Origin: Cytophagales bacterium
GTDB taxonomy: Bacteria > Bacteroidota > Bacteroidia > Cytophagales > Cyclobacteriaceae
Reading direction: 5' to 3'
Length of the DNA: 64,000 nt
Assembly: GCA_022360015.1 (NCBI GenBank)
Contig: JAKSDQ010000250.1
Span: 22,666-86,665, forward strand
Both the position numbers and the translations under genes were made by a program. The notes beneath the pieces are model-generated. The model had not been told where the DNA came from and searched no databases. It worked only from the letters and a program-made list of their open reading frames with translations. This document shows, one piece after another, positions 1 through 64,000 of the stretch; position 1 is the first letter of the stretch; every line of letters begins with the position of its first letter.

Positions 1-137
1 GTTTTATGACGAATAGTTACTTTGCTTTTTCATATCAATCGTTTTCATCTATTAATTTTATGTATGTAGCCCGACTGCCGAAACGACAACATTCAGTGCC
101 AACAAGATGATAGTCCTTGCGTGTTTGTTGTTTCATG

Positions 138-1094
138 TCAATAAATAGTTAATTTGTTTTTATTCAAATCATAATCAAATTGCATTACCTTGCTCATGTC
201 TTTTATCAGACTTGATAATGTCACACTTTCATAACTTCCTGTAAAGCGATTGACTTTTTGCCTGTTACTTTTGATTTCTACCTCCACATTGAACCATCTT
301 TCCAGGGTTATAGCTATTTCTTCTAATGATTGATCATTAAAAACTAATCTGTTGTCTTTCCACGCCATAAACAATGTTGCTGCAGTGCTATTTCGGGATA
401 GTGTCTGCTTCATGGAAGAGTAGGTACCTAATTGGTCTCTCATAAGAATGAGAGATTCCCCTTTTTTTGTCGATAACCGTACTTTACCCTCCGAAACAGC
501 CACTGTTGTGGTAGTTTCATTGGCATAAGCCCGGACATTGAAAGTTGTACCCAAAACACAAATATTGGTGTGTGAGGTAATCACCTTAAAAGGTCTTGAA
601 CTATCGGGAACCACCTCGAGATATGCTTCACCACTAAGGTAAATGACACGGGCTGTATCACTAAACTGCGCAGGCACACTAAGTTCACTATCGACATTAA
701 GATAAATTATAGTCCCGTCTTCCAGTATCATACGCTTCTTTTCTCCCCTTAGCGCTTTTGTCACATGGTAGGAAGTATTAGATGGCCTGTCACCATGGCT
801 CTTGACAGCCTGGAATCGATACACATAGTAGATCGTTGCAAAAGCCAGGATTGCAGATACCGCAATTCTTAAAGGAGAAAGCCAAAATCGTTTTGACCCC
901 ACTTTTGTCGACTTAGGCTCAACTTGTTGCCATATATCTGTTTTTAGTGACCTTTTGTCAATTCCCTTAAATACATCATCAACGGAGTAGTCCCTTTCAT
1001 TTGAGTAAAGCCATGCTACCACCTGCCGTTTTTCTGCCTCGGTACATTGGCCATTGAAGTATTTTTTTAAAAGTTCCGGGGTAATATCCTCCAT
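138..1094 (-). CDS. FecR family anti-sigma factor/sensor protein
   Basis: 318 aa; N-terminal cytoplasmic segment, one TM, FecR-type core (ILEDGTIIYLNVDSELSVP, GEAYLEV, FKVITSHTNICVLGTTFNVRAY) and C-terminal domain; next to an ECF sigma gene. Confidence 0.92.
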   Translation of the reverse strand: MEDITPELLKKYFNGQCTEAEKRQVVAWLYSNERDYSVDDVFKGIDKRSLKTDIWQQVEPKSTKVGSKRFWLSPLRIAVSAILAFATIYYVYRFQAVKSHGDRPSNTSYHVTKALRGEKKRMILEDGTIIYLNVDSELSVPAQFSDTARVIYLSGEAYLEVVPDSSRPFKVITSHTNICVLGTTFNVRAYANETTTTVAVSEGKVRLSTKKGESLILMRDQLGTYSSMKQTLSRNSTAATLFMAWKDNRLVFNDQSLEEIAITLERWFNVEVEIKSNRQKVNRFTGSYESVTLSSLIKDMSKVMQFDYDLNKNKLTIY

Positions 1095-1174
1095 ATATAT
1101 ATGCGTGTTTGTATATATAATAACATAAGGAGATCATAACCCTAGTCGCGAAGGCAAAATTTCTTTTTTTATTT

Positions 1175-1729
1175 TCAAGAATGCAAATGAAGTTCTTTAG
1201 CCAGATAACTCCTGGCATTTCTGATGTGGTATTCTACGGTTTTAATAGAAATATCCAACTTCTCTGCGATTTGTTTGTGACTCAGGTTGCCTTCCCTGCT
1301 AAGGTGAAATACGGTCTTACATTGGAGGGGTAACCGGTCAATGGCACCATTTAATTGTTCTTTCAATTCACCGTAATATATTCTATTCTCCGTAGTGTTT
1401 TCAGATTCGAGGAAGTTTTGGGAAAAGCGGTCAAAATGCTTTTTGTTAATCTTTTGATTGCGGTAAAAATTATAGACCTGGAATTTTGCTGCCCGTGCCA
1501 GATAATGTTTCAATGGTCGGGAAGCCTTTAATTTGGTACGGCGTTCCCAAAGTGATTTGAATATGTCCTGGGTAAGTTCTTTGGCATCTTCATGGGACAG
1601 AAGACCTTTATAACATATTGAAAAAACATATTCCCAGTAGCGGTCAAATATAATTTTAAAGGCTTTTTCACTGCCCTTACGCAAGTGCCTGACCAGCGTT
1701 TCGTCACTATCTGCATCTGTAAATAACAA
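1175..1729 (-). CDS. ECF-type RNA polymerase sigma-70 factor
   Basis: 184 aa with sigma region 2 and region 4 (KQIAEKLDISIKTVEYHIRNARSYL); upstream of fecR on the same strand. Confidence 0.92.
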   Translation of the reverse strand: MLFTDADSDETLVRHLRKGSEKAFKIIFDRYWEYVFSICYKGLLSHEDAKELTQDIFKSLWERRTKLKASRPLKHYLARAAKFQVYNFYRNQKINKKHFDRFSQNFLESENTTENRIYYGELKEQLNGAIDRLPLQCKTVFHLSREGNLSHKQIAEKLDISIKTVEYHIRNARSYLAKELHLHS

Positions 1730-2227
1730 AACTGAATTTATTAGTTGGGTTGTGAAACATATATTCTAAAACTTTCCTCTCACCGATCTTTTCTCATTTT
1801 AAGTTACCCTGAACTGATTATGAAAAAAATCGAACCATACCCCTATCATTCATGCTTTCCTAACAAGCCATTTTCTTAATCTCAAAGAATTCTTTCATGC
1901 TCAGAGCTATTTAGAATTGATCTAAATAATACAAAGGTATGATCAATAATTTTTGAATCAATCCCCAGCAATAGGTAATTTAGTTGACTAATAGTAGTGA
2001 TTATTTCATGGGCTAACCCGACCTGAAAATGACCGGCAGTTTGTAAATATCTGTGAAACAATCATAAAGATCCTTATTTTTGATTTTGTGAATTATTTGC
2101 TGAAAACACAAAAAATTAACGAATGGTAGTCCGCAAATTATTTTTTCAATGGCGATATGCTAACCTGTTTTTAAGCATCTGTACATCAACGGCAAAGTGG
2201 CCGAATGGTGACATTTTTAGCTGATCA

Positions 2228-3112
2228 ATGACAAGAAATAAAAATATGCCTGATTGCACCGACAAGATAAAAAGCCTGTTTTCCAATAGAAAGCTGGTGA
2301 TTGCGACAAAGCATGAAAAGGAAAAAGCCATCGCACCTTTGGTGGAATCGGCCCTTGGCGTAAAGTGTTTTGTTCCTGAAAACTTTGACACCGATGTTTT
2401 AGGCACCTTTACCGGCGAAACGGAGCGGAAAGACGACCCCTTTACCACATTGAGAAATAAATGTCAAATGGCCATGTCATTAACCAATTGCGACCTGGCC
2501 ATAGCCAGCGAGGGCTCCTTTGGCATGCACCCGGCTATTTTTTTTGTACATGCCGATGATGAGATCCTTATGCTGTTGGACAAAAAAAATGACCTGGAAA
2601 TTGCCGCCCGGGAGCTAAGTGTTGAAACCAACTATAATGGGGCGGAAGTAAAGTCTGAGGAAGAACTTCTGAAATTTGCCGAAAAGGCAGGTTTCCCTTC
2701 TCATGGTTTGGTCCTTCGCATGGAAAAAGAGCATGTGGAAGACATACACAAAGGGATAACGGACTGGGATAGTTTGAAGAAGATCTACGAACAACTTATA
2801 TTAAAATATGGCAGGGCTTATTTGGAAACAGACATGCGCGCGATGTATAACCCAACCAGGATGGCGGTAATTGAAACAGCAGCCAGGAAATTGGTGAATA
2901 AAATCAATTCCTGTTGCCCGCAGTGTGGTACACCGGGTTTTGCAGTCACCGGCACCAAACCCGGATTGCCATGTGGATTTTGCGGGTTGCCTACACAATT
3001 GCCCCTGGCCCATGTGTGGTCTTGTGTTAAATGCCAGTTCACCAAAGAAGAAAACGCCCCCAACCAAAAACAAGAAGCAGATCCGCAATATTGTGACCGG
3101 TGTAATCCGTGA
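2228..3112 (+). CDS. DUF6671-like protein with C-terminal Cys-rich zinc-ribbon-like region
   Basis: 294 aa; LFSNRKLVIATKHEKEKAIAPLVE start; C-terminal CPQCGTPGF / CGFCGLPT / CVKCQF / CDRC pairs. Confidence 0.65.
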   Translation: MTRNKNMPDCTDKIKSLFSNRKLVIATKHEKEKAIAPLVESALGVKCFVPENFDTDVLGTFTGETERKDDPFTTLRNKCQMAMSLTNCDLAIASEGSFGMHPAIFFVHADDEILMLLDKKNDLEIAARELSVETNYNGAEVKSEEELLKFAEKAGFPSHGLVLRMEKEHVEDIHKGITDWDSLKKIYEQLILKYGRAYLETDMRAMYNPTRMAVIETAARKLVNKINSCCPQCGTPGFAVTGTKPGLPCGFCGLPTQLPLAHVWSCVKCQFTKEENAPNQKQEADPQYCDRCNP

Positions 3113-3277
3113 CTAAAAGACCACTTCAACCATGAAAATTTTTAAAACCGGAGACCGATTTAAAACCTTTAAGCAACTTTAAAAGAAAATGTTTTATATC
3201 TTTGTCACCCACACTGAAAACACAAAAGATTACCCGTAGAGGTGTAATCATACATTTCAGTGGTTTTTTTAAATACG

Positions 3278-3357
3278 CATCGGGGTGCTTTTTCCCTGCA
3301 TGAAAAGGCTGAGATAATACCCGGAAACCTGATCTGGATAATACCAGCGAAGGGAAT
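3278..3357 (+). ncRNA. TPP (THI-element) riboswitch aptamer
   Basis: Conserved core read directly: GGGGTGC...GGCTGAGATAATACCCGGAAACCTGATCTGGATAATACCAGCGAAGGGAA. Confidence 0.95.
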
Positions 3358-3388
3358 GTGGCAGTTTTAAGGTGCTAAGTCTGCAAAG

Positions 3389-3423
3389 CCGCATATTCTA
3401 AGATCAGGATATGCGGTTTTTTT
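3389..3423 (+). terminator. Riboswitch expression-platform terminator hairpin
   Basis: CCGCATAT (3389-3396) / ATATGCGG (3409-3416) followed by T7, between the aptamer and the first gene at 3441. Confidence 0.8.
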
Positions 3424-3440
3424 GTTAAACTGATAGTAAC

Positions 3441-4148
3441 ATGGCTTTTGAACTGATCACCCCGGAATTAAAAGAATGGCAAAACCGTAAAGAATGGTTT
3501 TTCCAAAGACAATATACCGACACTTACGAGCTTTGGTATGAAGGTCGCTATAAACGCGCTGAAATATGGCAGAAGAAGGTAATAGCCGACCTGATCGGAA
3601 GCGATAAAAATATTCAGACATTGCTGGAATTCGGTTGTGGTACCACCCGTTTTACCCGGTGGTGGAAGGAGATAGGTATTGAGGCCACAGGGGGTGATAT
3701 TTCCCCTTTTATGCTGGCACAGGGTGCGCATTTGTTTGATGGGGATTTGGTTATGGGTGATTCTCATCACATGCCTTTCAAAGATAATACTTTTGATGCC
3801 GTAGCTTTCATTACCACTTTTGAATACTATCGCGATCCGGTAAAAGTGATCCGGGAAGCTGCCCGGGTGGGGAGACATGGAATCGTGTTTGGCATGATGA
3901 ACCGTAACTCCCCTAAATTGATACGCAGAAGGGCCCAGCAGCTTTTTGGGAAAAACCCATTTTACATTTCCGCAAGATTTTATACGCCTGCTAAACTTAC
4001 AGGTCTGATTGAAAAGGCATTAGCCGGAGAAAAATATATGATCAAGTGGATATGCACCGGTCTGCCCAAGTGGTTTCCTGTGCAGGAATGGCACCTTCCT
4101 TATGGTGATTTTTTTGGATTGTATGTAAAAAAAATAGATAGCTACTGA
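3441..4148 (+). CDS. Class I SAM-dependent methyltransferase
   Basis: 235 aa; LLEFGCGTTRFTRWWKEIGIEATGGDISPFML, MPFKDNTFDAVAFITTFEYYRDP (SAM motif I and downstream). Confidence 0.85.
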   Translation: MAFELITPELKEWQNRKEWFFQRQYTDTYELWYEGRYKRAEIWQKKVIADLIGSDKNIQTLLEFGCGTTRFTRWWKEIGIEATGGDISPFMLAQGAHLFDGDLVMGDSHHMPFKDNTFDAVAFITTFEYYRDPVKVIREAARVGRHGIVFGMMNRNSPKLIRRRAQQLFGKNPFYISARFYTPAKLTGLIEKALAGEKYMIKWICTGLPKWFPVQEWHLPYGDFFGLYVKKIDSY

Positions 4149-4149
4149 C

Positions 4150-5211
4150 ATGGCATCGTTTCCGGAAGCAGGTAAAGTAGATGACGAATTCTTTAAGACC
4201 CTGATATATCCTGGCCTGGGGGCGAACAGGCAAGAAGTAAAGGTAGGCCCTGAATATGGCGTGGATGTATCTGTTGTGAAATTACCCAATGGGTTGGCTA
4301 TGGCCATGACAAGCGATCCGCTTTCGCTGATCCCCACGCTGGGATTGCGGGAGTCGGCATGGCTGTCGGTACAATTGATGGCCAATGATATGGCGACCAC
4401 CGGTTTTTCCGCCAGATATGCGCAGTTTGTCCTCAACCTGCCCCCCTGGTTGAAGGTGAGGGATTTTGAAATATACTGGCAACATATTCATACGTTTTGT
4501 GAAGCATCGGGAATAGCCATTACCGGTGGTCATACAGGGCAGATAGAAGGGCAGCAATCCACCATAGCCGGTGGTGGTACCATGATTACGGTAGCCCCAT
4601 TTGATGAAATACTTACCAGCAAAGGGGCCAATCCCGGCGATGTGCTCATTGTGACCAAGGAATCAGCCATTATATCTTCATCTATACTGGCCCTGAGCTT
4701 TCCCAAAACAGTAAAGGATACTTGTGGAGCAGAGGTCTATCAGGCTGCCTGTGACCTGTTTTATGAGACTACCTCAGTGGAGGAAAGTCTGGCGGCGGTG
4801 GAAATTGGCCGGCACCGACAGGGTGTTACAGCCATGCATGATGTAACAGAAGGGGGAGTATTGGGGGCCATTCACGAGCTTTCATCAGCCTCGGCATGTG
4901 GCGTGGAAGTGGAGGTGGAAAAAATTCCTGTGGGCCACGCACAACAACAAGTGTGTGGTTACTTTGGCATTGACCCGCTCTTTAGCGTAGGGGCAGGGGC
5001 ATTGATCATGACAGCCCACCCCGGAAAAGCAGCCAGTATCGTTACCCATCTCCAAACCAAAGGAATGAAGGCGGCGATCATTGGCAAGATGATGGAAAAG
5101 GACTATGGGCAGTATTTATTGCAAGGCTCATCCGGAAAGCCATTGAAACATCCAGGTACTGATCCATACTGGAAAGCGTTTTTCCTTGCTTTTAAAAAAG
5201 GATTGAAATAA
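4150..5211 (+). CDS. AIR synthase-related protein (HypE/ThiL/SelD superfamily)
   Basis: 353 aa; DPLSLIPTLGLRESAWLSVQLMANDMATTGFSARY, GGHTG, HDVTEGGVLGAIHELS typical of the PurM/HypE fold. Confidence 0.85.
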   Translation: MASFPEAGKVDDEFFKTLIYPGLGANRQEVKVGPEYGVDVSVVKLPNGLAMAMTSDPLSLIPTLGLRESAWLSVQLMANDMATTGFSARYAQFVLNLPPWLKVRDFEIYWQHIHTFCEASGIAITGGHTGQIEGQQSTIAGGGTMITVAPFDEILTSKGANPGDVLIVTKESAIISSSILALSFPKTVKDTCGAEVYQAACDLFYETTSVEESLAAVEIGRHRQGVTAMHDVTEGGVLGAIHELSSASACGVEVEVEKIPVGHAQQQVCGYFGIDPLFSVGAGALIMTAHPGKAASIVTHLQTKGMKAAIIGKMMEKDYGQYLLQGSSGKPLKHPGTDPYWKAFFLAFKKGLK

Positions 5212-5234
5212 GAAAGTTATGAATTAAAAGTATC

Positions 5235-5867
5235 ATGATAAAATATGAGTTGAAAGGGCTTTATCTTGTGGTGGATCCGTGCATACCCGGCATATTGCCA
5301 AAGCTGGAACAGGCCATTAAGGGAGGGGTCGACATGGTGCAAATATGGAATCATTGGCTGCCAGGGCATCAAAAGGAGGAGTTTATTCATACAGTGTGTG
5401 ACATGGCACACCAGCATAACATTCCGGTATTAATTCATGAGGCCTGGGAATGGCTCAGCCGCACCCCCATAGATGGTGTACACTTCGACCAAATCCCTGC
5501 TAATTGGCAGACGGTCAAAAAAGAAATTGATACATCACTGATAACCGGTTTAACCTGTGGTAATGATCTGGAAAAAGTCCGGCTGGCCGCAGAACAGCAA
5601 TTTAGTTACATTTCCTTTTGCGCCCTGTTTCCTTCCGAATCAGCGGGAAGTTGTGAAATTGTTCTGCCTGAGACTATTCTCAAGGCCAGGCAGATCACTT
5701 CTATACCGATTTTTGCTTCCGGAGGTATCGACCATGGGAATCTGGACAAAGTTCTTCCGTTAGGTGTTGATGGGGTAGCGGTTATTTCAGGTATTCTTAA
5801 AGCACGTAACCCGTCTATCGCGGCTTACCAGTATCGACAGGTGTTGGCAGGGTTTGAAAATCAGTGA
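5235..5867 (+). CDS. Thiamine phosphate synthase-like (ThiE-fold) protein, divergent active-site motifs
   Basis: 210 aa TIM-barrel-like; LYLVVDPCI, DGVHFDQ, IPIFASGGIDHGNLDKVLPLGVDGVAVISGIL; downstream of TPP riboswitch. Confidence 0.75.
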   Translation: MIKYELKGLYLVVDPCIPGILPKLEQAIKGGVDMVQIWNHWLPGHQKEEFIHTVCDMAHQHNIPVLIHEAWEWLSRTPIDGVHFDQIPANWQTVKKEIDTSLITGLTCGNDLEKVRLAAEQQFSYISFCALFPSESAGSCEIVLPETILKARQITSIPIFASGGIDHGNLDKVLPLGVDGVAVISGILKARNPSIAAYQYRQVLAGFENQ

Positions 5868-5979
5868 AGGCGTTATAACTATTGGAGCAAATGGGGACAT
5901 TTTGGTGCCTTTTTACCACTGATTTACAATAAAAGAAATTTATTTTGACAGTATATGAATCAGAAAATGAGTTTAGAAT

Positions 5980-6267
5980 ATGAAAGCATCATTGATTAAC
6001 AAACTGGCATGTCCTTTTGACAAGCAGGAATTACAAATACAGGTATATAAAAATGGCCCTGAGAACAGTATCATCGAAGGCATTCTAACATGCCGCACCT
6101 GTAAAAGGTACTATCCTATCGTGCATGGTATCCCGATTATGTCACCCGACGAATACCGGGAACAGGCGTTGGAACAACCCTTATTGCAAAGGTGGAAATA
6201 CCAACTGGAAGGCAAATTTACCATAACGGATGATTTCAGAATGCTCCCCGAAAGTACAGGGGAGTAA
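5980..6267 (+). CDS. Trm112 family protein
   Basis: 95 aa; LINKLACPFDKQELQ...LTCRTCKRYYPIVHGIPIMSPDEYRE. Confidence 0.8.
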   Translation: MKASLINKLACPFDKQELQIQVYKNGPENSIIEGILTCRTCKRYYPIVHGIPIMSPDEYREQALEQPLLQRWKYQLEGKFTITDDFRMLPESTGE

Positions 6268-6279
6268 CCGCTGTTTTGC

Positions 6280-7761
6280 CTATCCTTCCCCGAGATGTTT
6301 CTTATAGAATTTCCATACCTCACGGGCTACATCTCTTCCTAACTCCAGGCCTGCAATGTTATCAGACTGAATATGGTAACCTCCCAGAACCCGTGAGATA
6401 CCCGCCATATCGGCAGTCCCTGTAAATGTGGGGAATTCAAGTATGACCTTTTCTCCAAGGTTTTCCGGTTCTGTAAGCGCACCGGCCACCAGTTCCACTT
6501 TTACTCCAAATTCGTCGCTACCGGTAAAAAGCCTGAGTGCCTCACCACAGGCACCACTTACGCAACTATGCCCTGATACATAGCTGGGAAAAGGGGGGCA
6601 AAGAAACGTTTCAGGGGAATAAGGTCTCCATTGTTGCCCTTTCATCGGTATCATTCCCTTTCCTGGCCCTCCCCAGGCCTCGATCACCTGGTCTTCAAAG
6701 TATTGATGAACCAATGCATAGGGCCTTGCATAATCATAATACATTTTTGAATCCCATGAGGCGATAAAAGCATCCATGGCGGTAACCTGGTTAAAAAAGT
6801 ACATCTTTACGTCCTGATCCAGTGTATGATGGTCCCTTATTGAGACATCCTGGGCAAATTTCAACCAGTGCCCGGCTTGTTGCACCGACTGGGGACCGTC
6901 CCGCATAAACTCCACCAGGGCCTTTTGTTTATCAGTTAAGGTAGCTTGCAGCGCTATTACTTCTTCCACCTCTTGCTGAAGTTGCTCCGAACCAATCATA
7001 GGCGGTGGTCCGGGCCTGAACTGATCGGCCGATTTTAAGGCCACCGGTTTCACTTTGTCCCAGAAAGGTGTCAGGCACCCCGGGGCAAATTTACCGCCCT
7101 CACCATCTGAAAAATACTTAGGTTGCCACCGGTTCGGATCTATGTTTTTATCTGCCGAGTTGACGGGCTCGTAGCCTACGTAATTGAAATAGGGTTGTTC
7201 GTTAGAACCAGCTTCTTCCCCATACTGATTAGCCCCGTCGCCCTTTCTTGCCGCTATTACGTCCCTGGCGGCGAGGTTGCCAATGCCTTCCGGCGTATTC
7301 GGATCCAATGATGTATTGGCCGGATCAAACCCCAATTCCACCATAAATCTTTCAAAAGATGCTTTGTCAGAATAGTAATATTCATTCATGGCCCGGAATG
7401 CCGCATAGCTGATGGCAATTTCTTTGTTTTTTACCGTATGTTCACTTTCCGGCCTTCTGGCTACGGTGGTCAGATAAACAGGGATCGCTTTTTGATCGTA
7501 CCTGGACCAGGCATCAAAAACGGCAACGAAAATCAACCCCAGGTAACGGGAGGTGACAGTGGGTCTTGGCGTAAACCTTTCGGTATCATTGGCGGTGGCT
7601 TCAAGGGCCATTTTTCCCCATTTGTACGCTATATTATCAGCCCCCTTTGGTTGTCCCGGTGAGAGGAAATTGCGCTCATTATGTTGGTTTTTCTCATTTT
7701 TACAGCCTATTGCCAGGCACATACCTATAATCAGGGGTACTAATATTCTATTCATTTTCAA
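6280..7761 (-). CDS. Vanadium-dependent haloperoxidase / PAP2-family secreted lipoprotein-like protein
   Basis: 493 aa, lipobox-like MCLAIGC; ARPYALVHQYF, PPFPSYVSGHSCVSGA(C)GEAL, ISRVLGGYHIQSDN (VHPO active-site signature). Confidence 0.88.
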   Translation of the reverse strand: MKMNRILVPLIIGMCLAIGCKNEKNQHNERNFLSPGQPKGADNIAYKWGKMALEATANDTERFTPRPTVTSRYLGLIFVAVFDAWSRYDQKAIPVYLTTVARRPESEHTVKNKEIAISYAAFRAMNEYYYSDKASFERFMVELGFDPANTSLDPNTPEGIGNLAARDVIAARKGDGANQYGEEAGSNEQPYFNYVGYEPVNSADKNIDPNRWQPKYFSDGEGGKFAPGCLTPFWDKVKPVALKSADQFRPGPPPMIGSEQLQQEVEEVIALQATLTDKQKALVEFMRDGPQSVQQAGHWLKFAQDVSIRDHHTLDQDVKMYFFNQVTAMDAFIASWDSKMYYDYARPYALVHQYFEDQVIEAWGGPGKGMIPMKGQQWRPYSPETFLCPPFPSYVSGHSCVSGACGEALRLFTGSDEFGVKVELVAGALTEPENLGEKVILEFPTFTGTADMAGISRVLGGYHIQSDNIAGLELGRDVAREVWKFYKKHLGEG

Positions 7762-7982
7762 CTAACATTATGGAAATGGTACAAAAATTTTTATTAAACT
7801 AAGGAAAATCAAATGTTTATTCTGATGATACAAGTCATCTTTTTATTTAACTGCACATGCGCTAAAAATGCCTTTACAGCTTATTAGGTTTCAGATAACC
7901 AACTTATATCTGACTTAATAAAACACATTATCCTATGCTACACAAATCAGGTTTTTAGCCTGTTCAGGGTCGCTGCGATATC

Positions 7983-9017
7983 TCAGTAACTCATCTCGTC
8001 CATCTTCACTTTACCCTTGAAGGTCCAGAAAACAAATCCGGTATAGATGGCAACGAGCGGAGCCCCAATGGCAGCTATGGTAAGCATGATACCCAGTGAT
8101 TTCATTGACGAGCTGGCATTGTATATGGTCAGGCTGTTAGCCGGATCGGATGTCGAAATGATAATGGTGGGATACAACTCGAAAGCCACAATGATAAGGA
8201 GCATGGCTACAGTAATTGATGAGAAAACAAATGCATACCAGTACTTCCGTTTGGTCAGGAGCCTGGGAATATTAGCAATACTCAGGAAGGCTATGAGGGG
8301 AATAATGAAAAACGCGGGATTTTCCTTAAAACGGTCGGACAGATGCGGAAAATAAATCAGTGTAAATATGGTAGTAATGCCGAAACTTACCAGAAAGAAT
8401 ATGATGGCCCTTTTTGCCTGCACGATCATACGGGCAAATAACCTGCCTTCGGTTTTCATTATCAGGTAAATGGCGCCATGCATCATGAACAACGCAAGCG
8501 TTGAAATGCCCACCATGATCGCGTAGGGGTTGATAAAACCTAGCCAGTTACCATCAAATTCCTTGTCCGGGCCGATGGCCATTCCTTGAAGAACATTTCC
8601 AAGCACAATTCCCAGAAGCATTGCCAGCATGGTGCTGGATACACAGTATGATATGTCCCATAGCTTTCTCCACCATTTCATGGGTTCTTTGCTTCTAAAT
8701 TCTATCGAGACGGCCCTGAAGATGAGACATGCCAGAAACAACATAAATGGAATGTACATAGCCGAAAAAACAGATGCATAAACCACAGGAAATCCAGCGA
8801 ACAAGGCCCCTCCGCCAATCACCAGCCACACTTCGTTGCCGTCCCAGACAGGACCGACAGCATTCAGGGCTATTCTCCGGCTTTCTTCTTTTTTAAAAAA
8901 CAAATGCCAAGCCCCCGCTCCAAGATCAAAGCCATCCAGTATGGCATATCCTGTGAAAACCGCTCCTAAAACCAGGTACCACCAGGTAGGATAATCAATT
9001 CCCAAAAATGTATCCAT
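7983..9017 (-). CDS. cydB: Cytochrome bd ubiquinol oxidase subunit II
   Basis: 344 aa; LDGFDLGAGAWHLFF, GPVWDGNEVWLVIGGGALFAGFP. Confidence 0.95.
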   Translation of the reverse strand: MDTFLGIDYPTWWYLVLGAVFTGYAILDGFDLGAGAWHLFFKKEESRRIALNAVGPVWDGNEVWLVIGGGALFAGFPVVYASVFSAMYIPFMLFLACLIFRAVSIEFRSKEPMKWWRKLWDISYCVSSTMLAMLLGIVLGNVLQGMAIGPDKEFDGNWLGFINPYAIMVGISTLALFMMHGAIYLIMKTEGRLFARMIVQAKRAIIFFLVSFGITTIFTLIYFPHLSDRFKENPAFFIIPLIAFLSIANIPRLLTKRKYWYAFVFSSITVAMLLIIVAFELYPTIIISTSDPANSLTIYNASSSMKSLGIMLTIAAIGAPLVAIYTGFVFWTFKGKVKMDEMSY

Positions 9018-9028
9018 GCTTTTTGTCT

Positions 9029-10405
9029 TTAGGGTTGAATGACTTTGGCTATTTCTTTTTGCAATGGCCGTTGATCTATCATGGCTCCTTCTCCGGGACC
9101 ATGTTTGATCTTCTTATTCAGCAGGTAAATGAACAAGGCCAGCAACAAGGTATAAATGACAGCGAATAGTATCAATGAAAACAACACCTGATTGGCAGTT
9201 ACCACTTTAGAAAGTGCATCAGATGTCCGTAACAAGCCGTATACGACCCATGGTTGCCGTCCCATCTCCGCGGCATACCACCCCACCTGGTTGGCAATTT
9301 GGGGAAGTATAACGGCAAATACAAAAACCCAGAGCAGCCACTTTTGATCGAACAGCTTACCGCGCCACCATTGAAAGCTGGCATATAAGGTGAGTACTAT
9401 TAATGCCATACCAATGGCAACCATGATGTGATAAAACTGAAATATGGCATTTAAAGCAGTGGGTCTTTCATCCTCCGGAAATGCGTTCAGGCCAGTGACC
9501 GGTGTTTCCGGATCGTAGTGAAGCAGGAAAGACAGGCCGCCTGGAATCTTAATTCCGGTTACCTCCTGGTTTTTTTTATCTACCCAGCCAAAGAGATACA
9601 TATCCGCTACCGCCAGACTGTCGAAATGCCCTTCAAGTGCAGCTAGTTTGGCCGGTTGGTTCTCAGCGACTCCTTCTGCCGACCTGTGCCCGGTAAATAA
9701 TTGAGAAAGCGAAGAAAGGGTGGCTACCACCAGAGCAATTCTGAAGGCCTTTTTGGATACCTCGATGTGCCTTCCTTTCAAAAGGTAATAAGCATGTACA
9801 CTTAATATCAGAAATGCTCCGGCCAGAAAAGCCCCAATCCAGACATGGGTGAGCCTGTCCATGCTGGAAGGATTAAATACCATGGCCCAAAAATCAGTGA
9901 TCTCAGCCCTTGACTCCATCCCTTCGCCTACAATATGATAGCCGGCAGGTGTTTGTTGCCACGAATTAGCCACGACAATCCAAACAGCGGAAAACATAGA
10001 GCCTAACCAAACGCCCAAGGTGGCGATGAAATGCACTTTAGGGCTAACCCTGTTCCACCCGAAAAGCAGGATACCCAGAAAACCGCTTTCCAAAGCAAAA
10101 GCAAAGATACCTTCTGCGGCCAGGGCACTGCCGAAAATATCTCCTACATACCTGGAATAAGTGGCCCAGTTGGTGCCAAACTCGAATTCCATAACAATGC
10201 CTGTGGCAACCCCAATGCCGAAAGTGAGGGCAAAAATTTTGGTCCAAAACCTGGCCAATCGTTCGTAATCGGGATCCTTGGTGCGCAAAAACATGCCTTC
10301 CATGAAGACCATCACTAATCCCAGTCCTATACTAAGTGGCGGGTAGATATAGTGAAATGCAACGGTAAACGCAAACTGTATGCGTGCCAATATTTCTACT
10401 TCCAT
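9029..10405 (-). CDS. cydA: Cytochrome bd ubiquinol oxidase subunit I (short Q-loop type)
   Basis: 458 aa; [78 protein letters not shown]. Confidence 0.95.
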
Positions 10406-10567
10406 TTTTCGCTGTCAGATTATAAGATTTTTCTATAAATTTCTATCTCCCAATCTCACTGCAATAGTACCATTTTTATTCCTATTCTATGTAACAAATG
10501 TTACCGAAAATAATAGAGAGAATAAGTTAATTGCACCATGATTTAAAACAAAACAATCTTGATAAAA

Positions 10568-11224
10568 ATGGAAACAGCAGAGATGAATGTAACACAGATG
10601 CCGAAGATCGGTGATCCGGCACCTGACTTTGAAGCCATGACCACCAAAGGACCGGTCAAATTCAGTGAATTTGCCAAAGAAAAATGGATTATAATGTTTT
10701 CACATCCGGCGGATTTTACGCCGGTTTGCACCACTGAAATGAGTGGGTTTGCCCAGAGAAAGTCTGAATTTGAGGCGTTGAATACGGAGCTGATAGGATT
10801 GAGTATCGATAGCATTCATGCCCATTTGGGATGGGTAAACAATGTGAGAAAGAATACGGGGGTATATTTTGATTTCCCCATCATTGCGGATTTGGATATG
10901 AAAGTATCCAAGTTATATGGCATGCTACAACCCAATGAAAGTGAAACGGCTGCCGTAAGAGCGGTATTTTTTATCGATCCATCTAAAAAGATAAGGCTGA
11001 TCATGTATTATCCGTTGAATGTCGGCAGGAACATGGATGAGATACTGAGGGCTTTGGAAGCACTCCAAACCTCAGATGAACATGGAGTAGCTATGCCGCT
11101 GGACTGGAAGAAAGGGGACAAGGTAATTGTACCTCCTCCGAAAACGCTGGACGAAATGGAGGAAAGGCTGGCTGACGACTCTATTGAGCGAGTGGACTTT
11201 TATCTGGCTAAAAAGGAGATTTGA
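10568..11224 (+). CDS. Peroxiredoxin (1-Cys/Prx6-like)
   Basis: IGDPAPDFEA, MFSHPADFTPVCTTEM, HLGWVNN, VIVPPPKTLDEMEERL; ATG at 10568 preferred over the TTG used in the ORF track. Confidence 0.93.
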   Translation: METAEMNVTQMPKIGDPAPDFEAMTTKGPVKFSEFAKEKWIIMFSHPADFTPVCTTEMSGFAQRKSEFEALNTELIGLSIDSIHAHLGWVNNVRKNTGVYFDFPIIADLDMKVSKLYGMLQPNESETAAVRAVFFIDPSKKIRLIMYYPLNVGRNMDEILRALEALQTSDEHGVAMPLDWKKGDKVIVPPPKTLDEMEERLADDSIERVDFYLAKKEI

Positions 11225-11250
11225 GTTGTATGGGATGTAGGGTAGTAGAT

Positions 11251-11276
11251 GGACCATCTTGAGATGGTCCTCTTTT
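11251..11276 (+). terminator. Intrinsic terminator of peroxiredoxin gene
   Basis: GGACCATC-TTGA-GATGGTCC followed by TCTTTTT. Confidence 0.8.
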
Positions 11277-11999
11277 TACTTTTTCTGTTTATACCGACTT
11301 TGGCAAGAGATCTGTTCATTCTTCCCGGAGACATTACTTTTTCAAATTCTGAATATTTCATTTAAATTTTCTTTTTTTTAATCATTTAATATTTATTCAT
11401 CTTATTCCCGTTCGTCCCTGACAATGTCAAACTTCCGGGTTTCGTTTTTTATAGGAATTCAGTCTTACCTTTCCGAAGGCTTTATATCTCTCACTGTTCA
11501 CAATACAGCGCTTTCTTATACTTAAATAATTGGGGGAAATTTATTATTACTTCAATCAAAGTTGAAGCGTGCCAGTTTTTTTACAACCGAATGAACTCAA
11601 TAAAAAAATAGTGTTTTGAGTGATTAAAAAACCCGGTTATATTTGACAGCAATAATATCGGGATTATTTGGATTGAGGGCAACAGATTGAGCAACAGCAA
11701 CAATAAGAGTCCAGGCTACCGTTACTGTTACCCTCACTATTGCTTATTTTTCCTGTATAGTATGAAGGGAAGGAAATCCAAAAACATAAATATCCTACCC
11801 TCTTCGACGGGTTCATGTAGCCGGTCGGAGATAAAGCTAAGCAATATTGGAACGGGGAGGCAACAAGTATCGGGACAAGGGTACGGGATCGAAATACGGG
11901 TGGTAGTTATTGTGAGTTTGTTCATAATTTATCGTATATTTTGGGGATATTTAGGAGGGCATACAGGTCTGGTTTGTAGATTAACCTTAAATTTTACAT

Positions 12000-13349
12000 A
12001 TGAAAAGAAGAAACTTTACAAAACGTGCATCAGCTATAATGGCTGGGGGCTTATTAGCAGGTCCTTCATTGATGGGGGCCTCCCGATATAAACGCTACAT
12101 ATCTCCCAATGATACATTGCAAATAGGTGTAATAGGATGTAAAGGGATGGGTTGGTCAAATACCAGGTCGATGCTTAAGATGGACGACATCGACCTGATA
12201 GCTATCAGTGATGTGGATAAGAATGTCATTAAGGAGCGTGTAGAGCATTACAAAGAGTTCAGGGAAAACAAACCTGAGATCTATGAAGACTACCGGAATT
12301 TGTTAAGTAATCCGGATATTGATGCGGTAATCATCGGCAGTCCTGACCATTGGCATTGCAAGATGATGGTCGATGCCGTACAAAGCGGCAAACATGTGTA
12401 CGTTGAAAAACCCCTTGCCAATTCTATTGAAGAATGCAAGATCATGGTTGAGGCAGCTCAAAAAACGGGAAAGGTAGTACAGGTGGGGCAATGGCAACGC
12501 AGCGGTGTCCATTACAAAAAAGCACTGGAAATAGTTCAGTCCGGCGTACTTGGTAAAATAAGGTTGGTGAAAGTATGGGCTTACCAGGGGTGGATGAAAC
12601 CTGTACCTGTATTACCCGATTCACCGGTGCCCGAAGGTGTGAATTATGATTTCTGGTTAGGCCCTGCCCCTAAAAGAGCTTTCAATCAAAATCGTTTTCA
12701 TTTTAATTTTCGTTGGTTCTGGGATTACGCAGGGGGACTGATGACTGATTGGGGTGTCCATGAAATCGACATCGCGTTATGGGTAATGAAGGCTGTTTCA
12801 CCTGTTTCAGTCATGGCTACGGGCGGTAAGCTCGCCTATCCGGATGATGCCTCTGAAACTCCGGACACTTTGCAGGCTTTATTCCAGTACAATGACTTTA
12901 ACATGTTGTGGGAACATGCGACAGGTATTGATAATGGCCCCTATGGAAGAAGAGAAGGCATTGCCTTTATAGGGAACAACGGCACACTGGTGGTTAACCG
13001 AGGTGGTTATGAGGTATTGGTTGAAAAGAAAGCCAGAGGTTATGGTAAAACCGAGGAAGGTAAAATGGCGCCAATCGAGGCCTTTGAAAGGCCCAAAGAT
13101 GCTAATTATCTGGATTACCATACGCAAAACTTTGTTGCTGCGATAAAAGCAAACGATCCTTCGATACTGAATACCCCAATAGCATCCGGTAGTCTGGCGG
13201 CCATCAATGCCCAGATGGGAAACATCGCCTATAAAACCGGCAGAAAGGTTTATTGGGACGAGGCCAATGGCAAATTCAAGAAAGACAAAAGTGCCAGCGC
13301 AATGGTGGGTGTCAAATATAATAATGGTTGGGAGCTTCCGCGTATTTGA
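12000..13349 (+). CDS. Gfo/Idh/MocA family oxidoreductase with Tat-like signal
   Basis: 449 aa; MKRRNFTKRASAIMAGGLLAGPSLMGA leader; IGVIGCKGMG, HVYVEKPLANSIEEC, DWGVHEIDIALWVM. Confidence 0.92.
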   Translation: MKRRNFTKRASAIMAGGLLAGPSLMGASRYKRYISPNDTLQIGVIGCKGMGWSNTRSMLKMDDIDLIAISDVDKNVIKERVEHYKEFRENKPEIYEDYRNLLSNPDIDAVIIGSPDHWHCKMMVDAVQSGKHVYVEKPLANSIEECKIMVEAAQKTGKVVQVGQWQRSGVHYKKALEIVQSGVLGKIRLVKVWAYQGWMKPVPVLPDSPVPEGVNYDFWLGPAPKRAFNQNRFHFNFRWFWDYAGGLMTDWGVHEIDIALWVMKAVSPVSVMATGGKLAYPDDASETPDTLQALFQYNDFNMLWEHATGIDNGPYGRREGIAFIGNNGTLVVNRGGYEVLVEKKARGYGKTEEGKMAPIEAFERPKDANYLDYHTQNFVAAIKANDPSILNTPIASGSLAAINAQMGNIAYKTGRKVYWDEANGKFKKDKSASAMVGVKYNNGWELPRI

Positions 13350-13481
13350 TTGGATGAATAACGTTATCTTGAATGTAAGGGAACAACTTCTGGGATAAAA
13401 TTTCTAATAATTGTGATAATTTTCTATAATTGCATCCGCAGAAAAATCTTTCGTTAACTTTTTTAATTTCTGAGACTGTAA

Positions 13482-14405
13482 ATGGATATTAAGATCGATA
13501 ATTTAACTAAGAACTACGGTCCCCAAAAAGCAGTTGACAATATTTCCTTTGAGGTTAAAACTGGTGAAATTCTCGGTTTCCTCGGACCAAACGGTGCCGG
13601 AAAAACCACCACTATGAAGATGATTACCAATTACATTGCCGTAGATAATGGGGATATTACAATCGGAGGGGATTCGGTAAGATCAAACGGAGAAAGGTTG
13701 AGAAGACATATCGGCTATTTACCGGAACATAATCCTCTGTATTTGGACATGGCTGTTTTAGATTACCTGGAGTTTTCCGCTGCCCTGCAGGGTGTTCCGG
13801 CACACCAGATTCCTGGCAGAGTGAAGGAAATGGTAAAACTATGTGGTTTAAATGCTGAAAAACACAAAAAAATTGCCGAATTATCAAAAGGCTTCCGGCA
13901 AAGGGTAGGGTTGGCCCAGGCGATGATACACAACCCTGAAATCCTTATCCTTGACGAACCTACTACCGGCCTGGACCCCAACCAGATTGTCGAGATACGG
14001 AAACTGATCCGGGAGATTGGCAAACAAAAAACTGTTATTTTAAGTACACACATTCTGCCTGAGGTAGAGGCGACCTGTGACAGGATTTTAATCATTAACA
14101 ATGGCAAAATCGTAGCAGACGGCACCGCCGACCATTTGAGGAAACAGGCGCAGGGCCAGGAATTGCTTGTAACCACCATAGAAGACGGGGACTCGGAAGT
14201 TATTGAAAAAGCATTGAAGATCCTGCCTTCCGTGGCTGCGGTGGAACGTTTGGAAGATAACCGTTTTGAAGTGCAGAGCAAAACCGAAATGTCGGCTAAA
14301 AGGGAAGTTTTCAATCTGTGTGTAAAAAACAATTGGGTTATCACAGAGCTAACCCCGGAGGAAACAAAGCTTGAAGACATCTTCCGGGATTTGACTACGA
14401 AATAG
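13482..14405 (+). CDS. gldA: GldA-like ABC transporter ATP-binding protein
   Basis: 307 aa; Walker A GPNGAGKTT, signature LSKGFRQRVGLAQAM, Walker B LILDEPTTGLDPNQ; followed by GldF/GldG-like genes. Confidence 0.87.
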   Translation: MDIKIDNLTKNYGPQKAVDNISFEVKTGEILGFLGPNGAGKTTTMKMITNYIAVDNGDITIGGDSVRSNGERLRRHIGYLPEHNPLYLDMAVLDYLEFSAALQGVPAHQIPGRVKEMVKLCGLNAEKHKKIAELSKGFRQRVGLAQAMIHNPEILILDEPTTGLDPNQIVEIRKLIREIGKQKTVILSTHILPEVEATCDRILIINNGKIVADGTADHLRKQAQGQELLVTTIEDGDSEVIEKALKILPSVAAVERLEDNRFEVQSKTEMSAKREVFNLCVKNNWVITELTPEETKLEDIFRDLTTK

Positions 14406-14472
14406 ATTTTTGATTACAGGTTTAATTTTTACCCTTTTCTATTCAATCCCTTAAAACAAAATCAGATTAATT

Positions 14473-15201
14473 ATGAAATCAATTTGGATCATTACCAAGA
14501 GAGAACTACAATCTTTTTTTGATTCGTTAATCGCGTACATTATATTAATCTTGTTTCTAGGCTTTAGCGGTTTTTTTACCTGGCTATATGGAACAGACAT
14601 TTTTTTGGTTGGCCAGGCCAGCCTGCAAAGTTTTTTTAACATAGCTTTCTGGACACTTTTCTTTTTTATACCAGCCATCACCATGCGGATGCTGGCAGAG
14701 GAAAAAAAGACCGGAACCATCGAACTGTTACTCACCAAAGCGGTGTCAGACCGGCAGGTGATACTAGGCAAGTTTTTGGCGTGCTTGTTACTGGTAGTCA
14801 TCGCACTGGCTTTTACTTTACCCTATTATTTTACCGTTGCCAGCATTGGGAATATCGACCATGGCGCTGTTTGGTGTGGCTACCTCGGACTTTTGCTGAT
14901 GAGTGCTGCGTACGTGAGTATCGGGCTGTTTACCAGTAGTATCACTAACAATCAGATTGTCGCGTTCCTGCTGGCCTTATTCATCGGACTATTCCTTCAC
15001 CTTATCTTCAACGTTTTGGCAGGCAACTTTACAGGCTTCCTGGGACAGTTGTTTTATACATTGAGCTTGTCGGTTCATTTCGACTCCTTGTCCAGGGGTG
15101 TGATAGATACCAAAGATCTTGTCTATTTCGCCAGTATTGTGGTTATTGGCATTCTACTAGCAGAATTGAATCTGGCTAAACGAAATTTAACCAACAGTTA
15201 A
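14473..15201 (+). CDS. gldF: GldF-like ABC transporter permease
   Basis: 242 aa, six TM-like; MKSIWIITKRELQSFFDSLIAYIILILFLGFSGFFTWLYG; TMRMLAEEKKTGTIELLLTKAVSDRQVILGK. Confidence 0.85.
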   Translation: MKSIWIITKRELQSFFDSLIAYIILILFLGFSGFFTWLYGTDIFLVGQASLQSFFNIAFWTLFFFIPAITMRMLAEEKKTGTIELLLTKAVSDRQVILGKFLACLLLVVIALAFTLPYYFTVASIGNIDHGAVWCGYLGLLLMSAAYVSIGLFTSSITNNQIVAFLLALFIGLFLHLIFNVLAGNFTGFLGQLFYTLSLSVHFDSLSRGVIDTKDLVYFASIVVIGILLAELNLAKRNLTNS

Positions 15202-15203
15202 TT

Positions 15204-16712
15204 ATGAGAACCAAAAAGTCATACTATAACTCTGTTATCTTAGTTATCGGGATACTTTTGCTAATTAATATTTTGTCCAACGACTATTTTGTACGTCTGG
15301 ATTTTACCGAAAATAAAAGATATACCCTTAGCCAGGCAACGGAAGATATCGTCGAAGACCTGCTGGAGCCGGTAACGGTGAAAGCCTATTTTTCAGAAAA
15401 CCTGCCCCCTAACATAGCACAAACCAGGCTTGATTTTAAGGATTTGTTGCTGGAATATGCCAATATTTCCGGTGGCAACCTCGTCTACGAGTTTATTAAC
15501 CCTAATGAAACACCTGAAAAAGAGCAGGAAGCCGCTCAGTCGGGGATTAATCCGGTGATGATCAACGTCAGGGAGAAGGACCAGATGAAACAACAAAAAG
15601 CGTTTATGGGCGCGGTCATAGAAATGGGTGAACAACAAGATGTTATCCCTTTTATGCAGCCCGGAGAAGCCATGGAATATGCGCTTACCTCCAGCATTAA
15701 AAAACTTTCTATCACCGACAAACCTTCCATAGGGTTAATCCAGGGACACGGTGAACCGTCTGTTTTTGATATGCAACAGGCAGGGCAGGAACTAAACATA
15801 CTCTATAATTTTGAAGACTTTACCTTAACGGATACAACAGATATCCCCGCCAACTTCAAAGCCGTAGCCCTGGTTGCTCCCAAAGACACTATACCTCCGG
15901 CACACCTGGCAAAGATCGATGATTATCTGGCCAACGGAGGTAAAGTGCTGGTAGCTCTTAATAAGGTAGACGGTAATCTGCAAAACGCCTTTGGGTCGGC
16001 AGTTTATACCGGATTGACGGCCTGGTTGCAGGGAAAAGGTATCACTGTGGAAAATCAGTTTGTTATTGATGCCAGTAGTGCTTCCATAGCTGTTCAACAG
16101 CAACAAGGTCCGTTTAGGTTCCAGACGCAGATACAGTTCCCATACTTACCGGTTATCAGTAATTTTGCGGACCACCCTATCACCAAGGGACTGGAAACAG
16201 TTATTTTGCCTTTTGCCAGCCCACTTACATTTTCAGGTGATTCGACAGTAAATTTTGTTCCATTGGCGTTCACATCCGATCAGTCGGGTACCAGTCCGGT
16301 ACCCACTTATTTTGACATTCAAAAAGAATGGACGGAGTCAGACTTTCCGCAACAGCGGCTGATAGTTGCGGCAGCTTTGGAAGAAGTGGGTATGCCCAAA
16401 TTAGTAGTGATCGGAGATGGGGATTTTGCCGTCAACACTCGTGAAGGAGGCCAGCCACAAGCCGTTCAACCAGATAATGCCAGTCTTTTTGCCAATAGTA
16501 TTGACTGGTTGTCTGATGACACAGGACTCATAGACCTTCGTACCAAGGGAGTTACCTCGCGGCCCATTGACCAATTGGAGGAGGGGACACAGACAACGCT
16601 TAAATATGCGAATTTTCTTCTTCCGATATTGGCTGTCATCATCTATGGCATCGTCAGGTTTCAAAGACAGCGAAGTTTAAGAATTAAAAGAATGGAAATA
16701 AGTTATGAGTAA
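15204..16712 (+). CDS. gldG: GldG-like ABC transporter substrate-binding protein
   Basis: 502 aa; RLDFTENKRYTLSQATEDIVEDLLEPVTVKAYFSENLPPN; GHGEPS; C-terminal TM. Confidence 0.87.
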   Translation: MRTKKSYYNSVILVIGILLLINILSNDYFVRLDFTENKRYTLSQATEDIVEDLLEPVTVKAYFSENLPPNIAQTRLDFKDLLLEYANISGGNLVYEFINPNETPEKEQEAAQSGINPVMINVREKDQMKQQKAFMGAVIEMGEQQDVIPFMQPGEAMEYALTSSIKKLSITDKPSIGLIQGHGEPSVFDMQQAGQELNILYNFEDFTLTDTTDIPANFKAVALVAPKDTIPPAHLAKIDDYLANGGKVLVALNKVDGNLQNAFGSAVYTGLTAWLQGKGITVENQFVIDASSASIAVQQQQGPFRFQTQIQFPYLPVISNFADHPITKGLETVILPFASPLTFSGDSTVNFVPLAFTSDQSGTSPVPTYFDIQKEWTESDFPQQRLIVAAALEEVGMPKLVVIGDGDFAVNTREGGQPQAVQPDNASLFANSIDWLSDDTGLIDLRTKGVTSRPIDQLEEGTQTTLKYANFLLPILAVIIYGIVRFQRQRSLRIKRMEISYE

Positions 16713-17643
16713 AATAAACAATAAAATATTGCTTGGTATACTGGTAGTATTACTCCTGGTATTTTTGGGTAAGCGTTTTTTAGGGAGTAGTGGAGAGCGA
16801 AATTTCAGGGCAACACTGGTAGCCATAGATACTTCACAAGTAACCAAAATCGTTATTCAGCCGCGGGCTTCTACCGGTAATAACATTACTTTTACCAAAA
16901 CCGGAACCAGTTGGGAGGTGGCCAGGGCTGATATAAAAGATGAGGCCGATCTCAATAACGTTAAAAATATGCTGGCCAATATGGTCAACATAAGCCCCAA
17001 AAGGCTGGTGGCAAAATCAGAGGATAAATGGACCCAATACGAGGTAAATGACTCACTGGGAACCAGAGTAATGGCCTATGCAGGAGATAAAGTATTAACA
17101 GATTTTATTTTGGGAAAATTCAATTTTCAACAGGCGTCCCGGTCGATGTCCAACTTTGTCCGCCTGAGCGACGAGGAGGATGTTTATTCAGTGGAAGGCT
17201 TCCTTTCTTCCTCTTTTAACCAGGAGTTTAATAATTTCCGTGACAGAACATTTGTGAAGGTGACTAAAGAAAATATCACCTCTGTTCGTTTCGAATACCC
17301 CGGCGATAGCAGTTTTGTGCTCAACCTTGTAGCTTCCAAATGGGAAATTGACGGGCTTCAGGCCGATTCAACAGCCGTGGAAAGCTATTTATCCGGGTTG
17401 CGGAATTTAACAAAAAATGAGTTTGCCGATGATTTCACCCCGCAGGGAAAAGTGGCTACCTATCGATTGTCCATAGCCGGTAATAACATGCAACCCATTA
17501 CCGTTTCAGCCTTTCAGGAAGGCGAAGGCCATATATTAAACGCTACCCTGAATGAAGGCGCCTATTTCCGGGAAGGGAGTCTGAATATTTATGATAAACT
17601 GTTTGTCAGTAAAACAAGCCTTCTTCCGGCCGGTGATCAGTAG
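16705..17643 (+). CDS. DUF4340 domain-containing protein
   Basis: 312 aa; N-terminal TM; VTKIVIQPRASTGNNITFTKTGTSWEV; adjacent to gldG with overlapping ORF ends. Confidence 0.75.
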   Translation: MSKINNKILLGILVVLLLVFLGKRFLGSSGERNFRATLVAIDTSQVTKIVIQPRASTGNNITFTKTGTSWEVARADIKDEADLNNVKNMLANMVNISPKRLVAKSEDKWTQYEVNDSLGTRVMAYAGDKVLTDFILGKFNFQQASRSMSNFVRLSDEEDVYSVEGFLSSSFNQEFNNFRDRTFVKVTKENITSVRFEYPGDSSFVLNLVASKWEIDGLQADSTAVESYLSGLRNLTKNEFADDFTPQGKVATYRLSIAGNNMQPITVSAFQEGEGHILNATLNEGAYFREGSLNIYDKLFVSKTSLLPAGDQ

Positions 17644-17770
17644 TATTGCAAAATACCTGAGGACTTCTGCAGCATTGTCCGAATTAAAACCGGCGTGATT
17701 TACAGCGTCAAACAGGGAGGTTTGCTTATTGCATAGTTTTACCTACCTTTGCGGCTAATTTAAAAAGCAG

Positions 17771-19426
17771 ATGCAAACATTTGAGGAGTTGGGATTGTCG
17801 GGTGAGTTGATAGAGAGCCTTTCGAAGTCTTCCATCCTAAAACCTACAGAAATACAACGTTTGGTTATACCTGTTTTATTACAGAAGCAAACGGATTTAA
17901 TAGGATTAGCGCAAACAGGTACCGGCAAAACCGCAGCATTTGGCCTTCCGATGCTGGATTTGATTTTTACCGATGAACCTTTCACCCAAGGTGTCATACT
18001 AGCACCTACACGGGAACTGGCGCAGCAAATAGCCAGGAGCTTAAAAGATTTTGCTGCTTTGCGAAAAGATATTAACATCGAGGTGGTATACGGGGGTGCG
18101 CCCATCGTCAATCAAATTAAATCCATCAAGAAAACACCACCACATATTTTGGTTGCTACGCCGGGCAGGTTAAGAGACCTGTTAAAAAGGAAAGTGGTAC
18201 TTTTAGAAGCTGTACAAACATTCGTTTTGGATGAAGCAGACGAAATGCTCAACATGGGCTTCAAGGAAGAAATCTACGAGATATTGTCATACTCCGATCA
18301 GGAACGAAACATTTGGTTGTTTTCAGCCACCATGGCTGCTGATATCAGGGCTATCATTAAAGATTTCATGCACGAGCCGGTAGAGTTCTCTGTAAATTCC
18401 TCCCAAAAAATTAACCAGGACATCGACCATCAGGTGTGTGTCGTAAAATCAGTCGATAAACAAGCTGCGCTGGAGCGCTTTATTGATTTACTGCCCAACC
18501 TGTATGGAGTGGTGTTCTGCCGTACCAAAAGGGATACACAAAAACTGGCTGACAGCCTGAACAAATCCGGATACCGGGCCGACGCCCTGCATGGCGACCT
18601 GAATCAGAATCAGAGAGATACGGTCATGAAAAAATTCCGTAACCGCCAAACCAGCTTACTCATTGCGACCGACGTGGCGGCCAGGGGCATTGATGTAGAG
18701 GACCTGACCCACGTATTTCACTTTGCGCTTCCCGATGATATGGCTTTTTACACCCATCGGAGTGGCCGCACAGCCAGGGCCGGCAAAAAGGGTTTGTCAT
18801 TGTCTATAATGACTGCCGCAGAGGAAAGAAAACTAAGGGTATATGCAAAAAAGCTGAAATTTGATCTCAATAAAATCGAGGTACCGAGCCTGTCAGATGT
18901 CAAAAAACAAAGGATATTGGCGTGGCATGACGAATTAGAGAAAATAGAAACCTCACCGGCACTGGATGATCAGCTAAAAGCGTTATCTGTTCAGGTTATG
19001 AATCAAATGGGCCCTGAGGTATTTCTGGAGAAAGTAGTAAGTCTCGAGCTCAATAAACTCAGCAACCTGGAGGAAAAATCATTTGGAACCACCAGTACCC
19101 ATAGAACCGGCAAATCCAACAAGAAAAATAAGTTTGACAAAAAAAGTGATACCGGTGATTTAAATGGCTATCGGTTTTTTGTCAACATAGGTAAAATGGA
19201 CCAAACCAATAAAGCTGAGCTTTTGGAATTTCTTTGTGACGTAGGCAAGGTGGAAAAACACCACATTACCAATATTGCCATGGAAAAACGCTGTTCATAC
19301 TTTGATGTGGACCCATTAAAAGCCGGCACTTTCGCACAAAGGTTTAAGAATTTGCAAATTGACGGCAGAGAACTCAGAGTGAACCGGGATCAACAGAAAG
19401 ACCAGAAACGCAAACGCAAAAAATGA
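17771..19426 (+). CDS. DEAD/DEAH box RNA helicase with C-terminal DbpA-type RNA-binding domain
   Basis: 551 aa; AQTGTGKTAAF, PTRELAQQ, DEAD, SATM, RGIDVEDLTHVFHF, HRSGRTARAG. Confidence 0.95.
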   Translation: MQTFEELGLSGELIESLSKSSILKPTEIQRLVIPVLLQKQTDLIGLAQTGTGKTAAFGLPMLDLIFTDEPFTQGVILAPTRELAQQIARSLKDFAALRKDINIEVVYGGAPIVNQIKSIKKTPPHILVATPGRLRDLLKRKVVLLEAVQTFVLDEADEMLNMGFKEEIYEILSYSDQERNIWLFSATMAADIRAIIKDFMHEPVEFSVNSSQKINQDIDHQVCVVKSVDKQAALERFIDLLPNLYGVVFCRTKRDTQKLADSLNKSGYRADALHGDLNQNQRDTVMKKFRNRQTSLLIATDVAARGIDVEDLTHVFHFALPDDMAFYTHRSGRTARAGKKGLSLSIMTAAEERKLRVYAKKLKFDLNKIEVPSLSDVKKQRILAWHDELEKIETSPALDDQLKALSVQVMNQMGPEVFLEKVVSLELNKLSNLEEKSFGTTSTHRTGKSNKKNKFDKKSDTGDLNGYRFFVNIGKMDQTNKAELLEFLCDVGKVEKHHITNIAMEKRCSYFDVDPLKAGTFAQRFKNLQIDGRELRVNRDQQKDQKRKRKK

Positions 19427-19704
19427 GCTCTGCCGGTTGGTTTTCATTGATTAAAGTAATTCTGAAACATGGCCATTTTGCTATTCCAGCTTACGATTAC
19501 CAAAAGGCAAGGCAGAAAGAACTGGAAAAACCGGACTCATATACCCCTGTCGGTGCCATTCGGAAAGAAGCCGGTTTTAGACATAGCCAATCAATTTTGT
19601 CTTTACCCATCCTAGGACCTTTAACGGCATTTGCCAGCTACTACAAAACTCAGAGGACTTTGAGAACTTTGGCTATCCTGTCGACCTTTAAACCAAATCG
19701 ATAA
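19423..19704 (+). CDS. Hypothetical protein, ATGA-coupled to helicase
   Basis: 93 aa; start overlaps helicase stop by 4 bp. Confidence 0.5.
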   Translation: MSSAGWFSLIKVILKHGHFAIPAYDYQKARQKELEKPDSYTPVGAIRKEAGFRHSQSILSLPILGPLTAFASYYKTQRTLRTLAILSTFKPNR

Positions 19705-19808
19705 AGATGTCTGTTGCGCCTGTAAGATACCCAACCGATGGTAGATTTTTGATTCATAATCCCTAATTTTACTTTTCGAAACCCATGTGACATTTAGCAC
19801 CTTCTTTT

Positions 19809-20288
19809 ATGCCAAAATATCGCCTTTTAACCTTAGAAGAATTGCAGGAACTGGAAAAGGAGTTTGTAGAATACCTGGTCTTGAATGGTATCACTGCCGA
19901 TGATTGGGAAAAGATTAAAAAGGAAAACCCTTCCAGTGCCCGGCACATCATTGAATTGTTCAGCGATGTGGTTTTTGAAAGTATTATGAGGAAAGTTAAA
20001 TACCTTGAGCTAAGAACTGCCCATGAGGTGAAAGTTTTTCAGTGCCTGGAAAGTAAATTGGTGTTGGTGGCTATGCAATCGACTGTTGATCCGGATATCG
20101 ATTTTACGAATACAGCGTATATCAAAAATGCCATGAATAACCCCCCTCCGGGGCTAAAGGTTTACACCTCCGAAAAAACCTATGGCAAAGTCAGGGAAAT
20201 TGAGATTTTTGAAATGATCCGGGCCGGGGCCCTGATTACCGGGGATCAGTTATTTAAATCACTCTGTCTGGCGTTACCATCCCAATAA
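19809..20288 (+). CDS. DUF6495-like protein
   Basis: 159 aa; MPKYRLLTLEELQELEKEFVEYLVLNGITADDWEKIK. Confidence 0.65.
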   Translation: MPKYRLLTLEELQELEKEFVEYLVLNGITADDWEKIKKENPSSARHIIELFSDVVFESIMRKVKYLELRTAHEVKVFQCLESKLVLVAMQSTVDPDIDFTNTAYIKNAMNNPPPGLKVYTSEKTYGKVREIEIFEMIRAGALITGDQLFKSLCLALPSQ

Positions 20289-20408
20289 CAAGCCACTATC
20301 CACCCAAACCGGTTTGATTTTAAATGAGACTCCGTTACCTTTAATAAGGCTTTAGAGCGATAATGCCACAAGTGGTAACAGTCAGTAAATGGTGTAAGTT
20401 CACGCAGT

Positions 20409-21122
20409 TCAGCCAAAGACCTCTTTCAGAATCCTGTCCTTCAAATTTTTGCTGAATGGTATGTTTGAATTATTGATAATTAGTGTATTGCCTTGAAGTG
20501 ATTCAACCTTTAATTTATTGATAATGTAGGATTTGTGTACACGCATAAACCTTGAATCCGGTAATGTTTTTTCCAGCCTTTTTAATGAATCCAGGCTGAT
20601 GATCTTTCCCTGTACGGTGTAAAATGTCACATACTCCCGAAGCCCCTGAATGAAATAAATATCTTCCAGTAAAACCCGGTAAATCTTTCTGTCGGCTTTT
20701 ACTACTATATGATCTGAGGCATCGTATTGAGCTGATTTTTCATTGATGGCAGCTTTACTTTTCAATGCCAGTAGTCCCCTGGCTTTGGCAACGGATTGAT
20801 AAAACCGGTCGAATTGAATAGGTTTCAATAAATAATCGACAACATCCAGTTTATAGCCTTCCAGGGCATAATCCGCGTAAGCGGTCGTAAGTATAATCAT
20901 AGGCCTGGTTTTGAGGGCGTTAATAAACTCCAGCCCTGTTAACTCGGGCATTTGGATATCGAGGAAAATCAGATGCACGGCCTGATCATGTAAAAAATCG
21001 AGGGCTTTAATGGGGTTGGCAAAAGTGCCAAGTAATTTTAAATGAGCCAACTGCCCTATATATTCTTTCATCAGAATCCGGGCCGGGTATTCATCATCTA
21101 TTACTACGCAGTTGATTGTCAT
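20409..21122 (-). CDS. LytTR-family response regulator
   Basis: 237 aa; receiver (VIDDEYPA, FLDIQMPELTG, TAYADYALEGYKLDVVDYLLKP) plus LytTR domain. Confidence 0.93.
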   Translation of the reverse strand: MTINCVVIDDEYPARILMKEYIGQLAHLKLLGTFANPIKALDFLHDQAVHLIFLDIQMPELTGLEFINALKTRPMIILTTAYADYALEGYKLDVVDYLLKPIQFDRFYQSVAKARGLLALKSKAAINEKSAQYDASDHIVVKADRKIYRVLLEDIYFIQGLREYVTFYTVQGKIISLDSLKRLEKTLPDSRFMRVHKSYIINKLKVESLQGNTLIINNSNIPFSKNLKDRILKEVFG

Positions 21123-22171
21123 CAGGTATGAACGATTAGATGAACATGAAATGATTTTTCCTCTTCTTCCATGGTAAGTTCATGCTTACCCGGGTACAAC
21201 AATTGTAGTCTCTTTTTGACATTGGAAAGGCCTATACCACCGGTCTGGTCTTTAACAAACGCACCATCCGGCTTGCTGTTACTTACCTGCAGATCTATTT
21301 TATTACCTTCGGAAAACAAACGGATGTCTATCCAGCCCTTTTCCGTATTTTCAATTTTGCTGTGCTTAAAGCTATTTTCTATAAAAGGGATAAACAGCAT
21401 AGGCTCCACTTCTGCACCATCATCGACATTTTTTAGATCTACTTGAATATTAGCCTGTCCTTCGATTTTCAGGGACTGAAACGATATGAAATTTACAATA
21501 TAATCAATTTCTTTTGCCAGGGGTACCTTTTTTTCATTACTTTCATATAAAACATATCTTAACATTTCAGAGAGTTTCATGATCATTTCCGGTGCTTTTG
21601 GAGAATTGGTGTAGGTGAGGGCGTAAATATTGTTGAGGGCGTTAAAGAGAAAGTGCGGGTTGGTTTGTGACTTCAGAAACTTCATCTCGGCCTCCAGGTT
21701 TTCACTCTTCAGTGTAATAGCCTGTTGCTTTCGTTGCTGGTTTTGTGTGTTCATCCAATAGGTACTGCTGATAAACAGGATAGCCATGGAGGAAGCCAGA
21801 CTGATGTATAATCCCCGGCCGAAAAAAAACCTGGCAAAGAAAGCCGGTTTTTTGAGTGGCCTGAATGTCAGGTTTTCGCGGATAGGTAGCCATTCATTGG
21901 AAAACCTGATCAGGTAAAATATACCTGCCAATATCAATATGACTACAATAAGGTATACTAAATATCGCCCTTTTTCGACGAGCTGTGGTAAAAGATAGTA
22001 GAAGTTAAGGTAAAAAAGCATGCTATGAATAAGTACGATCCTAAGACTGATCAATGCTGCAATATCAGGATTATTCACCTGTGAAAACCAATAAAAGGTA
22101 AGGAGGTAATAGCCCACCCAGAACAAGATGTGAAGCGCAATTTTTTTGAGTTTGAAAGCCGGCCCGATCAT
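21122..22171 (-). CDS. LytS-like sensor histidine kinase
   Basis: 349 aa; four TM segments; FLKSQTNPHFLFNALNNIYALTY, FIENSFKHS, GGIGLSNVKKRLQLLYP. Confidence 0.93.
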   Translation of the reverse strand: MIGPAFKLKKIALHILFWVGYYLLTFYWFSQVNNPDIAALISLRIVLIHSMLFYLNFYYLLPQLVEKGRYLVYLIVVILILAGIFYLIRFSNEWLPIRENLTFRPLKKPAFFARFFFGRGLYISLASSMAILFISSTYWMNTQNQQRKQQAITLKSENLEAEMKFLKSQTNPHFLFNALNNIYALTYTNSPKAPEMIMKLSEMLRYVLYESNEKKVPLAKEIDYIVNFISFQSLKIEGQANIQVDLKNVDDGAEVEPMLFIPFIENSFKHSKIENTEKGWIDIRLFSEGNKIDLQVSNSKPDGAFVKDQTGGIGLSNVKKRLQLLYPGKHELTMEEEEKSFHVHLIVHT

Positions 22172-22440
22172 CGGATAAATTTAAGTACTTTTGCATGATT
22201 AAGATTCCTTTTTCAATGAAATGCCTCACTTTTTCAACCTATGGTGTTTTTCACTCAATCAGGTGGCCGGATTAAGGCAATCAGAGAATAAGACAGGCGT
22301 CAGTAGCGCTCGGTGATTGAACCGTGGTTTTTGTTGAAAAAACTGATCCATATATTGAATTTATTTTACCACGTTGGCAACAATCGCTATGTTTATTTAT
22401 TGAAAAGTTAAAAGTTGTAATATTTCCAATCTTTGGTGTT

Positions 22441-22839
22441 ATGAACAGTAAACATATATTTTCAGCCTTTATAACGGGCTGTCTGCTACTGTCTTTTGAC
22501 CTCCGGGCTCAGCCGGGAATCGACCCTGACGCCATGGTCAAAAAGGAAAACGAACGGATCTTTGCTGAAATCGACGGTTTAACCGACAAGCAAAAAGAGA
22601 AGGTAACCAAAATCAATGAGGATTTTGTAGCGGCTGTTAAGGATTTAATGGCTAACCGCAGCGGTGACCGGCAGGAAATGAGGGGACAAATGAGGGCTTT
22701 GAGGGACGAAAAGGAAAAAGCTATGCAAAATGTCTTCACAGGTGAACAATTCGAAAAGTACAAAACCCTGATGGCAGAAATCAGGGAAGAAAGGAGGGGA
22801 AGAAGAGAAGGCCGGGGGAGATCGGGTGGCCGGCGTTAG
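22441..22839 (+). CDS. Secreted Spy/CpxP-like protein with Arg/Gly-rich tail
   Basis: Start at MNSKHIFSAF with signal peptide to LRAQ; helical body; C-terminal RREGRGRSGGRR. Confidence 0.6.
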   Translation: MNSKHIFSAFITGCLLLSFDLRAQPGIDPDAMVKKENERIFAEIDGLTDKQKEKVTKINEDFVAAVKDLMANRSGDRQEMRGQMRALRDEKEKAMQNVFTGEQFEKYKTLMAEIREERRGRREGRGRSGGRR

Positions 22840-22910
22840 ATTTAAGCCAATATCGCCAATGTCCCGGGCTAAGACTTAAGACAAAGACATGGCGCAAACG
22901 TCCCCTGACT

Positions 22911-23064
22911 GTTGCACAACATTTTCGACAGAATTCTTTGTGCCTCTTTGTGTCTTGGTGCCTTTGTGGTTAACCATTCTTCACCACGGAGGCACCAAGA
23001 CACAAAGAGGCACAGAGGTTTTCGCCTGTAAAAAAAATACAAGCACATTCATAAGTTGTGCAAC
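22911..23064. repeat. Long interspersed inverted repeat (REP-like)
   Basis: GTTGCACAAC (22911-22920) / GTTGTGCAAC (23055-23064) outer arms; inner arms TTTGTGCCTCTTTGTGTCTTGGTGCC...ACCAC / CACCACGGAGGCACCAAGACACAAAGAGGCACA. Confidence 0.85.
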
Positions 23065-23149
23065 ACGCACGAGACGCTACTATTGAAGGGATTCATCTTA
23101 TACGGTAAAATTTTAAGTTTTATGCGAACTGTTTGTAACCTATTGCGCA

Positions 23150-25984
23150 ATGATTAAAAACTGGTTAATCCTTCTGTTTTTCGGCCTTTTTTCTGCACAG
23201 GGCTATACGCAAAGCGGTTTTATATCAGGCAAAGTGACTGATAATGAGGATGAAGAGTCATTAGTTGGTGCTAATTTAATACTTGAAAAGGCAAGTGACA
23301 CTGCTGCCCGGTACTATGCCGTATCAGATGAATATGGAAATTTCAGGTTTAGTAGCCTGGACTCCGGTGATTATCTGCTTGAAATAAGTTACATAGGCTA
23401 TCAATCCTTGAAGCAAACGGTGAGCCTCGCGAGCGGGGGGAAGGATTTAGGTATCCTGACCTTAAAAAAAGACACGACACGGTTAAAAGAGGTAATTATT
23501 GAAGAGCAGGTAGTCCCTGTACGCATGAAAGGCGATACCACGCAATTTGATGCCAAAGCATACAAAACGAACCCGGACGCCAACGCTGAGGATCTGATTG
23601 CCAAAATGCCAGGAATCATTGTTGAAAACGGTACCGTACAGGCGCAGGGTGAAAATGTGCAAAGGGTATTGGTCGATGGACGGGAGTTTTTTGGTGATGA
23701 CCCAAACCTCGCCCTGAAAAACCTGCCTGCCGAGGTAATTGACAAGATTGAAGTTTTTGACCAGATGAGTGAGCAAGCCCGGTTTTCGGGGTTTGATGAT
23801 GGGCAAACAACCAAAACCATCAATATTGTTACAAAAGTTGAAACCAGAAATGGTGTTTTCGGACAGGTTTATGCCGGGGGAGGTACCAACGAAAGGTATA
23901 AATCGGGAGGAAACATTAACCGGTTCGATAATGAGCAAAGACTTTCCGTCCTTGGCCTTGCCAACAATGTGAATCAGCAAAACTTTTCTAATGAAGATTT
24001 GCTGGGCGTTTTAAACAGTGGAGGAAACAGGAGGAGAAGGGTTGGAGGAGGACGGGGACAACCGGGCAGAAGTGGAGGGGGAGGCCGTTCATTTCGTGGT
24101 GGCAATAATGCTGATAACTTTTTAGTAGGTCAGCAAAACGGCATTACTACTGCTAACTCTATTGGTATCAACTACATGGATCAATGGGGTAAAAAATTAA
24201 GTTTTACCGGCAGTTATTTTTTTAATAAATCTGATAACACCGCTATTGAACAGCTTTCCCGGGAAACTTTTTTGACAAAAGGTAACAGCCAGTTTTATGA
24301 TGAAAACAACCAAAATGAGACATTGAACCTGAATCATCGCCTGAATCTCCGGATGGAATATCAAATTGATCCATATAATTCGATCATTTTCATGCCCGGA
24401 ATTAGTTTTCAGGACAATGAAGCCACCTCCAATTTTATTGGCGAAAACTCCTCTTGCACCCATGAACCCATCAGCCAAACCAATGATCTGGCTGTGAGAG
24501 ATAAATCTGGCTACAATATCAACAGCAATCTGCTCTACCGCCACCGGTTCAAAAAGCGTGGCAGGACATTTTCGGCAAACTTCCGCACCCAATTCAACGA
24601 AAGTGACGGTACCGATCGGTTAAATGCGCTCAATGCGTTCTTTAACCCCGGTGGTTTGCAAAACGACAGCATTAATCAGCAGACATTGACCGACGTTAAT
24701 GGTTATACCCTGGCCACCAACCTGGTGTATACTGAACCTATTGCAGGTAAACTACAGTTGCAATTATCTTACAATGGTAGTTACTCTGAGAATATATCTG
24801 ACAGAAAGACCTATCATCTCCCGAGTCAGATCAGTGAGGTTAACCTCCTGGACTCTGCCCTGTCCAATGAGTTTGAGAATGATTACATGACGCATAGCGT
24901 AGGAACCGGATTAATGTTAAGAACCGACAAGATGATTTTGCGGGGAAGCATCTCCTACCAATCGGCGATTTTACAAAATGATCAGCTTTTTCCTGAAATA
25001 GCCTCTTTGGACAGGAACTTTAACAACGTGTTGCCAAGGTTGATGATCAGGTACAATATTTCCAGCAATAAAAACCTGAGGATTTTTTACAGGACACAAA
25101 TCAACGTGCCATCGGTGAATCAATTACAGCATGTTATCGATAACTCCAACCCCTTATCTATTACTGCCGGCAATAAAGCGCTGCGACAGGACTACTCCCA
25201 TACTTTTATCACCAGGTATTCACACACTCACACAGAAAAATCCCGGAGCTTTTTCGCCTTTTTCATGTTGCGAAACACCAATAACTACATTGCCAGCAAC
25301 ACATTTACAGCGCCGTCCGATACGATCTTGCAGGATGGTATTATCTTGAATCAAGGGTCACAATTCACACAACCGGTAAATCTGAACGGTTACTGGAATC
25401 TCCGGAGCTTTGTTTCCTACGGAGTGCCTAGTGGATGGTTGCAATCAAATCTAAACTTCAACACAGGCATCACCTATAACAGGATTCCCGGAATCATCAA
25501 CGAGGCAAAAAATATTTCCAAAACCCTGAACCTGAGCCAGGGGGTGGTATTGGGAAGTAACATCAGCCAGCAGGTGGATTTTACAGTATCTTACACTGCA
25601 AATTACAATATTGTCAATAACTCTGTGCAGCCGGATCTTAACAATAACTACTTTCTGCATACTTCGGGGGTAAAGTTCAACTGGATTTTTTGGAAAGGAA
25701 TTAACTTAAGAAATGAACTGAGCCATCAATTGTACCGTGGTCTTTCCGATGAATTTAATGATGATTTTTTGCTGTGGAATGTAAGCCTGGGCAAAAAACT
25801 ATTTAAAAACCAAAGGGGAGAAATCAGGGCCACGGTATTTGATTTGTTGGATCAAAATATCAGCATTTCACGCACCGTAACAGAAAGCTACGTGGAAGAT
25901 TTGGACACACAAGTATTGCGACAATACTTCATGTTATCGTTTATTTATAATATCAGGGAATTTAAGTCATCTGTTGAGAACTAA
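23150..25984 (+). CDS. TonB-dependent receptor-like outer membrane beta-barrel protein with carboxypeptidase-like regulatory domain
   Basis: 944 aa; signal peptide; GKVTDNEDEESLVGANLILEKA; plug KMPGIIVENGTVQAQGENVQRVLVDGREFFGDDPNLALKNLPAEVIDKIEVFD; beta-barrel. Confidence 0.88.
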   Translation: MIKNWLILLFFGLFSAQGYTQSGFISGKVTDNEDEESLVGANLILEKASDTAARYYAVSDEYGNFRFSSLDSGDYLLEISYIGYQSLKQTVSLASGGKDLGILTLKKDTTRLKEVIIEEQVVPVRMKGDTTQFDAKAYKTNPDANAEDLIAKMPGIIVENGTVQAQGENVQRVLVDGREFFGDDPNLALKNLPAEVIDKIEVFDQMSEQARFSGFDDGQTTKTINIVTKVETRNGVFGQVYAGGGTNERYKSGGNINRFDNEQRLSVLGLANNVNQQNFSNEDLLGVLNSGGNRRRRVGGGRGQPGRSGGGGRSFRGGNNADNFLVGQQNGITTANSIGINYMDQWGKKLSFTGSYFFNKSDNTAIEQLSRETFLTKGNSQFYDENNQNETLNLNHRLNLRMEYQIDPYNSIIFMPGISFQDNEATSNFIGENSSCTHEPISQTNDLAVRDKSGYNINSNLLYRHRFKKRGRTFSANFRTQFNESDGTDRLNALNAFFNPGGLQNDSINQQTLTDVNGYTLATNLVYTEPIAGKLQLQLSYNGSYSENISDRKTYHLPSQISEVNLLDSALSNEFENDYMTHSVGTGLMLRTDKMILRGSISYQSAILQNDQLFPEIASLDRNFNNVLPRLMIRYNISSNKNLRIFYRTQINVPSVNQLQHVIDNSNPLSITAGNKALRQDYSHTFITRYSHTHTEKSRSFFAFFMLRNTNNYIASNTFTAPSDTILQDGIILNQGSQFTQPVNLNGYWNLRSFVSYGVPSGWLQSNLNFNTGITYNRIPGIINEAKNISKTLNLSQGVVLGSNISQQVDFTVSYTANYNIVNNSVQPDLNNNYFLHTSGVKFNWIFWKGINLRNELSHQLYRGLSDEFNDDFLLWNVSLGKKLFKNQRGEIRATVFDLLDQNISISRTVTESYVEDLDTQVLRQYFMLSFIYNIREFKSSVEN

Positions 25985-26055
25985 TTAGTGCTTAAATACA
26001 TTGCATTAAAGTCAATGGCTTATGATAATGAAAGGATTATATTTAATTGGTTAAC

Positions 26056-26082
26056 AAAAGCGGGCTTCAGGGTTCCGCTTTT
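26056..26082 (+). terminator. Intrinsic terminator-like hairpin
   Basis: AAAAGCGG-loop-CCGCTTTT downstream of 25984. Confidence 0.7.
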
Positions 26083-26123
26083 GTATTTTGGCACTTTGGC
26101 AGCCATTGAAATGGTTGGGCCGG

Positions 26124-26861
26124 TTAATGGGCTTCAGGTAACACATAGTTGAAGTTTTTGGCACCCTGACCAATAAATGGCAGAATACTGGCAACATCAG
26201 CCTCACTCAGGTTTTCCTTCCATCTTCCCACTTTTTTGGCATGGTCTTTCCTGGAGTAAGGCTTTGAGCATTCGGCTTCTACAAATCTTTCATTATTTTC
26301 GTCCTGGATCCGGTTTGCCCATTGCATTACAGGAGCCTTATATTGCTGAAAATCAATGTTTGCCAGCTTACAGACGCTTTTGGCAGTGGCTAATGGATCG
26401 TATATCATATCTTCAAAAGTATTGATGATAACCCTGTCCATAACCTGCTCATAGCCATTGGTGTTAATGAAATTCCAGTGGTAGGCACATTTTTCCAGCA
26501 ATGGCCTCGACATCCGCGCTTTCCAGTCCCCGGGCCTTGGGTGATGGCCCCAGTTGTTGGCAATGCCAACACGCAATGAACTGATAGCATCGAGTGGATG
26601 TCTTACCTGCCAGAAGAGCAGATGGTTTTCGGGAAATAGCTGATAAAATTTTTTCAGATCGAAAGAAAGTCCGTCAAAAAAATCATTTTCATCATCCTGC
26701 ACCGGCACCTTTATGGCAACTGGTGTGGAATAATCGATGGTTTCTAAAGCAGAAAACCGTGGCTCACTATAATAGGTATAGTGGGGGAGGTGATCAAAAA
26801 ACTCCCCAAATATGGAGGTGCCACTACGCCCACACCCCAGAATACATATATGCTTACTCAA
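26124..26861 (-). CDS. Sulfotransferase family protein
   Basis: 245 aa; ICILGCGRSGTSIFGEFFDHLPHY (5'-PSB loop); VRHPLDAISSLR. Confidence 0.82.
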   Translation of the reverse strand: MSKHICILGCGRSGTSIFGEFFDHLPHYTYYSEPRFSALETIDYSTPVAIKVPVQDDENDFFDGLSFDLKKFYQLFPENHLLFWQVRHPLDAISSLRVGIANNWGHHPRPGDWKARMSRPLLEKCAYHWNFINTNGYEQVMDRVIINTFEDMIYDPLATAKSVCKLANIDFQQYKAPVMQWANRIQDENNERFVEAECSKPYSRKDHAKKVGRWKENLSEADVASILPFIGQGAKNFNYVLPEAH

Positions 26862-26924
26862 AATGGCAGTTTAAAGGTTTTATATAAAATATAAAGATAA
26901 AAAATTATTTTCAGCCAAAAAATA

Positions 26925-26949
26925 AGCATCCGTGACACTCACGGATGCT
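26925..26949. terminator. Perfect hairpin, terminator-like
   Basis: AGCATCCGTGA-CAC-TCACGGATGCT flanked by A/T-rich tracts. Confidence 0.5.
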
Positions 26950-27298
26950 ATTTCACGAAATACAAAACCAAAATGCATTTGCATTTCCAAACCTGGATTG
27001 CGAATACTTAAAAAACGGAAATTTTTTCCGGCAAGTTCTCACAAAATCATAACATTTATGTCGACAGGCGACAAATGGTATAAAGTTCAGATCTTTTTAG
27101 CTTTATTAGGAGCCATAGCATGGCCCCAAGCCCTACGATGACTGAGAGTCGGTTTTGTAATAGTGCAAAATCCATGTATTAATAATCCGTCCCCGGTATA
27201 TTAAGTCTTCATTAATATTTTTCACCGTGGGTTGATGCTAAAATAATTATTGGGGATATTTAACTATACAAAGCGCTTGTTTTAATAAACTTTATGTT

Positions 27299-28330
27299 AT
27301 GATGTACCTGCTTAGATTTTGTATGGTTTTTACAATTTTAGGAACCATGAACGGGCCGGAAAAGCCCGTCGATCCCTCAATGCAGGCTATGAATGAACTG
27401 GTAATTGCGTTTGGTTCCTGTAACCATGAATATGAGGAACAACCCATGTGGGCAGCCATGTTGAAACAGGAGCCTGATTTATGGATATGGCTTGGGGACA
27501 ATATCTACGGTGATACCGATAATATGGACACCCTGAAATATAAATACCAGCAACAACGCTCCAATCCGGGTTATAAACATTTCAGAAATAGTGTGGAGAT
27601 CATAGGCATTTGGGATGACCATGATTACGGTATAAATGATGGTGGGGCAGGTTACCGGCAAAAAACCGAAAGCCAGCAACATTTCCTGGATTTTATCGGT
27701 GAGCCTGACCATACGCTGAGAAGGAAACAAGCGGGCATTTATACGTCCTACATGAAGGAGGTTGGCGATTTGCAGGTGAAGATTATTTTGCTGGATACCA
27801 GGTATCACCGTGATACATTGTTTAAGAAAAAACGCGCTTACCTGCCCAATGAAGAAGGGGACATCCTTGGCGGGCAGCAATGGCAATGGCTGGAAAAGCA
27901 ATTGAAAACCAGTAAGGCAGATGTTAATATCATTGCCAGCAGCATTCAGGTAATTCCGGAGCAACACGCCTATGAAAAATGGGCTAATTTCCCCAATGCC
28001 CGCCAAAGGTTATTTAATTTGGTGGCAGAAAGCAAAGCCCGGGGCGTATTGTTTCTGAGTGGTGACCGCCACATTGCTGAATTTTCTAAAATCGAACTCT
28101 CCTCACCCAATTACCCCTTATACGACCTTACATCGAGTGGCCTGACTCATACCTGGCGCCGTGCATCCAGGGAACGAAATAAGTACAGAACCGGACCCTT
28201 GCTCGTCGAGCTCAACTATGGTCTGCTGCATATTCGGAAGGTACAAGGCAAAACAACCGTTGAAGCCTCTGTAAGGGGGTTAAACGATAATCTTTATTTC
28301 AAAGAATTGATTTCGTTCCCAACGCCTTAA
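27299..28330 (+). CDS. PhoD-like alkaline phosphatase family protein
   Basis: 343 aa; AFGSCNHEYEEQPMWAAMLKQEPDLWIWLGDNIYGDT, GIWDDHDYGINDGG, FLSGDRHIAE. Confidence 0.88.
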   Translation: MMYLLRFCMVFTILGTMNGPEKPVDPSMQAMNELVIAFGSCNHEYEEQPMWAAMLKQEPDLWIWLGDNIYGDTDNMDTLKYKYQQQRSNPGYKHFRNSVEIIGIWDDHDYGINDGGAGYRQKTESQQHFLDFIGEPDHTLRRKQAGIYTSYMKEVGDLQVKIILLDTRYHRDTLFKKKRAYLPNEEGDILGGQQWQWLEKQLKTSKADVNIIASSIQVIPEQHAYEKWANFPNARQRLFNLVAESKARGVLFLSGDRHIAEFSKIELSSPNYPLYDLTSSGLTHTWRRASRERNKYRTGPLLVELNYGLLHIRKVQGKTTVEASVRGLNDNLYFKELISFPTP

Positions 28331-28482
28331 TTAACCCCGGTTTACCCCATTGGTATAGGGGGCAGCAATTGACTGTTTCCTAATGTCCGTAAAATTCAAT
28401 ACTTTTATCTTTTTGCCGGAGAGGCTGGGAATGCCATCTTCCGAAAGATTAAAAATATATAACCTCCAAAAAACGTTGGATT

Positions 28483-29241
28483 ATGTCCATTCAATCAATA
28501 CAAGACTTAGAAGGTATGACCCTTGCCGGTAAGGTGGTTGGGGAAACATTGAATAAAATGTTGACCTTTGCCAAACCCGGGATGTCTACTAAAACCCTTG
28601 ACGACTTTGGCTACGAAATCCTGAAGTCCTACGGGGCCAATCCGGCTCCCCAGAAAGAGTATGGTTTTCCGGGATGGAATTGCATTAGCGTTAATCATGA
28701 GGTGGCTCATGGAATACCCTCGAACCGCGTCATACTTCAGGAGGGCGACCTTGTGAATGTGGATGTCTCGGCAGAGATAAACGGCTATTATGGAGATAAT
28801 GGCGCATCCTTTGTGTTGGGCAGGGACACCAGGCAATTAACCCCCCTCGTCAACTCTTCCAAGGAAATACTTTACAAGGCTATCAGCAAAATAAGAGGCG
28901 GCGTCAAAATCGCAGCCATTGGTGCCCTCATTGAAAATGAAGCCAAGAAGAGAGGCTTCACCACCATTAAAAACCTGGTTGGCCATGGTATCGGTATGAC
29001 ATTACACGATCATCCCCACGAGATTCCCTGCTTCGCAGACCGCACCAACAAATACAGATTCAGAAAAGATACTGTTATCGCCCTTGAAACCTTTATTTCC
29101 ACCAAAGCCCGGATGGTCAGGCAGGCCAGTGACGGGTGGACCTTCAAAACCCCCGATGGGAGCTTCGTGGCACAGCATGAACATACGCTGATTGTTACGG
29201 ACAAAGACCCCGTCATACTCACCGCAAATAATGGAGTTTGA
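28483..29241 (+). CDS. map: Methionine aminopeptidase type I
   Basis: 252 aa; VNHEVAHGIPS, VDVSAEINGYYGDNGASF, LVGHGIGMTLHDHPHEIPCF, QHEHTLIVTDKDP. Confidence 0.92.
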   Translation: MSIQSIQDLEGMTLAGKVVGETLNKMLTFAKPGMSTKTLDDFGYEILKSYGANPAPQKEYGFPGWNCISVNHEVAHGIPSNRVILQEGDLVNVDVSAEINGYYGDNGASFVLGRDTRQLTPLVNSSKEILYKAISKIRGGVKIAAIGALIENEAKKRGFTTIKNLVGHGIGMTLHDHPHEIPCFADRTNKYRFRKDTVIALETFISTKARMVRQASDGWTFKTPDGSFVAQHEHTLIVTDKDPVILTANNGV

Positions 29242-29307
29242 GTGTGGGTGTGAGTTTGAGGGAGGTGGTGGAAGGTGTATTTTATTTGTGGAGATAGGTG
29301 GGTAGTT

Positions 29308-29706
29308 TTAGTCGTTGGGCCGGGGTTTTAGCTTTTCAGGTACGAAATTCATGCTGATGGAGTTTACACAATGACGGAGGTTTTTAGGGGTCAGGTATTC
29401 GCCTTTGAAAACGTGTCCGAGATGGGCGTCACAATTAGCGCAAAGGATTTCCGTGCGCTGCCCGTCGGCATCAGTCGCACGCCGTACAGCACCCTCAATT
29501 TCACCATCAAAGCTTGGCCAGCCACAGTGGGAAGGAAATTTGTGCTCGGAATAATAAAGCGGTGCATTGCAGCGCTTGCATGTATAGGTGCCACCCGGTT
29601 CAAAATGTTTTTCATATTTACCGGTAAATGCCCTTTCGGTACCTTTATGAATGAGTACCCTTTCTTCTTCAGGGGTTAAATGATTAAATGCTTGTTTTGT
29701 TTTCAT
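29308..29706 (-). CDS. msrB: Peptide-methionine (R)-S-oxide reductase
   Basis: [60 protein letters not shown] at 29706 ([14 protein letters not shown]) preferred to the ORF-track start. Confidence 0.93.
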
Positions 29707-29726
29707 TGTGTTGTAAATTATGTTCC

Positions 29727-29759
29727 AGTCATAGTATGACTTCAAGTCATACTATGACT
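29727..29759. promoter_or_regulatory. Tandem palindromic operator candidate upstream of msrB
   Basis: AGTCATAGTATGACT-TCA-AGTCATACTATGACT; each 15-mer is itself a palindrome and the two are reverse complements. Confidence 0.6.
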
Positions 29760-29844
29760 TTCACGGGAATATTGTATTCCTATCAATGTAATACTATCCT
29801 ACTTTCTTCCGGAATACTTTGAACCGAACAGGCATATTGAAATC

Positions 29845-30372
29845 TTACTTAATAATCACACCACTCGCGACAAAAGCAATTTCTCTTTTGGGGCTCGTGA
29901 TGGCATCAATTTCCTCCTGGGTTTTCCCGGCATCTTTGGCATAATGTTTTAAAGTCTCTACGTCTGTCTCGATCTGTTTTGCGTATCCTTCTATAATGGT
30001 CTCTTTGCCTTCCATACCCTCTTTGGGTACAAAAAATCCATAATCTTTAAAAGTCACCCTTATTTCGCTGTCATCGGCCAAATTCACTTTCATCCAGCAA
30101 CCTTTTACTTGGCAGGTAGCGCGTATTTTGCTGGAAAATTTCACCTTGACCGAATCTTTACCTTCCAGCGCAGCCAATAATTCTTCGGCTTGTACGGCGC
30201 CTTCCCCGGTGATTTTTTCACCGTAGAAATTCATGCCGCTGGCTTCGGCAACCGGCTCTTCGGCAGGTTCTGTACCGGCTCCTTCCCCGGTTTTCTGTGT
30301 TGGCTGTTGACAGGCGACCATAACAGCAAGGCACGCCAGCAATTGCATAATATCTTTCATCGGGTTTTTCAT
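29845..30372 (-). CDS. DUF4920-like lipoprotein
   Basis: 175 aa; LLACLAVMVACQQ lipobox; TCQVKGCWMKVNLADDSEIRVTFKDYGFFVPKE. Confidence 0.75.
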   Translation of the reverse strand: MKNPMKDIMQLLACLAVMVACQQPTQKTGEGAGTEPAEEPVAEASGMNFYGEKITGEGAVQAEELLAALEGKDSVKVKFSSKIRATCQVKGCWMKVNLADDSEIRVTFKDYGFFVPKEGMEGKETIIEGYAKQIETDVETLKHYAKDAGKTQEEIDAITSPKREIAFVASGVIIK

Positions 30373-30487
30373 AAGTGTTCTGTTTTAGTGTAAAGTATTT
30401 TGAGAAGTATTTTAGGCACAAATTTAATCAAACCCTCACATAATTTATAAAAATCAAACCGTAGTCATGATTATTCAATGCAAAAAC

Positions 30488-31633
30488 TCAATCAAACAAA
30501 GCGGCGAAGTCGTTATATCCTGTCTCATTGAGTGCTTCTTTAGGAATAAACCTGAGCGCTGCCGAGTTAATACAATAACGTAATCCAGTCGGTTTTGGGC
30601 CATCGGGAAATACGTGGCCCAAATGACTGTCGCCATATTTACTTCTCACCTCCGTCCGGGCGTAACCCAGATGATAATCGGTTCTTTCTGTAATATATTG
30701 CCCATCGATAGGCTGCGTAAAGCTGGGCCAGCCAGTGCCTGAACGGTACTTGTCTTTTGAACTGAACAAGGGTTCACCGGAAACAATATCCACATAAATC
30801 CCCTCTTTTTTATGATCCCAGAATTCGTTGGAGAACGGACGTTCGGTCGCTTCATTTTGAGTTACATCATATTGCAATGTCGTAAGCCGTTTTTTAAGCT
30901 CCTCCTCCGAAGGTTTGCCGTAGACTTTTGAAGACTTTGGTTTACCTGATGCTTTTACCTTGTATTCCAAATCGGCACCCCAAACTTTTTTGATGAACTG
31001 GTCCCTTCCGGAACCGCGGCGGTAACGTTGGTAATTGTCAGGGCTTTTTAAATAATAATTCTGGTGGTATTCTTCTGCATTATAAAATTCCGTAAACGGA
31101 GTGATGGCAGTAACTATGGGTTTATCAAACCTGCCCGATCCTGCCAGTTTGCTTTTTGAAGCCTCGGCCCGGGCTTTCTGATCCTGATCATGGTAAAAGA
31201 TTTCCGACCGGTACTGCGGACCCCTGTCCACAAACTGACCGCCCGCATCGGTGGGATTGATCTGTCTCCAAAAAACTTCCAACAAATCATTAAAAGATAT
31301 TTTTTTGGGATCATAAAATATTTGCACTGCTTCGGTATGACCAGTACTTCCCGAAGAAACCTCCCGGTAAGTCGGGTTTGGCTTTTTGCCCCCTGCATAC
31401 CCGGAAATAACGGCGGAGACTCCCGGTAATTTTTCGAAAGGTTTCTCCATACACCAAAAGCAACCCCCTGCAAAAGTGGCAATTTTTTGATCTTTGTCCT
31501 GTAAAATAACTGTGCCGGCCGTTTCCGTCTTTTGCGGTTCATCTTTAGCCACAGAAACCATGTAGACCAAACCCACCAGCAACAAGGCACTTCCTGTTAA
31601 AATTAATTGCTTTTTCATCATATTTAACTTCAT
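30488..31633 (-). CDS. msrAB: Bifunctional exported MsrA-MsrB methionine sulfoxide reductase
   Basis: 381 aa; N-terminal TM/signal; Msr[17 protein letters not shown]; Msr[32 protein letters not shown]. Confidence 0.93.
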
Positions 31634-31768
31634 GTTTTTTGGTCAATACGGATTAATAAAGTTAATAAATGTTAAATGATAATCAATCAGCCTTTTATGT
31701 AAAAGACGCGACAATTCCGCAGTTATGTTTTTAAAACAATGATTGCTGTCAAATGTTCCCTCCGGGGG

Positions 31769-33688
31769 TTAATCATACATGTATTCAAAAGCGCTCGCGT
31801 ATTTACCATTTTTTTCGACATAATCAATCATTTGCCTGTAAAACGGATCGTTGCCCAGGGTAGCGGAGTCACCGACGATCACAAGGGTGGATTTGGCGCG
31901 GGTCATGGCAACATTCATGCGCCTGTACTCTTTCAAAAAACCAATTTCGGATTTGTTATTTGACCTCACGAGGCTGATATAAATCACGTCCCTTTCCTGT
32001 CCCTGAAATGCATCTACTGTGTTAATCCTGATATTCTCAAGCACCGCATCCAGGCAATTTTCTTCGCGCAGCATTTCATCGAGCAATTTAATCTGGGCTT
32101 TATAGGGCGCTATGATGCCTGCATTCAACCCCGATTCAGGTGGATGTTGACATAAATGTTTGATCAGGAGTTGAGCCTCCTCTTTATTATAAGTAGACAG
32201 TGTGCTTTTATCCTGGCTTTCACTGAAGCCGCATCCGGCGGTATCGATAAACTCAAATAAGACTTCATCAGGCCTGGCCAATACTTCCGCTGCCGTTTTT
32301 AGCTTGTTTTGATAAAAATATTGGCTTGAAAAACCCATGATTTGCGGAGCCATACGATATTGGACCTCCAGCATGGTGTCTGTTTGGGTATTGGAGATGG
32401 CTTTTTCAAATAACGAGACCTCCAGCCCGTTTTTGGCGGTATTAAGCGATTTGACGGTTGGAGGAAGCTGACAGTGATCACCGGCCATGATTACCCTTTG
32501 CCCTTTAATCACAGGAATCCAGCAAGCAGGTTCGAGTGCCTGTGAACATTCGTCGATAAAAACGGTCTTAAAAGCTTTGTCTTTTAAAAATGCCTGATTG
32601 GCTCCGGTGACTGTACATGCAATAACCTGCGCCGACTCCAGCAGATGGTTGATGATATAAGACTCTATATCCCTACTATAGGCTTTTAACATGCTGGCTT
32701 CCTTTAAAATGCGGTCACGTTGCTGTCGCTCCTGTTTGCCAAAATTCCGTTTATACTTATAACCTATTTTTCTAAGCTCCTCTGCCTTCCTGCGGCTTTC
32801 CTTCAAATCTTTGAATTGTGGGTGCCGGGAGATTTTTACATCCAGACTGTTTTCTATGACATTTTCAGTTAGCCTCGCCGGATGCCCCAAACGCAAAGTA
32901 CTAACCGCTTCTTCAATCAGTTTTTCTACCAGCAAGTCCACTGCTGCATTGCTGGGGGCACACACGAGTACCTGCTTTTCAGTGGTGACAGTGGCTTTGA
33001 TAGCCTGTACCAAAGTGGTCGTCTTACCGGTTCCCGGCGGTCCGTGAATAATCGCGAGATCCCGCGCGTTAATGACCTTTGTTAAAGCTTCATTTTGTTT
33101 TTTGTTGAGGGAAGGGGTGTCATAGTCGTATCCGTTTTGAAAAGTTGCCTCCTGTGTCCCATACAAAATCTCTCTCAATGCCGCTATACGCCCTCTTTCC
33201 GCGCCAGCCACAATTTCCAATGCCAGGTTCATCTCTTTATAAGACACCTCATCAAATAGCAGATTAACCCCGAGCTTTCCATCATCCAGCCAGTCGGGCA
33301 CCTCACTATCATGCAATACTACCCGCATTTTTTCCTTGTTCAGATAGCTGATCACTCCTGAAATCTGCCTTTCACGTCCCGCCTCCCCTTTAAAAACACT
33401 TACCACAGACCCCACCTGGAAATTAGAGGGGTGCTGTTCACCAGTGGTTCTTTGCAACGATAAGGTAACACGTTCACCGGTACTGATAAATTGCCCCGAT
33501 TTAATAACCGGATACCATGTAATACCGGCTTCTTTTCTGTCCTCAATGGTATTGATCTGTATTTTCTCCCTGTATTGCCGATAGTCTTCCTCCTGCTCAA
33601 TTTTGAGCAATTCCTGTAGTTCAATCAAGGCATTCTGCGCTGCTGTGGGCATGAGTGTAAAGTTTAGCGACTCGATTTCAGATCTCAT
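31769..33688 (-). CDS. SF1 DNA/RNA helicase (IGHMBP2/UPF1-like)
   Basis: 639 aa; IHGPPGTGKTTTLVQAI, DECSQALEPACW, GDHCQLPP, QYRM, NTVDAFQGQERDVIYISLVRSN, MTRAK. Confidence 0.93.
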   Translation of the reverse strand: MRSEIESLNFTLMPTAAQNALIELQELLKIEQEEDYRQYREKIQINTIEDRKEAGITWYPVIKSGQFISTGERVTLSLQRTTGEQHPSNFQVGSVVSVFKGEAGRERQISGVISYLNKEKMRVVLHDSEVPDWLDDGKLGVNLLFDEVSYKEMNLALEIVAGAERGRIAALREILYGTQEATFQNGYDYDTPSLNKKQNEALTKVINARDLAIIHGPPGTGKTTTLVQAIKATVTTEKQVLVCAPSNAAVDLLVEKLIEEAVSTLRLGHPARLTENVIENSLDVKISRHPQFKDLKESRRKAEELRKIGYKYKRNFGKQERQQRDRILKEASMLKAYSRDIESYIINHLLESAQVIACTVTGANQAFLKDKAFKTVFIDECSQALEPACWIPVIKGQRVIMAGDHCQLPPTVKSLNTAKNGLEVSLFEKAISNTQTDTMLEVQYRMAPQIMGFSSQYFYQNKLKTAAEVLARPDEVLFEFIDTAGCGFSESQDKSTLSTYNKEEAQLLIKHLCQHPPESGLNAGIIAPYKAQIKLLDEMLREENCLDAVLENIRINTVDAFQGQERDVIYISLVRSNNKSEIGFLKEYRRMNVAMTRAKSTLVIVGDSATLGNDPFYRQMIDYVEKNGKYASAFEYMYD

Positions 33689-34970
33689 TTATTTGAGAAA
33701 CCTTCATTCTCACCCCAACTTTACCCGACCTGATCTCAAACCATACAAAAGCACAAGAAATCACCAAAGCAATCACAAAATATGCCATTACCATGACTGT
33801 ACCATACGGCACAACCGAATCCAGTAAAAACCACCCACCCTGATAAAAGATTAAAAACAGACCTGTTATGGCTTTGATGAGTTCTACCCACCAGGCGTGG
33901 ATGCTGCGGTCCATTAATGTGCTGTAAGAGAATATGCAAAAAATCAGAAAAAGCCCGTAAATCAATACCCCGGGAAAACCTATCGCCGCAAAGTTGTTGA
34001 ACAGGTACATCATCAGGGTGAAAGTGGCCAAAAACTGGCTCCATGACCAGATATGCAGCCATTTGGAGGATTTGGGATTGTATTTTTCGTAGGCGTAAAC
34101 ATCTTCGATACTTTCCAGGGGATATTTTTCCTGTACGTCAGGGGGTCTCCAACCGGTGGGCATGAACCATATCTTGAGTTTGGCGGCCAGGGAGTCGGTG
34201 TGCCAGGCATCTTTCATCAACTGCCATAAATGATAAAAATTGATAATGACCGGATTCCAGGTTCTGCCGGGCCTCTTTACGCCGTAAACCGGTGGCACTT
34301 CATCGAGCTCTTCCTGAAAAGTGCCGAACAGTTTATCCCAGATGATAAACACCTGTGAAAGATTCTTGTCGAGGTAAATGTCGTTGATGGCATGATGCAC
34401 CCGGTGGTGGGAGGGGGTCACGATGATTTTTTCCAGGAAGCCCATTTTGCCGATCAGGCGTGTATGATACCAGTATTGTGCGAACAAGTGGAGAGGGGCC
34501 AGCACCGCCACTGCCTCTGCCGGAATGCCCATTAAGGCGGTAGGGATCATTAAAAAGGCAAAAATGGTGAAAAAATTGGAGATGGATTGGCGCAAAGCAC
34601 AGGCCAGATTGAATTCTTCGCTGCTATGGTGAATGATGTGGTGATTCCAGAAATAATTGACTTGGTGGGCCAGCCGGTGATTCCAGTAACCGGCAAAATC
34701 AAGTCCGAGAAACGCCAGTACATAAACGAGCCAGGTAGCTTCAATATGGAACAAGGCAAGATGTTCAACCATCCATTCGTAAGAGACAATAACAAAGGTA
34801 AGCCCAAGTACATCCTTGATGGCATTGGTAAGCCCTGAACCTAAGCTGGAAAGCGTGTCCATGCTGTGGATTACCTTTTTTCCTTTCAGCCATGCAGCGA
34901 TTCTTTCGATCACAAGCAGCGACATAAAAAAAGGAATGACATAGTTTAATACCTCAGCGTATCTTTCCAT
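33678..34970 (-). CDS. Sterol desaturase / fatty acid hydroxylase family protein
   Basis: 430 aa; His clusters HRLAH, HHIIHHS, HHRVHHA; several TM segments. Confidence 0.92.
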   Translation of the reverse strand: MERYAEVLNYVIPFFMSLLVIERIAAWLKGKKVIHSMDTLSSLGSGLTNAIKDVLGLTFVIVSYEWMVEHLALFHIEATWLVYVLAFLGLDFAGYWNHRLAHQVNYFWNHHIIHHSSEEFNLACALRQSISNFFTIFAFLMIPTALMGIPAEAVAVLAPLHLFAQYWYHTRLIGKMGFLEKIIVTPSHHRVHHAINDIYLDKNLSQVFIIWDKLFGTFQEELDEVPPVYGVKRPGRTWNPVIINFYHLWQLMKDAWHTDSLAAKLKIWFMPTGWRPPDVQEKYPLESIEDVYAYEKYNPKSSKWLHIWSWSQFLATFTLMMYLFNNFAAIGFPGVLIYGLFLIFCIFSYSTLMDRSIHAWWVELIKAITGLFLIFYQGGWFLLDSVVPYGTVMVMAYFVIALVISCAFVWFEIRSGKVGVRMKVSQINEI

Positions 34971-35158
34971 GGAGTATAAAACTTTGATTTATGATAACAT
35001 AAATATAACACAAAAAAAATTGTTATGCATGCAGCGCATATAGTTAATTTCTTTTCAAAGCTATATCTGCCGGTTTTTAATGGTATTTTAGGCATCTAAG
35101 TTTTAACAATAGATATATTTGGTTAATTTTGGCTGGGCTGTAACTTACTTTTAAATCT

Positions 35159-36361
35159 GTGGAAATTACTCTTTTTGAGGCTCGCAAACTGATTTTAGCC
35201 AGCCAGGGGCTACTTAACAAAAAACCTTTTGGCAAGGGCAAGAGGGCTGTGCTCAAGGTGCTGGATCGCCTGGGTTATGTGCAAATAGATGCTATTTCAG
35301 TAATTGAGCGGGCACACCATCATACTTTGTGGAACCGGGCAGGTAATTACAAGCCCGGGTTATTGTATGCTATGTTGGGTAGGGATCGCACGGTTTTGGA
35401 GTACTGGAGCCATGCGGCAGCTTTTTTGCCGATGAAACATTACCGTTTTTGCCTTCATACCATGCATCACATAAAATCCGCCGGCCATCATTGGTATCCT
35501 GTAGATACTCAAGTGAAAACCTATGTCTATGACCGGATTGTAGGTGAAGGCGCATTGTATGCCAGGGATTTTGGTGGTAACGGAAAATTATCCGGTAAGA
35601 TGTGGGATTTGAAACCGGCAAAACAAGCCCTGCACGAGCTGTTTATGGAAGGGAAGTTGCTGGTCAGTGCCCGTGATAACTTCCATCGCAGGTATGACCT
35701 CCCCGAGAGGGTTTTACCCTCCGGTATCGATACCTCCCTGCCTGCACCGAGAGAGCAGGCAGCGTATTACCTGTTATCTGCCATCAAAGCGCAAGGTCTG
35801 GTTTCACTCGGTGCTATTCATTATCTGCGCAATTGGATTAAACCCCTGATCCAACAGTACTTGCCGGAATTTATTGAGGAAGGTAAAATATTGCAAGTAA
35901 CTATTCACAAATCTTCGGGCAAAGTGTTTTACACCACCCCTGATCGAATTGAGCAAATGCCAAAGCGTGTGAATAAAGCGGTATACCTGCTCTCTCCCTT
36001 CGATAATGCCATCATCCAGCGGAAAAGACTGGCTTACTTTTTTAACTTTGATTACCAGACCGAAATATACCTGCCTGCCCACAAAAGGGTTTACGGCTAC
36101 TTTGCCCTGCCAATTTTGTGGGGCACCGAATTTATCGGCCGGCTGGACCCCAAGGCCGTTCGAAAAACCGGTGTTTTGGCCATTAACAACCTGCAAATTG
36201 AGCCACGTGTCAAGATCAATGACCAGTTGCTTTGGGCTTTGAAAAATGCATTGCATGATTTTGCCTTATTCAATGGCTGCGAAAGCTTTCAAATATCAAA
36301 AAGTGAGCCCGCTTTTCTCACAGCGTGGTTAAGTAAGCCATCGGATATTGGGGCACCTTGA
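35159..36361 (+). CDS. Winged-helix DNA-binding/crosslink-repair family protein (YcaQ-like), GTG start
   Basis: 400 aa; GYVQIDAISVIERAHHHTLWNR, EYWSHAAAFLPM, LLSPFDNAIIQRKRLAYFFNFDYQTEIYLP. Confidence 0.88.
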   Translation: MEITLFEARKLILASQGLLNKKPFGKGKRAVLKVLDRLGYVQIDAISVIERAHHHTLWNRAGNYKPGLLYAMLGRDRTVLEYWSHAAAFLPMKHYRFCLHTMHHIKSAGHHWYPVDTQVKTYVYDRIVGEGALYARDFGGNGKLSGKMWDLKPAKQALHELFMEGKLLVSARDNFHRRYDLPERVLPSGIDTSLPAPREQAAYYLLSAIKAQGLVSLGAIHYLRNWIKPLIQQYLPEFIEEGKILQVTIHKSSGKVFYTTPDRIEQMPKRVNKAVYLLSPFDNAIIQRKRLAYFFNFDYQTEIYLPAHKRVYGYFALPILWGTEFIGRLDPKAVRKTGVLAINNLQIEPRVKINDQLLWALKNALHDFALFNGCESFQISKSEPAFLTAWLSKPSDIGAP

Positions 36362-36529
36362 TAAAAACAGCCCGGGATTAAATGTACTTGAACGGGAGAC
36401 CATTATCTGAACCTGCAATTGTCGTACATCCTACATTTCAGTTGAAATCAACGTATTGGTTTTTCACTTGTCGAGGTAATTCCTTTATTTACAATATTAT
36501 TATCGGAGGTTAAAGGATTCGAAGCAATC

Positions 36530-36934
36530 ATGGGGCAGAAAAGGTCAAACGACAACATTCTAAATGAGATAAAGCAATTAAAGGAAGAACTGAAATTGTT
36601 GAAAAATCTGCTGCCATCAAAATCAGATTTGGCAAAGGCAAAGGGAGCGTCAGAAACAAGGCCTAAATTAATTGGAAACCAGCCCAATCCTTTTGATCAA
36701 TTCACCATCATTCAATATTTTGTTCCTGAAACAGGCCATCAGCGTATTTCATTATTTATTGTGGATGAAAAGGGTGACCAGCAGATGTTTTGGGATCATC
36801 TGAAAGAAGGAAAACAGAAACTGCTCCTCAAAGATCATGCCCTACGCCCCGGTATTTATTTCTGCAGTTTAGTGGTGGAAGGAAATATTGTAGAAACCCG
36901 CAAAATGGAGGTAACACGCCAAACCACGCGTTAA
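36530..36934 (+). CDS. Small protein with coiled-coil N-terminus and T9SS type A sorting-domain-like C-terminus, no signal peptide
   Basis: 134 aa; NQPNPFDQFTIIQYFVPETGHQRISLFIVDEKGDQ...LRPGIYFCSLVVEGNIVETRKMEV resembles the T9SS CTD. Confidence 0.6.
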   Translation: MGQKRSNDNILNEIKQLKEELKLLKNLLPSKSDLAKAKGASETRPKLIGNQPNPFDQFTIIQYFVPETGHQRISLFIVDEKGDQQMFWDHLKEGKQKLLLKDHALRPGIYFCSLVVEGNIVETRKMEVTRQTTR

Positions 36935-37181
36935 GATAATAAAATTAATAACCTTTTTCATTAAAAAAATGAATAGAGATCATGAAAACTATTCATTTTT
37001 AACCCGGCAATTAATTGATTTTATTTGCCATGTGGCATTTTTTCTTCAGAGATTTAAATAGAAAATCCCGAATTCGAAATAGTCTTTTTCTTTTTAAGAT
37101 CCGTATGAATACATGATCAAACAGAGCAACAAACTATCACCACCGGATTAAACGTGACAATTTACACCAAAGAACAAAAGT

Positions 37182-38078
37182 ATGAAAGTTGATTTTTATC
37201 AGGTAGATGTTTTCACTATTGCCTTGTTTAGAGGGAATCCGGCTGGTGTGGTGCTTAATGCTGATGGATTGACAGAGACCGAAATGCAGGCAATCGCCCG
37301 GGAGGTAAACAACTCGGAAACAGCATTTGTATTTAAACCCGATGATGAAAGCCATGACCTCCGGCTCCGATACTTCACCCCCAATGTAGAAGTGCCGGGG
37401 TGCGGTCACGCAACCCTGGCGGCCTGTTATGTCTGGGCCAGGCGTCAGGGATTCAAAAAACGTGACATCAAAGTTAAACTTTCCGGCGGGATTTTGCCGG
37501 TTGAACTGGTAGGCAATAGTATAAACAGAAGAATTTTCTTAACCCAATCCCCCCCTAAATTTGAGCATACCCTCGTCGGAAACAGGAAAGCAAAGGTGTT
37601 GAACGCATTCCGGCTGCAGGTTCAGGACCTGATGAAGGCCCCGGTGCAAATTGTAGATACCGGTGATCCTAAAATCCTTGTACCCCTTAAAGACAAGAAC
37701 ATCCTCAACAACCTGACACCGGATTTTGATAAATTAATCGAAATAAGTATTGAAACCGGGTGTAATGGCTTTCATGTTTTTAACCTGGATAGTCAAAATG
37801 GAACCATCAGAACGAATGCCAGAACTTTTGCCCCGGCTGTAGGTGTGAATGAGGCCCCGATTACCGGTAGCGGCAACGGACCATTAGGGGCCTATTTGGT
37901 GAGATATCAACTGGTGAATCATGATAACCGTTGTTTAGAGTTTGTCTCCAAGCAAGGTGAAGATATGAATCGGGGCGGTTTTGCCTACGTAACGGTAAAG
38001 ATACAAAATGGAAACCCGGTATCTGTAAAAGTGGGAGGGGATCTGCGGGTGGTTTTTAATACCACCATCGAACTTTAG
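37182..38078 (+). CDS. PhzF family isomerase/epimerase
   Basis: 298 aa; VDVFTIALFRGNPAGVVL, NNSETAFV, LRYFTPNVEVPGCGHATLAA, EAPITGSGNGPLGAYL. Confidence 0.93.
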   Translation: MKVDFYQVDVFTIALFRGNPAGVVLNADGLTETEMQAIAREVNNSETAFVFKPDDESHDLRLRYFTPNVEVPGCGHATLAACYVWARRQGFKKRDIKVKLSGGILPVELVGNSINRRIFLTQSPPKFEHTLVGNRKAKVLNAFRLQVQDLMKAPVQIVDTGDPKILVPLKDKNILNNLTPDFDKLIEISIETGCNGFHVFNLDSQNGTIRTNARTFAPAVGVNEAPITGSGNGPLGAYLVRYQLVNHDNRCLEFVSKQGEDMNRGGFAYVTVKIQNGNPVSVKVGGDLRVVFNTTIEL

Positions 38079-38567
38079 AAAACCAGCAGGTCAGGCAACT
38101 TCCCACTATCCCTATATTAGTTGGCTGCTTATGATCCTGATAGTCGATAGGCGTAATTCAAAAATCAGGATTATTAAATACAGCAAAACTAATTATTTAC
38201 ATAGAAAAGTTAATATTTATTTACATGATAACTTGCTGTAAATCAGAGATATGTAAAAATAGTTATAGTTTTTAACAATTTTTTCACATAAAACACTTGC
38301 GCTATATTGCTTTGTCTACTAAATTAGTATGATCCTTGTAAGCAATTTAGCTAATCATTTCAATCCATATTGGCGATTGCTTCTGACAGTTCTTGTCAAC
38401 CAAAGTAATACCATTTCTGAAAGAATGTGGTTTTTACAGACCATAAGGTATGATACCGGCTAACTTATGAAAGGTGTTTGCTGCCATATATAATATGCAT
38501 CACGCTTTCAACAGCAGTTTAATTTTATAGATAACCTTTGCTGCATATCCCGGCCTTAGTTTAAGGT

Positions 38568-40271
38568 ATGGTAAATATGTTATTAAAAGTTAAAAGATTG
38601 GGAAACGAAAAATCTATATTATCTTTCATTGTCATTTTGCCATTCATCTTTGGTTTGTTGCTGACCATACCATCACCTGCCTGGCAGGTGGTAGCTTTGG
38701 CAGACTCTACAATAAGGATAAACACTCAGCTTTTGACAGACAGCCTTCCCAATCTTCCGTCAACAATCACGCTACATGACCTGAAAAACTCCATTGATAG
38801 TCTGCAATCCTGGCAATCCCGGCTAAGTAGCTATCCGTTGAATACTGATAGCCTTACTCCTGGCCAATTGCAGCAAGTAATAACGCTGAAGGCCAACGGT
38901 GATGGTTTGCTTAACAATTTGGAGACCAGGCAAAACCACGTTGAAACCAAAATAAACCAACTTGAAAATAAGGCGATAAATTTACAGGATTCTATCTACG
39001 AGGCCCTCCAACAGAAAATCGGACAACTTCGTGCCAGTGGTAAACTTACCCCGGAAGCAGACAGTCTGTGGCAAAAGCTGAACCATTTACAAATGACCAG
39101 GAGATTGAATCATGAAATGGGGCAATTAGAAATTCCTGATGAAGTGATTTCAAAGGACCAGGTCGGTGAGATGGACCAGTTAATTAATCAATTAAAGCAT
39201 GATAAGATATCATCAGAGTTTATTAGTGACATCGATCAAAAACTTTTCGGGCTAAAAGGCGCCTTACAACAAAAAGAACAGCTCGCTGCTGTAAATACGG
39301 AAATAGCTGCGATGAAATCGGCTTTTAAAGAAGATTTTGAACAGTTCAGTCAAAAAATTAATCCTGACTGGCTCAAAAGACAACAGGATCAACTGCAGCA
39401 GTGGCAGCAATATACCGACGGGATAAAGGACTATGGAAACGAGGTTGTTAATACGCCAAAAACACTTGGGCAACGGGCCAGAGAACTGGAAGAAATACAG
39501 GCTTTTGAAGGTCAGAAAAACACCTTCAGTCCTTACCAACAGCAAATTGAAGAACTAGGTAAAGAAGATTATGTCAAAGAGCAGGCTATGCAAAAAGCCA
39601 AGACCATGGCCAGGAACCATTTTGCTGGTCAGCAGGAAAAACTCAAGGCTGCTCAAAGTAAGCTGACCAGGCTCAAGCAGCGTATGGGCAAATCAGGTGG
39701 GAGTGGCCTGAATGGGGAAAAACTCAAAAAACAAAACCCCATGAAGGACAAAACCCTGGGTGAGCGCCTGGTGCTAGGTGGCAATTTTCAGTTGCACCCC
39801 GGTGAGGAGGTCTCCCTGGACATCTCTCCGACTCTGGCTTACCGGTGGACCAAAATGCTCAGATTGGGACTGGGCGGCACCTACCGCACCACCTTCGACG
39901 AAAAAGAACGCTTCTTTTTGTCGGATGAAAACGAAGTGTTTGGCTATCGGGGTTTTGCTGAGCATGAGGTTTACAAAGGCTTTTTTGCCCATGTAGAATA
40001 CGAAAGGCTGCAAAGCGGCAACAGGTCGGCACAAAAAAGTGCCATTGGAGATGAAAATGGCGATGCCTGGCAAAACAGTGCCCTGGCAGGCCTGGGTAAG
40101 AGCTACAAGATACGCAATAAAATTAAGGGCCATGTGATGTTGTTATACAACTTTCTCTACGATGAGCACAGTCTGTATGACAATCCCTGGAACGTGCGAT
40201 TCGGGTTTGAACTAATGGAACAGGGTTCGAAAAAAAATAAAAGTGGAAAAATCGAAAAGCAAAAAGAATAA
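38568..40271 (+). CDS. Coiled-coil envelope protein with C-terminal beta-barrel-like domain
   Basis: 567 aa; N-terminal hydrophobic leader; long heptad/Gln-rich helices; C-terminal alternating beta strands (LVLGGNFQLHPGEEVSLDISPTLAYRW...RLGLGGTYR). Confidence 0.6.
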   Translation: MVNMLLKVKRLGNEKSILSFIVILPFIFGLLLTIPSPAWQVVALADSTIRINTQLLTDSLPNLPSTITLHDLKNSIDSLQSWQSRLSSYPLNTDSLTPGQLQQVITLKANGDGLLNNLETRQNHVETKINQLENKAINLQDSIYEALQQKIGQLRASGKLTPEADSLWQKLNHLQMTRRLNHEMGQLEIPDEVISKDQVGEMDQLINQLKHDKISSEFISDIDQKLFGLKGALQQKEQLAAVNTEIAAMKSAFKEDFEQFSQKINPDWLKRQQDQLQQWQQYTDGIKDYGNEVVNTPKTLGQRARELEEIQAFEGQKNTFSPYQQQIEELGKEDYVKEQAMQKAKTMARNHFAGQQEKLKAAQSKLTRLKQRMGKSGGSGLNGEKLKKQNPMKDKTLGERLVLGGNFQLHPGEEVSLDISPTLAYRWTKMLRLGLGGTYRTTFDEKERFFLSDENEVFGYRGFAEHEVYKGFFAHVEYERLQSGNRSAQKSAIGDENGDAWQNSALAGLGKSYKIRNKIKGHVMLLYNFLYDEHSLYDNPWNVRFGFELMEQGSKKNKSGKIEKQKE

Positions 40272-40752
40272 AAGCGGACAAGGAATAAATTAACAAGTTA
40301 TGAAACCAACATAAAATCGATACAATGATGAAAACACAATTTTAACTGGCATCGGGATAACATGCTTTGGCCAATTAAAGCATCAGGTTCAGCGGTTATG
40401 ACCTCCATTACCTATGCATAAGGTCACCGATCATGATTTTTCCCCGCCAGCCACGAACAGGAACATAGCGAACTAAGCAATCGCTTTAAAAGTGATTGCT
40501 ATAAGACCGGAATGTGTTTCGGCAAAACGCTTGGATACGCGTGTTTCCAGAACATATATCCGGGCTGGGAATTTTTAAAACAAAAATTCCCAAACAGTCG
40601 AGGTATGCCCTGGCACGGGCAGATAGGTTCACCACCTGCCTTCACTTCATGGATCAATCCATAGAAGAATAGAAAAGGTATATTCATACCGTTAGATTCG
40701 GGCAATTTATCAGAAAGGAAAAAATAACGATAGAAAACAAAATACAAACGAC

Positions 40753-41142
40753 ATGAAAAAGATAATTATACTAGTTGCGATCGCGTGTCTGATAACAGGC
40801 CATCTTCACGCACAGCATATGTTGGCCGATAGCGCCTGGACTACTACAAGCACCGAACAAGTGATCAAGACCGGGCTCAACAGCGATCTCACCGACGGTG
40901 TTGAAAACATCACCATCAGCTACGATGCAGGCAATTTGGCTTTTACCAATCACAGTGACCCGCAAAAGTCATTTACCATAGGGGTGAAATATGATAAGAC
41001 AGAGTTGGGGGTGGTGTATTTTGAGCCGGAGAGGGTGATTTATTCGAGGGTAACGGTGCAGTTGGAGCGTAAGGAGGTCGTAGTGGAGAAGGTGGATCAG
41101 TCGATGATTTGCTACGGGTATGTGGAGATTACAATTGATTAA
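40753..41142 (+). CDS. Small secreted hypothetical protein
   Basis: 129 aa; signal peptide MKKIIILVAIACLITGHLHAQ; directly upstream of an RHS gene. Confidence 0.6.
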   Translation: MKKIIILVAIACLITGHLHAQHMLADSAWTTTSTEQVIKTGLNSDLTDGVENITISYDAGNLAFTNHSDPQKSFTIGVKYDKTELGVVYFEPERVIYSRVTVQLERKEVVVEKVDQSMICYGYVEITID

Positions 41143-41173
41143 CCAATCATTTAAAGCATTTAAGATTTTTATT

Positions 41174-44100
41174 ATGAAAAAGTATTTGATATTACTTATA
41201 GGGCTCATTGGAGTACAGTATTTGGTGAAAAGTCAAGATAACCCTCTTCATATCGAGATTGTTCCACCTTCTCCAAACGCTGCTTCTTTAGGAAAATACG
41301 GCGAGATACCGGTAAACTATTATACAGGCACCCCAAATATTAACATTCCCCTTTATGATATTCCTGCCGGTGAGTTTACGGTTCCAATTTCTATAAGCTA
41401 CCACGCATCCGGAATAAAAGTTGAAGAAATGGCTTCTTGGGTAGGGCTTGGTTGGTCATTAAATGCTGGTGGAGTAATTACTAGGACAATGAGAGGTTTA
41501 CCAGATGAAAGAAGATTTTCAGGTATTTTAGAACACGGATACTCTGTTGATGATGTCATAACAGCGAACAGTAACGATAAATTGAACTATTTTGATCAAA
41601 TCACCAATAACCAATTGGATTTTGAGCCAGACATGTTTTACTTCAATTTCAATGGCCGTTCCGGAAGATTCTTCCTGGAGAAAGAAAATGAACAAATCAT
41701 TGGTTATAGTATACCTTATCAAGATATATCAATTGTTTATAATTCTGATCAAACATGGACTATAATCGATGAAAAAGGGTTTAAATACACTTTTGGTGAA
41801 GGAAATGCACAAGACATAACCATCAATGATCGTCAGGGAACAAGGGTAAGCAGTATTTTGACATTTAATTCAGCATGGTATTTGACCAAAATTATTTCAC
41901 CTAACAATGACTCGGTAATGTTTACTTATGAAAACTATACAATTAATTACTGTCAAAAGAGTTATGAAACAAGCTTTTTTTTAAACAGTAATGCTTCAGG
42001 AAGTGGTTGTTCTTCCGACAGGTCTCAAAAAAGTTACAGTGATGTTAGTGTTGAAGGTGCGAGAATCAAAAATATAGTATTTAATCAAGGTACCGTCAAT
42101 TTTATAGTTGAAGATCAAGAGCGATTAGATATCATGGGTGATAGCGCACTTCATGCTATTGAGATACGTGATCTGAAGGGTGATTTAAAGAAACGCTTTG
42201 AGTTAAGCTATGAATATTTTACGAGTTTTGGGGCTCTCTCAAACGACTATTGTTTGGGTAACCAGGACTCTAGAAAATATCGTCTGAAACTAACAGGTGT
42301 TCAAGAAAAGATTGACAGCAATAATCTTAAACCACCCTATTCCTTTATCTACAACAGCAAGAATCTACCTGAAAGATTGTCTAATGCCCAAGACCACTGG
42401 GGGTTTTACAATGGCAAGGTCAACAATTCAAGCCTGGTACCTAAATACCTCTATTTGAATCCAAATATGGGTAGTCAAATCACCTTGCCCGGTGCTAATA
42501 GAATGGCCAGTGATGGTCACATGCAAGCTGCAATTATAGAACAAATAAAATACCCTACCGGAGGAACCACAGATTTTGAATTTGAGCCACATCAGGCACT
42601 TGTTCCCGCAACATTTCTTTGGCAAACTGAACAAACAGTAGATGGTGACTCTCTTTATGCGAATGTTAGAGCAGCCGATGCAGCTGATACAAGGGTAGTT
42701 TTCGCTGACTTCACCATTGATGCACCTCCGGAGTTGGTTCAGCCAGGTAGGGTTCCTGGACTTATGATGGAAATTACAATCAGCGGTTTGCAAGGGTGCA
42801 ATTTTGGAGATCGTAGTGGGCCTAGTGCATGTGGGATTTTTATTGATATTTTTAAGGAAAATGGGGAAATAGCTTGGTCCGCAGGACGAGAAATTGGATC
42901 TACTTATATAACAAACCAATTTTTAGAGAATGGTAATTACCAATTGACATTGGAGATATTTGATGGTTTAAACCCATTGGCAAATCATTTTGTCGTAAAT
43001 GTGAGCGGACCAAAAAGTATCCCAGTTTTTAGCGGGTCAAATTCACATTTAACAAAAAGGAACATAACCGTCGGAGGTTTAAGAATTCATAGGATTACAT
43101 CACAAGATCCTGGATCTTTGCCCACAATTACCCGGTTTACTTACAAGGACAAATCCGACCCGGAAAAATCAAGTGGGGTAGTGATTACCGAGCCAGTCTA
43201 TGGATATGACTATCGCAGTGCGGTCAATTGCTATGATTTCGTAAGAACGGCACGAAGCAATGTAATACTTGGGACAACCCAAGGAGGACATGTTGGATAT
43301 GAACAGGTACAAGTTTACTATGGTGAAAACGGAGAAAGCGGTAAAAGTAGCTTCCAATATACTACTGCAAATGAATATCCGGATAGGATTCGTCCAACAT
43401 TTCCATTTCCTCCTGCTGAGAGTTTTGATTGGAAGCGCGGGCTACTAGTGAACCAGATAGACTTAAAAAAATCTGCTGGTGACTATGAAAGAATACGCAA
43501 GGTAATTAATGACTATGAAATTAAAAATGTTAACACGTGGAATAAGAGAAAAAGGGGATTAAAAGTAGGATGTCAAATATCTTCTCGTGGTGGTTGTACG
43601 GATATGGTTTTTGAAGAATATGGAGTGTCCACGGGATGGCACTATTTGGGCAAAGTATATGATGTAAGATATGATCAGAACAATACAACTGATAGTATTT
43701 TTACAGAAAGGCAGTTTTTTTATGACAGAAGGGAGTTTCATGTTATGCCTACCTCTGAAACCAAATCGACTAGTCATGGACAAACCGTTGAAACCCGCTT
43801 CAAATACCCTCTTGATTATGAATTTGCGGGAGTAGCAGTCGATTCAATGGTGAAACGCCATATTTTGGCTCCTGTAATTGAGGAATCAAAGTGGGTTGAT
43901 GGCGAATTAGTTTACGGGGTGGCAACAGAATACAAAATTGAAGATAAAATAGTTGTACCTGAAAATGTTTATTTAATCGAAACTAGTGGCGGTTTAACAG
44001 GATTAAATGAATCGACGGATGGTGAAAACTTCGACATTAATTATAAAGAAAGAGCAAACTATCTATACGATAAAAATGGCAACCTGATTCAAATAAGAGA

Positions 44101-44536
44101 AACCAACAATATGCCCACCAGCTATGTTTGGGGTTATAACAACACATTTCCTGTTGCGCAAGCTATTGGTGTGGAAGTAGCATTACTGGAAAGTTCAGTT
44201 GCTGATGCTGTTAATAGTTTGGCTACGTACTCAAATGGTTTAGACGATTTGGAAATTTTGTTAGCAGATATTAATGGGTTAGATACCGAAAATAAAAGAA
44301 ATAACTGGCGTAATTTTAATTTAGCCCTTAATAGTTCACTAGAAGAGGGCCAAATTACCACCTACACCTACGACCCCCTGGTTGGCATAACTTCCCAGAC
44401 CGATCCCAATGGTATAACCACCTATTACGAATATGATGCCCTAGGCCGCCTGCAACACATCCGGGACCATGAAGAAAACATTGTGCAGCATTATGAATAC
44501 CGTTATCACAGCGAAGCACAGGGAGGAGGGCAGTAA
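41174..44536 (+). CDS. RHS/YD-repeat shaft protein
   Basis: Start MKKYLILLIGLIGVQYLVKSQ preferred; VPPSPNAASLGKYGEIPVNYYTGTPNINIPLYDI..., YD-type repeats, ends YYEYDALGRLQHIRDHEENIVQHYEYRYHSE. Confidence 0.85.
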   Translation: MKKYLILLIGLIGVQYLVKSQDNPLHIEIVPPSPNAASLGKYGEIPVNYYTGTPNINIPLYDIPAGEFTVPISISYHASGIKVEEMASWVGLGWSLNAGGVITRTMRGLPDERRFSGILEHGYSVDDVITANSNDKLNYFDQITNNQLDFEPDMFYFNFNGRSGRFFLEKENEQIIGYSIPYQDISIVYNSDQTWTIIDEKGFKYTFGEGNAQDITINDRQGTRVSSILTFNSAWYLTKIISPNNDSVMFTYENYTINYCQKSYETSFFLNSNASGSGCSSDRSQKSYSDVSVEGARIKNIVFNQGTVNFIVEDQERLDIMGDSALHAIEIRDLKGDLKKRFELSYEYFTSFGALSNDYCLGNQDSRKYRLKLTGVQEKIDSNNLKPPYSFIYNSKNLPERLSNAQDHWGFYNGKVNNSSLVPKYLYLNPNMGSQITLPGANRMASDGHMQAAIIEQIKYPTGGTTDFEFEPHQALVPATFLWQTEQTVDGDSLYANVRAADAADTRVVFADFTIDAPPELVQPGRVPGLMMEITISGLQGCNFGDRSGPSACGIFIDIFKENGEIAWSAGREIGSTYITNQFLENGNYQLTLEIFDGLNPLANHFVVNVSGPKSIPVFSGSNSHLTKRNITVGGLRIHRITSQDPGSLPTITRFTYKDKSDPEKSSGVVITEPVYGYDYRSAVNCYDFVRTARSNVILGTTQGGHVGYEQVQVYYGENGESGKSSFQYTTANEYPDRIRPTFPFPPAESFDWKRGLLVNQIDLKKSAGDYERIRKVINDYEIKNVNTWNKRKRGLKVGCQISSRGGCTDMVFEEYGVSTGWHYLGKVYDVRYDQNNTTDSIFTERQFFYDRREFHVMPTSETKSTSHGQTVETRFKYPLDYEFAGVAVDSMVKRHILAPVIEESKWVDGELVYGVATEYKIEDKIVVPENVYLIETSGGLTGLNESTDGENFDINYKERANYLYDKNGNLIQIRETNNMPTSYVWGYNNTFPVAQAIGVEVALLESSVADAVNSLATYSNGLDDLEILLADINGLDTENKRNNWRNFNLALNSSLEEGQITTYTYDPLVGITSQTDPNGITTYYEYDALGRLQHIRDHEENIVQHYEYRYHSEAQGGGQ

Positions 44537-44579
44537 CGTGGAGAAGAACTATCTGAATAATATCAAAAATAATTGGGTT

Positions 44580-47500
44580 ATGAAAAAAGTTAAAGATTTA
44601 TTCATAAACAGATGGGCTTATCTGATAGGAATATGCCTTCAGCTCAGTTTCTCTACTTGCTATGCGCAGGGAGAAGGTTTGGTGCCAGATGCAGTAGAAC
44701 ATGCGGCATTGGTTGATCTATACAATAACCTGGATGGACCCAATTGGACTAATAAGACGAATTGGTTGCAGGGAACTACCAACACTGATTTTGAAAATTG
44801 GTGGGGAGTAAGTACATCCAATGGTGATGTGACTGGTATAAGTTTGCCACTCAATAACTTAATGGGAAGCATCCCATCAACAATGGGCAACCTTACCGCG
44901 TTAGTCAACCTCAATTTACACACAAATCAAATCACAGGAACAATACCGACTGAAGTGGGGGATTTGATTAACCTTTCTGCTCTGCATTTGCATAATAACC
45001 AACTCATCGGCAATATTCCAACCTCCTTAGGTAACCTATCTAATTTGACTGTATTAGAACTTAATTTTAATAGCTTAAGTGGAGATATTCCTGCCAGTTT
45101 GGGTAATCTGAACAATTTAGAACGACTTTATCTGTACAGCAATCAACTGACAGGTAGTATTCCTGCTACGCTTGGAAACCTGGTTAACTTAAAGCATCTA
45201 ATTGTTTCTTCTAATCAACTATCCGGTAGTATTCCGGCGACCTTAGGGAACCTTACCAACCTTGTTAACTTAAATTTACGGAGCAACCAGTTAACGGGAA
45301 ATATCCCTACAGAATTGGGGGGATTGAGCAATTTGTCTACCATGTATTTATTCCATAATCGACTTTCCGGGGACATTCCATCTTCACTAAGTAACCTGTC
45401 AAATTTAACTATACTAGACTTACATTATAATAATCTTAGTGGAAGTATACCCTCTAACTTAGGTAACTTAAATAATTTGCGGGAACTTTACCTATACAAT
45501 AATCAATTGACGGGGGCTATTCCTTCCTCACTCGGAAACCTGATTAACCTAAAGCACCTGATAGCTTCCACCAATCAACTATCAGGTAGCATTCCTTCAT
45601 CTTTAGGTAACCTCGTTAACCTGATTTCCTTAAACCTTCATACTAACCAACTAACAGGAAGCATTCCTGTGGAATTGGGCAATCTGGCCAATCTTTCTAC
45701 GCTATATTTGTATACAAATCAATTAAGCGGATCAATACCAAGCTCTTTGGGTAATTTGACCGGATTGATCTATCTTCATTTAAACAGTAATGCGCTAAGC
45801 GGTACTATACCTTCATCTATAGGAAACTTAAGTAATTTAATTCGCCTCAGGCTTTCCTGGAATAACCTTTCGGGTGAAATCCCCGCGTCTATAGGAAACC
45901 TGGCGAATCTCAAAGAATTGCTTTTATTTAATAATCAGCTTGGTGGATCAATACCATCAACAGTGGGGCAGCTATCCAATTTGGGGATATTGCATTTGCA
46001 GAAAAATTCTTTAGCGGGCAACATTCCGGATGAAATTGGTAACATGAACTCATTGTATTCTTTGTATTTGACTAGTAATAATCTATCCGGAACCATTCCA
46101 AATGCAATTGGCAACCTAACCGGATTACAATTTCTTCACCTCGATGATAATTCCTTTGGTGGTACTATTCCCAATTCCATCGGAAACCTAAATAATTTGC
46201 GGCGTTTGAGGCTGCATTTTAACAATTTATCTGGAGAAATACCTGAATCGATAGGTAATCTGACCAGTCTGCAAGAATTGCTTTTATATAATAACCAGCT
46301 TATTGGGTCTTTACCACCAACAATAGGCCGACTGTCAAATTTAGGGGTATTGCATTTGCAGACAAATTCTTTAACAGGCGGTATTCCATATGAAATTGGT
46401 AACTTGAACTTGCTGTATTCTTTGAATTTAAGTGGGAACCAACTGTCTGGAGCCATTCCGAATACAATCGGTAACTTATCTGAATTATTGTATCTTTATC
46501 TTGAAAATAATTTGTTAACTGGTAATATTCCCGCATCTATAGGAAACCTGAATAGTTTGATTTTCCTCCGGCTCCAATTCAATAACTTATCCGGTGAAAT
46601 ACCAGTGTCCGCAAGTAATCTAACCAATCTAACTCAATTGTTTTTGTATAATAACAATTTCGCTTCCTTTCCAAGCTTTGCAGGTAATACAAATGCTTCA
46701 AATCTGACTGTTAACATTAAAAACAATAAAATCGTATTTGAAGGTCTTGAAAGTAATTTTACAGCAGTGGATCAGCCCATTTTTGGTGCATTGATTTATG
46801 CCCCGCAAAGTACTGTTGGCACCTCTCAAACGATCGGTTTTCAAATTGGTAATCCGGTTACTTTAACCTTCCAAAGCATCGCTTTTAATAACCAATATCA
46901 GTGGCAAAAATTTAACGGAACCATTTGGCAGGATGTGTTTGGTGCAACTACCAATAATTATACCATAGCCAACACAACCGCAGGAGATATTGGTACGCAG
47001 TATCGTTGTAAGATCACCAATACCCGGGCCACGCAACTGACATTGTATACTGAATCCTACACCTTGGCGGAAGCGTTACCACCCATACCGAATCAGGCCT
47101 TGAACTACATCATCTCCAACACCATTACCGAAAAAGGTGTCACCGAAGACAATGCTATCAACAACCTCGCCGTAGAACAACTGGACAGGACCGTGGACTA
47201 CTTCGACGGCCTGGGCCGCCCTATCCAGTCGGTTATCGTTCAGGGCTCACCCCGTAAAAATGATGTGGTGCAGCACCGCGAGTATGATGCATTTGGCAGG
47301 GAGAACAAGGAGTATTTACCATACACAGCATATATGCATGAAGGTAACATCAAAAATAATGGTTCTTTTAAGGAAGACCCGCTGGGTGACTTATATACCT
47401 TTTACTATCCTGGCAATAACAGTGATCCTGTTAAAGATGTTGCCCGGGAATTCCATAAATATGCCCTAAAAGTTTTTGAACCCTCGCCCTTAAATCGTCT

Positions 47501-50500
47501 CATAGAGCAGGGTGCTGTGGGCAACCCCTGGCAGCCTAATCTTTTCACTGGTAAAGGCAAGACCCTCAAATTCCGCTATCATACCAACATCGCCAATCAG
47601 GTGCGGCTGTGGGAGTTAACAGCAGGCACACAGCTACCCACGAGCACCACGCACTATGCCCCTAACGAATTGATGCTCAATGAAACCGAGGACGAACATG
47701 GTGCTGAGACCCATGAGTTCGTCGACAAGCTGGGCAGGACGGTGCTGAAAGAAGTAGAAAACGTGATCAGCAATACCCAGGTAGAATGGCTGCAGACCTA
47801 CTATGTCTATGATGAGTTCAACAACCTGCGTTATGTTTTCCCTCCCAAAGCTACCAGGCTGTTGGGTGATGGCAACTTTACCCCATCCGGTCCTGATGAT
47901 CCCATTTTGAAAAACCTGGTCTTCCAGTACCACTATGATGGCAGGCAACGCATGATTATGAAAAAGGTGCCTGGCGCTGAGCCGGTGTACATGGTCTACG
48001 ATCAGTTTGACAGGCTGGTGTTTACCCAGGATGGCAACCAGTTTCAAGACAGCGAGTGGAGCTTTACCAAATATGACCCCCTGAACCGGCCAGTGCTGAC
48101 CGGCACCATGACCCTGGCCAATAGCTGGGGCACAGACAGGATGGCCTACCGAGATGGTGTGGAGGCTGGACTGGATACTTACTACACCAACCACTTACCC
48201 AATGATGCCAACTACCGTTATGAGTCCTACAGCGCTTCTGATACCTGGGGTTACACCGACCGCAGCTACCCGCCACTGACCTTGGGCGCCCATGAGATCC
48301 TGACCGTTACCTTCTATGATAACTATGACTTTATCGCTGATGGCCGGTTGGGGACCACAACGGTGAATTATGGCTTTGAACCTGAATTGGGGTTGTTGAA
48401 CATGGATACTTTTACCAGGGTCAAAGGCCAGGTGACCGGCTCCCGCACCCAGGTGTTGGGAGAAAATAAATACTTAAATACAGTCATCTACTACGATGAG
48501 CGCTACCGGGTGGTCCAGACGGTCACAGACAATTACACCGGCGGCTTTGACAGGGTGACTACTGAATACGACTTCGCAGGACGGGTGCTGCGCACGCAGC
48601 AGACCCACCGGCGGGGTACGGGCAGCTTTGAGGACCTGGTGGTGAACCAAAGCTTTACCTATGACCATGCCAGCCGGCTATTGAATACTTACCACCGTAT
48701 CAATAGCCAGGACTCGGTCCTTCTGACCGCCAACCGCTACAATGAAATCGGTGAGCTGGTGGAGAAAAACCTGCACAGCGCGCTGATGACCAATCCACAA
48801 TTCAAACAGTCGGTGGACTACCGCTATAACATCCGGGGATGGCTGATCAGGATCAATAACAGTGCGCTGACAACGGGCGGCATCAATACCGGGGACCAGG
48901 CACCGGATTATTTCGGCATGGCGCTGTATTATAACCTGAAAGTCCCCGGTTTAAACTATGACATGACCGGCACCGGGCAGGATCCCATGAACAGCCCTTT
49001 GCCCTATTTTGAGCAGCTATTGCAGGGACTGCCGTTAAAGCCGGTTATTTCCTACCAACTACCGGATATTTTTAACCGAAATCCTACTGCTTTCAAACAC
49101 CCGGTACCTGCGAAAATACAAAATGGCCATAAGGCTGGCTGGGGCCATAAGTTTGGCGTAGATTACCGGGGGGTAAATTCCGGGAAGGTCAACCCAGGAA
49201 AGATCAAGGCTAAAATGGCCAAAGACAAAAAACCCGGCATTGGCTTCTACAGCCCGCGGCAGTTGCCGGATAAAACCGGCAGGGTGTCGCATCATAACTG
49301 CAGCAGCCAGCAAAGTACTTCTCCGGTAGCCGTAGCCTCTGGCGAAGGACTCGGCACTTCACCTGTTATCTGCTTACAAGAACAGGATGTTTTATCCGGT
49401 GATGATGATGAGTCCGAAAGTTGGGCAGTACACCTCACCCCTGAAGTATTCCTGGATGTTGACCCCGCTACGCTGACAGCCTCCCTGGACGGCACCATTT
49501 GGGTCACCGGGGATTTTACCACCGGGGTGGCCTCAAAAGATAAGTCTTTGGGAAAGAAGGCTGGGAAGAACACATCCCTTCTCAGTGAGGAACTGTGGCT
49601 GGAGGCTGAGTGTGGCACAAGGGGTCCGAACTGGACCATGGCCAGTGATGCCTCGGCCTCTAACAACAACTACATGGTCATGCAGACAGGTACCGCCCAA
49701 ATGACCACCCCGCCTTCCACAGTCGCCGACCATTTAAGTTATACTTTCGACATCACCACTGCCGGAGATTATAAAGTCTGGGGCAGGGCTTTTACCACTA
49801 GTGCCAACGACGACTCGTTTTGGGTAAGGATGGATGGTGCAAGCTGGATCAAGTGGAATGCCATCCCTACCGGTAGCTGGTTGTGGGATGATATCCATGA
49901 CTCAGATAACTCGGGGGTGGCAGTCACTTTCAACCTTACCGCAGGCAGCCACACCCTGGATATTGCCTTCCGGGAGCCAGGGGCTAAAATTGATAAACTG
50001 TATATTTCTTCTACCGGAGTAGCCCCCACAGGTACAGGCCAAGCAGCCACTAACTGTGTGGCCACTGCTCCGCCGGCTGACCCCACAGGGCTTGTCACCC
50101 TCCGCACTTCATTCGACTACATCACCTTTAGCTGGGATGCCAATGCACAGATTGTGGATGACTACGCCGTTGAAAGGTCTGAAGATAACATCAATTTCAT
50201 CGCAGTGGGCACTGTCGCAGGAAATGCCCTTTCCTTCCAGGACCATACCGTACAGGCAGGCACCGGCTATTACTACCGCATCAAAGCCAACAACAGCCTG
50301 GGCAACTCAGGCTTTTCAACCTCCCTGAATGCATCATCCCTAGCTGACCCCGGGATCATTAAAGACCAGTTGCTCCTCTACCTGGACGCCCGCAACCCTG
50401 CCAGCTACCCCGGGTCGGGCAATACCTGGTATGATTTAAGCACTGGCACCAACGATGCCACCCTCAACGCCTATTCTTTTGATGGCACCGATTTGAGTTT

Positions 50501-53500
50501 TACCTACAACGGCACCCAGGTGATCACTGGCGAAAACCTGCCCATTGCCCAAAACCAGGCTTTCAGTGTAGGCTTTTGGATCAACCCATCGGACAACTCA
50601 AGGCCTAATATGGTGCGGAGCAGCTTTAATGTGGGAGCATTCATTTTCGGGGTGCGCAGTGGTTTTCCAGGTTCCATTCAGGCAGGTATCGACAACCTTG
50701 ATGAGAATGCCATGATCGCCCGGACAGATTTGCCGGCAGGACTGCTGGCCAATAACCAGGACCAGTATTTTGTATACACCTATGAAAACAACATCGCCTC
50801 GCTGTATAAGAACGGACAACACTTCATCAGCAAAGACATCGGCCCGATGACGGCGGCATGGGGCAAGTTTATCCTAAGTTATGCCCTGGGCCGGTTTAAT
50901 GTTGCCCAGGTCTACGGACGGGCCCTGACAGCGGATGAGGTGTGGCACAACTATTACATGGGTTATGGTCATACAAGCAGCACGGTAACTGTGCCCGCCA
51001 CCTCTACGGATGTTGTGGCCACGGCTTTATCGGTCAGCCAGGTATCCCTTACATGGAGCGATGTAGCCACCGATGAGGTGTACTACCTGGTGGAGCGGTC
51101 AACGGACGGGACCAACTTCACCCCGTTGAAATACCTGCCGGCCGGTGCCACTGCCCATGAAGATGTGGGCCTGAATGCAGCCACCGCTTACACCTACCGG
51201 GTGACAGCCGTAAATGCGGCGGGCAGTTCTGCCCCTTCAGCGAACCAAACCGCTACCACTGATCCACTGCCGGTGATCAACATTGTCAGCGATGGCCTGG
51301 AGTTGTACCTGGATGCAGGTCATGTGTCCAGCTACAATGGAGCAGGCACAGGCACGGTGTGGAATGATATCAGCGGCAAGAACCACCATGCCACTCTGGA
51401 TGAAGGAGTTGCTGTTTTATCCGGGCACCTGCGTTTTAACAACCGGGGATTCTCAGCACCGGTACCTGCCTTGACAGCAGGCATAACCAACTTTTCAGTG
51501 GGCTTCTGGATGCGGCCTACCCAGGCAGGGTATCGCAACAACAACCTGCAGGCGAGCGGCGCTGAATTTGGTAACGGGGCCTTTTTCAGCCGCAATGATG
51601 CGGTCAATTTCAGGTATGTGACGGGGGTGACCGCCACCAACATGTTTGACAGTTACAGTGTCTACATTTTGGATGAATGGGCCTATTTTGTGTTTACCTA
51701 TGATAACGGTACTGCTCGCATGTATAAAAACGGGGTGGAGTTCAGTAACAGCCCAAAGGTGCAGGACCCGGTAACGGTAGACTTTGAAAACCTGATGTTG
51801 AAACAGGGGTATGGTGATTTTGACCTGTTACAGGTGTATTCCAAAACACTGACTGCCCAGGAGGTTTTTCAGAACTATGAAATCCACAAAAACCGCTACT
51901 TTGTGCCCACCCAGGTACCTGCAGCACCCACAGACCTGGCTGTCAATACCCTCGGATCCTATGAAATCAAAATCACCTGGACAGACAATGCAGACAACGA
52001 GGACAAATTTGTCGTTGAGATGGCTAGTGATATCAACGGCCCTTTTACGGTGCTCGACGAGGTGATTGTCAATGTCAATAACTATACCCATGATAACCTG
52101 ACCCCCAACCAGATAGTTTACTTCCGGGTGAAGGCAGAGAACAGTCTGGGCAGTTCAGGTTACAGTAATGTACTTACGGCCAAAACTTTATCTGCCAAGA
52201 CCACCCCACCTTTGCCGCCCACAGGCTTGAGTGCCAGTGTGCAGTCCTACAACAGGATCAGGCTGATCTGGAACGATGTGGCCACCCATGAGGATGAATA
52301 CCAGGTAGAAAGTTCCACGGATGGCACTAACTACAGTGTTTTAGCTGTCTTGCCGTTTAATACCAGCTCCTATGAGGACACAGGTCTTGAACCCAACACC
52401 ACCTATCACTACCGGGTAGCAGCACTTAATTCCAGGGGAAGTTCGGGGTACAGCAACACGGTCAGTGGCATCACCACCTCTTTCCCGGATTTCTCCGTGG
52501 TCACCAGCGGCCTGGAATTGTACCTGGATGCAACCCTGACGATGAGTTATGACGGCAGTGGCCCTGACTGGTATGATTTGAGCGGCAAGGGCAATGATGC
52601 CACCCTGGATGCGGGTGTGGTCAAACAAAACGGCAGGCTGCACTTTACCGATCAGGGTTTTGAGGCGCCCCTGCCGGGACTGCCGGCGGGTACCACCCAC
52701 TTTTCAGTAGGCTTCTGGCTGCGGCCTGATGCACAGGGATATACCTACAACAATGTCAGTTCTGTCAACGCGGCCCATCTGGTAGGCGCCTACTATGCTA
52801 CCAATGAAAGCGGGACCAGGATGGTGACCGGTGTGCTGGAGAACCGTTTCGGGCCTTACAATATTTATCAATTGGGTAAGTGGGTATACATCGTTTATAC
52901 TTATGATAATGGTGTGGGCCGATTGTACAGGAACGGCACTTTGCGTGATGGTCCTGCCAACCAGGGGCCGGTGCAAGTAGATTTTCAGAAGATGATCTAT
53001 ACCAAGGGCCATGGGGACTTTGAAGTGCTGCAGGTGTATAACAGGACGCTGAGCGAGGCCGAGGTATTGCAGAACTACAATGCGGACAAAGACCGCTACC
53101 GCAGTACTGTAGCTATACCGGCGGCCCCTTCCGGGTTAGCGGCGAGTGTGGCTTCAAAATCACAGATTAACCTGGCCTGGACCGACAATGCCACTGATGA
53201 GGGGAATTATGTGGTAGAGTTTTCAACAGACGGTGGGGTGAGCTATCGGCCCCTGGTGAGTTTACCTTCTGCGGCGGCGGCCTATGAACATGCAGGTTTG
53301 TCTCCCGGGCAGACGGTTTACTACCGGGTGCAGGCCATCAACTCAACGGGTAATTCAGCTTACAGCAATGTAGTAAGTGCGGCCACATTGCTGGAAGAAC
53401 CTGCCGGGTTAAGTGGCACCCCGTACTTGTCTACCCGTATAGATTTGTCCTGGGTAGATAACGCTGAAAACGAAGTGGGCTATCAGATAGAAAGAAAGGG

Positions 53501-56372
53501 GGTAACCGAAGGTACCTACACCCTGGTCCATACCACTGCGGCAGATGTGAGCACTCATAGTGATGCAGCCCTTCCTACTGAGACGACCTACAACTACCGG
53601 GTCAGGGCCGTAAACGGGGCCAACTATTCGGTATATACCCCTGAGATAACCGTGACCACCGGCCTTACCCCGCCGACAGGGCTTTCGGCCTCCGGCGTAT
53701 CAGCCTTTGAGATGGACCTCACCTGGCAGGACAACACTTCGGCCGAGAGTGGTTATGTGTTGGAGCGGTCGCTGTCCAGCAGCAGCGGTTTCGAACAGGT
53801 GGCCAGCCTAGGGGCGAATGTGACTGCCTTCAGGGATGAAGGCCTGGTGCCTGAGACCACTTATTTCTACCGGCTGCAGGCTGTAGATGCCAACGGTCAT
53901 TCGGATTACAGTAATGTGGCCGGTGCTTCCACCTTGCCGCTGTTATTTTCCAACCCTGACCTGGCATACAAGGCTGAGCCTTATTACAACGGCAACATCT
54001 CAGCCATCACCTGGCAGACCTACAATTCCGGGCAAGAGCAGGGCTACACCTATACCTATGATCACGTAAACCGTATCAAGAGCGCCAGCCATGTGTATGC
54101 TACCGGTACGAACACCTGGAACATGAATGAGGCAGGGTTCAGTGTGGGCAATATCATGTATGACCGGAATGGCAACATCCAAAGCCTGAAAAGGCAGGCA
54201 AAGAACCTGTATGGGGTCTATGTGCTGGATGATCTGGACTACAGCTATGAAGATGCGGAAGTGTCCAACCGCCTGCAGGCTGTCATAGATAGTTCAGGTG
54301 TAGGGGAGGGTTTTAAGGACGGCAATACTTCGGCTATTGATTACAGTTATGATGCCAACGGCAATTTGACTAGTGATGCCAACAAAGACATCGCTAGTAT
54401 CGAATACAACCTCCTGAACCTGCCCAGACGGATTGTGTTTGCCGATGGTAATGAGATATTGTACACCTACGATGCGGCGGGTACTAAGCTCAGAAAGGAG
54501 GTACGGGAAGATGTGGAGGGCACGGTGGTGAAGACCGTCACCGACTACACCTCTGGGGTGCAGTACACCATCAACGATTACCAGGGAGCGGGGGAGACCA
54601 CCAGCCGTGACTTTGTGATGACCCCTGAGGGCAGGGCCACCACAGAGGACGCAGAGGCTGTGAGTACCGCCTATAATTACGAATATAACCTCACGGACCA
54701 TTTAGGGAATGTCCGGGTGACCTTCACGACCAGGGAGGAGCAGCCCGATGAGTATGTGGCTACTTTTGAAACAAATGAGCAGCCGGTCGAAGCGCTGGAT
54801 TTTCAGAACTATGGTGATGCTACGATTATCAGCAATACCTTGTATAATCATACCGCAGGCGTTGGATCGGATCAGTCTGTCAGGTTAAGTGGTGCGCCAG
54901 GTGAGATTATCGGGTTGGCTAAATCGTTAGCCGTAGTGCCGGGGGATGTGGTCCACATTGAGGCTTATGCCAAGTATTGGTCTCCGACTGCCAATGCTAC
55001 CAACCTGGGTGGTATCTTAGGCGCTGTAGCTGATGCTTTCGGGGTAGCCAATCCGGCCACACCCGATGCCCAGGCGGCCTATAATGCGTTAAGTGATCTG
55101 TTTAGTATAGGCCCGTTTCTGGACGCTTCGGACTGGGAGGATCCGGCTGCTCCCAAGGCCTTTATCAACTATATTTTATTTGATCAGGGTTATGAGCCTT
55201 ATTTCTATGAAATCGACCAGATCGATATTACTGCAAATGAAGATGGGACGGACATTCCCCATGATTACCTTACATTAACTGCAAATGTCACTAAACCTGG
55301 TTATATTTACATTTATCTGTCCAATGAGAATGATAAGTTGGTGGATACGTTCTTTGATGATTTTAAGATAACGCATACCAAGTCTCCTATTATCTCAGCG
55401 GATGATTATTATCCGTTTGGGTTGCAAATTGCGCAGAATAGCTATCAGAGAGAAGGAGCGACCGATCAGAAGTACAAGTACCAAGGTCAAGAAAGGCAGT
55501 TTGATTTTGATTTAGACTGGGATATGTTTAGGTTCCGAACCCATGATCCTGCTATTGCAAGATTTCTACAGGTTGATCCGCTTTCTGACGATTATGTTTA
55601 TAACAGCCCTTATGCTTTTGCAGAAAATAAACTAGGACTTGGTACTGAACTTGAAGGAGCCGAGTTGAATTTATTTCCTTGGCTAGCAGCAGATGCTGTT
55701 GTAAATCCTAGTGGAGTTGGAGCTCATTCATTGGGGATATTAAAAGGACTTGAGAATAATGTGACGGGTTTAATAGATGCTGTTACGCATCCTATTGAGA
55801 CGGCGAAAGGTTTGGGTAATTTGGCGTTATTAGGAGCTTCGCAAGGTAATGCGGCCACTTCAATAGCAATAGATAATGCTCTTGGTACGAACTCTTTTGA
55901 AACGGGCGCAGCACTTGGAAATGCCATAGAACAAGGAGTCGATAACCTGATTAGTGGAGATGGGCTCGAACGTGGTGAAGTGATTGGAGAAATAGCAGGG
56001 GCTGTTATTGGTGCAAAAGGTACGACGGCTGCTACAAAGGCTGTTTCAACGGCTGTAAAAGCTAATAAAACAGTTAAGGTTTTTCGAGTTTTTGGAGGTG
56101 ATGCTAAAGCCAAAGGTTTTTCTTTTACTCCAGATAATCCAAAAAGTGTAGCTAATTTTAGAGATGCAGCAGGCCTACCATCCGGAGGAGCAAGTGGAGT
56201 TACTAATACAGGTCGCTTTGTTATTGAGGGGACGGTTAAAAATAAGCATATTATTAAAAGGAAGTTAGCAGATCCACTAGACGGTAATGCTGGAAAAGGG
56301 GTTCGTGAATTTATCATAGACCCTGAGAATGTGAAAATACAGAGAGTTTCAGGAGTAAACCCAGAGTTTTAG
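44580..56372 (+). CDS. Giant RHS polymorphic-toxin protein: signal peptide, ~26 LRRs, DUF6443/YD, CBM-like, 3 LamG-like and ~7 FN3 domains, RHS-associated core, C-terminal toxin-like tip
   Basis: ~3,930 aa from ATG at 44580 (MKKVKDLFINRWAYLIGICLQLSFSTCYAQ); LxGxIPxxLGNL repeats; LDRTVDYFDGLGRPIQSV; EAECGTRGPNWTMA; LELYLDA repeats; DHLGNVRVTF; YYPFGLQIAQNSYQ...RFLQVDPLSDDYVYNSPYAFAENK. Confidence 0.88.
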   Translation: MKKVKDLFINRWAYLIGICLQLSFSTCYAQGEGLVPDAVEHAALVDLYNNLDGPNWTNKTNWLQGTTNTDFENWWGVSTSNGDVTGISLPLNNLMGSIPSTMGNLTALVNLNLHTNQITGTIPTEVGDLINLSALHLHNNQLIGNIPTSLGNLSNLTVLELNFNSLSGDIPASLGNLNNLERLYLYSNQLTGSIPATLGNLVNLKHLIVSSNQLSGSIPATLGNLTNLVNLNLRSNQLTGNIPTELGGLSNLSTMYLFHNRLSGDIPSSLSNLSNLTILDLHYNNLSGSIPSNLGNLNNLRELYLYNNQLTGAIPSSLGNLINLKHLIASTNQLSGSIPSSLGNLVNLISLNLHTNQLTGSIPVELGNLANLSTLYLYTNQLSGSIPSSLGNLTGLIYLHLNSNALSGTIPSSIGNLSNLIRLRLSWNNLSGEIPASIGNLANLKELLLFNNQLGGSIPSTVGQLSNLGILHLQKNSLAGNIPDEIGNMNSLYSLYLTSNNLSGTIPNAIGNLTGLQFLHLDDNSFGGTIPNSIGNLNNLRRLRLHFNNLSGEIPESIGNLTSLQELLLYNNQLIGSLPPTIGRLSNLGVLHLQTNSLTGGIPYEIGNLNLLYSLNLSGNQLSGAIPNTIGNLSELLYLYLENNLLTGNIPASIGNLNSLIFLRLQFNNLSGEIPVSASNLTNLTQLFLYNNNFASFPSFAGNTNASNLTVNIKNNKIVFEGLESNFTAVDQPIFGALIYAPQSTVGTSQTIGFQIGNPVTLTFQSIAFNNQYQWQKFNGTIWQDVFGATTNNYTIANTTAGDIGTQYRCKITNTRATQLTLYTESYTLAEALPPIPNQALNYIISNTITEKGVTEDNAINNLAVEQLDRTVDYFDGLGRPIQSVIVQGSPRKNDVVQHREYDAFGRENKEYLPYTAYMHEGNIKNNGSFKEDPLGDLYTFYYPGNNSDPVKDVAREFHKYALKVFEPSPLNRLIEQGAVGNPWQPNLFTGKGKTLKFRYHTNIANQVRLWELTAGTQLPTSTTHYAPNELMLNETEDEHGAETHEFVDKLGRTVLKEVENVISNTQVEWLQTYYVYDEFNNLRYVFPPKATRLLGDGNFTPSGPDDPILKNLVFQYHYDGRQRMIMKKVPGAEPVYMVYDQFDRLVFTQDGNQFQDSEWSFTKYDPLNRPVLTGTMTLANSWGTDRMAYRDGVEAGLDTYYTNHLPNDANYRYESYSASDTWGYTDRSYPPLTLGAHEILTVTFYDNYDFIADGRLGTTTVNYGFEPELGLLNMDTFTRVKGQVTGSRTQVLGENKYLNTVIYYDERYRVVQTVTDNYTGGFDRVTTEYDFAGRVLRTQQTHRRGTGSFEDLVVNQSFTYDHASRLLNTYHRINSQDSVLLTANRYNEIGELVEKNLHSALMTNPQFKQSVDYRYNIRGWLIRINNSALTTGGINTGDQAPDYFGMALYYNLKVPGLNYDMTGTGQDPMNSPLPYFEQLLQGLPLKPVISYQLPDIFNRNPTAFKHPVPAKIQNGHKAGWGHKFGVDYRGVNSGKVNPGKIKAKMAKDKKPGIGFYSPRQLPDKTGRVSHHNCSSQQSTSPVAVASGEGLGTSPVICLQEQDVLSGDDDESESWAVHLTPEVFLDVDPATLTASLDGTIWVTGDFTTGVASKDKSLGKKAGKNTSLLSEELWLEAECGTRGPNWTMASDASASNNNYMVMQTGTAQMTTPPSTVADHLSYTFDITTAGDYKVWGRAFTTSANDDSFWVRMDGASWIKWNAIPTGSWLWDDIHDSDNSGVAVTFNLTAGSHTLDIAFREPGAKIDKLYISSTGVAPTGTGQAATNCVATAPPADPTGLVTLRTSFDYITFSWDANAQIVDDYAVERSEDNINFIAVGTVAGNALSFQDHTVQAGTGYYYRIKANNSLGNSGFSTSLNASSLADPGIIKDQLLLYLDARNPASYPGSGNTWYDLSTGTNDATLNAYSFDGTDLSFTYNGTQVITGENLPIAQNQAFSVGFWINPSDNSRPNMVRSSFNVGAFIFGVRSGFPGSIQAGIDNLDENAMIARTDLPAGLLANNQDQYFVYTYENNIASLYKNGQHFISKDIGPMTAAWGKFILSYALGRFNVAQVYGRALTADEVWHNYYMGYGHTSSTVTVPATSTDVVATALSVSQVSLTWSDVATDEVYYLVERSTDGTNFTPLKYLPAGATAHEDVGLNAATAYTYRVTAVNAAGSSAPSANQTATTDPLPVINIVSDGLELYLDAGHVSSYNGAGTGTVWNDISGKNHHATLDEGVAVLSGHLRFNNRGFSAPVPALTAGITNFSVGFWMRPTQAGYRNNNLQASGAEFGNGAFFSRNDAVNFRYVTGVTATNMFDSYSVYILDEWAYFVFTYDNGTARMYKNGVEFSNSPKVQDPVTVDFENLMLKQGYGDFDLLQVYSKTLTAQEVFQNYEIHKNRYFVPTQVPAAPTDLAVNTLGSYEIKITWTDNADNEDKFVVEMASDINGPFTVLDEVIVNVNNYTHDNLTPNQIVYFRVKAENSLGSSGYSNVLTAKTLSAKTTPPLPPTGLSASVQSYNRIRLIWNDVATHEDEYQVESSTDGTNYSVLAVLPFNTSSYEDTGLEPNTTYHYRVAALNSRGSSGYSNTVSGITTSFPDFSVVTSGLELYLDATLTMSYDGSGPDWYDLSGKGNDATLDAGVVKQNGRLHFTDQGFEAPLPGLPAGTTHFSVGFWLRPDAQGYTYNNVSSVNAAHLVGAYYATNESGTRMVTGVLENRFGPYNIYQLGKWVYIVYTYDNGVGRLYRNGTLRDGPANQGPVQVDFQKMIYTKGHGDFEVLQVYNRTLSEAEVLQNYNADKDRYRSTVAIPAAPSGLAASVASKSQINLAWTDNATDEGNYVVEFSTDGGVSYRPLVSLPSAAAAYEHAGLSPGQTVYYRVQAINSTGNSAYSNVVSAATLLEEPAGLSGTPYLSTRIDLSWVDNAENEVGYQIERKGVTEGTYTLVHTTAADVSTHSDAALPTETTYNYRVRAVNGANYSVYTPEITVTTGLTPPTGLSASGVSAFEMDLTWQDNTSAESGYVLERSLSSSSGFEQVASLGANVTAFRDEGLVPETTYFYRLQAVDANGHSDYSNVAGASTLPLLFSNPDLAYKAEPYYNGNISAITWQTYNSGQEQGYTYTYDHVNRIKSASHVYATGTNTWNMNEAGFSVGNIMYDRNGNIQSLKRQAKNLYGVYVLDDLDYSYEDAEVSNRLQAVIDSSGVGEGFKDGNTSAIDYSYDANGNLTSDANKDIASIEYNLLNLPRRIVFADGNEILYTYDAAGTKLRKEVREDVEGTVVKTVTDYTSGVQYTINDYQGAGETTSRDFVMTPEGRATTEDAEAVSTAYNYEYNLTDHLGNVRVTFTTREEQPDEYVATFETNEQPVEALDFQNYGDATIISNTLYNHTAGVGSDQSVRLSGAPGEIIGLAKSLAVVPGDVVHIEAYAKYWSPTANATNLGGILGAVADAFGVANPATPDAQAAYNALSDLFSIGPFLDASDWEDPAAPKAFINYILFDQGYEPYFYEIDQIDITANEDGTDIPHDYLTLTANVTKPGYIYIYLSNENDKLVDTFFDDFKITHTKSPIISADDYYPFGLQIAQNSYQREGATDQKYKYQGQERQFDFDLDWDMFRFRTHDPAIARFLQVDPLSDDYVYNSPYAFAENKLGLGTELEGAELNLFPWLAADAVVNPSGVGAHSLGILKGLENNVTGLIDAVTHPIETAKGLGNLALLGASQGNAATSIAIDNALGTNSFETGAALGNAIEQGVDNLISGDGLERGEVIGEIAGAVIGAKGTTAATKAVSTAVKANKTVKVFRVFGGDAKAKGFSFTPDNPKSVANFRDAAGLPSGGASGVTNTGRFVIEGTVKNKHIIKRKLADPLDGNAGKGVREFIIDPENVKIQRVSGVNPEF

Positions 56373-56374
56373 TT

Positions 56375-56746
56375 ATGGAGTACAAAAAGTATTATTTATC
56401 ATCTTTAGATAGTTATCAATTTACGGAAATACGTGAACTTGAAGTTTTAAGAGAAATTGTCATAGAACCTAAATCTAAAGAGGCGTGGTTAGTTAAAGTA
56501 AATCCTTCTGTAATTGGGCAAAACTTTGGGTTAGGAGGTGAGGATATTAATTATTTGATTTTGACACCAAGACATAAAGGTGAAAACATGCACCCTCTTC
56601 CAAAATTTCCGTGTTTCGTACATATCGCTCGCATATTATCTAATCATTTGCCTCCTGTTACAGAAACAACAATGAGATCAAAAGAATTAGAAACAATTGG
56701 ATGGGGGGAGATTTATAAAAGACGCCCCTCTCATTCTCCAGACTGA
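56375..56746 (+). CDS. Putative immunity protein for the RHS tip
   Basis: 123 aa; starts 3 bp after the RHS stop, same strand, A/T-rich like the tip. Confidence 0.5.
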   Translation: MEYKKYYLSSLDSYQFTEIRELEVLREIVIEPKSKEAWLVKVNPSVIGQNFGLGGEDINYLILTPRHKGENMHPLPKFPCFVHIARILSNHLPPVTETTMRSKELETIGWGEIYKRRPSHSPD

Positions 56747-57175
56747 CAGGAGCCATATTTGTTTGGTTAAATACGAAGGTGTTTTAAAAAAAACAACAAT
56801 ATAAGGCAAAAAGCCTGGTCTCATTGGCCAGGTTTTTTTCATTGAATAGCCTTGCTTTACATTATTGATCATCGCATCCAAAGCATAAAGGATACAGGCT
56901 TTATCTATTTCGGGGAACCTGGTAATGTCATTTAATCGCCTGAGCATAGAAGGGTCTTTTAAAAGCTCACGTTCTTCGGTCTCCCCCAAAAGATACCCTA
57001 CGGTGGTATCCAACACATCCGCCAGTTTTTTAACTACATCAATAGTGGGTTTTACTTCATCCCTTTCATACTTTTCAATAATGGAATGATAAGAGTCAAT
57101 TTGCTTGGCAAGTTCGGCCTGAGAAAACCCTTTTTCTTCTCTGCATTCTCTTAATTTTTTACCAAAGGATGTCAT
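56687..57175 (-). CDS. XRE-family HTH regulator; C-terminal ~50 aa is probable terminator read-through
   Basis: MTSFGKKLRECREEKGFSQAELAKQIDSYHSIIEKYERDEVKPTIDVVKKLADVLDTTVGYLL; tail KTWPMRPGF... is translated hairpin. Confidence 0.8.
   Translation of the reverse strand: MTSFGKKLRECREEKGFSQAELAKQIDSYHSIIEKYERDEVKPTIDVVKKLADVLDTTVGYLLGETEERELLKDPSMLRRLNDITRFPEIDKACILYALDAMINNVKQGYSMKKTWPMRPGFLPYIVVFFKTPSYLTKQIWLLSVWRMRGASFINLPPSNCF
56810..56838 (-). terminator. Hairpin behind XRE gene 1
   Basis: GCCTGG-tctcatt-GGCCAGG-TTTTTTT region; same CCTGGC/GCCAGG+T-run design as 62311-62343. Confidence 0.6.
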
Positions 57176-57361
57176 GTGTTGTAATATTTATGGTACAAAA
57201 AACCTTTTTTCACAGAAATTTCACATGAGGGAAAATGTTATCTTGCGAAATTGCTTCCACCTGTTACAAGTTCATTTAAATACGGGGCTGGTGAAATGAA
57301 TTAAAAAAACTTTAAAAATGATTAAATTAGTTGCGTTAAGCAATTATAACGAAACAAGTTC

Positions 57362-57595
57362 ATGAATTACACAGATAGAATAGTTATAGACCCGGGGATC
57401 ATGTTAGGCAAGCCGGTGATAAAAGGCACCAGGATTACAGTTGAGTTGATACTAAGAAAGTTGTCCGAAGGGCTGTCTATTGAGCAGGTAATTAAGGCTT
57501 ATCCCCAATTATCAAAAGAAGATATATATGCGGCCTTGACATTTGCCTCTGATTTAATAGCTAATGAGGAGGTGATCATACCCAAAGCCTCGTGA
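57362..57595 (+). CDS. DUF433 antitoxin-like protein
   Basis: 77 aa; RIVIDPGIMLGKPVIKGTRITVELILRKLSEGLSIEQVIKAYPQLSKEDIYAAL. Confidence 0.9.
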   Translation: MNYTDRIVIDPGIMLGKPVIKGTRITVELILRKLSEGLSIEQVIKAYPQLSKEDIYAALTFASDLIANEEVIIPKAS

Positions 57596-57942
57596 TCCTG
57601 GCAGACGAGAACATTGATGCTCATATTATCGATTATCTTCGCTCGAAGGGTAAAGAAGTATATTCGGTGAGAGAAAATCATCCAGGAATTGCGGACGAGC
57701 AAGTAATAGCGTTATCCAAAGACCCACCCAGGATTATTTTAACAGAGGACAAGGATTTTGGGGAATGGGTTTATGCCCATAATGAAAAGCACATCAGTGT
57801 TATTTTGTTACGTTATCAATACCAGGATAGAAGTTTAATACTAAATCATTTACTAATGTTAATGGAGAGTCGTAATGAGGATTTATACAGTAAATTTACG
57901 ACGATAACCGCTAAAAAAATACGCATTCGTTCGCTGAAATGA
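57592..57942 (+). CDS. DUF5615 PIN-like toxin
   Basis: 116 aa, GTG start overlapping the DUF433 stop by 4 bp; LADENIDAHIIDYLRSKGKEV, IILTEDKDFGEWVYAH. Confidence 0.9.
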   Translation: MILADENIDAHIIDYLRSKGKEVYSVRENHPGIADEQVIALSKDPPRIILTEDKDFGEWVYAHNEKHISVILLRYQYQDRSLILNHLLMLMESRNEDLYSKFTTITAKKIRIRSLK

Positions 57943-57950
57943 CGCAAGCG

Positions 57951-58000
57951 ATCCCGCTAAGCTAGCCGTCCTTTTTCCATATCACGCAGGTAAAGCGGTG
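57951..58000 (+). repeat. Dispersed repeat module 1, copy A
   Basis: atCCCGCTAAGCTAgCCGTCCTTTTTCCATAtcacgcagGTAAAGCgGTG; matches 62185-62222 and 63793-63844. Confidence 0.85.
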
Positions 58001-58098
58001 TGGCTGCATTCCAGGCCTTGCGCTGTCAGCCGCGCCACGCCCTTGTTTTTTGCCTACTCTTCTGCCGGCTACTCACCGACAGGCTTCCTTCGGGATGC

Positions 58099-58157
58099 GG
58101 AATGTTGACCTTTTTCTTTTCAATAGAAAACCAACTGCAAGAAAAATGTTATCTTGC
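58099..58157 (+). repeat. Dispersed repeat module 2, copy A
   Basis: GGAATGTTGACCTTTTTCTTTTCAATAGAAAACCAACTGcAAGAAAAATGTTATCTTGC; near-identical to 63948-64000. Confidence 0.85.
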
Positions 58158-58249
58158 TGCCAGGTATTATGAAGGCGCTGAAAGTTCTTTTACAGGTTGT
58201 GCCGGTCAGTGTCCGACCGAGCTAAAAACTCCGTGTAGGATTAGTAGAA

Positions 58250-59265
58250 ACGTTCTTTGATGATTTTAGATAACGCATACCAAGTCTCCTATTATCTCAG
58301 CGGATGATTATTATCCTTTCGGGCTGCAGATAGCTCAACATAGTTACCAAAGAGAAGGAGCAACCGATCAGAATTATAAGTTCCAGGGGCAGGAACATCA
58401 GGATGACCTGGATTTAGGCTGGGTGCAGTTTAAGTATAGAATGCACGATCCGGCCATCGGTAGGTTTATGGTAGTTGATCCGCTGGCAGAAGATTACTTG
58501 CATAATAGCCCCTATGCTTTTAGTGAGAATAAAGTTACAGCGCATATTGAATTAGAAGGATTGGAGGCCTTTAGTGTTGCGACGTCGACTTTTATGCTTC
58601 AAACGCATACGGTAGCGAATGCCAATTCAGGAGGTAATCCCGGTGTTGGGGATTTCATAAGGGCTGCCGCACAAGTAGCATTTTTTAGTACCAGAATAGG
58701 TGGGGGATTAGCTAAATTTTCACAGGGAGCCCAGTTGAAAGTGGCTAATACCGGTGATTTTGCACAAAATGCCGGAAGTAATATCCAGAAAGCAATAGAT
58801 TCCGGAACCGATCCAAATGCAATACAGCAAAATTTTGAACAAGTCGACACGGAAGCTAATGCACTAATGCTTGAAGGCGGTGCGGATATTGCTTTGGGAG
58901 CAGCAGAACTTCAATTTCAATTGGCAACAGGAGCAATGTCAGCAGGGTCATCTTCTGCAACGGCTGCTGGAGCGGTTGATGATGCATCAAACTTAGTAAG
59001 AAAATCAAGCCCATTTGATTTACAAACTACTCATGGGCTGACTAAATCAAAAAAACAATTTAGTTTGTTAAAAGCAGATATAAAAGAAAAAGGAATAACG
59101 GAGTCAATTAAATTTGTAGAGCATAATGGTACTAAGTTCGTAGTTGATGGTCATCATCGTTTAAGGGCAGCGAAGGAGTTAGGGATCAAAGAAGTGCCAA
59201 TTGAACAAGTTCAGTTACCTTTTAGAGGTTATAAATCGGTAGACGACCTAATATATTCTTATTGA
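58250..59265 (+). pseudogene. Displaced start-less RHS tip cassette: RHS-associated core plus ParB-like toxin domain
   Basis: 58250-58316 near-identical to 55347-55414; YYPFGLQIAQHSYQREGATDQNYKFQGQ...DPAIGRFMVVDPLAEDYLHNSPYAFSENK; C-terminus VVDGHHRLRAAKELGIKEVPIEQV; upstream TAG at 58267 from a 1-bp deletion. Confidence 0.8.
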
Positions 59266-59268
59266 TTA

Positions 59269-59721
59269 ATGGCAATCTGGCAATATAGAATGATATTATT
59301 ACCCAAGGAAAGCTTGGTTAAGCATTTGGGTGAACTTCATGAAAAAGTAAACGATAAAGATTATAATAGAATTGATTTTTGGGCTGGCACTAAATATTCC
59401 AGCTCAATTTTCAGTTACTTTGATCAAATTCTTCCTAAGAACAAATCTTGGAGTGATGAAATAATCCTTTATGGAGATACTAATTCTAATTGTATAGAAA
59501 TCGTTGAAGAAAATGATTCTATTTCAGAAGCAATAATCAGAATAGATTTTAGAACAGAATATTCCTTGGCTTTAAATGCGGTATTAGAATTCTGTATTTT
59601 GAATTCATTAATTTTATTGGATAACAATTTACGCATTATGGATCTCAACGAAACAAATATTAATGCACAAATTTTTAATAGTAAAGAGTACAAGAAATAT
59701 AAGGTTTTAGAAGATCAATAA
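59269..59721 (+). CDS. Putative immunity protein for the ParB-like tip
   Basis: 150 aa; starts 3 bp after the tip stop codon, same strand. Confidence 0.5.
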   Translation: MAIWQYRMILLPKESLVKHLGELHEKVNDKDYNRIDFWAGTKYSSSIFSYFDQILPKNKSWSDEIILYGDTNSNCIEIVEENDSISEAIIRIDFRTEYSLALNAVLEFCILNSLILLDNNLRIMDLNETNINAQIFNSKEYKKYKVLEDQ

Positions 59722-60122
59722 AATAAAGTCTGGCTAGTTTCCGAACCCAAATACTGAAAGAACACTGTACAATCGAGTATACAGCTCCGACCAATTTAGT
59801 CTGGGTGTGCCTCTCACACCACCGTACTTTTTCTTACGTCGAAACTTCGGTATTGGCACTACAGATGTCATGTATGGCGTTTCACCGGATCTGAAAATGA
59901 TATTTAAGGTAATAGTCAAGTATAGATTAATAACTTCTGTGTCTAAACCTGAATAGGGTGATTGAAGTAAGTATTATGAATAAATATTTGCGCTAAATTC
60001 TATGGGCTAAAAGCACTATTTCCAAATAGCGTCTGAATCTTATTCATTTAATATTCAAAATTAGAGACTAGCCGGCGGCATTTTATTTTTACATTATTTA
60101 CAAAGTGATAAATAACTTAGAT

Positions 60123-61658
60123 ATGAAAATAAATATAATTTTTACGACAGTAATGCTGTCAATTGTAACTTTCACAAATGCACAAATACAAGAGGTTTCA
60201 CCTCCATCTACCAATACAGCTGCCCTAGGTAAGTCTAATGCCACCGCGTTGTTTAATTTAGGCTACGATGGCAGGAACGATTTATCGGGGGGAAGGTATT
60301 TGGATAATTTACAAATAAAGAATAATGGCAATGAAGAAACAGTAAAAAGATTCACCTTTGATTATACCTACATGTCTAGTGATAATTACTGTGAAGAGGC
60401 GAAAAGCGTATGTGATAATCATTGTCCCCCAGGTATCCAAGAGTGTTTTGACGAATGTTACAACATCTATCAAAGCTGTGCCGGGCTTGCTGATGACGGA
60501 AATTTTCATGACAAATATAGGATGTTTTTGTCAGCAGTTTATGAAACTGAGGCGGGAGTAGATGACCTTTGCTATTGTGAAAAAAGACTAGAATCATGCA
60601 ATAGCCAGTGTCCAAATGTACAGGAGTGCTTCGATGAATGTTATGTAGCTTTTCAATCATGTGAAATAACTAATCAATCCGGCACAGATTGTTCTCAAGT
60701 TGTCTTATCAAAATTGCCGGCTTATCAATTTAGTTATAATTCCTTATCACTTCCTCCAAGACTATCAAAGCAACAGGATTTTTGGGGATATTACAATGCA
60801 AATGCTGAGAATTCCTTAATTCCTCGAGTTTATGTTTATCCAGCCTACAATGAAATCAGAAAAAAATATAGTTATCTCCCTCGTGATAATTATCAAGGGA
60901 ATAGTTACCTAATGAACGGTGCAAATAGAAGAGCGAATCCGCCATTTGCACAAGCTGGAATTCTAACCAAAATCACGTACCCAACAGGTGGATCGAGTAC
61001 CTATGGGTACAAATCAAATGAATATTATGACATAGATATCCAAAAAAACATACAAGGAGGGGGCCTAAGGATAGAGCAGATAACCTTATTCGATGGGATT
61101 GATCATGGAAATGATATTGTGAAGAATTACTCTTACAATAAATATAGTGATTCTAGTCAGTCGAGCGGAGTTTTGGTTAATTATCCATCTTTCGTTAGTG
61201 TAGCTCTAATTGAAAGAGAATCAGTTAGTAAAGTTGATCATCCTTTCAAGGAAAATATTATTTATAACAGGTACGATCATGCAGGCAATATTTGTGAGTA
61301 TCGGCAGGCAAATGGGATCCCTGTTTCTATGATATGGGGGTATAACAAGCAATATCCTATTACTAAAATAGAAAATGCAACCTATGATGATGTGGCTAAT
61401 AGTCTATGAGTTTCTATAGAGAATGTTTTGAGTTTAGATGAAACCGATTTGTCTCAAATAGAGTCTTTGAGAAGTAGTATGCCAAATTCAATGGTAGAAA
61501 CATATAGATATAAACCTTTAATTGGAGTTACTAGCATTACGGATGCAAACGGTCTTACAATATACTATGAGTATGATGAATTCAATCGTATAAAAAACAT
61601 TAAAGATTATGAAGGAAATATTTTAAAAAGTATTGAATACAATTATAGAGAAAATTAA
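60123..61658 (+). pseudogene. Third RHS-like gene, internally shortened, interrupted by in-frame TGA at 61407-61409
   Basis: Signal peptide MKINIIFTTVMLSIVTFTNAQ; VSPPSTNTAALGK; YAHAGNICEYRQANGIPVSMIWGYNKQYPI-like segment (read YDHAGNICEYRQANGIPVSMIWGYNKQYPI); frame continues after TGA to YYEYDEFNRIKNIKDYEGNILKSIEYNYREN. Confidence 0.8.
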
Positions 61659-61765
61659 TGAGCAAGCGAAAACCAGGTCTTGACGCCTATGAGTATTGCG
61701 GTACTTTAAAATTGAAAGAGGATGCTTTAGCGATCCAAAAAAGGTTAAGGGATGAGTGGGAATAA
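61658..61765 (+). CDS. Short antitoxin-like protein (35 aa)
   Basis: MSKRKPGLDAYEYCGTLKLKEDALAIQKRLRDEWE; start overlaps RHS stop (TAATG), end overlaps the PIN gene start. Confidence 0.55.
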   Translation: MSKRKPGLDAYEYCGTLKLKEDALAIQKRLRDEWE

Positions 61766-62129
61766 ACTGCTTTTAGCTACCAATAGCATTTTATATTTAT
61801 TATCGGGCGATGAGACCCTTGCCGACATATTGGATAAGAAACACAACTACGTATCTTTTATCACAGAACTGGAGCTTTACAGCTTCAAATTGTTGACAAA
61901 GGCAGAAAAGCAAAAGATAGACGCTGTGCTGTCCGCATGCACGATCATAGACATCAATACGGGGATCAAGCGACATGCCATTGCGATCCGTCAATCCCAT
62001 TCCTTAAAGTTACCGGACAGCATCATTGCCGGCACTTCGATGTATTTAGATATTCCACTCATTACCTCTGATAAGGCTTTTAACAAGGTTGATGATCTGG
62101 GCCTGGTATTCTACGAATACGAAAAATAA
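61752..62129 (+). CDS. PIN-domain (VapC-like) protein with altered first active-site motif
   Basis: 125 aa; KLLLATNSILYLLSGDETL (DTN expected), LPDSIIAGTSMYLDIPLITSDKAF. Confidence 0.85.
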   Translation: MSGNKLLLATNSILYLLSGDETLADILDKKHNYVSFITELELYSFKLLTKAEKQKIDAVLSACTIIDINTGIKRHAIAIRQSHSLKLPDSIIAGTSMYLDIPLITSDKAFNKVDDLGLVFYEYEK

Positions 62130-62184
62130 CTGAGATTAAGAAACATCTTCAACTTCCTTTGAACACTCCTTTCAATGACGTATT

Positions 62185-62222
62185 CGTTCCCGCTAAGCTA
62201 GTAGTTGCTTTTTCCATAGCAC
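62185..62222 (+). repeat. Dispersed repeat module 1, copy B (module 2 absent)
   Basis: CGTTCCCGCTAAGCTAgtagttgCTTTTTCCATAGCAC. Confidence 0.75.
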
Positions 62223-62310
62223 GTGGGGAAATAGCTGGTAGCAAAGCTGATTATCAAGACTTCTATAAAATGCTTTTAGGGTGCGATATTTAAATGTAGA
62301 TTAATAAAAT

Positions 62311-62343
62311 AAAAAACCTGGCTAGAGATAGCCAGGTTTTTTT
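62311..62343 (-). terminator. Hairpin terminator behind XRE gene 2
   Basis: AAAAACCTGGCTA-gaga-TAGCCAGGTTTTTTTT. Confidence 0.75.
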
Positions 62344-62675
62344 TACCGCAAAAGGGAGTCCATTTTATACTTAGCGAAGAAAGCGTCCATCAGGGCGTAT
62401 ATATGGTTTTTGTCTTCAGGGTTGAGCTTTTCCAACAGCTTTAACCTTTTAAGCGCACCCTTATCGATATTCTGATATTCTCCGTCTTTTACCAAAAAAT
62501 CAATCGTAACGTTCAGGGCATCGACAATTTTAGCGCCGGTGTCGATGGAAGGTTTGATCTCGTCCCTTTCATACTTGCCAATGATATCGCCGGAAGTACC
62601 GACAGCCTTTCCTAAGTCGGACTGTGTCATTTTCATCTGCTTTCTTGCATAGGCAATTTGTTGTCCAAACGTCAT
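62343..62675 (-). CDS. XRE-family HTH transcriptional regulator
   Basis: 110 aa; MTFGQQIAYARKQMKMTQSDLGKAVGTSGDIIGKYERDEIKPSIDTGAKIVDALNVTIDFLV. Confidence 0.88.
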   Translation of the reverse strand: MTFGQQIAYARKQMKMTQSDLGKAVGTSGDIIGKYERDEIKPSIDTGAKIVDALNVTIDFLVKDGEYQNIDKGALKRLKLLEKLNPEDKNHIYALMDAFFAKYKMDSLLR

Positions 62676-62992
62676 GATATATCGTATTTATGAGCTAAAA
62701 AATGAGAATTATGTAAAAATAAATGAATTAAAAGTCAGAAAAAATTTTAATAATGCTTGTTTAAAACGGGGAAAGATATAAGGGTAGTACAGGTATTTGC
62801 AGGGCATAAACAGACCTCATCGACAGAAAGGTACAAACAAACCCATATAGAAGAATTAAAAGCGGCAGTGATGAAAAGGCATCCTTTGGGTTGACAAATG
62901 GCATTTTGATGGGTTTACTATTTTCAATGAAAGGGGATTTAAGAGTAATTACTGATCAGTGTTCATGGTCTAACTGGTTAGTGGTGTTACGG

Positions 62993-63030
62993 GGAACCAC
63001 CCTGGCCGGCGTCCGCTGGCCAGGGGTTCC
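62993..63030. repeat. Strong GC-rich imperfect hairpin
   Basis: GGAACCaccCTGGCC-ggcgtccgct-GGCCAGgGGTTCC between XRE2 and the next TA pair. Confidence 0.6.
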
Positions 63031-63123
63031 TTTTAACCACGCAAGCGTTCGCGCTGAAAGAGAAGTTAAAAGAACAACTATTAAAATAAAGTCGTATTTT
63101 TAAGAAAAAATAAGCGAATAAAG

Positions 63124-63348
63124 ATGGCAGAAAGAACGATAGATACTGAATTACTGGGATATTTTCATTCATTGCCCAAACCTCAGCAGTTGGATGTGCT
63201 CAACTATTTAAAGTCTTTGATAAAGAAAGGCTCCCGGCCACAAAAAGGTTTATTGAAGCTTGCCGGCAGTATATCGCCAAAGGATTTAAAGCTGATGAAA
63301 GCGGCCATAAACGAAGGTTGTGAGCAAATCGATGAAGATGAGTGGTAG
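63124..63348 (+). CDS. Antitoxin-like protein (DUF2281/VapB-like)
   Basis: 74 aa; LLGYFHSLPKPQQLDVLNYLKSLIKK; overlaps downstream PIN gene. Confidence 0.7.
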   Translation: MAERTIDTELLGYFHSLPKPQQLDVLNYLKSLIKKGSRPQKGLLKLAGSISPKDLKLMKAAINEGCEQIDEDEW

Positions 63349-63724
63349 TTATTTGCTTGACACCAATATTGTTATTGCTTTTTATGAGGCAGAGCCCAAA
63401 GTGGTAGAAAAGGTAACTGGATCAGAGATATATCTTCCATATGTAGTGATCGGGGAATTAAGGTATGGTGCTGAGAAGTCCGGCCGGAAGTCCTCTAACC
63501 AAAAACAGATCGATGCGTTAGTAGAGCAGGTGACCATTTTACCCGGATCAGCAGCAACTGCTAAACATTATGGGATTATAAAAAGCCAGTTAAAAAAGAA
63601 AGGTCGACCTATTCCGGAGAATGATATATGGATAGCAGCCATCGCCAAAGAATATGATCTTATATTGGTTACACGAGACGATCATTTTTCTCATATTGAA
63701 GGGATAAAACAAGAGGCCTGGTAA
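63332..63724 (+). CDS. VapC-like PIN-domain toxin
   Basis: SGSYLLDTNIVIAFYEAEP, VVIGELRYGA, PENDIWIAAIAKEYDLILVTRDDHF; intact acidic residues; start is within 63320-63332 region. Confidence 0.9.
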   Translation: MKMSGSYLLDTNIVIAFYEAEPKVVEKVTGSEIYLPYVVIGELRYGAEKSGRKSSNQKQIDALVEQVTILPGSAATAKHYGIIKSQLKKKGRPIPENDIWIAAIAKEYDLILVTRDDHFSHIEGIKQEAW

Positions 63725-63792
63725 CATAAACCTTGTCACCCATTGAAACAGCCCCTCAATAACCTTGTTCATTTAAAGCCACCAACATTTAT

Positions 63793-63844
63793 CCGTTCCC
63801 GCTAAGCTAACCGTCCTTTTTCCATAGCATGCTCGTAAAGCAGT
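63793..63844 (+). repeat. Dispersed repeat module 1, copy C
   Basis: CGTTCCCGCTAAGCTAaCCGTCCTTTTTCCATAGCAtgctcGTAAAGCaGTG. Confidence 0.85.
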
Positions 63845-63947
63845 GTTCAATCGTTTAGGAAGCTTGCTTGGAGCATCACGGCTCAGGGTAAAAGTCGAAA
63901 GCATCCGGTATAACTAAAGGCGTTCATCCGGATTTTTACCCTTCACC

Positions 63948-64000
63948 GGAATGTTGACCTTTTTCTTTTCAATAGAAAACCAACTGAAAGAAAAATGTTA
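63948..64000 (+). repeat. Dispersed repeat module 2, copy C, truncated by window end
   Basis: CGGAATGTTGACCTTTTTCTTTTCAATAGAAAACCAACTGaAAGAAAAATGTTA. Confidence 0.85.

What the first reader, a model, noticed from the sequence alone, without database searches (positions are those of the whole stretch)
58250..59721. Displaced, start-less RHS tip plus immunity gene with near-identical homology to the expressed RHS tip junction
58250-58316 (ACGTTCTTTGATGATTTTA-GATAACGCATACCAAGTCTCCTATTATCTCAGCGGATGATTATTATCC) matches 55347-55414 of the giant RHS gene except for one deleted A. Beyond it the two copies diverge (HSYQREGATDQNYKF vs NSYQREGATDQKYKY) and carry unrelated toxin ends. The deletion creates TAG at 58267, so there is no read-in from upstream and no obvious ATG before the core. 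Displaced rhs-CT cassettes are established for rhs/cdi loci, but this one sits behind a repeat element and a TA pair, and its nearly exact ~67-bp tract could drive tip swapping onto the expressed gene.
Basis: partly seen in the sequence, partly recalled or inferred. Interest (0 to 1): 0.8.

Follow-up and report, generated by a model that had tools for sequence, protein, structure and literature searches.

The report
Toxin tip displaced by tip-carrying element
A spare toxin tip with its immunity gene lies behind a giant bacterial toxin gene because a small integrating DNA element, which carries its own toxin tip, apparently inserted into the gene and pushed the old tip downstream; intact relatives elsewhere in Bacteroidota suggest such elements swap the weapons bacteria use against each other.

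Summary
In detail: 55347-55414 and 58250-58316 match except for one deleted A, and a start-less RHS core, ParB-like tip and immunity gene follow. The sequence just upstream (58108-58252) is the right end of an integrative-element family: divergent HTH, CHC2/Toprim primase, two tyrosine recombinases, often a toxin-antitoxin pair, GC-rich stretch, and a conserved end abutting an RHS core motif. Of 22 recombinase-2 loci, 20 lie beside RHS cores; 0 of 12 control loci do.

Two cases show that the element carries the tip. In Aureibacter tunicatorum plasmid pAT2 an exactly 8169-bp unit (core-tip, immunity, HTH, primase, recombinases, end) lies in tandem between matching sites in the YRYGFNGKE codons, an unrelated tip displaced behind it. 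In G183 such an element, tip included, splits a DUF1016 nuclease gene.

So the window's displaced tip is best read as the formerly expressed one, pushed out when an element brought the present tip and immunity gene. The window copy has decayed: no recombinase in this unit, a relic further on. Activity is not shown.

The parts
44469..56372 (+). Main (expressed-type) RHS gene, 3967 aa, with the present tip
   Evidence: Open frame; Rhs_assc_core TIGR03696 in its C-terminal part
55347..55414 (+). Left copy of the near-identical tract (TFFDDFKITHTKSPIISADDYYP), proposed attL
   Evidence: Identical to 58250-58316 apart from one deletion
55415..56372 (+). Core remainder plus present toxin tip; on the model, cargo brought in by the element
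   Evidence: Position right of the junction; in pAT2 and G411 this segment belongs to the repeating unit
56375..56746 (+). Candidate immunity gene of the present tip
   Evidence: Directly follows the tip; no family match
56687..57175 (-). Element HTH (Xre-type) regulator, divergent
   Evidence: HTH_3; 65% identical over 107 aa to the HTH of the G254 element
57362..57595 (+). DUF433 antitoxin-like gene of the element's TA pair
   Evidence: PF04255, E=2.8e-24
57592..57942 (+). DUF5615 PIN-like toxin of the TA pair
   Evidence: PF18480, E=4.7e-17
57949..58100 (+). GC-rich repeat that follows the TA genes of the element
   Evidence: Copies after TA genes at window 62176, 63794, C284:537 and C85
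58108..58252 (+). Right end of the element (TTTCAA..GAAAA..TATCTT..GTTCTTT..GAGCTAAAAA..GTGTAGG..AACG)
   Evidence: Aligned with 10 other ends; model match E=7.6e-20; 31-mer exact in distant G183
58250..58316 (+). Right copy of the tract, proposed attR; one A deleted, TAG at 58267
58270..59265 (+). Displaced, start-less RHS core and tip (331 codons)
   Evidence: Open frame; Rhs_assc_core E=1.8e-11
59002..59262 (+). ParB/sulfiredoxin-superfamily-like toxin domain of the displaced tip
   Evidence: Weak PF08857/PF02195, PDB ParB/SbnI/sulfiredoxin E 0.006-0.5, 72% identical Flavobacterium tip
59269..59721 (+). Immunity gene of the displaced tip
   Evidence: 37% identical over 151 aligned positions to the gene behind the Flavobacterium tip
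62343..62675 (-). HTH regulator of a further unit
   Evidence: 81% identical to the HTH of the G428 element
62679..62891 (+). Decayed tyrosine recombinase 2 (5 stops)
   Evidence: 48% identity over 74 aa, E=2.7e-13
63124..63724 (+). VapBC-like TA pair of that further unit
   Evidence: PIN domain E=1.9e-18; paralogue at C284:57-461
63794..64000 (+). GC-rich stretch and start of another element end, cut by the contig end
   Evidence: Last 54 bases 98% identical to 58098-58151; contig C149 ends at window 64000

Best explanation
The displaced tip and immunity gene are the former 3' end of this RHS gene, or of an earlier unit of the same array. An integrative element carrying its own RHS core-tip and immunity gene, followed by a divergent HTH, a primase, two tyrosine recombinases, a TA pair, a GC-rich stretch and a conserved end, recombined site-specifically with conserved codons of the RHS core. 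The host gene was thereby fused to the element's tip, and the old core-tip-immunity segment was left behind the element's right end without a start. In this window the element between 55415 and 58252 has decayed (HTH, TA pair, GC repeat and end remain; primase and recombinases are gone), and remains of at least one further unit follow. Shown by sequence: unit structure, tandem periodicity, insertion of a tip-carrying element into a non-RHS gene, conserved ends. Inferred: the recombinases catalyse the reaction; the window arose this way; the displaced tip is silent and can be restored by recombination.
For: pAT2: direct repeat 9782-17964 = 17951-26133 (99.98%), period exactly 8169 twice; a 14-bp site TAT[CG]G[GT]TATGGATT at 9782, 17951 and 26120 in the YRYGF codons, crossover confined to 8 shared bp; the unit holds tip and immunity gene (same protein accession twice); a different tip lies beyond the third site. 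G183: DUF1016_N plus YhcG_C profile 2-58 fused in frame to an RHS core-tip; YhcG_C 55-151 resumes after the element end; ATACCG shared. G411: 8108-bp tandem unit, all five junctions starting at TATCTCTACAACGG. G428: 7668-bp contig with identical 299-bp ends starting at that site. 20 of 22 recombinase-2 loci beside RHS cores versus 0 of 12 controls. Of 21 ends found with the end model, 14 run straight into an RHS core motif and 1 into DUF1016. Window end and HTHs match other elements of the family. Backbones 90-99.8% alike carry different tips.
Against: The window unit has no recombinase or primase, so it is a member by remnants only. Its junction lies at FFDDFK, whereas the best-proven junctions lie at YxYGFNGKE/YLYNGKE; the one intact-looking recombinase 2 in this genome (C85) sits with a YRYGFNGKE junction. 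The near-identity extends about 48 bp beyond any needed crossover and is largely shared by all copies in this genome, which looks like gene conversion or an extended recognition site. Seven of 21 detected ends are not followed by an RHS core. The G428 contig could be a collapsed tandem rather than a circle. No reads, excision products or expression data were available.
Confidence: 0.82

Rival explanations
1. Classical orphan rhs-CT: the module was displaced by duplication and homologous recombination within the rhs locus, and a TA-bearing mobile element landed between by chance.
For: Orphan modules without start signals behind full rhs genes, and recombination over a near-identical tract (522 bp, 95%), are described in Salmonella (PMC3967940). 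The window tract is near-identical beyond a minimal crossover site. Flavobacterium supellecticarium has four such orphans with no element between them.
Against: The element end abuts the RHS core at the same base in three copies here, and ends of the same family abut RHS core motifs in unrelated genomes; random insertion would not give this. The tip is inside the repeating unit in pAT2 and G411, and travelled into DUF1016 in G183.
Confidence: 0.12
2. Integron-like cassette system: single core-tip-immunity cassettes, not whole elements, are the mobile units, moved between core sites by the recombinases (a variant of the best explanation rather than its opposite).
For: In G411 some displaced cassettes begin with the site directly after the previous immunity gene, with no element end between; C81 looks similar. 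Elements with 90-99.8% identical backbones carry unrelated tips.
Against: The periodic units in pAT2 and G411 contain the whole backbone. Tip changes on a fixed backbone can also arise by homologous recombination in the core. No cassette-only circle was seen.
Confidence: 0.15
3. The displaced tip is an independent gene with its own promoter and start codon.
For: The frame is open for 331 codons, with a GTG at 58423.
Against: A start at 58423 would begin inside the RHS core; a stop lies just upstream in frame (TAG 58267), and the other two junctions have an in-frame TAA a few codons upstream of the RHS part. The upstream sequence is the shared element end.
Confidence: 0.05
4. Assembly artefact in a draft genome with collapsed repeats.
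For: The genome is in 340 contigs, and contigs C149, C284 and C85 break inside this repeat family.
Against: The finding lies inside one contig with distinct, diverged copies. The same architecture exists on a plasmid deposited as complete (pAT2) and on large contigs of several genomes.
Confidence: 0.02

Closest known systems
Orphan rhs-CT/rhsI modules of Enterobacteriaceae (Koskiniemi et al. 2014, PMC3967940)
   Same: Core fragment, tip and immunity gene behind a full-length rhs gene; no translation start; near-identical tract with the main gene; tip exchange conceivable by recombination
   Different: There the rearrangement is explained by duplication and homologous recombination; here a specific integrative element with recombinases and a conserved end separates the copies and carries the new tip
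[quoted passage not shown]
   Same: Bacteroidota; tyrosine recombinase; arrays linked to polymorphic-toxin immunity; conserved intergenic sequence
   Different: rAID arrays hold orphan immunity genes without toxins and one recombinase; these units hold core-tip plus immunity, a primase, two recombinases, HTH and TA, and abut an RHS gene
H-rpt elements in E. coli Rhs loci (from memory; only a literature search)
   Same: Mobile-element sequence between displaced Rhs core/tip fragments
   Different: H-rpt encodes a DDE-type transposase and is not known to carry a tip or to integrate at core codons (own knowledge)
Integrative elements and prophages that insert in a protein-coding gene and supply a replacement 3' end (general knowledge)
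   Same: Site-specific integration inside a gene, with the element's sequence completing the reading frame
   Different: Here the supplied 3' end is a different toxin domain with its own immunity gene, so integration changes the gene's function

Membership tests
Orphan rhs-CT/rhsI module | Core fragment plus tip downstream of a full-length rhs gene | tested here: met
   58270-59265 behind 44469-56372; Rhs_assc_core E=1.8e-11
Orphan rhs-CT/rhsI module | Lacks translation initiation signals | tested here: met
   TAG at 58267, no ATG before the core; first GTG at 58423
Orphan rhs-CT/rhsI module | Followed by a cognate immunity gene | tested here: met
   The toxin/immunity pair is conserved in Flavobacterium; protection itself not tested
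RHS-core-targeting integrative element (defined in this work) | Conserved right end abutting an RHS core motif | tested here: met
   junction at about 58252
RHS-core-targeting integrative element (defined in this work) | Divergent HTH right after tip and immunity gene | tested here: met
   56687-57175(-), 65% identical to the G254 element HTH
RHS-core-targeting integrative element (defined in this work) | CHC2/Toprim primase and two tyrosine recombinases inside the unit | tested here: not met
   Absent between 55415 and 58252; recombinase relic only further on, at 62679-62891. Hence called a decayed remnant, not an intact member
RHS-core-targeting integrative element (defined in this work) | Attachment-type direct repeat at both ends | tested here: met
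   55347-55414 / 58250-58316, though longer than the 8-14 bp of pAT2 and G411
RHS-core-targeting integrative element (defined in this work) | Excision as a circle | not testable with these tools
   G428:C10 has identical 299-bp ends: circle or collapsed tandem
rAID | Array of co-oriented orphan immunity genes without toxins behind one tyrosine recombinase | tested here: not met
   Units carry an RHS core-tip; two recombinases in intact units
Integron | IntI-type integrase and attC sites | not tested
   Recombinases match the general Phage_integrase family; no IntI or attC search was run
E. coli H-rpt-type Rhs composite | H-rpt (DDE-type) transposase between core fragments | not tested
   No specific transposase search was run; the ORFs between the cores are HTH, DUF433 and DUF5615

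The most novel reading that the evidence does not exclude
A Bacteroidota-wide family of integrative elements carries toxin tip plus immunity as a modular cargo and rewrites the end of resident RHS genes by site-specific integration into conserved core codons. Successive insertions build arrays of displaced tips, an integron-like arsenal with only the first tip expressed, and the paired recombinases can excise or reshuffle them.
Probability: 0.6. Interest if true: 0.88.

Novelty: new variant of a known kind. Interest (0 to 1): 0.78.

Why it matters
How polymorphic toxins gain new C-terminal tips together with the matching immunity gene, and why orphan tips pile up behind them, is usually put down to homologous recombination. 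An element that carries tip plus immunity and targets a conserved stretch of the gene just before the tip would explain both in one step, predict which tip is expressed, and give a directly testable recombination site. It would also link RHS weapons, TA pairs and tip arrays to a definable mobile family.

Tried and rejected
Rfam search of 44-64 kb: no known RNA. Reading the upstream 58108-58252 stretch as a promoter or operator because of its inverted repeat GCAAGA..TCTTGC: dropped once it aligned as the conserved element end. The exact 31-mer matches only 3 of 391 genomes of the order, too strict, so a model was used instead. A first regular expression for RHS cores was too narrow and missed clear cases; it was replaced by a small HMM, whose nine training sequences come from some of the loci tested. 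Tip domain: an AlphaFold model from a two-sequence alignment had mean pLDDT 55, so no fold search was made; ParB-like stays a weak assignment. Plasmid and phage searches for free circles found pAT2 but no circle. Ten literature searches in the open library found no description of such an element; that is not proof of absence, as most subscription journals are not held.

Full report
Observation. The tract pair, the deleted A, the TAG and the start-less frame are as stated. The displaced frame is in register with the main gene; only a crossover 3' of the deleted base (58269-58316, 48 bp) would give an in-frame product.

The same genome. The displaced core has relatives on contigs C284 (two), C81 and C85. 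At the window site and both C284 sites the same non-RHS sequence, about 140 bp, leads into the same FFDDFK codons, but the sequences beyond the core differ. Around them recur a divergent HTH gene, a TA pair of changing type (DUF433/DUF5615, VapBC, ParE) and a GC-rich repeat. C149 ends, and C284 begins, inside this repeat family, so both are probably parts of one array broken by assembly (inference). On C85 the order is end, YRYGFNGKE core, tip, immunity, tyrosine recombinase, ParE-type TA, GC repeat.

The element elsewhere. A 31-mer of the upstream element is exact in G183, a genome of another family of the order, next to a recombinase 56% identical to that of C85. Searching with the recombinases gave loci in about twenty genomes of the order and phylum. 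Their common plan is: RHS gene with tip and immunity gene; divergent Xre-type HTH; CHC2/Toprim primase-ATPase or ATPase part of 500-940 aa; tyrosine recombinase 1, with the catalytic R-K-HxxR-H-Y set conserved in the 14 aligned; tyrosine recombinase 2, with the tyrosine in 14 of 14 but without the box-I arginine; often a TA pair; GC-rich stretch; conserved end; then another RHS core with a different tip. An RHS core lies beside the element in 20 of 22 loci; the two misses are contigs of 3.7 and 4.3 kb that end inside or just past the element. None of 12 loci of other tyrosine recombinases has one.

The end and the junction. Eleven ends align: TTTCAAnTGAAA, an A-rich block, TATCTT, often a short hairpin-like stretch, AACGTTCTTT, a variable stretch, AAAA-GTKGTGCRGGG, then at once the RHS codons. 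A sequence model of the end finds 21 copies in 9 of 391 genomes of the order. Fourteen are followed directly by an RHS core motif: YRYGFNGKE or YLYNGKE in most, FFDDFK in this genome, YYPFG in G033, a DYGAR motif in G298. One is followed by DUF1016 and six by other sequence. Main and displaced copies in G254, G574 and G212 share only a few bases left of the same codons.

What the unit contains. Aureibacter tunicatorum plasmid pAT2 is the cleanest case. From a site in the main RHS gene an 8169-bp unit occurs twice at 99.98%: core-tip, immunity WP_309943303.1, HTH, CHC2 protein, two recombinases, end. The site recurs after each unit, and behind the third site lies an unrelated tip (polymorphic toxin type 47). 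The switch between flanks is confined to TATGGATT. G411 has the same with 8108 bp. G428 has a 7668-bp contig whose ends are identical and start at the site. In G183 the element lies in a DUF1016 nuclease gene: the N-terminal half is fused in frame to an RHS core-tip, the rest of the nuclease domain resumes after the element end, and the Pfam coordinates (2-58 and 55-151) meet. Tip and backbone therefore travelled together. The tip slot is variable: G411 and G428 backbones are 90% identical over 3.5 kb with unrelated tips, and two 99.8% identical backbones in G219 have different tips.

Back to the window. The end (58108-58252; model E=7.6e-20), the HTH (65% identical to that of the G254 element) and the TA/GC order identify 55415-58252 as a decayed unit of this family, and 62343-64000 as another with a recombinase relic. 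The main gene's present tip and immunity gene are then the element's cargo, and 58270-59721 the tip it displaced. The displaced toxin domain (ParB-like, weak) and its immunity gene recur as a pair in Flavobacterium supellecticarium, there too as an orphan among four.

What is not shown. No excision, circle or switching was observed. The FFDDFK junction type has no recombinase assigned to it in this genome. The 67-bp identity is longer than a crossover site and is largely shared by all copies here, so gene conversion or later homologous recombination is likely to have acted too. The literature check covers open-access papers only.

Noticed in passing
L024 (G000:C85) 1-3249: Small contig with element end, YRYGFNGKE core, a third tip and immunity gene, one intact-looking recombinase 2 and a ParE-type TA pair; probably belongs in the assembly gap after window 64000.
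   Followed up: partly
window 60105-61658: Shortened, broken relative of the N-terminal part of the gene at 41120-44536, lying between displaced units.
   Followed up: no
L049/L098 (G183:C4 186000-206000): The tip-carrying element split a DUF1016 nuclease gene; type I restriction-modification genes lie next to it and an IS interrupts the carried tip.
   Followed up: partly
L089 (Flavobacterium supellecticarium NZ_SSNZ01000008.1): Four orphan tips behind one RHS gene, all starting with the same MRNLNGTPTATEEGVLAFGSLPLWFIGGNAGATQ linker and an ATG; no recombinase element in between.
   Followed up: partly
L095, L128 and other loci, recombinase 2: Recombinase 2 lacks the box-I catalytic arginine in the aligned members while recombinase 1 is complete; a paired, unequal recombinase system.
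   Followed up: no
element ends, e.g. window 58158-58190: Short hairpin-like stretch just before AACGTTCTTT in many ends; could be a terminator or a recombination structure.
   Followed up: no
L022 (G000:C81) 8700-9100 and L023 (C5): Further orphan RHS core fragments in this genome outside the array; C81 has two cassette remnants joined without an element end.
   Followed up: no
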